From Paraescarpia echinospica (lineage: Eukaryota > Annelida > Polychaeta > Sabellida > Siboglinidae), in contig CM034533.1 in assembly GCA_020002185.1 (NCBI GenBank), forward strand, positions 38,834,396 to 38,898,395: a stretch of 64,000 bases of DNA, in the 5' to 3' direction. Made by a program: the position numbers and the translations under genes. Under the pieces are notes generated by a model that had not been told where the DNA came from, ran no database searches, and saw only the letters and a program-made list of their open reading frames with translations. Position 1 is the stretch's first letter; each line of letters opens with the position of its first letter. Below, piece by piece: positions 1 through 64,000 of the stretch.

Positions 1-61
1 GGGAGAGTGTTCGACTAGGGATCGAAAGATTCCCGGTCCGAGTCCGTTCGTCGACCCTTTT
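1..61 (+). other. tRNA-like sequence, 5'-truncated by the window edge
   Basis: The stretch reads like the 3' two thirds of a tRNA. A perfect 5-bp anticodon-type stem (10-14 with 22-26) encloses a 7-base loop CTAGGGA, with U33 and an AGG (proline-type) triplet. It is followed by a near-consensus B box GGTCCGAGTCC (35-45) and a TTTTT run at 57-61 that could stop RNA polymerase III. The acceptor 5' strand lies outside the window, so a complete cloverleaf cannot be checked. A related sequence lies at 144-221. Either could be a real element-encoded tRNA, a tRNA-derived promoter, or a decayed copy. Confidence 0.35.
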
Positions 62-143
62 TAGATTCGTTGTATGTGAGATGCCACCTAACGGTGATTA
101 CAGAGATCCTATAATATAACCGGGGTAAAACCACTGCATAATC

Positions 144-225
144 GTTGGCGACGGTATAGCTCTCTTAGGAGAGCGTTCGCCTAGGGATCGAAAGATTCCG
201 GGTTTGAACCCTAGTCGCAACTTTT
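144..225 (+). other. tRNA-like sequence, second copy (AGG loop)
   Basis: This shares about 40 bases with the element at position 1. It has a D-arm hairpin (GCTCTC/GAGAGC), the CTAGGGA loop with AGG at the anticodon position, a T-arm-like GGGTTTGAACCC (200-211), and TTTT at 222-225. The ends can pair (144-152 with 214-221) with one bulged G, but the spacer between acceptor and D arm is too long for a standard tRNA. I call it tRNA-like, not a functional tRNA. Confidence 0.35.
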
Positions 226-257
226 GTAGTTCCTCTATCTAGCGGTGGTGGTGATAG

Positions 258-265
258 TATATAAG
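258..265 (+). promoter_or_regulatory. TATA box of the NADAR gene
   Basis: TATATAAG lies 39 bases before the ATG at 297, so transcription would start only about 10 bases upstream of the start codon. The context TATAAGTGG resembles the TATA motifs before PolB and in the tandem array near 16.3 kb. Confidence 0.45.
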
Positions 266-296
266 TGGTGGCGGTAGCGGGTTATCGGTAGTCGGT

Positions 297-752
297 ATGA
301 TGTCGTCACCTATAAGGTTTGGTGGATCGCGGTCGTTCTTGTCGAATATGTATTCGTGTCGAATGACGGTGGGGGGACGGGGCTTTCAGTCCGTCGAGCA
401 CGCCTATCAGTATAGGAAAGCAATGTTTAACGACGACGTGGAATGTGCCGAACGTATCAAAAGAGCGCGATCGCCTTATGTAGCGAAACGACGCAGTTAC
501 GGAATTCGAAAAAAGAGAACGGGAGCTAAATGGAACGACGTTAGGGTCGGATGTATGAAGGGGTTGTTGATGAGAAAGTTTGGCCGATCGTCCGAGTTGA
601 AGGCCGAACTGTTGGCCATCGGGGACGCCGAATTGGTGGAATGGGTACCGAGTAGGGAGGGTTTCTGGGGTACCAGGATCGGGGACGTTGCGGGGAAAAA
701 CATGCTCGGTAAACTGTTGATGGAGGTACGCGATGCTTATAAAGGCGCGTAA
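297..752 (+). CDS. NADAR (YbiA/DUF1768) family protein
   Basis: A 151-residue protein that looks full length for the NADAR family. Family hallmarks are in order: an N-terminal F/LSNMY segment, SVEHAYQYRKA (about residues 32-42), a KWNDVRVGCMKGLLMRKF helix (about 78-95), the FWGTRIGD segment (about 122-129), and the terminal GKNMLGKLLMEVR (about 133-145). NADAR enzymes are N-glycosidases. Known members act on riboflavin-pathway intermediates or remove ADP-ribose from nucleic acid, including guanine ADP-ribosylated by DarT1-type toxins. Start: tandem ATGs at 297 and 300 directly follow a TATA box. It is the first recognisable gene before the packaging ATPase (24-base gap). A nucleic-acid repair or anti-defence role is inference. 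Confidence 0.85.
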   Translation: MMSSPIRFGGSRSFLSNMYSCRMTVGGRGFQSVEHAYQYRKAMFNDDVECAERIKRARSPYVAKRRSYGIRKKRTGAKWNDVRVGCMKGLLMRKFGRSSELKAELLAIGDAELVEWVPSREGFWGTRIGDVAGKNMLGKLLMEVRDAYKGA

Positions 753-776
753 AAAGTATTCGTTCAGTCGTCGAAA

Positions 777-1436
777 ATGAGCGGACAATCGTTGAAGCAT
801 CCTTTTACATGTATAGTAGCCGGTCCTACGGGGTGCGGTAAGACGACAATCGTCGAGCGCCTGATACGGTACGTCACTATGATCGATCTGCCGCCGGAGA
901 AAATCCTGTGGTGCTACGGACAGTGGCAGAGCGGCTACGCGTCTATGTCTTCGAAAATAGAGTTCGTAGACGGCCTGCCGGATCCGAAACGTTTAGACGG
1001 TAAAGCGAGAACGCTTCTAGAACTCGACGACCTCATGGAGGAGACCGATAGCCGGGTGACGGTACTATTTACTAAAAAAAGTCATCATTGTAATACGTCG
1101 GTCGTACAACTGCGACAGAACATGTTTCGGAAAGGGACAGAAAACCGTACAATCAGTCTGAACGCCCAACACATAGTGCTATTCAAGAGCCCCCGAGATG
1201 CCGGCCAAGTAGGTCACCTACCGAAACAGATGTACTCGGGAAAGGTCAACTACATGATAGAGGCTTTCAAAGACGCGACGTCGTCGGCGTACGGCTATAT
1301 ATTCGTGGATCTGAAAGAGGAAACGGAAGAGGACATGCGCCTGCGTACGTGCATGTTTCCGGACGATCGTCTTCAGTACGTGTACGTACGGAAGGGTGGT
1401 GGCGGTGGTGGTGGTGGTGGCGTCGGCATGCTATAA
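777..1436 (+). CDS. Polinton DNA-packaging ATPase (FtsK/HerA, A32-like)
   Basis: A 219-residue P-loop ATPase expected to pump the element's DNA into capsids. Walker A GPTGCGKT is at residues 16-23 and a Walker B-like LLELDDLMEE near residue 80. The segment from SHHCNTSVVQLRQNMF through ISLNAQHIVLFKSPRD is the conserved core of Maverick/Polinton packaging ATPases. The protein ends in an unusual run of nine glycines encoded by GGT/GGC repeats, which may be slippage-prone. The reading frame is intact. It is followed by two small genes and the integrase, a usual Polinton neighbourhood. Confidence 0.9.
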   Translation: MSGQSLKHPFTCIVAGPTGCGKTTIVERLIRYVTMIDLPPEKILWCYGQWQSGYASMSSKIEFVDGLPDPKRLDGKARTLLELDDLMEETDSRVTVLFTKKSHHCNTSVVQLRQNMFRKGTENRTISLNAQHIVLFKSPRDAGQVGHLPKQMYSGKVNYMIEAFKDATSSAYGYIFVDLKEETEEDMRLRTCMFPDDRLQYVYVRKGGGGGGGGGVGML

Positions 1437-1474
1437 GAAGAGAGGGACGTCGGGGCGTACGTTTATTAGTCGCT

Positions 1475-1876
1475 ATGACGGGGCGAGCGGTGGTAGCGAA
1501 GCAACGACCGAAGGTGGCGGCACCGACGAACCAAGTCAAGAGACACATTTTCGCCCTGCAGCTGTTGGAGAGGCATAGGCGAAACATCGATCTGGGAAAA
1601 GCCGTGATCGGCCACGCGTACACCGGTCTCATTTGTAGTATGTGCGATTGCGCGTACAACATTCTGAAAGGGAACGTGAAGTTGTCGCCGAAGCAGAAAC
1701 GCGTGTTGTCGAAATACCGGAATCACCTGCGTAAACTCGCCGACAAACACGTTGCGCTTAAAAAGAAGCGTGCCATCTTGCAAAAGTTTGCGGGTGGTTT
1801 TCTGTCGGCCCTGCTAGCTCCGTTACCGAGGACCGTTCTCCTGCCGCTGCTCAGACAGGTGATCGGCAGCGGGTGA
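1475..1876 (+). CDS. Conserved small basic Polinton protein
   Basis: A 133-residue basic protein read from ATG 1475. The frame stays open back to 1349 but overlaps the ATPase, so 1475 is the more likely start. A central segment resembling CDCAYNILKGNVKLSPKQK (about residues 55-73), a lysine-rich helix and a hydrophobic C-terminal segment (FAGGFLSALLAPL) match a short protein often found between ATPase and capsid genes in animal Polintons. The function is not known to me; the hydrophobic end suggests membrane or capsid association (inference). Three bases separate it from the next gene. Confidence 0.6.
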   Translation: MTGRAVVAKQRPKVAAPTNQVKRHIFALQLLERHRRNIDLGKAVIGHAYTGLICSMCDCAYNILKGNVKLSPKQKRVLSKYRNHLRKLADKHVALKKKRAILQKFAGGFLSALLAPLPRTVLLPLLRQVIGSG

Positions 1877-1879
1877 TCG

Positions 1880-2641
1880 ATGCAGTACGCGAAGAAGATG
1901 GCGTTGGTCGATCCGCGATTGGTGGAAAGCCTCCTGCCACGTGTCGATCAGTCGTCGAGCACGCCCCGATCACGTGTGCTGAGTAGCCTGGACAGCGACA
2001 TGAAGGACATTCTAGAACGTTCGGATTTATCCGAACGGGAAAAGGTAGCGTCGTACAATCAACTGCTGAGTCGGTACAACACGATAGAGGCGGCTCGTGC
2101 GGCGCAACCGGTACGCGTGTCGGTGGTCAACAGCAGCGGCGAGACGCCTGCGGTGGGGGTGGCGGCGGCGACGGTGGCGCCACCATCGTCGGAACTCGTA
2201 GAGCGCGAAATCATAGCCAGTATGCCGAAAACGCTGAAAGGGAAGACGGGACTGCTTATCGAAAAAATGAAAGCCGATCCGTTGTGTCGATGGAACGAGC
2301 GCGGCGAATTCGTGTACGACGGTAAAACGATCGCTGGGAGTAACATGGTCGATCTAGTGAACGATCTCATGCGAACGAGATCGAAGACGTCGGCGCCCGT
2401 AGGATGGCGAGAGTTCGGGTTGCGTATGAAGGATATGAATATCCCTATGGAATTCGTGGGTAACCCGCGCTATCGGTCGTACATGGAGCGACGACAGAAG
2501 CGCCTACTAGAAGAGGCGTCGATGACGCCGACGACGACTAGTTCATCAGCGACGCCGGAGTGGAGACGTCGGATGCGACGCGAGACTAAACGCAGACAAC
2601 GATCCCCTTCGTTGGACGTCGCGGCGTGGGAGACGTTGTGA
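1880..2641 (+). CDS. Conserved Polinton protein of unknown function
   Basis: A 253-residue protein. The opening MQYAKKMALVDPRLVESL, the helical segment around residues 35-70, and a C-terminal part with WNERGEFVYDGKTIAGSNMVDLV (about 137-159) resemble a protein conserved in animal Polintons. An alanine/valine/proline-rich linker (about 85-105) joins the two halves, and the tail is very basic (RRMRRETKRRQR). No enzymatic motif is visible. Its TGA stop overlaps the next ATG (TGATG), suggesting tight coupling with the small membrane protein. Confidence 0.65.
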   Translation: MQYAKKMALVDPRLVESLLPRVDQSSSTPRSRVLSSLDSDMKDILERSDLSEREKVASYNQLLSRYNTIEAARAAQPVRVSVVNSSGETPAVGVAAATVAPPSSELVEREIIASMPKTLKGKTGLLIEKMKADPLCRWNERGEFVYDGKTIAGSNMVDLVNDLMRTRSKTSAPVGWREFGLRMKDMNIPMEFVGNPRYRSYMERRQKRLLEEASMTPTTTSSSATPEWRRRMRRETKRRQRSPSLDVAAWETL

Positions 2642-2727
2642 TGCCGTCACGACGCACGATAACGGTCATCGGCTTCACCATCGCTCTTATCGTTCTCTAT
2701 ACGTGTATAATAATCATCGTACATTGA
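2641..2727 (+). CDS. 28-residue single-pass membrane protein
   Basis: ATG 2641 overlaps the previous stop codon (TGATG). The frame encodes a short basic N terminus (MPSRR) and then an uninterrupted hydrophobic stretch of about 20 residues, typical of a single transmembrane helix. Its position and overlap argue for a real mini-gene. It overlaps the upstream extension of the integrase frame, supporting the later integrase start at 2748. Function unknown. Confidence 0.45.
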   Translation: MPSRRTITVIGFTIALIVLYTCIIIIVH

Positions 2728-2747
2728 TCATCATCGTCGTCGTCGCG

Positions 2748-3893
2748 ATGGTGTCCGGGTGGAGTCGTCGTCGACGTCGGTCAAAACGAAAGCCTCGACA
2801 GCAACGAAACGACGACGAATACCTGAATAGCATCTACTTCGATCCGAAACGGGTAGGAAGTTACGGAGGCGTCGACGCGTTGCACCGGGCGTCGAAGATC
2901 CGACGTCCGGCCGTCGAGAGGTGGCTAGCGTCGCAGGACGCCTATACCCTACACAAACCGGTTAAACGACATTTCAATCGACGTCGCGTCATCGTGGGCG
3001 GTCGAATCCAGCAGTGGCAAGCCGATCTGGTCGACTTGACTACACTGAAAACGCACAACGACGGTATAACATACCTATTGACGGTGATCGATGTGTTTTC
3101 GAAGTGGGCGTGGTGCGATCCGTTGAAGAGTAAGTCCGGCCCGTCGCTCGTCGCGGCCTTCGAGCGCCTGCTAAGCGATGACGACGACGACGAGACGCCG
3201 AACTCGCTGCAGACCGATAAGGGGAGCGAGTTTTTGAACCGGCCCCTGCAAACGTTCCTAACGAGTCGCGGCGTTCATCATTTCGTGACGCATAACGAGG
3301 AGACTAAAGCGAGCGTCGTGGAACGATTTAATCGGATTTTGAAGACGCGTATGTGGCGCTATTTTACGAAACACGAGACGCTGCGCTACGTAGAGGCGTT
3401 ACCGGATTACGTGCGATCGTACAACAACGCCTACCACCGAAGCATCGGTAGGACGCCGGCGAGTGTCGACGCGACGAATCAGGAGGCCGTATGGCAACGA
3501 CTGTACGGTGGCGACGTCGACTGCGGTCAACGGCGAAAACCGAAACTACGCGAGGGAGATCGCGTACGTATCAGCAAGACGAGGGGTCAATTCAAAAAAG
3601 GATACATGGCTAACTGGAGCGAGGAGCTCTTCACCGTCGTAGAGGTGCACCCGTCCGAACCGCCCGTTTATCGCCTGAAGGACGACGCCGGGGCACCGGT
3701 AGAGGGCGCCTTCTACGAACCGGAACTACAACGCGTAGTCGTTCCGAAGGACAAACTGTATCGCGTGGAGGTGGTTCTACAGCGTCGTCAGCGTCGTCGC
3801 GGCGACGGTGGTTCGGAGGCGCTCGTAAAATGGAGCGGATATCCGGCCTCTTTCAACAGTTGGATCGACGCCGAGTCGCTAGTGGACCTATAA
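2748..3893 (+). CDS. Polinton integrase (rve, DDE) with C-terminal chromodomain
   Basis: A 381-residue retroviral-type integrase that would insert the element's DNA into the host chromosome. Numbered from ATG 2748, the acidic triad is D93 (WQADLVDL), D157 (LQTDKGSEF) and E192 (ASVVERFN), with the usual spacing. An SH3-like region follows (GDRVRISKTRGQFKKGYMANW). The last about 50 residues form a chromodomain (YRVEVVLQ ... VKWSGYP ... NSWIDAESLVDL), a reader of modified histones that may bias target choice. An arginine/lysine-rich N terminus could be a nuclear signal. The frame is open from 2703, but the start at 2748 avoids the overlapping mini-gene. No lesions seen. Confidence 0.92.
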   Translation: MVSGWSRRRRRSKRKPRQQRNDDEYLNSIYFDPKRVGSYGGVDALHRASKIRRPAVERWLASQDAYTLHKPVKRHFNRRRVIVGGRIQQWQADLVDLTTLKTHNDGITYLLTVIDVFSKWAWCDPLKSKSGPSLVAAFERLLSDDDDDETPNSLQTDKGSEFLNRPLQTFLTSRGVHHFVTHNEETKASVVERFNRILKTRMWRYFTKHETLRYVEALPDYVRSYNNAYHRSIGRTPASVDATNQEAVWQRLYGGDVDCGQRRKPKLREGDRVRISKTRGQFKKGYMANWSEELFTVVEVHPSEPPVYRLKDDAGAPVEGAFYEPELQRVVVPKDKLYRVEVVLQRRQRRRGDGGSEALVKWSGYPASFNSWIDAESLVDL

Positions 3894-3896
3894 AAA
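3889..3896 (+). promoter_or_regulatory. TATA-like box after integrase
   Basis: CTATAAAA overlaps the integrase stop codon, and a second TATAAA lies at 4008-4013, about 40 bases before ATG 4051. Either could start the transcript for the downstream membrane and capsid genes. The roughly 155-base stretch 3894-4050 otherwise shows no convincing gene. Confidence 0.4.
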
Positions 3897-4050
3897 GACT
3901 ACTACTAGTGAGGGGCGGCGACGATCAGAATGAATCGTTGGATGCGCCACACGGGGTGCTGGCGTCTGCACGAGGCTGGAATATGCAACGGATCTTCGTT
4001 CTTACCGTATAAAGGTCCCTGCTGTATTGACAGAGCGCATTGGCGCGACG

Positions 4051-4416
4051 ATGAGCGACGACGACGAAACTACCTCGAGTGGCGATCGTCGATCGAACGC
4101 CGGCGCCGAGCACGCGGACTCCGTCGACGAGCACGCGGACTCTATCGACGCTACCACCACAACCACCGCCGAACCAGTTCCATGGCGAATATGCGGCAAC
4201 GAATGCCCTAAGGCCGAAATCGTATTCCTCTGTCAGGTCGTCGTCCTGTACTTCGTCATCGCCGTTAGTATATTCAATCTGACGAAAGGTCAAGGTGACT
4301 CCAACCTGTGGACGGCGCTGTTGAGCAGCTGTCTCGGTTACCTGCTCCCGAGTCCGTCTATGAGTGTAGGTGGCGGCGAACGTCGACGTCAACAACACGA
4401 TGGCGGTCTCGTCTGA
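4051..4416 (+). CDS. Conserved Polinton two-helix membrane protein
   Basis: A 121-residue protein. An acidic, low-complexity N terminus (residues 1-45, Asp/Thr-rich with a repeated EHADS) precedes a conserved block: VPWRICGNECPKAEIVF leading into a first hydrophobic helix (about FLCQVVVLYFVIAVSIF), then SNLWTALLSSCLGYLLPSP as a second hydrophobic segment. This arrangement is common in Polintons directly upstream of the penton gene. ATG 4051 is chosen because the conserved protein begins with acidic residues and a TATA box lies about 40 bases before. It overlaps the penton start by 17 bases. Confidence 0.65.
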   Translation: MSDDDETTSSGDRRSNAGAEHADSVDEHADSIDATTTTTAEPVPWRICGNECPKAEIVFLCQVVVLYFVIAVSIFNLTKGQGDSNLWTALLSSCLGYLLPSPSMSVGGGERRRQQHDGGLV

Positions 4417-5260
4417 CTTTTACCTGACGCTACCGAGCAACGCGTCTATGAAGCGTCACCCCGAAAATACGTTGACGCACTACGTCACGACGTTGCCGCG
4501 ACGTTTCGACCTATCGGGGGAGTGGGATTGCGGAGCGGTGTCGGTACAGTATCCGCACACGTGGTACAACGTGAGAAAGAAGGACGCCTACTTCTACCTG
4601 ACTTGCGCGACTGGTGATCCGGGTATTTACACGCAGGTAGACGAATACGGCACGACCATCCTGATATATCGTCAGACCACGATTCCTCACGGTTTCTACA
4701 ACAACGTTTATACGTTGTTGAACAGGATCAACGAGGCGCTAGATAAATTGTGCACCAATAAGGTCAAGGTCATGCTAGAATACTGCGCCGTCTCTAACCG
4801 ATTTACGCTACGTATGTCGCCGGGTGTCGAATTTATCATACCTCATACGAGCCGTCTGAAGGACGTGCAAGGTTTCCATAGCAACACGGTCCTGAGTAAC
4901 GTCATGTATGGCCCCGAGTCGGCGGTCGTCATCGACAACATGCCCGTCGCGCACACGTACGACTACGAAGGTCACGATACGGCGGGCATCGAGAGCCTGT
5001 ACGTGTACACGGATCTCGTGGAACCGCGCGTCGTCGGTGACGTGTACGCGCCACTCCTTCGAAACATCGCCGTCCGCGGTGAGAACGGTGACATTACTTC
5101 GGAAACGTTCGACCGCGTCCAATACGTGAAGCTGCTGCGGAATCAATTCGATACGGTCGAACTCGATATAAGAGACGATCACGGCCAACCGATAGCATTC
5201 GAGCAGGGAAAGGTGGTGACGACGCTTCACTTCAGACGCTGTAAATCGAAATTGTTTTAA
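4400..5260 (+). CDS. Penton / minor capsid protein
   Basis: A 286-residue protein from ATG 4400, intact. The opening DFYLTLPSNASMKRHPENT, the segment LPRRFDLSGEWDCGAVSVQY followed by PHTWYN, and the late LFVELDIRDDHG-like and VVTTLHFRR segments are typical of the Polinton minor capsid protein, a single-jelly-roll penton equivalent at capsid vertices. The frame extends to a GTG at 4370, but ATG 4400 fits the family N terminus. It overlaps the preceding membrane gene and ends one base before the next ATG. Confidence 0.85.
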   Translation: MAVSSDFYLTLPSNASMKRHPENTLTHYVTTLPRRFDLSGEWDCGAVSVQYPHTWYNVRKKDAYFYLTCATGDPGIYTQVDEYGTTILIYRQTTIPHGFYNNVYTLLNRINEALDKLCTNKVKVMLEYCAVSNRFTLRMSPGVEFIIPHTSRLKDVQGFHSNTVLSNVMYGPESAVVIDNMPVAHTYDYEGHDTAGIESLYVYTDLVEPRVVGDVYAPLLRNIAVRGENGDITSETFDRVQYVKLLRNQFDTVELDIRDDHGQPIAFEQGKVVTTLHFRRCKSKLF

Positions 5261-5261
5261 C

Positions 5262-5717
5262 ATGCCGCCGTCGAAGAACCCGTACGTGGATTACTACGTT
5301 CGTCAGGTCGGCGGTCAGCTGCCGGTCTTCGTCGGTGCTCGGGGGCAACGAGGTCACGGTCTGGGCAATCTCTTCGGGAGGCTGTTTCGAAGCGCCATGC
5401 CGCTTATCAAGAGAGGCGCGTTGGCGTTGGGAAAACGTGCGCTCAATATCGGCATGCACGTGGCGCGCGACGTCGTCGCCGGCGGCAATCTGAAACAGTC
5501 GATAAAACGACGCGCGAAGGAGGCCGGTTCCGTTCTTCTCGACGGCCTATTGAATTCGCAGGCACCGCCGAAGAAGAAGAGGAAGAAAAAAACGCAGCAG
5601 CAGCAGCGCCGCCCCCGCGGCGGCGGCGTCGGCATAAAGAGACCGCGCCTAGCGGCGACGGCCGTCAGTAGGCGGAAGAGACGGCGTCGAACGGATCACG
5701 ACATATTCGACGAGTAA
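5262..5717 (+). CDS. Basic core / pVI-pX-like capsid protein
   Basis: A 151-residue, very basic protein between penton and major capsid. The N-terminal third carries a glycine-rich GLGNLFGRLFRSAMPLIKRG amphipathic segment (about residues 33-52), like membrane-active or core proteins of adenovirus and adintovirus (pVI/pX). The C-terminal third has nuclear-signal-like clusters (PPKKKRKKK, RRKRRRR), a glutamine run and the terminal motif DHDIFDE. The likely role is DNA condensation and/or membrane penetration in the particle; the family assignment rests on position and composition. It is a plausible substrate of the downstream protease. Confidence 0.65.
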   Translation: MPPSKNPYVDYYVRQVGGQLPVFVGARGQRGHGLGNLFGRLFRSAMPLIKRGALALGKRALNIGMHVARDVVAGGNLKQSIKRRAKEAGSVLLDGLLNSQAPPKKKRKKKTQQQQRRPRGGGVGIKRPRLAATAVSRRKRRRRTDHDIFDE

Positions 5718-5719
5718 CG

Positions 5720-7024
5720 ATGGCGTTCGTGAACGGCGTAACATGCGAGGGCGTGAAGGCCGAACTGGAGCTGTTCAGAGGGCCGGTGACGCAGACGAGC
5801 GTCGAGAGTAGTCAGTGGACCGTCTACCAGCCGCTGACGAATCTCGACGCCGGCGGTCCTATCGAGTTCCTCATCCCGGGTTCGGGCGAGAAGTTCACGG
5901 ACCTGGCACGCCTTCAAGTGTACGTGCGCTTCAAAGTGGTTCAGGGGGAAGGTACCGATCTGGCGGCCGCTGCCAACGTGGCGCCGGTCAATAATTTCCT
6001 GCATTCGATGTTCAGTCAAATCGACGTGTCGCTGGACAACACTCTCGTGACGCCGTCGACCAATACGTACGCGTACCGGGCCTACCTCGAGACGCTGCTG
6101 AGTTACGGTAGCGACGCGAAACGGTCGCATCTCACGGGTTCGTTGTGGTACAAAGACAGCGCCGGACGGACGGACACGCTCGGGAACAACAACGTCGGGT
6201 TCGAGGCACGGCGCGCAATGACGGCCGATAGCAACGAGGTGGAGATGATGGGGCGCGTGCACGTCGACTCGTTTATGCTAAACAGACACATACCGAACGG
6301 CGTCGACACGAAAGTACGCATGGTGCGCTCGAATGACACCTTCGCGCTCATGGGCGGCCAAGCCGTACCGGGGTGGCGCGTCGTGCTGCAAGCGATTCGA
6401 CTGCACGTGCGAAAAGTGAAGTTGAACCCGGACGTCTAGATGGGACATATCAAAGCGTGGACGTTGGGAACGGCTAAGTTTCCGATGCGCCGCATCGACT
6501 GCAAAACGTTCTCGATATCGGCGGGTACGCTATCGCACACGCAGGAGAACTTGTACATGGGTTCGATTCCGAAACGCATCTTCCTGATGATGATCGATAA
6601 CGTCGCCTACAACGGAGACTACACTAGAAATCCGTTCGACGCGCGTCACAACGACATATACTTCCTAACGCTCATCGTCGACGAACGTCATGTGCCGAGC
6701 ATGCCGCTGCAGCCGGACTTCCCGCACAACCGGTACGTGCGGAGCTACATGAATCTCTTCGAGGCCAGCGGAAAGGCGTACGAGGACGAGGGGAACGACG
6801 TATCGCGCACGGACTTCGGCGCCGGCTACACCATCTTCGGTTTCGACCTGACCCCCGACTGTTGCGACTGGGACCATTTCAACGTCGTGCGTCAGGGGAC
6901 CGTGGGCGCCGAAATGCACTGCGGGACGCCGCTACCGCTTCCGGTGAACGTCGTCGTGTACGCGGAATTCGAGACAGTGATGGAGATCGACAGGAACCGG
7001 AACGTCGTGTACGACTGGAAGTAA
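5720..7024 (+). pseudogene. Major capsid protein (double jelly roll), broken by an in-frame TAG
   Basis: The two halves read in the same frame: 5720-6439 (239 residues) and 6440-7024 (194 residues), separated only by a TAG codon at 6437-6439. Together they match the F54H12.2-type Polinton major capsid protein, the hexon equivalent. Signatures are an N-terminal LNxx/YQPLTNLDAGGPIEFLIPGSG region, FLHSMFSQIDVSLDNTLV, and in the second half GSIPKRIFLMMIDN, LPLQPDF-like, and YTIFGFDLTPD. The stop falls between the two jelly-roll regions, right after the conserved RKVKLNPDV. An ATG directly follows the TAG, but the second half alone cannot build a capsomer. It may be a dead gene, a readthrough site, or a sequence error; other lesions nearby favour decay. 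Confidence 0.85.
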
Positions 7025-7026
7025 CT

Positions 7027-7471
7027 ATGGATACGTTTCAACTGATGCGTCGTCTGGAACACGATACGTACGCTAAACGTATCGTCGTCGGCGTCGTGCC
7101 TAAAGACGCGCTACTTACCGTCACCACCACCGTTTACCCGACGGCCTTCGTGTGCAACACCGACGACGGCGGCGAGCCGGGACAGCACTGGGTGGCCGTC
7201 TACGTGGACGCCGACCGGCGAGGCGAGTACTTCGATTCGTACGGTCTGCCGCCGCTGCACGCCGACTTCCACGCGTTCCTGCACCGCAACTGCGGCAACT
7301 CGTGGACGTACAACGACAAGCGGCTGCAGAGCTAACGTGTGCGGACAATATTGCGTCGCCTACCTTCTCCTCCGATGTCGCGGTATGCCGTTGACGACGT
7401 TCCAGAGCCTACTCGGCACCGATCGGGTGACCAATGACTGTCTCGTATTCGATTTGTTAAAACCGCATTAA
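7027..7471 (+). pseudogene. Adenain-like capsid maturation protease, frameshifted
   Basis: This is the cysteine protease that matures capsid proteins in Polintons and adenoviruses. From ATG 7027 the frame carries the catalytic His54 (GQHWVAVYV) and Asp70 (YFDSYG), then stops at TAA 7333-7335. The region with the catalytic cysteine (NVCGQYC, about 7334-7354) and the rest of the protein to TAA 7469-7471 are in another frame. The break therefore separates His/Asp from Cys. Size and order (H-D-C) fit the family. It starts two bases after the capsid stop. Confidence 0.85.
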
Positions 7472-7501
7472 TTTCGCTTTTACTTGTATAGTAGTAGTAG
7501 A

Positions 7502-7544
7502 AATAAAAAACAAACGATGATGTACACAATTGTTGTTGTTTATT
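7502..7544. terminator. Convergent poly(A) signals between protease and PolB
   Basis: A plus-strand AATAAA at 7502-7507 follows the protease. A minus-strand AATAAA (TTTATT at 7539-7544) lies just past the PolB stop at 7653. The two transcription units converge here with signals about 35 bases apart. A CATA tetranucleotide run (about 7557-7586) follows. Confidence 0.6.
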
Positions 7545-7652
7545 ATTACCCTACCTACATACATTCATACATACATACATACATACAGAAACTACCCCTA
7601 TGGGGGTGGTGGGGTATTCCTTAGGTTAGACGAGTTAGACGAGTTATTCGAG

Positions 7653-10600
7653 TTAGACGAGTATCGGTGCCGTGGTGACGCCGTCGCCGAGCACGCGGCG
7701 TTTAGCGTAGAAGTAGTTCAACGCCGCGCGCTCTTGAACGTACGTCAACACGGACGAGTCTTTCACCTGGAAACCACGGTTCCAGCCGACGCCGTTGCGA
7801 CGGTCGTGCAGTACGGCGAGGAAGGTGTGCTCGTCGATGTCGTTCTGACGCTTGCTCAGTCCCTTCGTGCTGTACTTCGGACCGTTGTCGCCGCCGAAGC
7901 AGTAGTAGGTCTTGCTGCACAGCGCCACGATTCCGTCGCCGCGCCACTCTTCTTTGAAGAGACCCGGCGTTCGACGATCGAACAGACGTCGGCGCGCGGA
8001 GCAGTCCTCCGGCGTCCACGCTAGTCCGGCGACGCGCCGTCGTACGTAATCATCCACGTGCGCGTCGCAGCATTCGGCCGGAAACCAGAGCGATCGATTC
8101 CGGAAGTAGTGTTCGCGATGTTCTTCCGGTACGAGCGCGTCGACGTCACGTCCGGCGAGGGCGATGTACGCCGAGTCCGTGTCCATAGCGCAGTACTGGT
8201 AGAGCGACGACGTCGAGTTGCCGGAAGCGACGTTTGTTGACGAGCATCGAAGCGCCGATCGGCGTGGCGTACTTGATTCCCGGTGCCGATCGACATGCGT
8301 AATCTTTTTCCCGTAGGAACTGTTGCCGAGAAGTTTAATGGTATCGGCGATGATCGATTTGTCGGGATCGATATCGCCCTCGCGTCGCGCCGTCGAGACC
8401 GTGTCGCCGAAGCGGCGAAAGCACGCGATCGGCGCGTACTCGATGACCTGGTAGACGCGCTCGACGACGAGACCGTGCGCCAGATACCAGCGTAGGAGGG
8501 GCGTCGCGAGCTCGATCTCGGCGCCGAAGTAGCTACCGACGGGCGTCCGTTGAGGACGGGTGAGGAGATCGTGCGACTCGGCGTAGTCGCGCATGAACGG
8601 GCTGAGATCGTCGCGCGCGATATCGACGTTCTTGAAAACGGGCTGCATTTCGGCGAACTTGTCGCGCAGCGCTTCCGGCACGGCGATATCGCACTGCACG
8701 AGGCCGAACAGAGAGCCGTCGCGCACCGTCTCCAGTATCGTCGAGCGCGTAATGGGCGTGAGTGGTTGTCATCGTGACGCGTCGGGTGGCGTCGGCGCCG
8801 CAGGCGGTCGCACGGCGTCCCACTGGCACTCCCACATTTCGACGACGTCGTCGACGAAACGACGCAGGTAGGTGGTCACGGGGATCGTCGCGGCGTACAA
8901 CGTCGTCATCGGTTGACCGTTGACGGCGTTCGTCGTCACGTGCGCCTGGCACGTCGGGCAGCCGTGAAAATAGCAGCCGTGAAATTGATATGCCGTTCGC
9001 GTGGCGGCGCACCAGCCGTCGACTCGGTGCTTTCCGATGCGCTTCTCGCGTTCGTTCAACTGGTGACGTATACGCGCGCCGGTTTGCGCCTCCACCCACG
9101 TCAAACACTCCACGGCCATACGACCGTAGCGGTGCACGCGTTCCGCTCGAAAGGCGTTCTCCGCTCGCCGGCGCGTGTACCAGCCCGTCGGCATCTCCTG
9201 CATTATCGCCCATAGATAGAGGCCGTTTGCGTCGAAGCCGACTATCGAACGACACGGCGCGTCGCCGCCTCGAATCGCCGTCACGTCAGCCTCGTGATGG
9301 CGCGCGAAGATGATCGACGGGCCGCCGACGATCTGCGACTGCAGCAGACGGTGCAGATCTTTGTTCGGCTCGTTGAAAAGCGAGAAATGGATCGACGTCG
9401 GCAGGTCGTTGAACAGATACAACAACGTCAACCTCGGTACGCTGATGGCGTCCTTGAACATGTCGATACGTCGGCGCCGATAGAAGGCGAACTGGCGATC
9501 GACGGCCTCGAGAAACACATGTAATTGTTCTGACGTTTAATGGTAAACACCGACGACGTGTGCGACGCGTCGCCGGTTATGACCAGGGGGGTCAAGTACT
9601 TCTTGACGACATTGAGATCGTACTTACCCGAATTGAATCCCAGTACGGGCATTTGACGAAGGTGCGTCCACAGGCGGTCGGCGAGAGTGGCGTACGGTGA
9701 CGCGTTGTCGTCGTCGTCGTTGCTACGTCGCCGCCAGTCGGCGTCGAGCGCGTCGAGCGCCTCGAAGGTCGCGTCCAAGCGGGGTCGTAGAATCGCGCAC
9801 GCCGCCGCGCTCACCGCTTCCAGGTCGTCGATGAGGCGACGCGCGAGTTCCGTCGAATCGCCGGTCGTGACGTAACATCGCGCCGCTTCGTGACCGGGCA
9901 CGTTCGACGCGACGCTCACGCTGAGCAGTTCGTGTCGCGCGATCCACCGGCATTTGTCGGTATCCGTCGGCAGATCGTTATCGGCGAAATAACATTCAAA
10001 ATCGAACGTCGCGCGGTACGGGTAGTAGCGCAGGTCGTCGTCGCCGACGTCGATGCCTTCGTCGTCGAGCCGCTCGAATACGGACGGCGACGGTCGGTAG
10101 ATACCGCCGGGGAACACGTGACGAACGCCACCTTCGCACGTCGTAAATCGCGCTCACACCCCCAGAGGGAGTTGCCACATTTTCCGCACTTGTACGTTTT
10201 CGTGTACGCGCGCGGGTCGCTTATGTACGAGAAGTGCGACTCGTACAGGTTGACGTTCAGGGTCGTGGGGTGCGCTTCGCGCGACCGACGGACTAGTTAG
10301 GTGACGTCATTCGTCAGTCGATAGACGATGACGTTGATATCGAAAACCGTCTCCACGCGATCCAGTTCGTTCAGGCGCACACCGTTCGAGGCCGACGTGC
10401 GCGCGGCGCGACAATACTGCGCGTGCAGTCGTTTAGCGACTTTCGTTAAACGGTTCGAATCGATGTGGCGGCTACTTTCGCCTCGTCGGTGACCTTGTAG
10501 GTGGAGGCCGATGCATCGGAAGAGGCATAGATGGTCGTCGTAACACGTACCTCGATGATCTTTCGTGAACGACACGATGGCCCTGTTGAGGCGCACGTAG

Positions 10601-11320
10601 GCGGGAAGCGCTACGCCAACGCACCCGATAGGATGGGCGATGATGGCGTTCACGAAGTAGGTGGCGTTCGTTACGAGCTCGACGATCCACCCCGAGTCGG
10701 GACGCTGCGCGATGGCATACTGCAGTACGTCGGTCGTGCACACGGCGTCGAGGAATCGTTCGAACGAACGGCTATCGGTAACTAGGGCGAGTGTTTCGAG
10801 GAGGCGACCGCAACAGTTACAGGAAGAATGAAAATATCGGTACCGACCCGACACCTTGTGGCTTAATACGAAACCGTACCTTACGTTAATTTTAAACGCA
10901 TTCTTTTGTTCGCGAAACATTTCCCTCAGACGCGGTTCGAGCACCCGCGTACTCGTACAGGCGGTCATGCGATAGTTGTAACGCGACTGCACGGCACCGC
11001 GCGCTACCGACGTCTCTATGCTACGCCGGTGCTCGTCCACGACACGCTGTAGATCGTCGGGTGACGGCGCCCTAGCGGCTGCCGCTACCTCCACCGATGG
11101 TTCATTACTACTACTACCAGGAGGTGGCGACGTCTGACGGCCACACCGCAGCTTCAGGTGTTGTAGCATAGCGCGGCGCATAGTGAACGTCGCGCCACAT
11201 TTTGGACACTCTCGACGTTTTACGCATAGCGCGTCGTTGCCACATCTTTTCGAACTCTTCGCGTGTCGTTCGAACGTCGATTGTTTCGCGAAAAAGCCCC
11301 TGCATTTCGGACATTGTCAT
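7653..11320 (-). pseudogene. Protein-primed family B DNA polymerase (Polinton PolB), decayed
   Basis: Reading from 11320 leftwards, the gene begins with two C2H2-type zinc fingers (CPKC ... ERHAK, and CPKCGATF ... HLKLRC), then the Polinton N-terminal region (AHPIGCVGVALPAYVRLNRA, CLFRCIGLH) to a stop at 10297. A zinc ribbon (YKCGKCGNSLWGCERDL, about 10140-10220) and the exonuclease part follow (FDFEC and GFNSGKYDLN, 9510-10117). Next comes 8769-9518 with polymerase motif A (GFDANGLYLWAIMQEMPTG), then 7653-8768 with motif B (KLLGNSSYGK), motif C (MDTDSAY) and the C terminus. Lesions: a frame change right after the first ATG, frame changes near 10300-10135 and 9515, an in-frame TGA at 8769-8771, and a frame-shifted, shortened stretch near 8200-8300. 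The gene would have copied the linear element genome from a terminal protein; it cannot be functional as read. Confidence 0.88.
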
Positions 11321-11376
11321 CTAGTAGGTGATGGTGGTGGCATTCTCTAATGTGCTGATATTTTTTCGAGCACCAC

Positions 11377-11384
11377 TATTTATA
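11377..11384 (-). promoter_or_regulatory. TATA box upstream of PolB
   Basis: Read on the minus strand this is TATAAATA followed by GTGGTG, 57 bases before the ATG at 11320. It shares the TATAA(R)T(R)GTGG look of the box before the NADAR gene. Confidence 0.45.
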
Positions 11385-11460
11385 ACAGTGGTGGCTGTGG
11401 TGGTGGTGGTGGTGGTAAGTACACCCTAGCGGGAGGAATGTGGTTTTAGGTAATGCGGGT

Positions 11461-11686
11461 AACTCGGAACGATAGTGGAAGGAATGTTTTTTGCGGTAAC
11501 GAGTGATGGTGGTTGCGAACTAGCGGTAATTTTTATAACTAACTCGGAATGTTTTAGGTAACCCTAGCGGTGGGGAACTCGAAACGATAGTGGAAGGAAT
11601 GTGTTTGCGGTAACGAGTGATGGTTGCGAACTAGCGGTAATTTGTATAACTAACTCGGAATGTTTTAGCTAACCCTAGCGGTGACT
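11461..11686 (+). repeat. Two-copy tandem repeat (about 115 bp) beside the PolB promoter
   Basis: Copies at 11461-11575 and 11576-11686 share AACTCGRAACGATAGTGG, GCGGTAACGAGTGATGG and CTAACTCGGAATGTTTTAG at about 90% identity. The motif CTAGCGGTGG also occurs before the NADAR gene (near 239), so the non-coding parts of the element share sequence. No gene is seen in 11385-11838. Possible regulatory or replication repeats. Confidence 0.65.
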
Positions 11687-11838
11687 TGTTTTGGGTAATG
11701 TAACTCGGATACGGAAAGTACATTTTCAACGTTTTATTCAGTAGCTTACAACATTCAAACACAGCGTTGAAGCCTTTGTTTCAATAGCAAGCAAATATTA
11801 GCAAAACAAGCAGTGTTCTTTATTCTATTGTTCATTCT

Positions 11839-12516
11839 TCATTCCAGTCCGCTCCGGCGCTGCACGTACGTGTGCACGGCCGACTCCAGCTGCACACGGT
11901 TCATGTAATCGCGCCAGTTCGTTCCTAACAACCAGTCCGACACAAACTGCATCAAATACAACTCTCCCGCACGACCCGTTTGCGGCTGCTGACCACCGGA
12001 AGTTGACACCGTAGTTTCGTGTAGAATTTGCACGAGTCGCGTGAAACAGGGGATAAGCGACCGACGCACGAACGTTTCCATGACGCTGTTGAAATATCGC
12101 GTTACGATACAGCCCGTGCTGTCAAAACGCTGCATGTATATACGGTTTGGCCGTCCCGCACGATAGCCGGGCATGTGTACATATGGACAGCCTTCATTCG
12201 GCTCGCATACCCCGCAATGATCCCGCGCCCGCTCCAGAATCATTTCACCGAGGGTCTCGGCGACGAGGTCCATTGCGAGCCGTTCATAACGGCAGACCAA
12301 CTGGGCCCTGCTCGGCACGACGATTTGACGTTGGCACGCCACCTCCTCCGATAGGCTCCAGCACGGAGCGCACGTCGGTCCCATCGTCCCCAGCGGCGTG
12401 TACACGCTTTCGTTATACGTCAGTGGAGGAGGACGCATTCGGCTCACATCCGATCCACCCAGCGCCTCCTCGATGATCGCGTCCAATACGTGGGCGTCAC
12501 GCACTCCGCTTCCACC
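11839..12516 (-). CDS. Unknown protein (accessory block frame D)
   Basis: An open frame of 225 codons from just after a splice-acceptor-like GCTGTAG at 12517-12523. The first in-frame ATG is at 12438, giving 199 residues. I do not recognise it. Visible are a cysteine cluster (TCAPCWSLSEEVACQ; HCGVCEPNEGCPYVHMPGY, about 90-115 residues in) that could bind zinc, and helical segments towards the end. A minus-strand AATAAA (11819-11824) lies 15 bases after the stop. Codon use is GC-rich like the rest of the block. It may be the last frame of a spliced or polycistronic transcript starting upstream of the RPA-like gene. Confidence 0.5.
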   Translation of the reverse strand, partial: GGSGVRDAHVLDAIIEEALGGSDVSRMRPPPLTYNESVYTPLGTMGPTCAPCWSLSEEVACQRQIVVPSRAQLVCRYERLAMDLVAETLGEMILERARDHCGVCEPNEGCPYVHMPGYRAGRPNRIYMQRFDSTGCIVTRYFNSVMETFVRRSLIPCFTRLVQILHETTVSTSGGQQPQTGRAGELYLMQFVSDWLLGTNWRDYMNRVQLESAVHTYVQRRSGLE

Positions 12517-12534
12517 CTACAGCACAAAGCAGTT

Positions 12535-12615
12535 CTACTCTTTACGAATCACCGTCAGCAACGCGTGTAGGAAGTCGCACATACACTCACGCCTGGTGTG
12601 TTGCATCAGCGCCTC
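12535..12615 (-). CDS. Short reading frame C (26 codons) after an acceptor-like site
   Basis: Open in the frame set by the preceding TTTGTAG (from 12616), ending in TAG at 12535-12537. It has an ATG at its fourth codon. Taken with its neighbours it behaves either as a small exon or as one of a series of tiny cistrons. The sequence is helix-like (DFLHALLTVIRKE); no family is recognised. A 21-base gap separates it from frame D. Confidence 0.35.
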   Translation of the reverse strand, partial: EALMQHTRRECMCDFLHALLTVIRKE

Positions 12616-12638
12616 CTACAAACACATTATTATTATGA

Positions 12639-12791
12639 TTAGTCCGCCTCCTTCTTGACCTGTTCCTCCCTCTTTATCGACCCCGCCACTTTGCATTCCA
12701 ACAACGTTCTTACGAACGCGGTAACCTCGTCGTACTGAGCACGGATCCTTTCGTTGTTTGCCAGCATACCTTGCAGTACGCGGCGCACTTC
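12639..12791 (-). CDS. Short reading frame B (50 codons)
   Basis: Open in the frame set by GCTGTAG (from 12792) and ending in TAA at 12639-12641. The charged, helical composition (NNERIRAQYDEVTAFVRTLL, ending in Lys/Glu-rich residues) suggests a coiled coil. The first ATG is at codon 9. The TAA is embedded in ACTAATC, which resembles a branch point for the next acceptor 26 bases on. It also contains donor-like GTAAGA (phase 0) and CAG/GTCAAG sites, so normal introns cannot be excluded. Confidence 0.4.
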   Translation of the reverse strand, partial: EVRRVLQGMLANNERIRAQYDEVTAFVRTLLECKVAGSIKREEQVKKEAD

Positions 12792-12817
12792 CTACAGCAT
12801 ATAAGCACAACTGTTAG

Positions 12818-12985
12818 TTACGGAATAGAAAATAAGTTCGCTTCGTAAGCTAGCCAAAACGCCTTTATATGATTTTCGGCCTTCTCTACTACTTGTCGCC
12901 AGGCCTCCTCAGTTAGGTCACGTCCACGCCACCGTATCATTCGTTGTTGCGCATTCGTATGCGTCAACAAATCTTCTTCTTCTTC
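12818..12985 (-). CDS. Short reading frame A (55 codons)
   Basis: Open in the frame set by TTTGTAG (from 12986), beginning with four glutamates, which continues the acidic five-aspartate end of the RPA-like protein. It then has an amphipathic helix-like stretch (LTEEAWRQVVEKAENHIKAF) and ends in TAA within the perfect branch-point motif TAACTAAC. The first ATG is at codon 16. The continuity of the acidic run across the gap suggests the two pieces belong to one protein (inference). Confidence 0.4.
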   Translation of the reverse strand, partial: EEEEDLLTHTNAQQRMIRWRGRDLTEEAWRQVVEKAENHIKAFWLAYEANLFSIP

Positions 12986-13004
12986 CTACAAACAACACAA
13001 CACA

Positions 13005-13760
13005 TTAGTCGTCATCGTCGTCGAATCTCTTCAGTGTTCGCACGGTATACGAGGGCTCCCCGTTCCAAGTCGTCTTACGCACACTGATCTCCACTTTCGT
13101 GCCGGTTAACTCAAGCACAGTATCGCGGAGTTCCTCCTCGCTCAACTCCACCAAGTAATCGGCCGTGTACTCGACGAGATTAGACATTTGGCTATGAAAT
13201 AAAGTAAGCCAAAGCACGTCTTCCTCCTCCTCGCCGTCCTTCACCATCACACGCAACGCGAAGAAATATTTCGGAACCAACACTCCACCGTGCGTTCGGC
13301 ATATCAGTTCCCCGCCTTTGCTTTTCTGCAATTTTCGGCGACAACGGGAACATCCCAAATAGGCGCCAACCTCTTTGTACGACACAGCGTCGATCATAAC
13401 GGGCAACGGAAGTTTATACACACCGTTGGCAGCACACTTCAGGTGCCTCAGACTCACCAATGTGGCGCGCGTCGACGCCGACGATTCGCATTCGCGCTCG
13501 AGTGAGGCGCTCCGCGTCAGGGGTGGGTGTCCCTCAGCCGTCTCGACGGTGCCCAAGGACGCCTCTTCGGCGCTTCGCTTTCGCCCGACAGTAGCAGTCA
13601 ACGGTGGCGCAATGAGCACCACGGGCCGCTTAACAGGTGTCGCTCCCGTTGACAGCGCTGCTACCACCGGCGAAGGTTGCTGCTGCTGTTGACCGCTGGC
13701 CGCCTTCAGTGACTGCTTGCGCGGTGCCTTGGTCTTTTTTGGTGGATTCTCATCTGCCAT
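13005..13760 (-). CDS. RPA-like single-stranded-DNA-binding protein (zinc ribbon + OB fold)
   Basis: A 251-residue protein from ATG 13760. The N-terminal 90 residues are low complexity and basic (PPKKTKAPRK; glutamine run; RKRSAEEA). From about residue 118 it resembles the large-subunit RPA C-terminal DNA-binding domain: a zinc ribbon C127-x2-C130 ... C144-x2-H147, then KYFFALRVMVKDG, WLTLFHSQM, a helix YTADYLVELSEEELRD, and a final strand pair (VEISVRKTTW, YTVRTLKRF). Such proteins coat single-stranded DNA during replication. It ends in five aspartates and TAA. An acceptor-like TTGTTTCTACAG with CTAAC upstream (ends 13798) precedes the ATG. It could serve the neighbouring Polinton polymerase or a separate element. 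Confidence 0.65.
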   Translation of the reverse strand: MADENPPKKTKAPRKQSLKAASGQQQQQPSPVVAALSTGATPVKRPVVLIAPPLTATVGRKRSAEEASLGTVETAEGHPPLTRSASLERECESSASTRATLVSLRHLKCAANGVYKLPLPVMIDAVSYKEVGAYLGCSRCRRKLQKSKGGELICRTHGGVLVPKYFFALRVMVKDGEEEEDVLWLTLFHSQMSNLVEYTADYLVELSEEELRDTVLELTGTKVEISVRKTTWNGEPSYTVRTLKRFDDDDD

Positions 13761-13797
13761 GTTTTCGCGGAAGAACGTCTCCTGCTTGCTGCTGCTG

Positions 13798-13863
13798 CTG
13801 TAGAAACAATACACGTTAGAACTCCGGCGACATACAACATAGCATTTTCTCAACCGTTTTATA
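13798..13863 (-). promoter_or_regulatory. Promoter and 5' splice region of the RPA-like gene
   Basis: On the minus strand TATAAAA occurs at 13863-13857. About 22 bases further on, GTATGT (13835-13830) is followed by CTAAC and TTGTTTCTACAG ending at 13798. That would be a possible 38-base intron, but a TATA-directed start near 13833 would fall at the donor, so the intron is uncertain. Confidence 0.4.
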
Positions 13864-13874
13864 CTTTTTAAAAT

Positions 13875-14700
13875 AACGCGCATGCGCACTTAACAGTCTA
13901 CAGTTATCTTACAAATCTCACACATGCGTACTTAACGCAAACGACGTCGATACCGAGGAATTTGTTTTAGGAAAAAAGTTAGTGGTCACGTCAATACATC
14001 CATCGTCAAATGTGCCTTTTACATCAAATTTCTCTAATATTATCACACCACTCGATTCCAGAGACCAAACTCATCGTGTACAACGGTTACTTTCATGCTT
14101 TTAACTGATCGTTTATTGTTTTTGAAATGTCATTGTCTACAACATAACGCGCATGCGCACTTCACACTAATACCGTTATCTTACTCAATTATCAGCATGC
14201 ATACTTCATACATCCCAGGCATTTTGTTTTCGGAAAAAAGTTTCCGGTCACGTCAGTACATTCACCGTTAAATCTCTCTTTACATCGAATTTCTCTAATA
14301 TCACTGCACCTCACGTTTCCTGACCCCACAGCGATCGTATACAACGTTTAATTTCATGCTTTTAACGTTTCGTTTATTGTTTTTAAAAATCCATTGTTCT
14401 CCATTCACATTCCAATCGCGATAAGTGACGCGCAACAGATGTCAAAATTACGCGCATGCGTACTTAACGCAAACGACGCTGCTACCGAGGAATTTGTTTT
14501 AGGAAAAAAGTTAGCGGTCACCTCAGTACATCCATCGTCAAATGTGACTTTTACATCGAATTTCTTTAATATCACTGCACCTCACGTTTCCTGACCCCAC
14601 AGCGATCGTATACAACGTTTAATTTCATGCTTTTAACGTTTCGTTTATTGTTTGTAAAAATCCATTGTTCTCCGTTCACATTCCGATCACGATAAGCCGT
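13875..14700 (+). repeat. Three diverged tandem repeats (about 260-290 bp) with NRF-1-like palindromes
   Basis: Three copies lie between the divergent genes. They share GAATTTGTTTTAGGAAAAAAG, GTCACSTCARTACATYC, CGAATTTCTYTAATAT and TTTCATGCTTTTAAC. The palindrome GCGCATGCGC occurs at 13878-13887 and 14149-14158, with a variant near 14451; it matches the consensus of the animal factor NRF-1. The arrangement suggests a bidirectional promoter/enhancer for the flanking transcription units. Confidence 0.65.
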
Positions 14701-14808
14701 AGTGTCATGCGCCACCGCTGTTTGACGGTGCGCACATTACATATTTCATACACACTTCTGAACTCACGCACAATCGACGCTACATTTCTTCGTTCCCTAC
14801 TTTCCACA

Positions 14809-14852
14809 ATGGACACACCAACAACAACGTCGCCCCATAAGTCAACTCAACG
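14809..14852 (+). CDS. Exon 1 of a two-exon 111-residue protein
   Basis: ATG 14809 opens a Thr/Pro/Ser-rich segment of 14 codons plus two bases, ending exactly at a perfect donor CG/GTAAGT (14853). Exon 2 at 15500 completes the split codon (CG+A, Arg) in frame. Phase agreement, a consensus donor and a clean acceptor support a real spliced gene diverging from the RPA-like gene. Confidence 0.6.
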
Positions 14853-15499
14853 GTAAGTCTGCTTTTACGCATACATACATGCATGCATGCATGGTTCTCA
14901 TTTTATTTTACTATTTAAACAGTTGTAAGTACGCATGCATGCATGCATGCATGCATGTGTACGTGCATGCATGGTTCTCATTTTATTTTACCATTTAAAC
15001 AGTTGTAAGTACGCATGCATGCATGCATGCATGGTTCTCATTTTATTTTACCATTTAAACAGTTGTATGTACGCATGCATGAATGCATGCATGGTTCTCT
15101 TTTTATTTTACCATTTAAATAGTTCTAAGTACGCATGCATGCATGGTTCTAATTTTATTTTACCATTTAAACAGTTGTAAGTACGCATGCATGCATGCAT
15201 GCATGCATGGTTCTCATTTTATTTTACCATTTAAACAGTTGTAAGTACGCATCCATGCATGCATGCATGGTTCTCATTTTATTTTACCATTTAAATAGTT
15301 GTAAGTACGCATGCATGCATGCATGCATGGTTCTCATTTTATTTTACCATTTAAACAGTTGTAAGTCTGCTTTTATGCATGCATGCATGGTTCTCATTTT
15401 ATTTTTCCATTTAAACAGTTGTAAGTATGCATGCATGCATGGTTCTCATTTTATTTTACCACCCTTTGTTTAAACATGTATTGTGGTTTTATTTCATAG
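14853..15499 (+). repeat. Intron made of about ten tandem intron-like repeats
   Basis: Units start at 14853, 14925, 15005, 15065, 15125, 15177, 15241, 15301, 15361 and 15421, mostly 60 bases apart. Eight begin with GTAAGT, one with GTATGT, one with CTAAGT. Each continues with ATGCATGC repeats, GGTTCTCATTTTATTTTACC and ATTTAAACAG, an acceptor-like end, then TT and the next GTAAGT. The last unit runs into TTTTATTTCATAG at 15499. ATG-initiated frames through this array are artefacts of the repeat. Confidence 0.8.
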
Positions 15500-15791
15500 A
15501 CCGATCCAACTGCCTACAACCACCAAATCACCTAAACCAACATGCACGGTTGCGCCTACAATTCACCCAATCACGCCTACGATTCACCCAATCACGCCGA
15601 CACCTAGCAGCCACGACTCGGATGATGACGGCACCCCCGACCTCGCGAGAGTGTTCCTCATAAAAGGTGCCGATGGGCTGTGGCGAACAGCCATTCCAGC
15701 CACCGAACTTTATCAACGTCGTGGGTTTAACTCCCCCGATATGAGGAGACCCGTTGGTCGCGCGCGGCTGCTACAATACAATACACAATAA
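15500..15791 (+). CDS. Exon 2 of the two-exon protein (unknown function)
   Basis: The exon follows acceptor TTTCATAG and reads on from exon 1 to TAA 15789-15791, which overlaps an AATAAA signal (15787-15792). The protein has a Thr/Pro-rich N-terminal half with a repeated TIHPITP motif (a nine-residue duplication), an acidic SHDSDDDGTPD stretch, and a compact C terminus (ARVFLIKGADGLWRTAIPATELYQRRG ... MRRPVGRARLL). I do not recognise it; size and charge suggest a small nuclear or virion-associated protein (inference). Confidence 0.6.
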
Positions 15792-16240
15792 ATATTCCAG
15801 TCATCTCTACTACTCACGTTTTCACGCGTCTGTATCCAGTGCATAAACACCCTACGAACAGTATCACCAACTGAACGTTAGTGTATTTATGCATTTGGTT
15901 TCGTTGTAATCCCACGACTAGATGTATTTATTTATTTAAACGCATTGGTTTCGTTTGAATCAGAGCACTAGAACGCACAGCCTTAGCCAGCTATGCTGTC
16001 ATGCAGGGGTCATAGTCCACTCCAGCAGCCGCAGCGCTTATCGCTGCTGTCAACATAGTGTACAGTGGGGCACCCACATAGGGCTGACGGGGAGAATCTG
16101 CACACAGTGGTTTTATCATGGTTATATATTCGCGCGATAAACGTATTATTGCTTACGTCAGCACGCGCTAAGTACGGCGTTGATCGCTAGGGGATGAATT
16201 AAAAGGGTCTCTCCGCTCACCGATAGGTGGCACCTCGGGG
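15792..16240. other. Gene-free stretch right of the accessory block
   Basis: No convincing gene. It contains two similar TTTAT-GCATTGGTTTCGTT segments (about 15885-15910 and 15930-15955), possible remnants of a repeat. Confidence 0.5.
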
Positions 16241-16252
16241 TAATCCATCACG

Positions 16253-16420
16253 TTTTTTATAAGTAGGTGTCCAATTAGTATCAAATTACCAGGGTAATCA
16301 ATCACGTTTTTTATAAGTAGGTTCCCGAAAACGATTAGTGTCAAAAAAGCCTTTGATCTTTTTTTATAAGTAGATGCCCGAAAACGTTTAGTGGTCATTA
16401 AAAAGTTTTTTATAAGTAGG
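16253..16420 (+). repeat. Four tandem TATA-box repeats (46-54 bp)
   Basis: TTTTTTATAAGTAG occurs four times, with TATAAG at 16258, 16312, 16365 and 16411. The first three units share the flanking CACG and CCCGAAAACG-type sequence. Each looks like a core promoter on the plus strand. No gene is recognisable immediately downstream. Confidence 0.7.
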
Positions 16421-16460
16421 ATTTTGAGACCGTACATGTCCTCTATACTACTTACGCGTA

Positions 16461-16552
16461 TTCACGTGAATTCACGTGTTCATTCACGTGTGGAACTGGA
16501 AAACTGGTACGGTTCTAGCGGAACCAGTATTCACGTGTTCATTCACGCGTGG
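16461..16552. promoter_or_regulatory. Cluster of CACGTG E-box palindromes
   Basis: CACGTG occurs at 16463, 16473, 16485 and 16532 and the variant CACGCG at 16544, within a direct repeat (TTCACGTGTTCATTCACG ... GTGGAAC). CACGTG is the site for Myc/Max/USF-type bHLH factors. It lies directly downstream of the TATA array. Confidence 0.5.
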
Positions 16553-17079
16553 AACATCATAATTTTAATTCATAACTGTATGTGCATGACAAGTAAAAAG
16601 AACGCAAGCCCAAAAAGAAACCCCAATATGCCTCGTGGGCACATGGCGTCTTTTACCAGTCGATTTTTCGGTCGTGCAGACAACATCTCAAAATGACGTA
16701 AAACGACGTCTGTGAGACGTTACATGTACGTAACTATAACTAACGACATTACGTTAAACATGTATTCACATGGCCACGCGTGACCATAATATGTGCATCC
16801 TACAACGTGTCTGGAATTACATTGTACTTAATTACATCATATAAAATTGCGTGGACAAGATAGTAAGCTACTGAGTCACTATCAAAATTATGGCCCACAT
16901 ACATAAACAAAGCGACTAATATACAAACAAAATTATTATTAAGATAAACAAGAAACAGTTAAAATCCAAAGAAAACAGGTTGTGATATTTTTATTTAGCT
17001 TTGTCGGATCTTCGTTACACGCCTATAGCCAGCTGTTGAAGAAGTACGCCGGTACACACACGCGCGCACGCATGCACGC

Positions 17080-17081
17080 AA

Positions 17082-17114
<33 letters not shown>
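17080..17114 (+). repeat. (AC)n microsatellite
   Basis: An uninterrupted AC run. Surrounding 16560-17650 has no recognised gene; open frames on both strands here are driven by the repeat. Confidence 0.85.
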
Positions 17115-17116
<2 letters not shown>

Positions 17117-17650
17117 ATCATAGGCGCCGGAACAAAATACGTATTGGAGGGATTGAACCGGATCTCGAGCACCTCTTCGTTCTTCTCTGCTGTCGGCTTG
17201 ACATTGCAAGACGGAAAACATCGTCCAGCTCCTTCCTCCTCCGGTTCCGGCGCATTATGTAATCTATATATTATATTTATAATTATATACAGCAAATTAA
17301 GGGGCGCTAGAAACAACAACTTGACCCAGCGGGTGTGCCAACATTGCCCGACAGAAACCAGAAACCGGGGTGAATGACACACACTGAGGGCAGAGCCGGT
17401 CTGCGGTCTGCCAAACTATTTAAACAAGTCGTTTGTTATCCGTGATTCAGGACCGACGTCTCTTAAAGCCCACTTGAGTTAACTTGAACGTCAAACTCTG
17501 ATCAACAAACAGTGGTGCTGCCGTACATATTTGATAGGCACAAATTTTTATTTTTCTATCAGCATTGATCAGTTCGACATTTCATTGTTTTTCAAATTGT
17601 TTTGGACCACGCTTATTACATTAAACTTCCCGTATAAATGTTACAATAAT

Positions 17651-17800
17651 TGGCACTTGTAGTATGCGGGCTCACCTCGACTTCGTCGTTATAACAACAT
17701 TTATGCCTAATTTTGATACCTAGTGTGTTATTGGCATGAATCAACATCACCCTTGCATATCTACATTACAAAAATATCGCGTCTTAGCAATAGACGCAGG
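17651..17800 (+). mobile_element. Left end of the TGGCACTTG MITE family
   Basis: TGGCACTTGTAG ... CACCTCGA ... TTATAAC ... TGATACC matches the left terminus of the complete MITE at 23960. A right-end relative (ending AAGTGCC) occurs near 20300-20359, but flanking target duplications do not match, so these are treated as separate fragments. Confidence 0.5.
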
Positions 17801-18491
17801 AACAGGGGGGCAGTTGACCCCTGGAATTTTTCTGGGGGAGCAGACATATGGTTCTGCCCCACGCCCATTAAATGTAAGCGCGAATGTTTTTTTTGTGGCG
17901 AGCCAATGGCGGGTGGAAATGTAAATTTTATGTGATGATTACTATTAATGTGTATTTTTGTCGACTACGAAAGGCGTGTGCAATTGGGGGGTAGACATCG
18001 TTTTCTGCACCTCCCCCCCCCAGTAACAGGCGGCGTGATGGCGATAATTTTTTTTCAAAAGCACCCCCCTTTATTTCCATTATATATGACTATGGTTAAA
18101 ATATCCCATAATAATACAGTCCCGTTTGCTAACTTACCTTACACATGCCCATAAACATCACCCGGATAAAATTTAGGACTAACGCCCGGATAAATGTAGG
18201 CTCTACAATTACTTATTCTCTTTGTGCCGTGTGGTACATGTAAGGCCTGATCCCTCTGTCTTAGGCTATCATTGCTGCTGTGCCCCAGGTCAGTCTAGCA
18301 ATCTTCTGTAACAGTTCAAGATTCCATTGTTCGTCGCCACGTTATTTTTGTTTGTCTCTTTTCTGTTTCCTTCTGGCATCTAGGTCAGTAGTGCGGATTG
18401 TGTGCAATACATAAAACAAAACACGTTGGACATTAATAGATTCAATGTAAGCGATATGCATAAATATCGTTTAAAAGTAGCATACCATTTA

Positions 18492-18657
18492 GGGCTCAGC
18501 ACACTGTCAGTTTTCCCATTGGCGACCATGTTAATGTTTTGTGTGATTATAAGAAAACGTGACCTATAAAGTTTCTTAAACTTCCCACCTGCTGTTATTA
18601 TCATCTCATTGACATGCTGGTCGATTTAAGTCAAAATCTAATATATCTAGCTCTTGC
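18492..18657 (+). repeat. 166-bp direct repeat, copy 1
   Basis: Almost identical to 19344-19509 (only a few substitutions), from GGGCTCAGCACACTGTCAG to CTAGCTCTTGC. A recent duplication or an interspersed repeat; no coding content. Confidence 0.85.
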
Positions 18658-19343
18658 TCCTGATACAGTTTTCCAGAAAGTCCAATAAGTGTTTTATAAG
18701 AAAATTCAATACAGGCAGTTGTTACGTTACATTCAAATGTATATTGATTTTTTTACCTTGTGCCCTATTTACAAAGGTAAACATCAACAAAAAGTCACCT
18801 TAGGGTGTCAAATCCTCAAAGCCCAGACGTCTCAAGCAGTTCAATTACATAATATTACACAGCTTAATTAGCAGACATTCAGAAAACAATGCCACTTGCT
18901 TAATTGGCTAAAAGGTCCAGTCAGTAGACAAATCTGATAACAGGCTCCGGCTATGGCCTACTCCAGCTAATCACTGTCCTCAGACTTCATTAAGGTCAAT
19001 GACAACATATTCACTTGTGTTTAATTAGCTGAAGTAAACAAAAAACGATTGATGAATCACCCTGCTGCAATGTTATTGGTTCATTTTCATTCAGATTTTC
19101 AAATTGAGGCTTAACTACTGGCATACGCACCCCACCCCCTTTATAAGACATGTGTTCCGTCACAGTGATTTTGACTTGCAGACTGATGAGAAGTCTGTAA
19201 TATCAAAAAACGGTTTGTCCCATTCAACGGTAGTTTTGCCATACACGTATTTTCAGTAATTGTTTCAATATATTTGAAGTAAAACGCATCCTCCGACATT
19301 GTGCAATGACTATAGCGTGCTTTCGTTGCCAGGCTCTCTACTT

Positions 19344-19509
19344 GGGCTCAGCACACTGTCAGTTTTCCCATTGGCAACCATGTTAATGTTTTGTGTGATT
19401 ATAAGAAAACGTGACCTATAAAGTTTCTTAAACTTCCCACCTGCTGTTATTATCATCTCATTGACATGCTGGTCGATTTTAGTCAAAATCTAATATCTCT
19501 AGCTCTTGC
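19344..19509 (+). repeat. 166-bp direct repeat, copy 2
   Basis: The partner of 18492-18657. The interval 18658-19343 and the following 19510-20240 hold no gene that I can support. Confidence 0.85.
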
Positions 19510-20554
19510 AAAATGCCTGTATGTATGACACCCGTCAATATTTACAAATGCATGCAGGCAGTAATCCGGCTAAAGTGTCAACTAGCCAAATTGCTGCCAG
19601 ATACCCTTCCGCTTAGTAAAATCAGCTAAAAAGACACCATTTTACTGTCAACAGCTGCTACAATCACATCTAGAAATCTGACTACTCAAATGCACTTATG
19701 TCAGAGCAAATGAACATTGTAAAAAATCATTTCTCAAAAATATAATGCACTTTTTTTCGTCTGTAATCAAGCAGGAAGTTCAACAGTGTGTTGACCCCTT
19801 TAATATACATGCAGTACCGGAACCAAACTACACAGGTGGTGGGCTTTGCTCCACGTGACGAAATGTGCAAAATGTGTAAGACTGCAACAAACGGTGGCGC
19901 CACATTGCGGAGCCTGGGTAATGAAAGCAACGCGGGAGCATCACAATTCGATAGTTGTGTCCGGTGCGCGAATTTCGAATTGGATACAATTGGATATTTA
20001 CTAGGCGCGCCGATCTTTAAAATTAGAGCAGCTCTAGAAATAAGTTTATATTCGGATTTCGACGATATTTGCGTTTTGTCGCATAATATTGACTAACTGT
20101 GCACGTGGACGTGACGTCAAAGACATCATTGCAAGGGTAATTTACACTTATATGTTTTGCATAATTTCCATAAAGTCGCAAAGGCGAAAGTGAAAAGATG
20201 AACCATTTAAAAGTCAATATGCAATATATATGTTGACAGTGCAATGCCCATGGTCATGAACAGCTTTAAGTCAAAATATTCGGTACTTGTGCAAGTTGTG
20301 GCGAATAACTCAAGTTGTAATGGCAAAATTGAGGTGGGTCCGGATTCGACTGAAGTGCCCAACATTCTTATCTCACCATACAAGGAAATCAAAGATTGCC
20401 CAGCCGTGGATCACTGGATGTCTAGCGAAATAATCAACCATATCAGTCAAACTTCAAAGACATAAGGGATTAGTATCTAAGACTAAGTCTCATATACTAA
20501 TTCCCTTTGACTGATACGACTAAGTAAATTTAAAAAGTCATAAAATAAATGGAC

Positions 20555-20810
20555 GTTGTTACGTAGCCGAGCATCGGAACCGTGTGTGCCAGTGATAAAC
20601 GTTCGAGCACTAAACGCGCATGCACCTATTGTGGCTTCTTTCCTGTGCACGGACGCGGAACAGCAAGCCGAGCATCGGAACCGCGTGTGTCAGTGATAAA
20701 GGTCCGAGCACTCAACACGCATACGTGTGCATGTTGTGGTGCTCGGACACGGCACATCGGAACTGTGTTCATCGGTGTTATAGGTCCGAGCACATTCCCG
20801 ACCGCGCTGC
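20555..20810 (+). repeat. Imperfect tandem repeat, with an inverted copy near 23.1 kb
   Basis: Three diverged copies of a unit with CATCGGAACYGTGT ... GTGATAAA/GTTATA ... GTCCGAGCAC at about 20571, 20668 and 20753. The first about 70 bases (from GTAGCCGAGCATCGGAACC) recur in inverted orientation at about 23085-23155, giving terminal inverted repeats of a possible 2.6-kb non-autonomous element. The interior 20811-23080 has no coding potential I recognise, only a (GAAT)n run near 22140. Confidence 0.55.
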
Positions 20811-23551
20811 GTTTCAGTTCTCCCTTTGTCTCGGACTCATTACTTATCGTACTGCTTACTAAAATAGGCCTACTAACATATACTTTGAATATATACTATA
20901 ATTATCTAGTTAATGCCGCCAGTCATTTGCACGACGCAACATGATCATAAGAACATTTATATGTTCAAATGATATAAAGAAAACTGTGTTTACTACTTTA
21001 TGATGGAGTCTTCATAAATATATGCTATTAGAATATGTGATGTTTCTTACAACAATATGTTCCAAATGGTGTTAGGATTTGACAGATATTGTAGTGCTAC
21101 TGACATGATTATTTACAGTAATTTGCTTAGTGTTCCTGGTATTAGAACTTTTGACACATAGATTTACAAGCCGGTTGTAGTTCTAAATTCTCTTTTTATT
21201 GATGGTTCAAGTAGCAGCAATCTTTTACTTACTGGCCATATGCAACTATTGTCAATATCACAACTATAGAACGCAATAATGCATTTGTATGTAGTGCGGA
21301 GTCTGCGAATAAAGCAAATATTATAAATAAAATATACTTTTATTACACATGTAACCATAGTAATTTGCAAAAGCAATTGCACAAAGCAATGTACAGTCTA
21401 ATTACATGCACAATATAACATAGAACTATGTAAATATAGACCCTAAGTGTGGGCATTAGTAGTTTTGTAAAATATGTATGTATGTATTGTATGTATGTAA
21501 ATAAAAAGTAATTATTATTGTTCATGTTATTATGCGGGTTCGTGCCCAGGGAAGTTTTCTCGTTGCCCGGAAACCCCCCAAGAAATCGCACACTATATGG
21601 CAGTGTACAGTGAATGATGGCATGTAACATCCACCGTTACTGTGATACCCATTTGGGAACCCCCCAATATATCAATCCTGGGTACGCCCCTGTTATGTGT
21701 GCTACATATAATGATATACTAGTTATAATGAGTTATGACAACAGCAGAGTAGAAACACCAGAAGAAGATTTTATTGAAACAATGCATACAGAGATGTGAG
21801 AGAACATGAAAAGTAATGCTATAAATACAATCACAGTTGCAGAATAGCATCAGTGTCTAAGTACTGACACTATAAACCCATTAGCCAGTTTAAATATATG
21901 TAAATACATTACATATAAATAGTAATTGGTCTATCTAATATATACTTTAGGCTCATTATCTTAATTAACAATAAAATTATTGTAAAATATCAAATGAAAA
22001 TATTAATTCAATCTTTAAAATGCCACTGGCTTAAGGTCACAGGTTCCATTTGAAAGGTTATATTTTAATTATCAGTCATATATTAAAAACTACTCGTCAT
22101 AGATTAAAGTTGCATTCTGAGTTACACAAGTTTAAGGGGAATGAATGAATGAATGAATGTACAACCTAAACAATAATGTCAATATATACTTATTTGAGTA
22201 TACTTGCTACCGTATATGTCACTTTGGCATTTGATGTTATTTGATAAATTACGCTTCTGCCAAAAAATAAACATGGCATGCATACGTAATTTTAATTTGG
22301 ACAATTTTATCTTAGAATTACATATTGTGTGAACTAAAATTTATATGGAGTTGAATGTATTGTATGGGGCATGACGATTCACTGGAAATTTGTATTTAAA
22401 AGATGAATGTTGTCAGAATGCAACTTAACCTAAAAGAAGTTCAAAATGACTTAATAATCAGTTTGCATGACGACAACCATGGTTTTAAAATGTCAAATAG
22501 CATTCAATATTATAAAAAATACTTTTTAGTCAGCCAAACTAATTAATTGCACAACTTAATATATTATTGGTCAGAATTAGTTTATAAAATGTGATTTTAA
22601 TAGGATGTTCCACAAAACAATCTATCAAGTATCAGCATTTCAAAGAATTACAAGGAGTGCAACCTTTCATTTAATTTGTTATATTATTAAGAGTTGTCAA
22701 CGTATAATTTTACAAACACTTAGGTCTAGCCAACACCACTCAATCCCTCAAACAGGCCGAGAGCACTACCACACAGCACAGTTCACCGAAACAGGTCGAG
22801 TTGATTAAGCCTAAGGCTAAGGCTGAGATCACCGAGAATCCATCGAGGGGCCGAATGGCGAATCGAGTGGATAATATCGCTTAGCTTTGCCCATGTGGCC
22901 TGGGTATTGCGACGTCGACGCAACCAACTTTTTTTAAATCGCGTCGATACTGTTGCACGATTGTCGAACATTTTACTTGCTTAATTTTATTTTGAACTGT
23001 TGAACGTATCGCCAACGTTGATCCCAAATAAAACTACGTCACGATCTACTGCCATATTTTGCGGAAGTGAGAGCAAACACGTGATGACTGGCGCATGCGC
23101 GTTCAATGCTCGGATCTTTAACACTGAGACACGTGGTTCCGATGCTCGGCTACGCAACCACTTCGAAAATAAATCTGACTACATCCTGTTTGTATATCAT
23201 AAAATCAGGTCAAATATAAAAAGAAAAGGCCAAATCTCAATATTATGTCAATGTTGACATTGCTGTAAATAAAATCAAAATCGACCAACATAGCTGCCTA
23301 GGCTGTGGCGATTTCTGAAAGATTTCAAAGAAGTTGGTTCATTGTCAAAATGTAAAACAAAACAAAAATGCATTAGCCTGAATATTGAGAATGAAGTATG
23401 GTTTGATCAAATGAAGGTCGTGGACTATTTAAATGAATTTTTATTTCTGCTGCTTCATCACTTATTGAGAAGCTACCATTATGTTCCGGTTGGTTTCGTC
23501 TTGCAAGCACAAATTGTTGACATTTATTGAAATCTAAATGTTTCAGAAAAT

Positions 23552-24790
23552 ATGTTTGGCCTAGTCAGCGTAACTGAGGAACAGGTATCTAAGATATTTA
23601 ATAACTTGAGCGCTAGTAAGGCAACCGGCTTAGATGAACTCCATGCTAAATTTGTCAAAGATGGTTCTTTTGTCATCTCAAAACTTCTTACTCACATTGT
23701 AAACTTATCGATAACTACTGGAAATATTCCCGATGATTTGAAGATGGCCAGGGTTGTACCACATATATGAGAACAGTAAAACTTATGTTGGGAACTACAG
23801 ACCTATTTCAGTGTTAAGTATAATTTCCAAAGTATTGGAAAAAAGCTTTCAATCATTTTTAACAGAACATGAATACTATAACAGGAACTTCAATCTGGTT
23901 AAATTTGGTCTTTGTATTCCACTGATATATGCTTGATCCACCTAACTGATTATATTAAATGGCACTTGTGTAGAATCCGGACCCACCTCGATTTTGCCTT
24001 TATAACTTGAGTTTTGCCTAACTTTGATACCTCAGTGCGTTAGTTCCATTATTCAACATTATCCCAGGCATATTTACATTTAAGAATATTGCATGTTAGC
24101 ACACTTTTGAGGCATAAATAACGCCCCGGTTTGCATCAACATACGCCAATGTATCTCTCATTTTACGAGCACGATGCGGTAATGCACGACCGCACCGGTG
24201 CAGACTAGCGCAAACCTGCTCACTATTTGGGCTTCAAAAGTGTGCTAAGACACAATATTTTCATAATATAAATATGCCTGGGGTGATATTGAATGATGGA
24301 ACTAACTCTCTGATGTATCAAAGTTAACTCAAGTTATAACAGTGAAATCGAGGTGGGTCCGGATTCTACACAAGTGCCAATTAAACAAGAAAACGATAAA
24401 GGTATTTACACAGGTATGGTTTTGTTGGATTTACAAAAAGCTTTTGATACTGTAAATCACAGCATTATTTTGAACAAACTTGAGTTTAGGTGCAGATGAA
24501 ATGTCTGTATATTGGTTTAGATCCTATTTGATGGGTAGAACACAAATTGTCTCTTCATTTAGGTAAAACCCAATCGATAGTGTTTGAAACAAAGAGACAA
24601 TTTTACAAATGTGACTGTCTTAATGTTGTATGCAATGGAAATGTCATTAAATCTGAGACAAGCGTAACTTATCTAGGTGTGACTTTCTGGTGATATTATA
24701 GCTTCTAAAATCCTTTCTAAAGGTTCAAACAAACTTAAATTATTTGTACAGGAAAGCCAGAAAGTTTAATATCAAAACAAAAAACTGTTA
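23552..24790 (+). mobile_element. Decayed L2/CR1-type LINE, reverse transcriptase part
   Basis: 23552-23770 encodes an RT N-terminal segment (SASKATGLDELHAKFVKDG, LSITTGNIPDDLKMARV). After a frame change VGNYRPISVLSIISKVLE follows to 23936. The same protein resumes at 24386 with GIYTGMVLLDLQKAFDTVNH. A 420-bp MITE separates the two. Many stops follow. The 3' end of a similar LINE lies at 25530-25780. Confidence 0.75.
23960..24379 (+). mobile_element. 420-bp MITE with long terminal inverted repeats
   Basis: It starts TGGCACTTGTGTAGAATCC and ends in the inverted equivalent. The inverted repeats extend for about 150 bases on each side, so the element can fold almost completely. Flanks are ATTAAA at 23954-23959 and 24380-24385, a 6-bp (or TTAA) target duplication. 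Removing it joins LINE codons in frame, which confirms both borders. Confidence 0.85.
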
Positions 24791-25529
24791 ATATAGATCT
24801 ACTTTGATTCAATGCCAATGTTTGCAGAATAAGATTATCAGATTTATGTTAAAAGCTCCACCGAGGTTTCATGTTGGTACAAATTAATTTTAAGTGTGTA
24901 TGATTACTTCCTGTTGAGAACAGTTAAAACTAGGTCACATGTCACTAGTCGCCCTCTGGCGTGGTGTGATAACACAATCACGTAACATAGAACACGACAA
25001 AGTGCTAGATGAGCTGGCCTATCCGACTGGCCAGGAGACCTTGTCTTGGGCTCGGCAGAATTCACACAAAACAATATTTTGGTAGACAAAGAAAGTAACA
25101 TATAAATTACACAGTCATCCATTCGGCACAAAATATGCCAGGTTCAGTTGTGAAATACTGTGAACAATTTATAAACTTTTAAATACTTCACTAAGGTCAC
25201 GTTGAAATGCAGAACTTTAGTTTATGAATTATTTCATTATTGGAGTACTGAGCCCGGCAGCATTTGTCAAACCTATCAACACGGTGAACTTGCTGTATGG
25301 ATAATATTGCAAAAGTGAATGCAATGAATTGATGTCAGGATGTATGTATGTGTGTGTGTATATATATATACATGTATATATATATATACATATACATACA
25401 GTGGCACGGGAACATAATTCATATTGGGGGGACTACCTGAGCTTCAGCACCACTAAAAAATTTTTGCAGCTGCGTGGTGACACATCTTCCTTCACCTTGT
25501 GGCTGTCTTGGTTGGCTCGACTGTGATAT

Positions 25530-25780
25530 TGGAAGATGGGGGGGTGTTGTTAAAAATTGTTTGTAATACACGAGCAAATGTTGATTTGGTTCAACACAGT
25601 TACAACACAAGAACAAGTAAATTGGCATGTGTGATTCCAAGATTAAAGGCGTCTCGACAGTCTTCATTTTTGCATATGCCACTGGAATAATTTGCCAATT
25701 GAAACTAAACGATGTCGCTCTAAAACTAGTTTTAAAAAACAGCTGAAATCTATGTTATATAGTCGCTTAGTACAAAATAA
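25530..25780 (+). mobile_element. LINE 3' coding end fragment
   Basis: The segment HSYNTRTSKLACVIPRLKASRQSSFLHM followed (after a stop) by LPIET-like and SKTSFKKQLKS is the typical extreme C terminus of L2/CR1/RTE-like reverse transcriptase proteins. Stops and frame changes show decay. Confidence 0.6.
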
Positions 25781-26029
25781 ATAAAATAAAGTTAGCAAGC
25801 AAAATCCTGGTATATACAAATAAACCTGTGAATAGAAACATTACGGGTAAATGAAATGATAAAATAAACTATTAGCAAAAGTGCTGAACAGCTAAACATT
25901 CTGGATACAAATTTATAAATAATAAAAGGATTATATGCTAAAATCTGATGCTAAGTTAAATAAAACTAAAAATTAATTAAAACTGTATACATGTGTAAAT
26001 AATACAAGTGTTAAGTAAGGTCTGATTAT

Positions 26030-26440
26030 ATTAGTTTAAGAACAGAAATGTCTTAAATAATTTTCCAAACTGCCTAGTGTTCTTGATTGTGCATAGTTCC
26101 AGTGGCAGAGAGTTCCACAATGTGGGTCCTGCACAAGCAAACGCCTGGCGACCATAACGTTCTAGGTTCATGCGTGGAACGTCCAGAAGCAAACCACTGC
26201 CACAGCACGTATGGTCTTGTGTGGCGAGTGATGGTGTAGCAGTGATGCGAGATACACTGATGTGCCTGCATACAGTGCCAACATTAAAATGGTTGATGTC
26301 CCTACGTCATGTCCACATTCAATGAGTATTAACGTTGACATGGAGCCACGTTTTAGCTTCATTGATGCAATCCTCCATTCAGATAAGACCATTTGTATGC
26401 TCAAATGGTGGAAAATCGACTTATAACTGTGTGTCATCAT
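26030..26440 (-). mobile_element. LINE C-terminal fragment, minus strand
   Basis: On the minus strand near 26040-26160 the frame reads FACAGPTLWNSLPLEL followed by FGKLFKTFLFLN, a hallmark C-terminal end of non-LTR retrotransposon proteins. Upstream (26168-26443) is a frame-disturbed remnant of the same protein. Confidence 0.55.
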
Positions 26441-26445
26441 CATTA

Positions 26446-27882
26446 TAACTACATTTTATCATGTGGAGGATATTAACTTTGTCTAAATAGTTTATATATT
26501 TTATTAGAATACTTACATCTTTATGAGTTCATATCTTCTTTTAAGAATATTTATTGTATTTTATTTATTGATAATATATTTTTTTTTATTGTTATCAATT
26601 TTTTTGAGGACTAAATTGGAAGTAAGTGTACTTTTGTGTGCTTTCATGTGTTATCCTTGGTACTATTATATGTGTATATATATATATATATACATGTATA
26701 TATATGTCATTAGTCTGTACGTTTTGCATGTATGTAATTTTACTGAATAAACTCATTCACTCACTCGGCCTGCTTTCAAAATCATCGCTCATTGCATCGT
26801 TGTTTTTTGCATTTTTAATACCTTATTCGTCGTCTTCCAATTGACCAACCATCTTCAACAGTTTGGTACTGGGAGTTTAGTCTTTAGAGAATGAAATCCC
26901 AGCTCAGGGAATCCACGACAGCTTTTGTCCATTTCCCTGCATGTCTTTTATTTCCCCTTGCGGCAAGACTTGAGTGTGTAGACCAGTGTTCGAAATATAC
27001 GCTGACCCGGTGGTCACTGACCACCTACTTTGCCGTCGGGTCAGTAACGTTTTTGAGTTACTGGTCCGTGCGACCGCCTACTTTTTGGAGGATGTTATAC
27101 AACATTGAATCTACAGCAGTGCGCATCAGCGTATTGTCAAGACTGGTCACCTGAAGACGTTGTTTACAAAATGTGTTTTACGCTCGATATTACTTAATTT
27201 ATTTTAACATGAAACGCAACACCCACGGAGTTACACGTTACAATGGTTGTTATAGTAAAAAATGCACCCGAAACGAACATACGGTAATTTACTCATTTTG
27301 GTAAATCAAAACGAGGCATCATCACTGGTGCCGCCATCGTCACATCCACACGGGCTATGCCTTTCGAATTTGTTTGAGAAAAGCCGCCATTGCCAAAATC
27401 TGCTGGAGAAAAACCATTGGAAAAATGCGAAAAAGATTGGGCCTATGATACTGACAAGTGTCACTGACATTTCCGATGCATAATCCATGAATGGAACACT
27501 TTGTGTAAGAAGTCACATATGACCAGGACCCAGAAGAGTATGGCTCTTATTGTTCTGGTTGAAGCACCGGCTAATTTAAAGACAGTGTAGGTGTATTTAG
27601 GATCTGATAAAGTGGGGTGGTGTGGCAAGGTGGCAGTACTCACAGCCTGTTAGATAGGATGGTGTGTAAACTTGTGTATGCAGCCTTATTATTTGTGGAG
27701 GAGTAGATTCTAAGCTCTTAAATAACTCTGGTATAGTAGCCCTAGATTCTCTCTAGTTTATATATATGTAACCTCAGTAGCACTCTTACAAGTCGCTCTT
27801 AAATGTTCACTTTTTACCATTTTATCTAGCCTCATCAGGATTCTGTGATGCCATTGACCATAATCCATTCATGTATTTTCAG
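26446..27882. other. Non-coding stretch before MAD1
   Basis: It holds a (TA)n microsatellite (about 26674-26704) and otherwise no recognised gene. The MAD1 promoter and 5' UTR probably lie in the right part, since the first coding exon at 27883 is preceded by an acceptor. Confidence 0.4.
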
Positions 27883-27955
27883 ATGGACTCGTTTGAGGAC
27901 AATACAGCAGTGTTGGAAGTGAAGAAAAATTTCCAGATGCTGCTTCGTAGTGTTG
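27883..27955 (+). CDS. MAD1L1: MAD1 spindle-checkpoint protein, first coding exon
   Basis: Acceptor TTTTCAG directly precedes ATG 27883. The exon encodes MDSFEDNTAVLEVKKNF and then LLRSV, ending with one base before donor GTAAGG. This resembles the N terminus of animal MAD1 (Met-acidic-x-ENT-x-VL pattern). MAD1 is a long coiled coil at nuclear pores and unattached kinetochores that recruits MAD2 to generate the anaphase-delay signal. The identification rests mainly on the exons at 46637 and 48791. Phase 1 matches the next exon. Between this exon and 30586 the human protein would have extra residues, so a further exon may exist in the 2.6-kb intron, but I found none. Confidence 0.7.
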
Positions 27956-30585
27956 GTAAGGAACGCTGTGACAGTCACTAGTATTCACTACAGTATGAAG
28001 AAGAACTCTTACCATAGCTGAGCTGTAATTTATCATTTCCAGGATCATGCCAGACTAATTTGTCATGTTCACTGCGATTGGTGGTCAAACTCTGATCATA
28101 GTTATATGCCCCAGAACAAAGAAGATGAATGTACATACCAGACCTTTGAAGTTAGCAGGTCGGTTGTCATGCCAATTACTCATTTGTTTGGAGTAAATAG
28201 CATATTAATCGGTGTAAGAAGGCAGGGGTAGAAATGAAAAGATTGTAGGTAGCTAGCCAGAAGTTGTAGAAAACAGTGCTAGTTGCTCACAGTTGTTCAA
28301 AAACAATTGCACAGGATGACAAATGCTGACCTTTTGAATAAGCTGAATCATTTTATATTAGATTATTATGGTTTCATACAGAGAACTTACTTTAAATGTA
28401 ATTTTCTGTTAAAGGGATTCTTTGAGAATTTTAATCTCTTTGTAATGCACGCAATTATTAGGTAATCCTGTTAATATGATTATTTAATGTAATTCTATGC
28501 CTTTATTTCATTAGAATTATGTTTTATTAATCACTAATGACCCTGACAGTATATCAAAAAAATAACTCTGCATACACAGAGTTTCTACTTTGGGTCCACC
28601 TTCACGATCCGTATAAGGCATGCTCATGAATATTCGGGACTGTCCGTTAGACTTCGATTAGCTACGCCAAGTTAATAGATGCAAGAAATATGTCATCAAC
28701 ATGTGTTTGTATATGGATTAGCCACCGCCATGCGAATGAGTCCTGACCGATAAAATTATGAAAATGAAACGTGGACCAGCTGCTGTTTATGTCACAGATT
28801 CAGCAAAGAAAAGAAGGAAATTATATGGAATAAACAGAGAATGAACATAGCGACAGTTCATGACAGACGGATTGATTTAAAAGAAAAAAATACCACCTCT
28901 CCATGCACGAAGCCACCGATGCCGATGTCATATTGAATGATTGGCATTGTTTTTGTTGGAATATAAAAACTATGATACTATCATGTTTTTCACTAGGTAC
29001 ACCTGGCTATACATTTTGAAGTGAAGTTTGAATGAAACGTTTAGATAACAGAAACTTACTGAAGCTGAGAAACATTCAATAATGAAACCATTTTATTTGC
29101 ACCATAAATCCAGCTGCTATTTCTGTAAGCAATATAAATACAGTATACATCACTAAGTAATTTACGGTATTAAATTAGGATAGGTGGTTAGTTATGTACT
29201 TTCCTATCTACATAAAGTCTAATTTTAGTTTGAAAAATGTAGATCTATAAAGAGCATAACATTATTGTCGACAAAATATTTAAATATATTGCATCATTGT
29301 AAAAACATGTTTTATTTCGTACTGGGAGTGCAATAATTATTTATTCTGCCCATCATTTAGAGTAAAACATACTGAATTTATTACTATCGAACTCCTGTTT
29401 CAATAAATTCTATTTAATCGAAACGTTACTCGGCTGACGGCATTGGGAAGCAGGATAAATAAACAATGCATACGCATCCTACACTTATAAAAATAGCTGT
29501 CAATATACATATGTCTAGAAATTGCTTATTTACAATGCCATTGCTTGAGTCAACTCACCTCGGAATCAGACTTGCTGTGTGTGTGACGTCAACGGTCTTT
29601 GTGTGGGTCACTGCACGTACATGAATATTCAGTATACTCGGACTGCAGAATTAATCATCCACGCGGCAACAAGCTCAAAATGATTCGCGTAAACACAATT
29701 GTTTATCGGCTTTTTGCGCAATTATGCATAAACATGCAAGACATAAGTAGCAGAGAAAGTACTTATGGGGAATTAATACATTTTGATACTGTACACCTCA
29801 AATGTGTATTAGCTTACAAAGAATCCCTTTAACAAAATTACAAGTTGTAAATAAGTATGTTTAAGGTCGTATATACCTAAAAGCATAATTAGCTAAACCT
29901 CATATAGATAAATCTGGTCACATGGTAGTAGTAACTAGGTAGTCTAGCAGTAGATAGCCTTGTAGTTGGCAGGAAGGATCTAGAGCAACCTGATAGGCAG
30001 TGTAAATTCTATTGTCAAGCTAGTTTAGATACAGAGAATTGTGGATTAAAAATGTGTCCCTTGGCTTCCACTCTGTGTAGTTCACATAATCACCCTCCTG
30101 CATCCTCTAGAGATGCCTAATTAACAAAATGACCAGGCTTATCTAGGAAACACAGTGGGATAGGACTACCTGGGGGGTACTAACAGTTTGAGGCCTGGCC
30201 ACCTAAACCATCATTCACCCATCTGGCACCTAACAATAATGTTCATTCATATTCAAATACTATCTGACAATTAATGGGAAAAATAGCTAAATATGCACCC
30301 AAAATGGTGTCATTGCTAAGACAAAAGGCTATTTGTTATCCCTTTGATGATTTCATTGAAAGGCGTGTATTTTGGATATTAAAATATTAATTAAAAATAA
30401 ACGGAATGACTAATAATTTGAAAGATTTTTGTGTCATTTTGTTCCGTACAGCAGGCTCTTTCCAACAAGTTGATATTTAGGTTTGTGTGACCAAATTCAT
30501 CTTCTTGCCTGATCTCCCTACTACCTGATGAGTCCTACCACACAGCTGTCTGACGTGCAACTGTCCTATGTTCCTTGTCCTGTAG

Positions 30586-30692
30586 AGAAGGACAGAACCC
30601 GTGAGGCGCGACTGGAACACCGGGAACAGTCCCTGAAGCGAGCCAGCATCGAGTTCGAGACAGAAGTCCAGGCAACAAAACAGCAGTGCCAG
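30586..30692 (+). CDS. MAD1L1: MAD1 coiled-coil exon 2
   Basis: Acceptor TTCCTTGTCCTGTAG and donor CAG/GTACTA. The phase-1 start completes a GAG codon with the previous exon. It encodes EKDRTREARLEHREQSLKRA and on to KQQCQ, a highly charged heptad-type coiled coil matching the region of MAD1 after its N-terminal domain. Confidence 0.7.
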
Positions 30693-31478
30693 GTACTAAT
30701 TCATTTATATGTAGTCCGTGAGTAACTGGCTAACTATTGCCCTAAATGCCCTGTTACAAGATGCTGACATTCCGGCTTGTTCAGTCTCATTATTATCCGG
30801 TACTAGTTGTGCATGAAGTCATCTCATTGTTAGTGTTACTGTTGAAATGTTACAGAAGCAGAGCTTGAATCCCTGTGCTGCCTTAAGTATGAGTGTTGGT
30901 GTGGAGAAGTAGTGGACGAATAGCTCAGAGGGTGTGTATGTGAAGGGTGATCGGAACAGGTATTCACGATGTCACGTGGTCATGATGTAAGGGAAAACAA
31001 GAACGTTGATATTGGTGGCAAAATAAATAGACCTATAATTTCATAAATGTACAGATTCAGGAAAGGTCGTTTCGCCAACCAAGTATGTAAACATTAACGG
31101 TTGTGCAGGATTTTCCCTGAGCACTCTGTTCATTTTGATTTTGAGTTGCTCCCACACTTGGGTCTCAAATTCACTTGATATTTTTACAAAATATTTCACG
31201 GACATATATTTAAGGTATGTCAGATATTTTTTATGGACAAACAAATATGACATTTTTTTTGGCTCAATATGTTTATAATACTAACTGGCCATATTACTCA
31301 GCCAGGAAATGGGTCAAATTTAGCCAAAAAAAGTTGCAGCTGCTATTTTCATGCAAACTTTTAAATCCCATTATCTCAGGAAATAATGCGCATAGAGACA
31401 TTTTTTGTTGTAGTTTCTATCGTAACCAACAAGATCAAAATTTTTTATATATGTTATTTTCTTGAAGATTCTGACTCA

Positions 31479-33950
31479 TTATGTCAGTGATCGCTTCAGC
31501 AATGAAAACTTAGAGGATGTGGAGTGACTACATTGTGTCAGTGATGGTTTCAGGGACTGACAGAAAGTGCAGTGACTACATTGTGTCAGTGATGGTTTCA
31601 GAGACTGAGAGGAGGTGGACTGGCTACATTGTGTCAGTGATGGTTTCAGAGACTGAGAGGAGGTGGACTGGCTACATTGTGTCAGTGATGGTTTCAGAGA
31701 CTGAGAGGAGGTGGACTGGCTACATTGTGTCAGTGATGGTTTCAGAGACTGAGAGGAGGTGGACTGGCTACATTGTGTCAGTGATGGTTTCAGAGACTGA
31801 GAGGAGGTGGACTGGCTACATTGTGTCAGTGATGGTTTCAGAGACTGAGAGGAGGTGGACTGGCTACATTGTGTCAGTGATGGTTTCAGAGACTGAGAGG
31901 AGGTGGACTGGCTACATTGTGTCAGTGATGGTTTCAGAGACTGAGAGGAGGTGGACTGGCTACATTGTGTCAGTGATGGTTTCAGAGACTGAGAGGAGGT
32001 GGACTGGCTACATTGTGTCAGTGATGGTTTCAGAGACTGAGAGGAGGTGGACTGGCTACGTTGTGTCAGTGATGGTTTCAGAGACTGAGAGGAGGTGGAC
32101 TGGCTACATTGTGTAGGTGATGGTTTCAGAGACTGAGAGGAGGTGGACTGGCTACATTGTGTCAGTGATGGTTTCAGAGACTGAGAGGAGGTGGACTGGC
32201 TACATTGTGTCAGTGATGGTTTCAGAGACTGAGAGGAGGTGGACTGGCTACATTGTGTCAGTGATGGTTTCAGAGACTGAGAGGAGGTGGACTGGCTACA
32301 TTGTGTCAGTGATGGTTTCAGAGACTGAGAGGAGGTGGACTGGCTACATTGTGTCAGTGATGGTTTCAGAGACTGAGAGGAGCTGCAGTGACTACATTGT
32401 GTCAGTGATGGTTTCAGAGACTGAGAGGAGGTGGACTGGCTACATTGTGTCAGTGATGGTTTCAGAGACTGAGAGGAGGTGGACTGGCTACATTGTGTCA
32501 GTGATGGTTTCAGAGACTGAGAGGAGGTGGACTGACTACATTGTGTCAGTGATGGTTTCAGAGACTGAGAGGAGGTGGACTGTCTACATTGTGTCAGTGA
32601 TGGTTTCAGAGACTGAGAGGAGGTGGACTGACTACATTGTGTCAGTGATGGTTTCAGAGACTGAGAGGAGGTGGACTGGCTACATTGTGTCAGTGATGGT
32701 TTCAGAGACTGAGAGGAGGTGGACTGACTACATTGTGTCACTGATGGTTTCAGAGACTGAGAGGAGGTGGACTGACTACATTGTGTCAGTGATGGTTTCA
32801 GAGACTGAGAGGAGGTGGACTGGCTACATTGTGTCAGTGATGGTTTCAGAGACTGAGAGGAGGTGGACTGGCTACATTGTGTCAGTGATGGTTTCAGAGA
32901 CTGAGAGGAGGTGGACTGGCTATATTGCGTCAGTGATGGTTTCAGAGACTGAGAGGATGTGGACTGGCTACATTGTGTCAGTGATGGTTTCAGAGACTGA
33001 GAGGAGGTGGACTGACTACATTGTGTCAGTGATGGTTTCAGAGACTGAGAGGAGGTGGACTGGCTACATTGTGTCAGTGATGGTTTCAGAGACTGAGAGG
33101 AGTTGGACTGGCTACATTGTGTCAGTGATGGTTTCAGAGACTGAGAGGAGGTGGACTGACTACATTGTGTCAGTGATGGTTTCAGAGACTGAGAGGAGGT
33201 GGACTGGCTACATTGTGTCAGTGATGGTTTCAGAGACTGCGAGAGGAGGTGGACTGGCTACATTGTGTCAGTGATGGTTTCAGAGACTGAGAGGAGGTGG
33301 GCTAGCTACATTGTGTCAGTGATGGTTTCAGAGACTGAGAGGAGGTGGACTGGCTACATTGTGTCAGTGATGGTTTCAGAGACTGCGAGAGGAGGTGGAC
33401 TGGCTACATTGTGTCAGTGATGGTTTCAGAGACTGAGAGGAGGTGGACTGGCTACATTGTGTCAGTGATGGTTTCAGAGACTGAGAGGAGGTGGACTGGC
33501 TACATTGTGTCAGTGATGGTTTCAGAGACTGAGAGGAGGTGGACTGGCTATATTGTGTCAGTGATGGTTTCAGAGACTGAGAGGAGGTGGACTGGCTACA
33601 TTGTGTCAGTGATGGTTTCAGAGACTGAGAGGAGGTGGACTGGCTACATTGTGTCAGTGATGGTTTCAGAGACTGAGAGGAGGTGGACTGGCTACATTGT
33701 GTCAGTGACGGCTTCAGAGACTGAGAGGAGGTGGACTGGCTACATTGTGTCAGTGATGGTTTCAGAGACTGAGAGGAGGTGGACTGGCTACATTGTGTTA
33801 GTGATGGTTTCTGAGACTGAGAGGAGGTGGACTGGCTACATTGTGTCAGTGATGGTTTCAGAGACTGAGAGGAGGTGGACTGGCTACATTGTGTCAGTGA
33901 TGGTTTCAGAGACTGAGAGGAGCTGCAGTGGCTACATTGTGGAGTGCTGT
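31479..33950 (+). repeat. 48-bp minisatellite, about 50 copies, in MAD1 intron 2
   Basis: The unit is 48 bases (TTGTGTCAGTGATGGTTTCAG plus 27 more), repeated about 50 times with few substitutions. The first units (31479-31600) and the last (33920-33950) are the most diverged. Because 48 is divisible by three, long open frames of a 16-residue repeat appear on both strands; they are not genes. Two units carry an extra CG (33238, 33383). The unit matches the acceptor region of the next MAD1 exon. Confidence 0.95.
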
Positions 33951-34250
33951 GATGCAGTGGCTTGAGCTTCAGACTTCTGACCGAGAGAACCTTGTTCACT
34001 CTACGTTGCTCCAGTTCACTTAGCTGAATGAATGAGTACCTGGCTGTAGATAGAGGTGGATATTTATTAATAGTCTCCGCACTTTAATTGCATCATGGCT
34101 GAATGCTTCCCAAAGAATTCAAGATGGTTTTCGATTGAACAGGTCTGCGAGGGAGTAAAGTATAAAGTGCTAAGAGCAGACCTGAGGACAGGATTCTGCG
34201 CTCTATAAAAAAAACATTACCTTACCTTATTGTGTCAGTGATGGTTTCAG

Positions 34251-34436
34251 AAACGTAGACTCTGGGAGGAGGTGGAGTGTAGGCAGCAGCTGGACCATCT
34301 GCTGACGAAGGAGGAGGACACGAGGGAGGAACTGGCCGAGTGTCGCAAGAAACTGCGCAAGACGAAGCTCCACTACGAGCAAAAGCTGCTCGCCGCTCAG
34401 AAACGTAGGACTGAGGCACAGGCAGCTCATGAGGAG
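34251..34436 (+). CDS. MAD1L1: MAD1 coiled-coil exon 3
   Basis: 62 codons, phase 0 at both ends, acceptor GATGGTTTCAG and donor GAG/GTGGGT. It encodes a continuous charged coiled coil (KRRLWEEVECRQQLDHLL ... KLRKTKLHYEQKLLAAQKRR). This is the exon whose acceptor sequence seeded the neighbouring minisatellite. Confidence 0.75.
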
Positions 34437-34838
34437 GTGGGTTGAGTATATGTGGGGCGGTGTCTTGTGCGTGCGTGCATGGGTAGGTGGGTGTGTGTGC
34501 AATGTGCAATGTGTGTGCAATGTTTAAGAGGGTATGTGTATGCCATGTTTCACCATAGACACTGGTAAAGTAGTGGTAAGTTCCTATATGGGATCCAGTC
34601 CTTAGTATTGCTGAGAGCACTTTACATTCAGTTGATACTGCATTCCACTTAACATGTGAAGTTAGTTAAGTTACGATAATAATATTGTGTATATGTTTTT
34701 AGGATTGTATCGTAGTTTACGTAAGAGCTCTAACAGCCAGTACACAGTACTGAAAAAAACTCATTGTTTGCAGCAAGAACAGTGGAATGTATATCTTACT
34801 TATTTTTGTGGATTCCACGATTTTGTATTCACTTACAG

Positions 34839-34963
34839 ATAGAGCAGTCATTGAAGGCTAAGATAGCTGACCTGACGGTGGAGAGCCTTGCCCAGCAAAG
34901 AGACATCAACAATTTGGAGTCTGAGGTGTCAGAGGCCAGACAACAGACAGAGCTCACATTCAG
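34839..34963 (+). CDS. MAD1L1: MAD1 coiled-coil exon 4
   Basis: Acceptor TTCACTTACAG, donor AG/GTACAA. It encodes IEQSLKAKIADLTVESLAQQ ... INNLESEVSEARQQTELTF and ends with two bases that combine with the first base of the next exon (Arg). The pattern corresponds to the ALKGRISELQ-type stretch of vertebrate MAD1. Confidence 0.75.
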
Positions 34964-35285
34964 GTACAACACCTCAGTGACATAGACACACAATACACAG
35001 CTGTGATAACTTAAAGCAAGGTTGTGTGTTACATTACCGGGAACCAATAAGGTTTGGTCATTAGCAGGAAGTTTACTGAATGTATTGTTTTGAATGTCGG
35101 AGCCTTGTCGATGCACTGAACATCATCTCATTTATAATATAGTGTTCGTTCTTAATACTATATAAGTATATTGACGGTATACTTTAATACTTTTTAGTTC
35201 TTTGGCCGAAGGTCCAAGGGACTATTGCCATCACTCTGCGTCCGATGTCCGCCGTTAGTTGCCGTATCTCAGAAACCGTTAAGCA

Positions 35286-35710
35286 ACTTTTTCTCTAATT
35301 TTGCATAGACATATCTTAGGGCACTGCCACTATGCACAGGAAATCTGTATTTTATTGAATCATTCTAAGGGCTTCCTAGGGCCTCCAAGGACCCAAAAAC
35401 TGGTAAAAATGTAACATTTTCCCTATTTTTTCAAAAACTTTTCGGCAACTTTTTATCTAATTTTGCATATACATTTCATGTGATAGTGTCACTATGTGTC
35501 ACAAGAAATCTGTATTTGATTGAATCATTCTAAGGGCACCTAATGACCCCCCAAAAAAGGACCCCAAAACTGGTAAATTTTCACATTTTGCCTTTTTTTT
35601 CAAAAACTCTTAAGTAACTTTTTCTCTAATTTTGCATATACATTTCATGTGGTAGTGCCACTATACACAAGAAATCTGTATTTGATTTAATCATTCTAAG
35701 GGCACCTAAA
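35286..35710 (+). repeat. Tandem repeat, about 165 bp, 2.6 copies
   Basis: Units start with AACTTTTTCTCTAATTTTGCATA at about 35287, 35451 and 35617 and share GAAATCTGTATTTGATTG and AATCATTCTAAGGGCACCT. It is intronic and AT-rich; no coding content. Confidence 0.8.
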
Positions 35711-36059
35711 ATGCTAAATTTGCTAACTAAATTGTCTACTGCAGGAGCAGCTGCTGCAGCTCTATCTGGCTAATCCCTTTTCCTACAACATCTGGCACAC
35801 CTCACTGTGGAGGGCCAGTCTGCTTGACTGAAACTGTGACTAATCTGTAATTGGTCACTGGCAGAGGCTTCCAGGTTCCTTTTCTGACACAATACACACA
35901 ATCTACTGCTAGGGGATAGTCTCAAGGGCCCTTCTCAAAACCACATCACTAGATTAGATAGTGTACACATTTTGCATTTTTGGGGGCTGTGTCAGCCTTC
36001 TTCTGATGTGATGTAGAGTTACCACAAGGAGAAAACGTGTCTCCTTTGTTATTTCTATT

Positions 36060-36240
36060 TACCTGAATGATTTTGAACAGAGTGTTAGTCATAATTATAA
36101 GGGATTTGACATGGCAGCTGGTGAAATTTACAACAACCTTAGTAATGATGATGTAGATATTTTCTTGCAAATGTATGTTCTACTATATGCTGATGATACT
36201 ATAGTGATTCAATCAAATACAGATTTCTTGTGTATAGCGG
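36060..36240 (+). mobile_element. LINE reverse transcriptase fragment (YADD)
   Basis: One frame reads ISIYLNDFEQSV ... NNLSNDDVDIFLQ then VLLYADDTIVIQSNT. YADD is the catalytic RT motif. It lies in a MAD1 intron on the plus strand. A short decayed fragment. Confidence 0.7.
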
Positions 36241-37807
36241 AACTATGTCAACTCTTCTAATGGTTGACATTTGGTTGTTTCAGGATGACCCCTTAAAATG
36301 TAAGCCCAACTGTCCAGGGGTCTAGTGGGTTCTGCTATTCCCCTTCCCAAAACATCTGTCACATGCGGTGTCTGTGTCTTGCATGGATATCTATTTTCAT
36401 GCAGTTGTTTTATATAAGCAGGAGGTTTGTGAAATTAGTTATTCTTAGGCCACAGAAAAGTAATTCCCAGTTTCTCATCAATGCATGTATTTAAAAACAA
36501 CATTTTATTTTCTGTTATAATTATTCCTCTAAATGCAAGACATAGTGCAATAAGTGAACAGTAAACATGTCAACATTTTACTTCCATCATAACCCTTTAT
36601 GGTCTGTAACTATGATTCACCAAAAAACATTTGATTAATAATTACCTACAGGGTTGTTTGATTTCTGCCCGGCAGAAACAGCAACAATAGAAAATACATG
36701 CCATTGATAGGCAAACGTGTTCTTTTTATAGAAAATGTCAGTTTCTTTTAGTACCTGTATGATAACCATTTGTCTGCCCTGCTCACAATAAACATCACAT
36801 GAATGATAAAAAGAAGATCACTGCCACTTAACTTGTGGATTAGTATTATAAAACTGCCCTGCTTCTGCTTGGTGGACAGTTAATTAGTGGCTCAAGTTCA
36901 AATATATCAGAACGTTTTTCACACCTGCATGGTAGGTTAGGGTCAGTAGTGTGCTGGCAGCCCCTAAACCTATAGGCTTGTGTGAAAAGGATACTTGGCA
37001 GAAGAACTAACTTCAAAGCACCATTGCATCCATTTAGCCAGGCAGCAGTCACACGGTCCCAGTGTCTGCTGCTACCTTTTGCTCTCAAATAATCTGTCCT
37101 CTTAGTTTTACACATAAAGACATAATTTGGCATAACTTGGTAAGTTTTTGTAGCAGCACATTTGTACTTCTAGTGTATTAGTGCAACATAACATACATAC
37201 TGTGTGCCACATTTGAATGTCATGCATGTAATATTTCCACGCATACCATTTGCATATATAATGTAAAACTTAAACAGCCGTGTTCCTCATTTTCACTTTT
37301 TGAACCCTACCAAGTATAATGCTCCATAACTTCAAAATTTTTTGTAGCAGTCATAATTTTTGAAACCGTGTAAAGCACCCTACCCAAACTTTACAAGGAT
37401 GTAAGAAAACAATGTTACAATTTTTCCGACTTATTACTCATTCGGTCAGCCGGGGTCACATATCGACGTATTAGTTCAAAGGACTTCAGGGCCTCTTGGC
37501 CCATTTTTAATACTTACCAGTAATATTTTAGTATTGTATTGCACAGTATTTAGTTTCAGTGACTGTCTTAGTATTAGTATTCTAGTTTATTGATAATTAA
37601 TATAATGTATTGTAAAACACGACAAGTAGTTGTGGATCTGGCGCTATAACAAATGAAATATATTATTATTATTGTAAGGTAAATAAGGCTTAGCTATTGC
37701 TTCATGCAGAGGTATAATTAGGTCTTTCTCCTTTTAAATTATATTGCCTAATTAACCTATGGTAAAAAAGCAGTTCACAGTGTGTTTTATTACCTTGTTC
37801 TGTGCAG

Positions 37808-37889
37808 GAAACGTGACGCTGCAGAGGAACAGGCGAAACAACTAGTGGGATGTCAGACTAAACTACTTCAAACTGAACTCAGGATGAAG
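37808..37889 (+). CDS. MAD1L1: MAD1 coiled-coil exon 5
   Basis: Acceptor TTCTGTGCAG, donor AAG/GTAAAC. The first base completes the Arg codon from exon 4. It encodes KRDAAEEQAKQLVGCQTKLL then QTELRMK. The phase-2 to phase-0 arrangement fits the neighbours. Confidence 0.7.
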
Positions 37890-39423
37890 GTAAACAGCAT
37901 TATCATATTCTAGTGCCAGACTCTGCTTAAGTCTCATTGCTATACCCTCAGTCGATCTGAACTTTATATATTGTCTGACGCAATCACATGGTCAACTAAC
38001 AAAATATGTTGCTGTAGTGTTTACTGCACACATCCAGGGAATTCTTTCACTAACAATCTTATAAGCTCACAAACCTCATTTTGTTCTGTAAAATCGTTTT
38101 TACATATTAACAGTGATCCTGTTCACTGAAAACTGTCGCCACCAGGACACACCGCCGAAACATTTATTGGTGTGTCACAGAAATAATGTCCCCAGTGGTA
38201 GGGTGGCAACATTTGAAAAAGCACGTCAAATTTAACATCGGAGTCTGTTTAATAACGGATTTTCCTTACGAGTTCATTTTCTTCGTGAAAAGGTCCTCAC
38301 ATCATTTATTATATTTTTTGTCCTGAAGTAGTTGTGCTTGTTTGCAGCTAAGAATACACTGGCTGTCATGATAAAGCACTTGCCTATGTTGTACAATTGT
38401 ACATGTTTGTCTGCAGTGCCACTTATACATGAGCAGTGCGTGGCTTTTCAGTAAAGATTGATTCCCAAGCGTGTCTGCGTAACTTTAACAAGATTGCCAT
38501 CCAGAAAATTAACTCTAGATGGCAGGTGGACAAAGAAGCCTTTTGGCTTATCGAGAGTCCAATACTTTTTTCTACGTGCATCCCGCCCTTTTAAGGTATG
38601 TGTCGATTTTATTTTTAAATATATTCACGCAACTAGCACCAACACAATCAGGAGATAATCTGTTCCACTCATTACAGTCGTTTGTGAGAATGAGAACTTT
38701 CTTATATCTAATCTACACTGCTCCTTTACTAATGTAACTTCATGTCCTCTAGTCTAGTCTTTCTATCTTTCTTAACTGAGAAAAAATATTTCTATCAATA
38801 TTTTCGTAACCAATCAATATTTTAAACACTTCTGTCTGATCTCCTCTCAATCTCCTGGTCTCTAGTGTTGTTAAACCACATTCTTTTAGGCGTATTTCAT
38901 AACTAACATCCCTCAGTTTTTGCATCATTTTAGTCACTCTCCTCTGTACTCTTTCTAGCATATCTATGTCCTTCCTGCGATATGGCCTCCATGCTTGAAT
39001 GCAATATTAAAAATGAGGCGGTATTATTAGCTCTTTTTCCTTATGTTATATTTCGCCTAATTAATCCAAGGATTTGATTTCCCTTTGAAGCGGCAATACT
39101 GCACTGCTCTGAATCCTTCATATCAACACTAATGGTTAACCCTAAGTCTTTTTCTTTTACAGTAGTACTTAGTACAGTACCCCCATTGTATATTCTACAT
39201 CTTCGTTCCCATGTCCTGTGTGGAGGTATTTACATTTCACAAAATTGAACAACATTTGCAATTTTTCAGACCATTTTATAAACCTGTCAAGATCATCTTG
39301 TAAATGCTGTCTATCTCTATCATGTTTAATCTTTCTAAACAATTTTGTATCATCCACAAATTTCAACACCTTGCTTGTTACATCATCATCCAAATTGCTG
39401 ATATATATATTAAGAATAATATA

Positions 39424-39725
39424 TAGGCCATGGGCCAGATATGCCCCTCATGCACACCCCCACAACTCTACCAACCCATGTTTTTTTGAAGATGATTTCA
39501 AGTGATAACAGTGAAAAAGTTGGGTCTCACTACCCATTTCCAATTGACAGTGACGACAAATACGATATTTCAAGGTACCATCCAAGATAGGTTGGAAATG
39601 GGTAGTGAGACCCAACTTTTTTACTGTTGCCACTTGAAATCATCTTCAAGGGACCCCAAAGCTTAAAAACATGGGTTGGTAGAGTTGTGGGGGGTGCACG
39701 AGGGGCATATCTGGCCCATGGCCTA
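39424..39725 (+). mobile_element. 302-bp foldback MITE inside the CR1 LINE
   Basis: Both ends are TAGGCCATGGGCCAGATATG in inverted orientation, and the inverted repeats extend for most of the element. ATA flanks both sides (39421-39423, 39726-39728), a 3-bp target duplication as seen for Harbinger/PIF-type elements. Confidence 0.8.
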
Positions 39726-41264
39726 ATAGGTCCCAGTACTGATCCTTGTGGTACCCCACTCAAAACTGATTTCCAGTTTGAAGCCTCCCTATCAACTACT
39801 ACCTGTTGTCTTCTGTCAATTAGCCATTTTTCTATCCAGTTAATTAAACCATTTCCTATGCCATGGACCTTTAGTTTAAGCAGTAATCTTTAATATGACT
39901 CTTTGTCGAAAACTGTTTGAAAATCTAAGTAGATGATATCTACTAGTGATCCCTCGTCTACCCACTTAGTGATATCTTCCAAAAAACAACATATTTTTAA
40001 GGTAGCTGGAGCGGGTATCATGTCAGTTGATTTCTTTATTTTTTTCTTCATAGAACATTAGTAGGTGTCAGTATGAACATGTTCTATATTGAAAAAAAAC
40101 AAGGCATTATCGCCATATGTCACCAATCCGTCCTTTAAAAACTAGTATTTTTAGTGTGTCTGTGAAAAGTCCCTTTTCAGATTCTTGGAAACTGACGATG
40201 TTGCCGTAGTGACGATCACCTGTGCGTCAACCTAGTTCAAACAAATTCGTGCACCATGAATGCAGATCATATGTGACCCATCTTAACAAAATGAGTCGCA
40301 TGTCGGAAATTTGTTATATTGAGTTATTAGTAGCTTTGGAAAAATCGGAATCTCTGCTTTCACTTGATGTATCATGTAAGACGATATCTTAATTCTAACT
40401 GAAGTTATGGCTTAACAAACACCTGTGTTGTAAAAAACCTTCAAACCCATAAAACGGCCGTCAAATTTGATGCAAAATATTTGTTATGTTTCGTGAAATG
40501 TACCTTAGTTACTCTGTACATATCTTGCTAAAAGTTGGATTACTCGAAGATAATGTAATTCTCAAGACATTCTGTTAATATGAATACAACATCTTTGTTA
40601 GAAAAAAATTGCTGATCAATTAATTTATTATGTATCCTATTACTATGAAAACTCTTTTTTTTTTGAAATAATGAACAATACAATTAATTGCCTATGTAAT
40701 TACCACCCTTGTTATGAAAAGCGAAAACCTGCAGCACTATTATACCTTAGTTAGCATAGACATATCTGGCTGAAATTTGGAACATTTGAAGACAATGGCA
40801 CTCTCGTGACATTCGATTACTATTAAAACAAATCTTTGTTAGAAATAATTAGCAATAACATTAATTCCATATGTAATTACCGCCATTGTTAACAAAAACC
40901 TGCACCACCGTTATACCTTAGTTAGCATGGACATATCTGGCTGAAATTTTGACAACTTGAAGGCAGTGGCATTCTCATGATATTCTGTTAATAGGAAAAC
41001 AAGATCTTTGTTAGAAAATAATTGCTTGTGTAATAACATTGTTAAGAAAACTGAAGACTGGCAACACTATTACACCAATGTATTCGTCATTTTAGAGACA
41101 ATTGTAATTAGTATCTGTAACACAGGTGGGTCGGTAAGAATGTTATAATTATTATTATAAAAAAACAACTTATTTAAATGTACGAAAACATGTCTATATG
41201 CTGAAAGTTGTTTTCTCTTCACAGCAAGCACCAGAACAAACTATCGTATTTAAAAACTTTTATA

Positions 41265-41546
41265 CTAAACAACAACGTAATTACATAACAACAGATCAGT
41301 AAAAATATCTAGGTCAAGCATCCCTTCCAGAGCGGCCACGTCCTCGCTTGCGTGGTGTTGACACGGGTGCAGGTGATGAAGATGGCTGATGGACTCAACG
41401 CCCTCGTTCACTGCCTCGTCTCCTACATCTTCGTCCGCCTCGCTTCCATCCGTCAAATCTTCCAAAAAATACTCCTCGATCAAACTGTCAATCTGTGCGC
41501 GATCACTTCCATCTGAATTTAATAGCTTCGCCACGTTAAACGCCAT
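41265..41546 (-). CDS. Acidic 93-residue transposon-associated frame, copy 1
   Basis: It encodes MAFNVAKLLNSDGSDRAQID and an acidic segment (EEYFLEDLTDGSEADEDVGDE). A duplicate with identical sequence lies at 42949-43230. It looks like the N terminus of a transposase or accessory protein, but I cannot assign a family. A donor-like context near the C-terminal His-rich part could make it a first exon. Confidence 0.35.
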   Translation of the reverse strand: MAFNVAKLLNSDGSDRAQIDSLIEEYFLEDLTDGSEADEDVGDEAVNEGVESISHLHHLHPCQHHASEDVAALEGMLDLDIFTDLLLCNYVVV

Positions 41547-42948
41547 TCTTCGCGTCTTCCTAATCGCTATCTGAGTCAGCAGTGACGCGGTGGAAATACA
41601 CGGTGCGCATGCGTGTGTTTACAGATTATCTAAATGACGCATCTCTGAACCAATGAGAATAGCTGCCTGGGTCACGCAGTTGCCGTTGTTACCACGTGAT
41701 CCGAATTGTTTACACAGCTGGCCTAAACAGCGGGCGTCTACCAAGCTCTCTGGAGGTCACAGAATGTAGTTATTAGCATATTTATGCCCATATATGGGAA
41801 GATAATGTGTCAAGCTTCGTGGTGATATCTGATATGTTAGGAGCGTCCCAAAATTAGCGGCTGCGAGCGCGCGCAATTACTGGCATTTTTGGCTTTATTT
41901 TAAGGATGTCGAGCGGAACAGTTTGTACAGCTCTACAAAAATTGTTTTAAAATACTCAAAACAGAGTTAATTAGAGGGTAGCAATCGATAAAACGAATAC
42001 CAAAGAATAATTTTCAGGGGAAATCTCAAAAACACACTGCTTTCACTTGATGTATCATGTAAGACGATATCTTAATTCTAACTGAAGTTATGGCTTAACA
42101 AACACCTGTGTTGTAAAAAACCTTCAAACCCATAAAACGGCCGTCAAAGTTGATGCAAAATATTTGTTATGTTTCGTGAAATGTACCTTAGTTACTCTGT
42201 ACATATCTTGCTAAAAGTTGGATTACTCGAAGATAATGTAATTCTCAAGACATTCTGTTAATATGAATACAACATCTTTGTTAGAAAAAAATTGCTGATC
42301 AATTAATTTATTATGTATCCTATTACTATGAAAACTCTTTTTTTTTTTGAAATAATGAACAATACAATTAATTGCCTATGTAATTACCACCCTTGTTATG
42401 AAAAGCGAAAACCTGCAGCACTATTATACCTTAGTTAGCATAGACATATCTGGCTGAAATTTGGAACATTTGAAGACAATGGCACTCTCGTGACATTCGA
42501 TTACTATTAAAACAAATCTTTGTTAGAAATAATTAGCAATAACATTAATTCCATATGTAATTACCGCCATTGTTAACAAAAACCTGCACCACCGTTATAC
42601 CTTAGTTAGCATGGACATATCTGGCTGAAATTTTGACAACTTGAAGGCAGTGGCATTCTCATGATATTCTGTTAATAGGAAAACAAGATCTTTGTTAGAA
42701 AATAATTGCTTGTGTAATAACATTGTTAAGAAAACTGAAGACTGGCAACACTATTACACCAATGTATTCGTCATTTTAGAGACAATTGTAATTAGTATCT
42801 GTAACACAGGTGGGTCGGTAAGAATGTTATAATTATTATTATAAAAAAACAACTTATTTAAATGTACGAAAACATGTCTATATGCTGAAAGTTGTTTTCT
42901 CTTCACAGCAAGCACCAGAACAAACTATCGTATTTAAAAACTTTTATA

Positions 42949-43230
42949 CTAAACAACAACGTAATTACATAACAACAGATCAGTAAAAATATCTAGGTCA
43001 AGCATCCCTTCCAGAGCGGCCACGTCCTCGCTTGCGTGGTGTTGACACGGGTGCAGGTGATGAAGATGGCTGATGGACTCAACGCCCTCGTTCACTGCCT
43101 CGTCTCCTACATCTTCGTCCGCCTCGCTTCCATCCGTCAAATCTTCCAAAAAATACTCCTCGATCAAACTGTCAATCTGTGCGCGATCACTTCCATCTGA
43201 ATTTAATAGCTTCGCCACGTTAAACGCCAT
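42949..43230 (-). CDS. Acidic 93-residue transposon-associated frame, copy 2
   Basis: Identical translation to 41265-41546, within the second tandem copy. Preservation in both copies only reflects recent duplication. Confidence 0.35.
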   Translation of the reverse strand: MAFNVAKLLNSDGSDRAQIDSLIEEYFLEDLTDGSEADEDVGDEAVNEGVESISHLHHLHPCQHHASEDVAALEGMLDLDIFTDLLLCNYVVV

Positions 43231-46200
43231 TCTTCGCGTCTTCCTAATCGCTATCTGAGTCAGCAGTGACGCGGTGGAAATACACGGTGCGCATGCGTGT
43301 GTTTACAGATTATCTAAATGACGCATCTCTGAACCAATGAGAATAGCTGCCTGGATCACGCAGTTGCCGTTGTTACCACGTGATCCGAATTGTTTACACA
43401 GCTGGCCTAAACAGCGGGCGTCTACCAAGCTCTCTGGAGGTCACAGAATGTAGTTATTAGCATATTTATGCCCATATATGGGAAGATAATGTGTCAAGCT
43501 TCGTGGTGATATCTGATATGTTAGGAGCGTCCCAAAATTAGCGGCTGCGAGCGCGCGCAATTACTGGCATTTTTTGCTTTATTTTAAGGATGTCGAGCGG
43601 AACAGTTTGTACAGCTCTACAAAAATCGTTTTAAAATACTCAAAACAGAGTTAATTAGAGGGTAGCAATCGATAAAACGAATACCAAAGAATAATTTTCA
43701 GGGGAAATCTCAAAATCAATGGATTCGCGATTGTTTCACATAAACGGCATTTACGTAAAATCAGTTTTGCCGACATCCGACTCATTTCGTTAAGATGGGT
43801 CACATATAGTCTGGTTATTCTCATGCCACTATGCTGTTGTATTATAATTACCTAAATGCATCACACTGTCAAATCACCAAATACTGGCGGTAGTTTTGTT
43901 TATTCTCCGATAATGCCCGACCTCAGCTGCCAGTTGCAATGACACGTGACTGACCCAAGCAGGTGTCAATCAATCTTGTCTACCACAACAAGTTCAACAA
44001 ATGGCCCTTCGTAACACAATATCATGAGACAACTTGGCAGGAAAACCTTGGGGGGAAATCTCAGTAATAGAAGTGTCTGTCAAATTGTGTTGAAATAAGC
44101 CACATGCCAGTAAAAAAGTCACATTTCTAAGCAAAAAACAAGCATCTGGTGACATTGTATTGTTGGTAACAACCAGGAAGTATTACTTAATGTAACTTTT
44201 TATAAAAACTACAATACTTACAAAGCCATAACTTGGCATATGAACTTGACTTGTGTTTACCCAAAATTGCTGTCTTTCAACAGTGTAGCAAAATGTTTAT
44301 GAAGCTGTATCAAACTTAATATCCATTTGTTTACAAAAAAACCGTATGAATTCAATAACATGTTTGTACTTACAACCATACAAATTTTTCTTTTGGGGAG
44401 TTTTAAAAAATGAAATAAAATGCCATTTTAAGGTGATTTTTATTTTTTAATTGTCTTTAAAATATCTCTAAACAACATAAAAAATCAATTCCTTTCGGTC
44501 TGGAGTATTGTTCAGTATCTTAGGCAAACTCTGAGAAAAAATGGTTAGCTTATCTTCAAAACTTATATTAGAAATGATTCATTCAAAAGAAGCATATAAT
44601 AGCCAATCCAGCCACCTTAAGCATGACCTCGCCTTTAGAAACTCATGTTGCAGTGGGTTTAACAAGTTATGTTTAACAAGAAAATCCACCATGTGATCTT
44701 TAATTAGTCTTTCTAATAATTTGCAAATAACTGATGTTAAACTCACTGGTCTGTAGTTCTCTGACTTGTTTCTGGAACCTTTTTTAAATAACGGTATAAT
44801 GTTTGCTTCTTTCCATTCTAAAGGTACCAATCCCTCTTCTAATGACAAGTTGAAAACTGTTGCAAGTGGTATACTAAATTGTTCTACAATTTCCAATAGA
44901 AGTTTGGGCGGAATCCCATCCACTCCGGGTGATTTATTATCCTTCATAGCCCTTATTTTCTTAGCTACCATTTCCAGGGTTACAATTAACTGTCCTAAAT
45001 AGTCTGATTTCGCCCCCTTGAAGTTAGCCTCTGGTACTGGCAGTGAACTAGTATCTAGAACCTGGTAAACACTGAACTAAAATACTCATTTAGGTCTTCT
45101 GCCATTAAGAATCCCTCTGATATTATATTTCCAGCACTATCTTCTAGAGGACCGACCTTATCCTCAACTTTCTTTTTGTTCCAAACATATGCATAAAGAC
45201 TCTTACTGTCTTGTTTTATATAACAAGCTAATTTTTGTTCGTAACTTCTCTTCGAATTTCTAATTTCAGTTGTAGCTTGGTTTAGTGCTTCTTTATAAAT
45301 GTTGTAGTCTTCGTCATTACCAGTATGTCTATATGACATCCACATCATTTGTTTGTACGTAATTTTTCTAATGGCTTCTTTCAGTAAGTATTTCTTTCTG
45401 GACTGTTTCCCTTGTTTTTTCAAGGGGACAAATGTATCGACGATGCACTCAATTTCACTCTTTAAGATATTCCAGCATTCTGTTGCTGTCTTATTCTTCA
45501 CTGTGTTGTTCCAATCTATCTTTGCTAAATATTTCCTTATATCTTCCTTTGTGGAAATTTCTCGTGAACTGCTTTTTATTATTTCTTTCTGATTTTACTT
45601 TGATGGTAAAATGTACCTGGTTGTGATCACTACTTCCCAGTGGCTCACATAATTTGACATTGTCAACTAAATCATTCTGTGAGAACAAAACTGTGTCTAA
45701 CACATTCTCACCCCTGGTTGGCTCTAGCACATGTTGAGAAAGGAAACTGTCTTGTACTAAAATACAAACTTGTGGTCCTCACCCCCCGTACTCTGTAGAG
45801 ATTTATATTATATATATATGACCATGGTTAAAATCTCCCATAATAATACAGTCCTGTTTGCTAACTTCCCTTATAGCGTTTTGTACTTTCTCATTCTCTT
45901 ATATGCTTATGTTTGGACTTAGATAAACTAACCCCACCATTAACGTTGAGTTTCCTGTAACTATGTTACACCAAACAGCTTCTTTGCAATCTGATTCTCT
46001 TTCTAATTTTATTTTATAAGCCTGGATAGATTGTTTAATATATAAAATAACTCCACCTCCTCTTCTTCCTGTTCTATCTTTCCTAAATGTTACATAGCCT
46101 GTTAGTCCCAATTCGGCATCTGATTTATCGGTGGTTGCCTATGATTCGGTTATACCTATTATGTGAGGGTCAATATCTTCTACCATAATGTTTAGTTCAC

Positions 46201-46636
46201 TTCTTTTGTTTACTATGCTCCTTGCATTTAAACAAACACATTTATATCCTGACTCTGAACAGTTTTCCAGGCTGTTCTTTGCTGATTTATTTCTGCTATG
46301 TTTATCTATGCCTCCAGATTCAAGCTTCTCTGTGAATCCCCGCTGCGCATCTAGTTTAAATAGATGCAGTCTGTCCAACTGTCAACAGATTGCAGCAGGT
46401 TCTCTGAGAAAACTTATTTGGTAATATTTTGCACCAGTGTTCAGAGTTAAACAAAAAAATTCTGATGACTAGAATGCGATTTCATGTTGAACAGAATATA
46501 TCAACTTTGAAGTACAGATGCAAATCTGAAAACAGGACAAACAAATTCTCTGCAGCAAATAAATAATTTCAGTTTCTGATACATTTCTTCGTAGTAGATG
46601 GTGGTCAGACTGACCAGAGTGGTGCGTGTGTTGTAG

Positions 46637-46767
46637 GAACTTGAGGCTCAGGTGTCACAACTGTCCAGTGACGAGAGTGTGAGTAAGAATGTCAAATCAT
46701 GTCTCCTGAAACTGCCCAAACTAGAGAAGGACAACGCACAGTTACTGCAGGAGAACAAATCTCTCAA
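46637..46767 (+). CDS. MAD1L1: MAD1 exon with KNxKSxLxxLPxLE signature
   Basis: Acceptor TGTTGTAG, donor AA/GTAGGT. It encodes ELEAQVSQLSSDESVSKNVK, continuing SCLLKLPKLEKDNAQLLQEN. The VKNMKSEL-x-RLPRLE-like block is highly characteristic of MAD1, and it was the main basis for naming the gene. Two terminal bases combine with the next exon (Lys). Confidence 0.85.
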
Positions 46768-47380
46768 GTAGGTCACTCTCTTTCAACGTTGGGTTTTTGT
46801 TGGATATCTTGTGAAAAAGAGAAAGTTATGGGTCCATTATTTCTGATTACCTGCATTGGTTCTATTCAGTTTTCAAGTTTTTTGTTTCAGTTACTGGAAA
46901 CATTTTGCTTTCAAATCTGTTATATGTTTTGTTGAGTAGCTTGTGAGAAAGAGAAAGTTATTGGTTTATTATTTCTGATTATATGCATTGGTTCTAGTGT
47001 ATTGTTTCAGTTACCAAACAGTTTGCTTGCAAATTTGTTACGAATATACATTTTTGATGGTCGCGCAATAACACAAGTATTCGAATGCAGCTTTGTTCGA
47101 TTAACTTGTGCTACTCCAGAGTTCTCCGCCACTGTCTCATATGATTATAGCTGCGTGCAACTCGCAAAGGTGCAATGTAATTTAAGTATTTACTTACAGT
47201 TTAGTGTTTGCCCAGGCGCAGGGGCCACCCCAATGCACCCACTTGGCCTCCCAGGGTGTACCATCGACATCCCAGGATGCACCATCGACACCCCAGGATG
47301 CACCATTACATGATGGCTCATTGCCGGAGTGTTTCAGACAATGAGCCACACCCCAGGATGCTGCCAATGCTGGTAGACAG

Positions 47381-47965
47381 ATGGTTGCACCTGCTGTGAA
47401 CAAAAAATCTGTCATAAATCAGACTGCAGCACCAACAGTCCTAGTGCATGCACCAACGGCTTTAGTGCATGGTGCACGCATTGCAGCACCACATGCTCAC
47501 ACCAGTACATCATCTCCTGGCCCTTCCAGTACAATGCAGGACTGGGAAAAAACCGCCCATGGCTTCCCAGGCGCTTTCCATCAACTACCACCTATCACAG
47601 GAACTAAAAGAACAGATCTAGGCTGGGGAGTTTGTAGAGCTTGCATCATTGCTCTACTGAAACCAAGATGGCAGCCGGAGCGGAGCGATGATGACGAAAC
47701 ACCGTTCTCCATTTCCATGAAACTCCACTGGGAGGTTCTGTCTTTCCCAGAATGGGCAGAGTTAACTGCCTTCATGTCGGTCTATTGGTTGCAACCAGGC
47801 CGTCTCGTTGAAGCCATCCGCATGCTGAAATACATCGACATGATCAGATATATGGCTAATCGGGGCAGTGATTGGCAAACATATGGTCGGCAATTTCAGT
47901 CATTGCGTGCGCGGTGGGCCTGGGATGTCATCAACATGGAACTGTGGGTGAAGACATCATTTTGA
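47381..47965 (+). CDS. Retroelement gag-like open frame
   Basis: An intact 194-codon frame in a MAD1 intron. A Pro/Ala/Thr/His-rich N-terminal third precedes a compact domain with LKPRWQPE, FPEWAELTAFMSVY, and the ending DWQTYGRQFQSLRARWAWDV followed by INMELWVK. That ending resembles the capsid/gag-like protein of DIRS- or Gypsy-like retroelements. A short tandem repeat (CCAGGATGCACCATCGACA-type) precedes it at 47245-47310. No RT is adjacent. Could be a domesticated or solo gag; moderate to low confidence. Confidence 0.4.
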   Translation: MVAPAVNKKSVINQTAAPTVLVHAPTALVHGARIAAPHAHTSTSSPGPSSTMQDWEKTAHGFPGAFHQLPPITGTKRTDLGWGVCRACIIALLKPRWQPERSDDDETPFSISMKLHWEVLSFPEWAELTAFMSVYWLQPGRLVEAIRMLKYIDMIRYMANRGSDWQTYGRQFQSLRARWAWDVINMELWVKTSF

Positions 47966-48790
47966 ATGATCAAGACGATTGACAACCAGGTTGGATGGAA
48001 ACAAGGATAACTGTCAGAGGCATAATATATCACATACTCCGGTTACTGGCACGATACCATTAAACAACCAGTTAATGATCATGATAGACGAACATCTGCC
48101 ACTCCACAATTACGATTTCTTCTATAGTTAGACTTGTGGTTTTAAAATCGTAGTATAGAATGTGGACGTTTAGTACTACAACTGCGGTTCTGAACGATGA
48201 ACGAAGCTCTGTGGGTGGATTATGAGAGGAAACTAACCAGAAGCTGCTAGAGTTGAAGCTGTGTCTGTTTGTGATAGATAAGAAGTACTTGATACTCGGG
48301 GGATGTATGCTGTACCACTTTCTTTTCTTTGTGGTGTATGTTGTGCATGGATACTCATATACCTAATACCTAGTGTATTTCCATTTTGACAAAGGAATAG
48401 TTAGGCTAGTCATGCCCTGTAGCAGGTCCACTTACATTAACAACTGTGTTTTTATCACTCGGTAATGTATTGTCCTTGTGTCAACATAACCTCAGCCCAC
48501 TTAGTGGAGAAGTAACAAATCAAGGGAGCATCTGGAATAATTGTTTGCTTTGTAGTTAGATAATGGTATGTATTTTCCAGAATTTGCAGATATAATTCAG
48601 TTCTCAAGTCACTTCACCCATAATTGAATTGGTCCTGTGGTTGCCACAGCTGACTATGTTTACCCAGCACACATCTCATCCACGAACTCAACAGACACCT
48701 GTAATGGCGGCAGTGCGTGATCTCGTTTGTAATTAATGTCCAGTGTATGTAAGTAAGAATGTCAACGGTAAGTAACTACTTGTGTTTCAG

Positions 48791-48905
48791 AGAGATGCAG
48801 GAGAACACAGTGCTGCTGCGAGAGAAAGTGATGAGTGTGGAGAAGAAGCTGGAGAGATCAGAGGAGATGAAAGCTGGCTCAGTAAACTGGCGCTTCTTGT
48901 ATGAG
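48791..48905 (+). CDS. MAD1L1: MAD1 exon with EMQENTVLLREK signature
   Basis: Acceptor TTGTGTTTCAG. The first base completes a Lys codon from the previous exon. It encodes EMQENTVLLREKVMSVEKKL then ERSEEMKAGS, equivalent to the EMRETNGLLQEEL region of MAD1. The probable donor is GAG/GCAAGT, a GC-AG intron. No later MAD1 exon is recognised in the window, so the MAD2-binding motif and C-terminal RWD-like domain are missing. Confidence 0.8.
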
Positions 48906-49238
48906 GCAAGTATTCATCCAATTGAAGTATGTATGAGCAGCATGTTTTTATAGGCTGGCCAAGGGCTTAATTTTGCAATCCCGTAACTTCCGAAATATAC
49001 AGACCACAAAAACAAGTTTCCAGAGAGGTAAATACAATACATCTTTGTTGGGTGTTACGTTTACAAGTGGTAGAAGTTTTGTTTAACAGGATTCACAGTG
49101 CTTCTATAGGGATAAGTAAATTCATTCTAATGTTCAACAAAAACGTAGATTATTGACATTGACTTATAATCTAGATTATACAGAAATGCATGATAAATGC
49201 AAATACCGAACTGTAAAATATACAGTTACTATCGATAA

Positions 49239-50238
49239 NNNNNNNNNNNNNNNNNNNNNNNNNNNNNNNNNNNNNNNNNNNNNNNNNNNNNNNNNNNNNN
49301 NNNNNNNNNNNNNNNNNNNNNNNNNNNNNNNNNNNNNNNNNNNNNNNNNNNNNNNNNNNNNNNNNNNNNNNNNNNNNNNNNNNNNNNNNNNNNNNNNNNN
49401 NNNNNNNNNNNNNNNNNNNNNNNNNNNNNNNNNNNNNNNNNNNNNNNNNNNNNNNNNNNNNNNNNNNNNNNNNNNNNNNNNNNNNNNNNNNNNNNNNNNN
49501 NNNNNNNNNNNNNNNNNNNNNNNNNNNNNNNNNNNNNNNNNNNNNNNNNNNNNNNNNNNNNNNNNNNNNNNNNNNNNNNNNNNNNNNNNNNNNNNNNNNN
49601 NNNNNNNNNNNNNNNNNNNNNNNNNNNNNNNNNNNNNNNNNNNNNNNNNNNNNNNNNNNNNNNNNNNNNNNNNNNNNNNNNNNNNNNNNNNNNNNNNNNN
49701 NNNNNNNNNNNNNNNNNNNNNNNNNNNNNNNNNNNNNNNNNNNNNNNNNNNNNNNNNNNNNNNNNNNNNNNNNNNNNNNNNNNNNNNNNNNNNNNNNNNN
49801 NNNNNNNNNNNNNNNNNNNNNNNNNNNNNNNNNNNNNNNNNNNNNNNNNNNNNNNNNNNNNNNNNNNNNNNNNNNNNNNNNNNNNNNNNNNNNNNNNNNN
49901 NNNNNNNNNNNNNNNNNNNNNNNNNNNNNNNNNNNNNNNNNNNNNNNNNNNNNNNNNNNNNNNNNNNNNNNNNNNNNNNNNNNNNNNNNNNNNNNNNNNN
50001 NNNNNNNNNNNNNNNNNNNNNNNNNNNNNNNNNNNNNNNNNNNNNNNNNNNNNNNNNNNNNNNNNNNNNNNNNNNNNNNNNNNNNNNNNNNNNNNNNNNN
50101 NNNNNNNNNNNNNNNNNNNNNNNNNNNNNNNNNNNNNNNNNNNNNNNNNNNNNNNNNNNNNNNNNNNNNNNNNNNNNNNNNNNNNNNNNNNNNNNNNNNN
50201 NNNNNNNNNNNNNNNNNNNNNNNNNNNNNNNNNNNNNN
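49239..50238. other. Assembly gap (1000 N)
   Basis: Exactly 1000 N, so a placeholder of unknown true size. The right border begins with a (GT)n run. Any frame crossing it is meaningless. Confidence 1.
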
Positions 50239-50495
50239 GTGTGTGTGTGTGTGTGTATGTGTGTAATATATACATACATACACATATAGATACAATAATA
50301 AAATAATATTATATATATATATAATATTATATATATATATATATATTATTTGTATTTGCATATATTTAATAATCTTAACGTATCTCAAATTTGCTGCATA
50401 ACGCCGTGACAACGATTACTGTACCTAATTATATATATATATATATATATATTATATTATTATATATATATATATATATTATACACACACGCACA

Positions 50496-50505
50496 TACAC
50501 ACACA

Positions 50506-50549
<44 letters not shown>
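50496..50549 (+). repeat. (AC)n / (TA)n microsatellite cluster
   Basis: TA runs (50315-50345, 50430-50480) lead into a long AC run ending at the MITE border. Confidence 0.85.
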
Positions 50550-50555
<6 letters not shown>

Positions 50556-50559
50556 CATA

Positions 50560-51386
50560 CAGAGGAACCTCGGTATTAGTCACCGGCGGGACTGGAAAAA
50601 GTGACCGTTATAGCGAGGTGACCCTAATACTGAATATGGGAAGCATCATGGGAATTGATAAAAATGCTGTGGATACAGTTAGAGTGCTTTACCTTACAGC
50701 TCTTTCCTGGCAGGTCTCTTATCTTTCGTTTCCATTTCGCATACATTTGTCAAAATCTAACAATTCATTATCATACTGCACACTCTTAATTAATTAGTTA
50801 ATTTGGCTTCCAACTACAATAAAACAATGTCATTGCCATTTTAAGAGGTAGTCGAAAAAATGTAAACGGTTTACGTTTCGCCACCTGAACCTACTTCTCC
50901 AATTAATTTGTTAAATAAACAAGCAGTCAGGCGCCTAATTATTGACACCATATTGTTAGGATTAAGACATGCGGCTGTCATATTTATCTGGGAAATCTAC
51001 TCGTCCGATTAAACTTTTAATTAAAAGTGTTACCTAAGATCACTGAGGATCATAAATACTGCGTTTTTTTGCAGTTTTCTAATGTTTACTGGCCTCTGCA
51101 TAAACACGCCAGGTTCGTGGCTTCTAATTACTATTGACATTTTTGGCAGTGCTTTTTAATGTAACAAAAGGGCAGCTGGCCGGTGTCCCGAATCTGTTGG
51201 TTTCTAATTTCGGGGTTCATCTGCCAATTTGCACCCAGTTGCTGACCCTATTAGAGAATAGCGAGGTGACCCTATTATCTGGACGAATGTCCTATTCTGT
51301 ACCATGGTAATTATTTGGGACTGACCCAACGTGACCCTAACTGCGAGGTGACCCAACTGAGGTGACCCAATACCAAGGTTCCACTG
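50560..51386. mobile_element. 827-bp Tc1/mariner-type MITE
   Basis: Ends CAGAGGAACCTCGGTATTAG and inverted CAGTGGAACCTTGGTATTGG, flanked by TA at 50558-50559 and 51387-51388. It is internally rich in GAGGTGACCC motifs. No transposase. A small relative lies at 56356-56436. Confidence 0.8.
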
Positions 51387-52008
51387 TATATCTATCTATC
51401 TATCTATATATATATATATATATATGTATGCAGTTTTATAATAAATATTGTTGTTATCGTTGTTGACGTTACTGCACCAGTAGAAGAAGCAGCAACAGTT
51501 GCTTTGGCTGCCAGTTGTTGCAGCAACAACAATAGTAGAAACAACAGCTGTTGTTGTTATTGTTGTTATTGCGACAGAAGCAGAACAGTCGTGATAGCAC
51601 AGTAACAGCAACAGCAGAAACAGCCGCTGAAGAAAAAACATAAAATGCCAACCTGTATAATATGAGAACGTTTCGTAGACATAATCCGGGAGGTCACGTT
51701 TAACCTAAAACACAACACCTATCATTATTATTCGCATATATAATCGACGATGAAGCGTATTATTTACATCATAATTATACACGGACGACCATCGGGGGAA
51801 GCAGCTAAAGATAAATACGAAGACAGATACAGCGTTTACCAGTGAACGTCGTAGCTGCCAAAAAGTGGGATACGGGAAAGTCAAGAAGAACACAGAGATG
51901 AGTTGCAACATAGCGCTGGACGAAGAACTGAGTAGTAACGTCGTTTACATTGTGTTAGGACATATTAAAAGTATGGGCGCGGCGGCCGGGTAAGGACGCA
52001 GTACGTAG

Positions 52009-52085
52009 GGCGTAGTGGTCGAGCGGTTAGAGTGCTGGACTGTCGCTCGGAGGAACCGGGGTTCGAAGTCCGTGTCTTTCGGAAG
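52009..52085 (+). other. tRNA-like head of a SINE or tRNA pseudogene
   Basis: Pol III A-box-like TGGTCGAGCGG (52016-52026) and B-box-like GGTTCGAAGTCC (52060-52071) at tRNA spacing. No complete cloverleaf is visible, so a tRNA-derived SINE is the better reading. Confidence 0.5.
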
Positions 52086-52451
52086 AGACGCTATAAGTCA
52101 TTGGTCCCTTCCATGTGTCTTGACATTGATTTCAAAAGGTAATGTAATTGGTCCACCAATATACACTGCAACAGCCATACCTTCATGACATTCCTAAACT
52201 GTGTATGTATGTTAGCAATGTCTTCATGTGTAGGGTGTTGTTCTATTGTCGCAAGTCTTTCTTCTATAGCAGACGTTGGGCGATTCAATAACCGAAACAC
52301 AATTTCTGGCTTCTCTGTGAACACATCTGCATTCTTAACTTGTGCAACAGCATATTTCTGTGAACCACAGATATGTTTGACTGCAGCAAAGAATCATTTT
52401 GAATCATTTTGCATCGCGCGTGGTCAATTTTTACTAAACCGATATAGGTAT

Positions 52452-53045
52452 AGGGGAACGGAGTGCAAAACGGGCCCCCATCCGTTTGGCGTTATTGTAC
52501 TATATACAGCTAAATGTGTGGTGGCACTACTAAATAACTCAGAAATGGGCCCTAGTGAACATTGGTTGGAAGTGCGAAACGCATATTCAAAGAGGTGAGC
52601 TCAAAAAGATTGTTCTTCACACCTTTCTTAAAATGTTTGCACTATTTTTTAAATATCATATTTCCGTTTGTGAGAGTTAAAAACAACCGACAATGTGGCA
52701 TGACCAAACAAAATATGCTCTGACATGGGGAAGAAAGGATAAAATGTGAATAATAATGGCCAGGGTCCGAATATGCACAATGTGTTTGCGAAATGTGTGA
52801 TGATAAGACAAGTGAATATGCAGGGGGCCAATTTTGGACGAACCTTTTTAGCGAGTCAAAAATTGGGTGGTGTTCTGAAACATCCCATAGAAACAGTAAT
52901 TTTAATACAAATGTGCTAAATTATCGCACAGTCGTAGTCAAATAAGTGGAGAAGATGATCCCATAGGGAAGAATTTATTAGAATAAAAAATGTCAACTTG
53001 ATGGCAAATCTCGCTTAAGGGGCCAATTTTGCACGCCGTTCCCCC
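52452..53045. mobile_element. 594-bp MITE with GGGGAACGG termini
   Basis: Left AGGGGAACGGAGTGCAAAAC, right inverted GGGGGAACGGCGTGCAAAAT; about 28 bases of inverted repeat. No coding content. Confidence 0.7.
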
Positions 53046-53510
53046 ACTCATCGTGGGGCAAATATTGAACATTTTCAGTATTGAGTAAACATGTTTTATT
53101 CCCTTATAACCTTCAACAATTAAGGTTCCGTTACCCTGCTTTCAAGGTAGGCGCCTATCTTAAACGATTAAACCACAACTTGTGAATTGTGACTTACCCT
53201 TTGTCTGGCTTCGCTGAGCTGTACTACGTTCATGGTGGACACGCCGACGATAATGATGCTGAGGACCACGCTCTGCGGGAATAGCAGCACGTAGGATTAT
53301 ACTACGCGTAGATATGTTTCTTTTGTTATGCGTGCGTAATAATTTATGCTCTACCAAAATAGCATCAAACTATGCTGAATCCCCTCCAAGAAACCCATAT
53401 GTTTTACCGTAAGTACATGTCATAGAACACTAGACGTTTAAGTACGCCACAAGAGGCCGCTAGTGGTTAAATTCTGATTAAGTGAAACATCTCGAGCAGA
53501 GTGCATGTAC

Positions 53511-53514
<4 letters not shown>

Positions 53515-53574
<60 letters not shown>
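53515..53574 (+). repeat. (TC)n microsatellite
   Basis: An uninterrupted CT run of about 60 bases. The surrounding 53050-54590 contains short GTGC, TA and ATG/GAT low-complexity runs but no gene. Confidence 0.9.
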
Positions 53575-53575
<1 letters not shown>

Positions 53576-54045
53576 AGGTTTTTATCGGCAAGTTGGCAGT
53601 GCACATTTTACCTTTTTAAAAGGCCTTTGTTTGTTTTATTGGCATTGTGGAATCATTCCAAACTATAAGTATAATGTAATTTTATAAAGACAATTGATCA
53701 CTTGCCAACAACCATTGCGTGCAAACATTTGAAATCCCGTCCTGTGTAACACACATGTGTTACGAGTCATGTTTATATAAACGACCTATTTTTGTAATAA
53801 CGACCCATTCGAGATGTTGCAATACCGACCCATTTTGAAATAACATCAGGGCCATTTTGTAATATTTTCAGCAGTGCCCCCGTGTGTGTGTGTGCGCGCG
53901 CGCACATGCGGGTGCATGCGTTCGTGCGTGCGTTCGTGCGTGCATTCGTGCATAATATTGATGATGATAAATATGATGAAGTTAATTATTGTGGTGAAGA
54001 TTCGTTTAACTAACGTTCCAAGCAATCGATTTACCCTACGAAAGC

Positions 54046-54076
<31 letters not shown>

Positions 54077-54598
54077 TCAGGTTTCTCACCTTTTGAACGT
54101 TAAACGTAATGCTCGCGTAAATCGCAAAAGATAACTTCACAATAGCAGGAACCATGCGCGCCTGGCAAATACCTCGGGAAACCGGCCATTGCGTCATGGC
54201 CTAGGCTGCTTAGTAACAAGATGTAAGCGCTAACACAATAGACGTACGTCTACACTCGTGCCAATACCATATCAATACGAATATGATTTGACAATTATGC
54301 ACTATCACGACTAGGGCGTAATAAACCAACCGGTAATGTAATAAACATGATGATAATGCTGCTGCTGCTTCTGTGGATGATGATGATGATAATGATGACG
54401 ATGATGATTTTGTTGATAATGATAATGATAAAGATGACTATTATGATGACATGAACTTCACTTTCTCTCCGACCTTTGTCATTTTGCATATCAAACGGGT
54501 ATTGTATCACGTGCGTGATGCTTTTGTCTGCGTTTGACGTGCGCTGAAACCATTGCATGCCTATGCGAGCGCGTTATGGTGTTTATGTAACGATGCTC

Positions 54599-56180
54599 AA
54601 GTCCGTAGCCAGGGGGGAGGGTTCACGGGATTCACGTGAACCCCCCTTTTTGTGAACCCTCCTTTCTCCAAAATGTGACCCCCCCTCAAAATTGCATCTT
54701 TAAAATGTGAACCACAAATTGTATTCCATGTTTCTCAAAAGTCCTCATAAAAGCTGTTGGATATTGTTCAAGCATTACAACAATATAATACAAGGAATGC
54801 CTGATTTGTACAGATGTTAAAGGGAGAACCCTTATCCATTAAGTGACCATCACTGACTGTACGGGAGCCTGGGTGAGGGGTCTGTCTCCACTGCCATGTG
54901 TGAAAAGGGCAGTCACTATAGGAACGCTAGTCAAAGGACCATGATTGCATCCAATTAGCCATGCAGAAGGACTTCACGCCAATCCAGGGTCTCCTGTTAT
55001 GTAAACGCATGGGGTAACAAATACACAAGAAGCCATTTTTACACCAAAAGTAAAATTATGAAAATTGTAGTCACTCAGAGTTTACAGATGCAGACAAAAT
55101 ACTGGTGAATGAACGTGGTGACGACGTAACACAAATCATAATTTTCAACTATTGCGCTGGAACGCGAATAATGGTATTTAACCAATAGAGTGTATATAAT
55201 AAAGTTTAGCTTCACCTATTTTAAAATGCGCGTGCTGATGAGAAATTGTGTAATTGTGTAGCTGTGTGGTTGCCGAAATTCTGTGGTTGCTAGTTGCATG
55301 TTTGTAGATCTCAGAAAGGGGAGCCTTATCGCTGATGAGGAGACAAGAATGTGTAAAGGGCTTTTATTATCAATTATTACGTCCATTTTTTGTTCCGTAT
55401 AGTTGTAAAATACAGTTAGTGTTTCCTGGAGTCAGTGTTGTGTAGATGATATGGTATTTGACTGTTTGACACCTAGAATTTAATTAAAATTCCACAAGAG
55501 GACAATAATTTTTCTAATCTTCTATTTACAGTTCATGTTTTATAAAGGTTTGTTAATTTACTAACTTAATTATGTTCATTATAAATTATGGAACTTTTGC
55601 ACATCAGATCAAATAAATATAACGTATTAATTGAATGAAAACCAGATTGTAAATGTCACATTTTAACTGTTTATTCTGAAAAATAACTTGGGCACACCCA
55701 CACTCCTCGGTGCTTTGTTTATTATACTAATATAAACACATTCAAAACAACTGCACACACAGCGATGGGTTTCAAGTAAATAATTATGTTACATTAACAA
55801 TATACTATCAGTGCTTGTTGGTTTTTATGAATACAATTGGGTGTAAATTAGGCTTAATCAGACAACAGAATGGGACCAATCTCCACAGACCACATATGAG
55901 TCCCACTTTGTCTGAAAACGCACCCTCAAAACCACCTCGTCGTGGGCCTGCTGGGGATGCTAATGTGGTATTAGTATATAAGATGAAAGAATATAAGATA
56001 AAACCACATGATCCACCAATCTCACACCCACTTCATTGTTCTTCCAGTTAGAAATGTAACCTTCTGCATTATGAGCCCCCACGTGAACATGTGGGGCCTT
56101 CTGCATTGTGAAAAAGTATAACCCCACACGAACTTGTGGCGTCCCACAACCCCCATTTTGAAAAGCTGGCTACGGGCCTG
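54599..56180. mobile_element. 1.6-kb non-autonomous element with CCGTAGCCAG termini
   Basis: Left GTCCGTAGCCAGGGGGGAGG, right ending CTGGCTACGGGCC. CCCGTAGCCAG-type ends are common in animal DNA transposons. The interior has no transposase. Target duplications are not clear. Confidence 0.5.
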
Positions 56181-56355
56181 TAATACTGTATGTTTTCTAA
56201 CATTTGGGAAGTATTGCTATCACGACTGCCACGAGTGAACTACCGTTAGGGTGACGGACATTTTCGCTAGTATAATATATATATATATATATAATATAAA
56301 TAAATACAATATATATACATATATATATATATATGTGTATATATATATATATATA

Positions 56356-56436
56356 TTGGAACCTCACTATTAAGTAATTTTGTGGACTGGACAAAAGTGG
56401 CTGTATTACAGAGGTGACCGTAAAGTGAGGTTCCAC
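56356..56436. mobile_element. 80-bp mini-MITE
   Basis: TTGGAACCTCACTATTAAG and its inverted counterpart flank about 40 bases, inside a (TA)n tract. It is related to the ends of the 50560 element. Confidence 0.65.
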
Positions 56437-56486
<50 letters not shown>

Positions 56487-57015
56487 TGAGTGTGTGTGTG
56501 TATATATATATAGGTAAGCGCACGCCCGCACGCCCGCACGCACGCACGTACGCACGAACGTAATAATTTTAATTTCCCAATCACCTGCGCCACATTAGTG
56601 GTGATTGGGAACTTAAACATAAAATGGACACTGTCCACTCCGTCACACTCCACGCTGTCATCACATTTTAATGTGACAGAGTGAACCGCTTCAGCTTACA
56701 TCGAGTAGATTCGTGTACAAGATGTCCAACGTGTTGCCCAGCGCATAGGTGTAAAGATTGTGCGCTTTTGGATAAAAACAAAACACTTGGCTCATCTGTT
56801 TTATACACCAAGGGAAGCATTTTGAAGATTTGAAGCATGCCAGATTTTGAAGAAATGGCTGCCAAATTCAATTTCTTGATAACTTAATAACGGTTTCATG
56901 TAGAGCTATAGTTTTTGTGTCTAGATATAGGTTTATCGGGGTTTTTTTTAGTGGAGAAGATCTTGTACATTCCATGGACTAGTTCGTCTCATAATGATGA
57001 GTGTGAGGTATTTAC

Positions 57016-57351
57016 CAAAGTGTAGGAAGGGCCGCGTATTGCATCCACTAAGCTGCCAACCATTGCGATCGAACCAATGAACATGGTACAGATACCGGCG
57101 ATGACTAAGATGTGCGATGCTGTCTCAACCATTTGCGGCGGTAGTTTGGATGTGGTGGCCACACTTGACATTTTGATCGGATTGACCCCAAACAAATAGG
57201 TCTGATTGGTCACATTGACTTTAGACACATGGGTCGCAGGGAACAGGGGTTTGCCCTTCCATTTGGCGCCACGGTCCGGTATCCGTAGGAGAGGAAGCAA
57301 ATCGTCCTTGTACATAACCTGGCCGATGGAAAATAGCACGAAGCCCGCGAC
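57016..57351 (-). CDS. Multipass membrane protein, exon 2
   Basis: 112 codons, phase 0, acceptor GATGTTCCAG and donor TTG/GTAAAT. It opens with VAGFVLFSIGQVMY completing a first transmembrane helix, followed by a loop containing NVTNQT (possible N-glycosylation sites) and a second helix ETASHILVIAGICTMFIGSI continuing AMVGSLVD. This suggests a claudin/tetraspan-like topology, but I do not recognise the family. Confidence 0.55.
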
Positions 57352-57534
57352 CTGGAACATCAGTGCGCATGATGATGATGACGAGGATGATTATGATGAT
57401 GATGAAGATGTAGGCGAACATTATGATGATGATGAAGAAGATGATAATTACGAAGAGTATGATGATGCTGAAAGAGAAGATGGTAGTTAATATGAAGATG
57501 AAGAAGACCAACATAATGTTAATTACTGCTGAAA

Positions 57535-57835
57535 CTAAAGGCCCATGGCATAGGAAATGGTATAATAAACTGGATAGAACAATGGCTGATTGACAAAAGA
57601 CAACGTGTAGTAGTTGATGGGGAGGCTTCAAACTGGAAATCGGTATTGAGTGGGGTACCACCGGGATCAGTATTAGGACCTATATTATTCTTAATATATA
57701 TCAACGATTTGGATGATGAAATAACAAGCAAGGTGTTGAAATTTGCGGATGATACAAAAGTGTTTAGAAGGATTAAAAGTGATGGAGATAGACAGCATTT
57801 ACAAGATGATTTATGTTTTAATATACTTACAATGT
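57535..57835 (+). mobile_element. CR1 LINE RT fragment
   Basis: RQRVVVDGEASNWKS, LSGVPPGSVLGPILFLIYIN, KVLKFADDTKVF and DRQHLQDDL are the CR1 RT palm region, nearly identical in pattern to the minus-strand copy at 39.2-39.8 kb. It sits in an intron of the membrane-protein gene, next to a GAT-rich low-complexity stretch (57367-57480). Confidence 0.85.
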
Positions 57836-57969
57836 GCTGATGATAAAATAGCAGCGTTATGTGTCGAGTGGCTTGAAATGCATACGTTGTCTAGAAATAC
57901 TATTATTTTTTTCTGCTATTTAGTAATCATACCTGATCTAAAGTGTCAATTTTATTGCGAACAAAACTA

Positions 57970-58205
57970 AGGGATCATCTCAGAACGCCGATGTCCGAAA
58001 TCAAACAAAATTACTTCCGTTTGGATTAGGGGTGATGTGCAAGACAGTTTCGTTTAGAGATATGGTACGCTTCGGGCCGATACTGTTAATATATTGATAT
58101 CATCATATCTTTGTTTAGTAACGCCCGTCTGGGGTGGGAAGGGGTTGAGGCCAGATGAAAGTACTCTCGTCTGATATCTGACATCGACGTTCCGAGATGA
58201 TCCCT
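57970..58205. mobile_element. 236-bp MITE with AGGGATCATCTC termini
   Basis: Left AGGGATCATCTCAGAACGCC, right inverted AGGGATCATCTCGGAACGTC: about 25 bases of inverted repeat with three mismatches. No coding content. Confidence 0.75.
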
Positions 58206-58894
58206 AAGTATTTGATTTGATAACATTCAACGATTGCAGTAGTATTGTACCACTAGTTGACACCGACACGTGGAGCAACAGACCAACGGCAGCACTTGTC
58301 ACCGTCACAGTATTTTCAACTGAAGCTAGTTCCTATGACCATTTAGTGTATGTTGTTGACAATTATGGCTCTGCATGCATGCAGCCAATATATAATATTT
58401 TTGTAGAGCATACCTACACAGTAAACGATTGACAATTATATTTGTCCAATGAAAAAAATAACTCTAAGGAACTATATTTCTGGGATTTTTTTAAACACAT
58501 CGCCAATTGGTAGATCAGAGGCCAATGTTCCAATGAATCAAATGAATTTAGGAAGAAGCGAGTGGGCCTGGAAGAAGATATATAATGCCAGCCATAACAC
58601 TGTTAAATTTCAGATGTGTTATTGGTCAAGGCTACTATTTAGAACTCCAAGATGGACGTCAACGCCTATAATAAAAATACTGATAACAGTATGTTTAGCT
58701 TTGGCGAATGGTTCCAGGTGAGTCCTGAAGCTAAAAGCAACATTCCATTATGTGTGAATAACGTACAGTGATATCTTGACAGGCACAGAACGAGGATGCA
58801 GCACCATCAAATTATGTTTTAAAAGTGGTATGTGTGCTTCTTCAATAATGAATCCAGAAATCCGATTTTTCAAACGACCGATCTCTTTACTCAC

Positions 58895-58942
58895 CATGGT
58901 GCCTGCAATGCAGCTAAACATGAATATTTTATAGAGCCCCAT
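58895..58942 (-). CDS. Multipass membrane protein, first coding exon
   Basis: ATG 58942 starts MGLYKIFMFSCIAGTM, ending at a consensus donor ATG/GTGAGT. It joins in phase 0 to exon 2 at 57351, so the first helix is encoded across the splice. An acceptor TTCTTCAG about 25 bases upstream shows a non-coding 5' exon precedes it. An alternative upstream exon (60.5 kb) could extend the frame in phase 1. Confidence 0.5.
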
Positions 58943-60514
58943 GATGACAGTCCAAACGTCGACAACTGAAGAATGATGACACCATGGAACTGATTACAAT
59001 GGAACTGATTCCATTGGTGAATGCATCAGTACTCTTGGTATATCGAATTATCTCCTACGCACACAATCTGAAAGCGGCCAACAGGATTAGTAAACGCCTC
59101 ATTGGATACAAATAATTACAGGTTGGTCGGGCGTACAGTTATTTGGATTTCCTAGAATTGGTTGTTGGTCTTGGGCGTGCGAGCCTGGTTGCCACAGTGA
59201 AGAACGGAGAAGACATATGTACAACTGTTTCTTTCTTGTGTACACTGTGTAGGATATGTGTCAGGGGTAGTGTATATTTCTACCACCCTTCGCTCGAGGG
59301 AAAGTATTCAACAGTTAAACACTTAGTTGGATCTGCGCAGTGGGATTCACGGTTACACATACGCGCATGCACGTGCACACGAATAGGCACACACATACAC
59401 GCACAAACGCACACATACACACTCACACACAGTGTCACACACACACATACACACACACGCACGCACATATACATATAGGGCAATTTTAATTGATTGGGCG
59501 CTATATAAGTACTTGTATTTATTTATTTAAAATAAACATACACACATACACACACATACACACACACACATACATACATACATACATACATAGGCCTACG
59601 TACATACATATATACACGACTTCTCGCGCCAGTAGGTTTCGATTAAATTCAGCGTTGCCGTGATTCTTCTCTGCTCATTAATTTTGTTAGTGAATTGGTG
59701 AAGCAAAACGCATCGACTTAATTTCCCTTAAGATAATGTTTGCATGAACTCACTATGGGGCTAGGGCCCGGTTTCATGAAGCGTTCTTAACGTTACATAA
59801 TTGCTTGGCATCACGTGTTTCCGTAATCTCGTATGTACGCTTTCTTTAAACAAATTGGCGTCATTTACTAAGATAATCATATTAATAAATAAAAGAACGA
59901 CATTTCACTTACTTTCAATCAGATAATCTGAAAAAATCGATTCCTCTGAGTGATTTCAGAAAAGCAATTTCCACTAATGCGTCACTATTCACGTGGATTA
60001 CGTATGACGTGACGAAATGCGGACAAGTCAGACGTCATCGTGAAATTATACTAATAATAATAACTCATGACCAGCTTAAACTCATTCATGGAACAACAAA
60101 CCATGCGCAGCACTGAACACCCTTACTTAAGTTTAATCATACACACGTTTCGGTAGACCATTTAATGTTTGCAGTCGTCAATTACGAAATGCTTGCTAAG
60201 AATTCCCAGGTAAAATGAACATAAACACAAGGTGGCGCCCTCTGGAAAATGGTTCAGCAACTAACACACAGTACAGTCCTTGAATGGATAGATGATCTAG
60301 TTTCTTCGTTTCTTGAACAGAGATGTTGGCCAGGAGCTCCCACTAGTCCTGCTCCAACTCGTATCACATGGCGTAGATCTTGTGACACAAGCGTAACTTC
60401 AGTCTGCTGTAGAAGGCCGCGCGATGTGGCCGGACTATACAGAACGAATAAAAGTTTCTTGAGAGGTAAATAAGTCAACACACACAGTTAGTCATTAACT
60501 ACCTTTAAGTTGTG

Positions 60515-60593
60515 AAATGCACCGCCAAATGGTAACTCACAGGTAAATGTTCCAAGGAAGAGGGTGAACAGGAGACGAGTAGACCTGGACACC
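60515..60593 (-). other. Possible small exon between the two minus-strand genes
   Basis: Acceptor CATTCTAG and donor-like GTGAGT or AAG/GTAGTT enclose a short open segment. In one phase it extends the adaptor gene to a stop. In another it encodes a hydrophobic stretch (LLFTLFLGTFT) that would splice in phase 1 to the membrane-protein exon. The two readings cannot be separated by eye. Confidence 0.3.
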
Positions 60594-61265
60594 TAGAATG
60601 AAAGATTAAGAAGTTAGCGTATTCAAATAAGCACATTTTATTTCACTGTCACAGGCTTGGCACTGCGCCTGACTGCACCTCTGCCGTTGCGACAAGCAAC
60701 TTGTAGGTCTTTTAAAAACTCGTCAAACGTGCTGACAGGTATTTCAAACTCAACTTTCAGTATAAATGTGTGTTCCTAAGAGGTCGGGTGTTTATATTGT
60801 ACAGTTATTTTTTTCAAATAATATAATTATTTTCGTACGAAATAATTCGGCGTTTGACTGGACCGCAACCTAGAACAAGCGTGCCTCCATGCTGCGCAGA
60901 AGCCCCGTTTCTTTCCGTAAACATGCACACCACATCGATGTGAATCTGCTGCTCGCGACATCTGTAAAATGCATCACGTTTGCGGCGCTTGCACGCTAGT
61001 CTTTTGGTCGCGATCCTGGGTACTCGAATTGAAACATAATACATTGTTTTGAAGAACATATTGGCATATAGAACAATATAGACACCTGCTTAGATACACA
61101 TAAACGCTCCACAGGTGATGTAGGATCAAATGCAGCCGCTCATCCAATACATATGACACACCAGCAAAACTGTCCGGTGGCGCATCTTGGTGTCGATCTT
61201 ATGCCGTTTGACACAGAAGGGCCGCGGTGGCGAGACAGATTACATCACGCAGGTCACGTACTCAC

Positions 61266-61502
61266 TGCCAGAGTCGGGATTTACGTTCTGGTACGAGGTG
61301 CGTTGTGGTTCAGCTCCAGAGGTTCGCTCCAAATTGTAGTAGCTGCTCTCGTTCGTGGCTGCTGCTCTGTTGTCTAGTGAAGTGTAAACGCATTGGTCGG
61401 GGCTCCGTGCATTGGCTAGGGACAGGTACTCCGAGTCGGCCGGAAATGTCTGCGCACATCGAATGACGTCTTCAAGTTGACGAGCCGAGTACCACCTGAC
61501 AT
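61266..61502 (-). CDS. CABIT-like adaptor gene, exon with tyrosine motifs
   Basis: 79 codons between acceptor CTTTTTTCAG and donor A/GTGAGT, both phase 1. It encodes VRWYSARQLEDVIRCAQTFP and then a tail with EYLSL, VYTSLDN, YYNLE and SYQNV. Several are Y-x-N motifs that SH2 adaptors such as Grb2 bind when phosphorylated. Together with upstream exons this resembles GAREM/THEMIS-type CABIT adaptors. Symbol withheld. Confidence 0.55.
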
Positions 61503-61884
61503 CTGAAAAAAGGAAATGATCTGTGTAAAGTCGGAAGTTAAGTAAAGCTGGCGAGCAGCTGAAACACTATGCAATAGAATATTTTAATATTACGATGACG
61601 GTGTGTTAAAATTCATGACGAAATTGTACAAGGGGCCATTCGTATAGTAGGTCACGGTAAATTTTGACCTTTTAAAACCACACCCCAACCCCTTGCAAGG
61701 TTTTGTAACGATAGCCTACACCCTTAAATGTATGATTTGAGAAAGTTGTCAATTTTGTACATTCGTCGTATAGCGGCATTGTTTCGTAATTGACAGGTAG
61801 GTATAACTTATAATAACCAGTAACACCAACTGTCCATATTTATGTACTTTAATCGGGTATAATGTTTGATAGGGGTTGAGGGGG

Positions 61885-61960
61885 ACGTTAGCTCAGCGGG
61901 TTGTCGCGCCGGACTTTCAGTCGGCGTTCGTGTCCACGTTTCGAAATTTGGGAAATCTCG
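61885..61960 (+). other. tRNA-like sequence (TTC loop), probably SINE-derived
   Basis: A-box-like TTAGCTCAGCGGGTT, an arm with loop CTTTCAG (TTC at the anticodon position) and a B-box-like GTTTCGAAATT. Imperfect stems argue against a functional tRNA. Confidence 0.35.
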
Positions 61961-62125
61961 CCTGCCCTACGTTGCCTGTTTCTTTCAGAACAGACACTAG
62001 AAGTCGTGTTCTTTCTTACATTGTTAGAACGAAATGTAATCAGTGAAATTAAGAACTACGTACAGGCGCTTCATTAGCTGCTGCCAAAACTCGTGTTCTG
62101 ATCATGGATTTAACGTCTATACATA

Positions 62126-62350
<225 letters not shown>

Positions 62351-62471
62351 AAGTCGCGTCATGCGATTAAAGTAAATTAATGTTAAATGAAACAAAGCGA
62401 GGTGTTTAAATAAAAATAACACCAAGATGTAATACGAAAAGCGATACTAAGAGAGGGGGAAGTGCACGCAC

Positions 62472-62636
62472 CGTCAGCTCGGAAGACGGAAGCGAAGTCA
62501 ACGGGCGTGGCCGCCCGGCGGTAGTCGGCCCTCAACTTCAACCACGTCTCGTTATCACCATCGACTCTACCCTCCGCCACTGACACCGCCGCCGCAACGT
62601 GTGTCGGGATGGCTACCGGTGAGGGCGACATGATTC
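62472..62636 (-). CDS. CABIT-like adaptor gene, exon 3 of those seen
   Basis: Acceptor GCTCTGTCAG, donor G/GTGCGT, phase 1 at both ends, so it joins its neighbours in frame. It encodes SPSPVAIPTHVAAAVSVAEG and on to RADYRRAATPVDFASVF. The W-x-x-L-x-x-x-Y-R-x-A pattern after a Pro/Val-rich segment is compatible with the second half of a CABIT module. Confidence 0.55.
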
Positions 62637-63267
62637 CTGACAGAGCATGATGCAGTTAGCAACAACTTTCCGCTTCACTACGTGGTTGGTTGGGAAGACT
62701 GAGCAGTGAAAATTTAACATATGAAAACTGCTCAAAACAAATCGTCAATTTCAATGTTCAGTGTCACAGAAAAGTAATAGTCTCTTTAGAGATAAATAAT
62801 AATAATAATAAATAATAATTTAGCGATGTACTCGGTAGTGACGTTTTGCCCCGTGGGTGGGGCAAGTTGTAGGGAGTGCGACATTTTCGTAGAATCGTTG
62901 ACGTAACAAATTGGGAATACTAATTAAGTTTAAATGATGCTCAGTAAATCCACATATTTCGGCCAACTGTTCGTTAGCATTTGTAAAGATAATATTTGTT
63001 TACAGTAATAATACATATTATGTAATAATACATAATATGTTCTTAGCTAATTATGCCATTTCCATTACGTAAATTATGTTATGTATATTGTGAGAGGTTT
63101 GTACCTTTACTCCCATAGCCAGTAGGCATATAGCAGTTTGCCGAATTGCTTCGTGGCAGTCACTTGTAAAACTGTCACGTCAGCTTAGTGCATGGTATGG
63201 CGAATCGTTTCACAGTAACTCAAATGCTTAGAATAAGGAATATATTATATACCATAAAAGTAACTAC

Positions 63268-63456
63268 CGGCTGTTATCATGTTTCCAATTAGGGACCTTT
63301 CCTCGTATGTACTGTCGATCTGAATCGTTCCAAGACGGAGAAGTTCGTGTCCTTGTGACATTAACGTCAACCCTTTGTCATTGTCCGCCAAGTCAATTTT
63401 GACCGGAAGTGAATTCCTCTCCAATATGGCTGCCAAACTATATTTCTTCTTGCGTC
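63268..63456 (-). CDS. CABIT-like adaptor gene, exon 2 of those seen
   Basis: Acceptor TTTTCAATAG, donor G/GTAGTT. Phase 1 agrees with both neighbours. It encodes RKKKYSLAAILERNSLPVKI and then a segment with LTLMSQGHELLRLGTIQID ... EERSLIGNM. The basic-YSL-x-x-IL ... LP-x-x-V/I pattern is CABIT-like. The assignment rests on pattern and on the tyrosine tail; a profile search is needed to confirm it. Confidence 0.55.
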
Positions 63457-63952
63457 CTATTGAAAAGAGAAGATACGGACGATAACAAGTTTGATATGAC
63501 AATCTTCATTTTAGTCATACCAAAGACCCTATAATGATATGCATAGCGTCTTTGGTCTTACTGAGTTTTTGGTGACAACAAGAGTGAAACGTATACAAAT
63601 GTATGTAAAATAAGTTATTATAAAGCGCTGTATCCAGTGCTTTCTCAAAGTGCGTTACCCTCGGCTCCCTGGCAGACCTGTTCAATCGAGTACCATCAAG
63701 ACTTTACTTCTCAATGAAACAGCGACGTGTATGTGTGTGCGTGTGCGTGTGCGTTTGCGTGTGCATGCGTGTATATGCGGAACCCGAGAGAAAAGTGACA
63801 TGAGGATATTTGTTGTGGCGCGGATTGGTCTAAACAACCCCATACGAATCCTGGATGATAATAATCATAGTTAACATGAATTATGGTAATCTTCAATCGC
63901 TTCGCGAAGGACGGACATGTATACATGCGCACATGACTGTGAGAACTTACCG

Positions 63953-64000
63953 AGCAGACCGGACGGTTGAACAGAGACTGTGCACGGCACGTTAAACAGC
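63953..64000 (-). CDS. CABIT-like adaptor gene, upstream exon (cut by the window edge)
   Basis: It encodes LFNVPCTVSVQPSGLL up to a consensus donor G/GTAAGT. The single leftover G plus GA of the next exon restores Gly in frame. The exon continues beyond the window. The intron 63457-63952 holds a GTGTGC-rich run but no gene. Confidence 0.5.

Follow-up and report, generated by a model that had tools for sequence, protein, structure and literature searches.

Four of the five reading frames of a gene in the annelid Paraescarpia echinospica begin without a start codon, immediately behind an AG that resembles the end of an intron, and the question raised by this locus is how such frames could be expressed. 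The gene lies on the minus strand, at 13760-11839, of the 64,000-nt stretch of DNA that was analysed (the window, to which all positions refer). Its frames, ORF1 to ORF5, are separated by four gaps of 22, 29, 26, and 21 nt, stop codon included, and ORF2 to ORF5 each open in phase 0 at the base right after the AG of TGTAG (Table 1). When re-read, the coordinates proved to be exactly those given in an initial annotation of this DNA, which had also estimated the frames at about 610 residues together (the sum is 607) and had placed three of the stops in branch-point-like motifs. The latter were found to be CTAAT, TAACTAAC, and CTAATC; the fourth stop stands in TAGAAC.

Table 1. Positions of the frames, gaps, and candidate signals of the five-frame gene in the window
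Feature	Position	Strand	Description
TATA box TATAAAA	13857..13863	minus	inside conserved block ~13888-13798
3' splice-site-like motif TCTAAC...TTTCTACAG	13798..13820	minus	ACAGC end in 77/96 rows
ORF1	13760-13005	minus	251 aa, stop TAA
Proposed shared 5' coding exon	13458..13760	minus	ORF1 codons 1-101, basic tail
Proposed shared 5' splice site TTG/GTGAGT	13452..13457	minus	phase 0; GTRAGT in 89/97 rows
Rest of ORF1, doubling as intron in the proposal	13005..13457	minus	RPA-like OB domain (proposed) and own stop
Gap 1	12986..13007	minus	22 nt: stop TAA, (TGTGT)n, TTTGTAG acceptor
ORF2, proposed alternative terminal exon 1	12818..12985	minus	55 aa, TAA, phase 0, start without ATG
Gap 2	12792..12820	minus	29 nt: stop TAA within TAACTAAC, ...CTGTAG acceptor
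ORF3, proposed alternative terminal exon 2	12639..12791	minus	50 aa, TAA, phase 0
Gap 3	12616..12641	minus	26 nt: stop TAA within CTAATC, (ATA)n, TTTGTAG acceptor
ORF4, proposed alternative terminal exon 3	12535..12615	minus	26 aa, TAG, phase 0
Gap 4	12517..12537	minus	21 nt: stop TAG, ...GTGCTGTAG acceptor
ORF5, proposed alternative terminal exon 4	11839..12516	minus	225 aa, TGA
AATAAA, likely common polyadenylation signal	11819..11824	minus	

That all these frames should be open in the phase set by the AG had been judged unlikely to arise by chance. We defined the pattern as at least 25 open codons, a stop codon whose first base stands 15-32 nt ahead of the last base of TGTAG, and at least 25 open codons in phase 0. 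It occurs 4 times on this strand of 11839-13760, while 2000 dinucleotide shuffles gave a mean of 0.12 and a maximum of 2 (one or more in 228/2000, two or more in 21/2000), so that chance is excluded. The other strand or the rest of the 64-kb window holds 4 further occurrences, which are scattered.

The TATA box lies in a block, ~13888-13798, in which conservation across 95 copies and the window reaches 90% or more at nearly every column. Transcription is expected to start ~30 nt downstream of a TATA box, and the acceptor-like motif at 13798 lies ~35 nt past this expected start. Upstream of the TATA box, at 13876-13888 (minus), there is a palindromic TGCGCATGCGCGT, resembling an NRF-1 site, and a similar sequence is present in the 14.0-14.7 kb repeat units.

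Conservation of frames, gaps, and acceptors among genomic copies

Further copies were sought in the genome (1.08 Gb, 3111 contigs). A DNA search gave 40 places with 89-100% identity (the best 40 of 815 candidates), and a protein search with ORF5 gave at least 151 matches (the best 150 of 2035 candidates), with ORF5 free of stops in most of the matches listed. The window and 99 fetched copies were aligned to give 100 rows, and a tree was built from 94 of them; six rows were left out because over 10% of the gene is lacking in each. Some copies of the gene stand only 3-17 kb apart (C2:30758400-30770346, C3:17386358-17391498, C1:65280680-65284558, and C311:44301-61817), which suggests tandem or partial elements.

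The initial annotation had proposed a search for the same gap pattern elsewhere, and the pattern recurs: stops, acceptors, and open phase-0 frames are present in most of the 99 copies and in a divergent locus, L108, described below. An open frame with its final stop in frame was found for ORF2 in 71/98 rows, for ORF3 in 82/99, for ORF4 in 97/100, and for ORF5 in 68/97; ORF1 is open in 56/96 rows and not open in 40/96. In the rows for ORF2 to ORF4 the identity of the stop codon switches in single copies. The gaps end in pyrimidine-AG in 94/98 (gap 1), 96/99 (gap 2), 97/100 (gap 3), and 98/100 rows (gap 4), and in sequence these ends look like 3' splice sites.

Net length changes were measured against the window in 93 copies. 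Within the frames, they are mostly multiples of three (ORF1, 54/81; ORF2, 81/92; ORF3, 61/68; ORF4, 5/7; ORF5, 58/65), and within the gaps 4/68 are so in gap 1, 3/13 in gap 2, and 0/63 in gap 4. The 55/62 multiples of three in gap 3 are uninformative, since the repeat in this gap is itself a triplet. Judged from this comparison, the frames are translated and the gaps are not.

The same appears to hold for the stretches that precede the first methionine codons. Ahead of the first ATG of ORF2 the lengths stay in step in 98/98 rows and the frame is open in 95/98, while ORF5 is open ahead of its conserved ATG (codon 45) in 96/100. The first ATG of ORF5 in the window, codon 27, is an ATG in 13/100 rows only. 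Codons 1-20 of ORF5 are constrained and recognisable even in P0002, a related protein that lacks the inner methionine. On the evidence of the alignment, ORF2 to ORF5 are coding from the AG onward, where no start codon stands, so they would need a 5' exon spliced on in phase 0.

The ratio of replacement to silent changes on internal branches is 0.27 for ORF5, 0.52 for ORF1, 0.62 for ORF2, 0.68 for ORF4, and 0.85 for ORF3; ORF5 is thus under the strongest purifying selection of the five, and selection on ORF3 and ORF4 is weakly supported. On terminal branches the ratios (ORF1, 0.81; ORF2, 0.65; ORF3, 0.61; ORF4, 0.97; ORF5, 0.64) are mostly closer to one, as expected of inserted copies.

Proteins encoded by the frames

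ORF1 matches the Pfam family Rep_fac-A_C (E = 9e-7) and, from residue 132, Replication factor A protein 1 in the PDB (6i52_C, E = 0.0032), and we propose from these matches that its C-terminal part is an RPA-like OB domain that would bind single-stranded DNA. No homologue of ORF1 was found at E of 0.1 or below among 5.8 billion proteins. The protein search with ORF5 gave two relatives, P0001 and P0002, and ORF5 has no Pfam, PHROG, or PDB match. ORF2 and ORF3 have no Pfam match, and their PHROG matches are weak (E = 0.097 and 0.3). Structure models of ORF5 and ORF1 (mean pLDDT of 53.7 and 40.6, respectively) were too poor for fold searches. No spliced product was among the results of the protein searches with ORF1 and ORF5, the viral contigs searched yielded no relative, and neither the phage records searched nor an Rfam search of the window gave a match.

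A candidate 5' splice site within ORF1

Donor sites were scored with textbook frequencies, taking the GTs of 13825-12538 that scored above zero in the window. The best mean score, 4.64 bits, belongs to TTG/GTGAGT at 13457, which exceeds 2 bits in 97% of at most 94 rows. This site is in phase 0, the phase of all four acceptors, and follows codon 101 of ORF1, ~30 residues ahead of the OB match; it is identical in L108. The second-best donor, at 13423, has a mean of 2.72 bits and exceeds 2 bits in 90% of rows, but it is in phase 1 and absent from L108.

The surroundings of the 13457 donor are identical at 31/33 nt between the window and L108 and form one of the two best-conserved stretches of ORF1. 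The other, near 13100, contains a competing donor, a phase-1 GTAAGA at 13078 that is also present in L108, and L108 has a further competitor, GAG/GTGCGT (4.12 bits), at the start of its ORF3. The ACG/GTGATT of ORF4 is another candidate that competes with 13457. Among the copies, silent conservation at 13457 is unexceptional: the 12-nt window there ranks 52/741 within ORF1, and 42% of the third sites of valine codons vary as little as that of the donor.

A GTATGT at 13835 was considered as the donor of a leader exon and rejected. It coincides with the expected transcription start, and of 16 rows one (L063) lacks it and three (L057, L089, and L102) carry a changed form.

A proposed single tail with four alternative ends

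The reading that we favour, and hold to be somewhat better than an even bet on the strength of the conserved sites, is that one donor and a set of alternative 3' splice sites give the 101-residue tail of ORF1 four alternative ends. The comparison of copies shows conservation of the frames with their stops, of the acceptors and their phase, and of the donor; splicing at these sites, a TATA-driven start, and the functions named here are inferred. Transcription would be driven by the TATA box at 13863, and the transcript would end at the AATAAA at 11824. The unspliced RNA would give a 251-residue protein consisting of the basic tail of 101 residues and the RPA-like OB domain. Alternatively, the spliceosome would join the 5' splice site at 13457 to one of the 3' splice sites whose last bases are 12986, 12792, 12616, and 12517, with removal of introns of 472, 666, 842, and 941 nt, and the tail would be continued in frame by ORF2, ORF3, ORF4, or ORF5 to give proteins of ~156, 151, 127, and 326 residues, respectively.

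The stop that closes each module would fall within, or close to, the probable branch point of the acceptor that follows. Such a placement would make the modules self-terminating and the array compact, with four acceptors competing under a single promoter, donor, and 3' end. Of the explanations offered by the initial annotation, this is closest to the second, in which one leader is joined to different acceptors and the branch point also provides the stop. That explanation fits best; the leader itself, however, would be coding rather than untranslated, the proposed first exon being ORF1 codons 1-101 with the donor at 13457. If splicing takes place as proposed, the array would be a clean natural example of stop codons overlapping branch points.

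A wider reading, offered tentatively and with the odds somewhat against it, is that an animal Polinton carries a cassette system, with one basic tail serving a series of interchangeable terminal modules. Each cassette would consist of an acceptor, a phase-0 frame, and a stop embedded in the branch point of the next acceptor. Were this true, the duplication or loss of one cassette could leave the others unharmed. In isolation, each of the four frames would pass for a short, meaningless ORF that lacks a start codon; the comparison of copies reveals conserved coding modules.

The same plan in a divergent locus

One divergent locus, L108, was read. It shares 82% identity with P0002 in ORF5 and 64% (151/236) with the window in ORF1. 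The plan is that of the window, with the same stop positions, acceptors, and phases. ORF1 ends in TAA, followed by a 28-nt gap up to TTTTTGTAG; ORF2 has 44 aa and ends in TGA, and the next gap is just 18 nt long and lacks TAACTAAC; ORF3 (55 aa, TAA) and ORF4 (23 aa, TAG) follow, and ORF5 comes last, behind GTGCTGTAG. The 135 nt that separate ORF3 from ORF4 (L108:1074-1208) contain two TTTGTAG motifs, against one in the window, and this stretch holds the additional acceptor-like TAATAATGTGTGTTTGTAG and TCTAATTATAATGTGTGTTTGTAG as well as short exon-like stretches. In sequence, it looks like a duplicated acceptor cassette.

Other ways of expressing the frames

The acceptor-like motif at 13798 is not accounted for by the one-donor model and would suit either an exon far upstream or trans-splicing of a spliced leader (SL). 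In the former case, a shared 5' exon with its own ATG, under a promoter beyond the 14-15.5 kb repeats, would be spliced to five acceptors, that at 13798 and the other four. We regard this as unlikely, as the conserved TATA box directly precedes the 13798 acceptor, conservation among the copies is lower upstream of ~13900, and no candidate exon was identified up to 13960.

In the latter case, a polycistronic RNA would receive an SL at every acceptor, including that at 13798, which is placed like the end of an outron. This variant of the second explanation has in its favour that all four downstream exons open in phase 0 without an ATG. A leader ending in AUG would start ORF2 to ORF5 in phase 0 at the AG. 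Flatworm SLs end in ATG according to the available text of PMC12582326, which cites Cheng et al. 2006, and trans-splicing of that kind would also yield ATG-less frames beginning at the AG. If the first AG at 13798 is used, however, the AUG of such a leader would not share the frame of ORF1 in 73/96 rows. Signals for 3' ends between cistrons are absent, no AATAAA being found in the window between 13005 and 12517, and the array gene has a strong, conserved phase-0 donor in cis. The host, moreover, is a vestimentiferan annelid, and we know of no SL in annelids. All this makes trans-splicing quite unlikely here.

Very unlikely, in our estimate, is the production of four small proteins from internal ATGs, on spliced or unspliced RNA, with the sequence ahead of each ATG serving as a leader. 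The inner ATGs are conserved (ORF2, 93/98; ORF3, 96/98; ORF4 codon 12, 96/100; ORF5 codon 45, 97/99), which gives this rival some weight for ORF2 to ORF4. Against it, the stretches ahead of the ATGs are open, length changes there are almost all multiples of three in ORF2 and ORF5 (in ORF3 and ORF4 the length hardly varies), and the conservation of ORF5 codons 1-20 extends to P0002, without the inner methionine. It would also leave the splice-site-like ends of the gaps unexplained.

The first and third explanations of the initial annotation, one protein of about 610 residues made through very small introns and ordinary introns with weak upstream donors, both amount to joining the frames into one long protein, and this we consider highly unlikely. 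The frames do add up in phase 0, and between 95 and 100% of copies retain the phase-0 GTs at 13043, 12713, and 12552. A local phase-0 donor above 2 bits is present in ORF4 in 71/100 rows, mostly as ACG/GTGATT (2.06 bits, 68 occurrences in 100 rows), and in ORF3 in 4/99; the moderate ORF4 donor, which lends the third explanation some support for that frame, is nevertheless absent from L108, where the GTAAGA of ORF3 is also replaced by GTACAA. For ORF2 the third explanation is unlikely: in 98 rows its phase-0 GTs never exceed 2 bits, the weak CTG/GTAGAT near its start (0.16 bits, 87 occurrences in 98 rows) is not in the window, and in L108 no phase-0 donor of ORF2 scores above -1. In addition, ORF2 shows the pattern of change of a coding sequence down to its final 20 codons (replacement/silent ratio of 0.33 on internal branches), and the stop stays in frame where the surrounding sequence has changed. 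Ultrashort introns are not supported either, as the gaps begin with stops and not with GT, the GT that overlaps gap 2 (12821) is in phase 2, the wrong phase, and the in-frame stop is kept despite a change of sequence, from TAA in the window to TGA in L108. We also know of no branch point at the first bases of an intron.

That the gaps are mutations of one dead provirus is hardly conceivable: the polymerase gene of the window copy is broken and ORF1 is not open in 40/96 rows, but the same stops and acceptors are carried by most copies and by L108, which refutes decay of one copy as their source.

Comparison with known systems

Small DNA viruses are known to join a single tail to several ends by splicing. 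In the T-antigen region of polyomaviruses, a single N-terminal exon is likewise expressed in an unspliced form and in alternatively spliced ones, whose C-terminal parts differ and come from overlapping RNA; the array differs in having four acceptors of the same phase, with each module stopping just before the next acceptor, and none of its ORFs that were scanned has a Pfam T-antigen match. In HIV-1 and adenovirus, a single donor is combined with several nested 3' acceptors and a common 3' end, yet the downstream ORFs of HIV have start codons of their own, whereas the frames of the array are open from the AG. Papillomaviruses are also compact DNA viruses that make several products by choice of splice sites (see the available text of PMC5335905); the frames of the array, in contrast, start without ATG and would rely on the proposed shared tail.

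Polintons/Mavericks and adintoviruses share with the element that holds the array an rve integrase with a chromodomain and a family-B DNA polymerase. No description of one tail spliced to several ends, or of an RPA-like OB gene with an array of alternative exons, was found in the Polinton/adintovirus literature searched, most subscription journals lying outside the search; the available text of PMC11071296 discusses possible penton frameshifting and has the word stem "splic" once. If spliced as proposed, Polintons would have compact alternative splicing as in small DNA tumour viruses, which would bear on their claimed kinship with adenoviruses.

The host element

The element in the first 14 kb of the window is, by its gene content, a partly decayed Polinton/adintovirus-like provirus. 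It encodes an integrase with a C-terminal chromodomain (2526-3890; rve, E = 3.4e-12; Chromo, E = 3.2e-6) and a candidate packaging-type ATPase, whose matches to Adeno_IVa2 and Pox_A32 fall short of the curated cut-off. A family-B DNA polymerase gene on the minus strand (7653-11316) is broken by in-frame stops (10297-10299 and 8769-8771) and frame changes, and a stretch near 9430-9540 is apparently missing. Its piece at 7656-8768 has no Pfam match of its own but has 805 relatives at a threshold of E 1e-5; among the 120 listed, P0061 carries PF03175 and P0074 is named DNA-directed DNA polymerase. The frames at 4400-5257, 5720-6436, and 6440-7021 have no Pfam match, and 6440-7021 has no convincing PDB match; by their motifs they may include a double jelly-roll capsid protein and a penton. 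The candidate capsid gene (5720-7024, plus strand) consists of two ORFs split by a single in-frame TAG (6437-6439) that is directly followed by an ATG, and this TAG reflects either decay of the window copy or a true split.

As for terminal inverted repeats, only short inverted pairs at 14.8-15.4 kb were found in 1-16000, and the left end of the element may lie outside the window. Repeats of 60 bp are present at 14.9-15.5 kb. A NADAR-domain gene (297-752, plus strand; Pfam E = 6e-25) lies inside the element. Farther along the window, the region 31479-33999 shows a strong strand bias (GC skew of 0.48) and ORFs matching many unrelated Pfam families, and is probably a minisatellite. One relative of the polymerase, P0066 (67% identity across 61% of the query), was deposited as a protein of a bacterial endosymbiont of the tubeworm Escarpia laminata and probably represents host DNA in a symbiont assembly.
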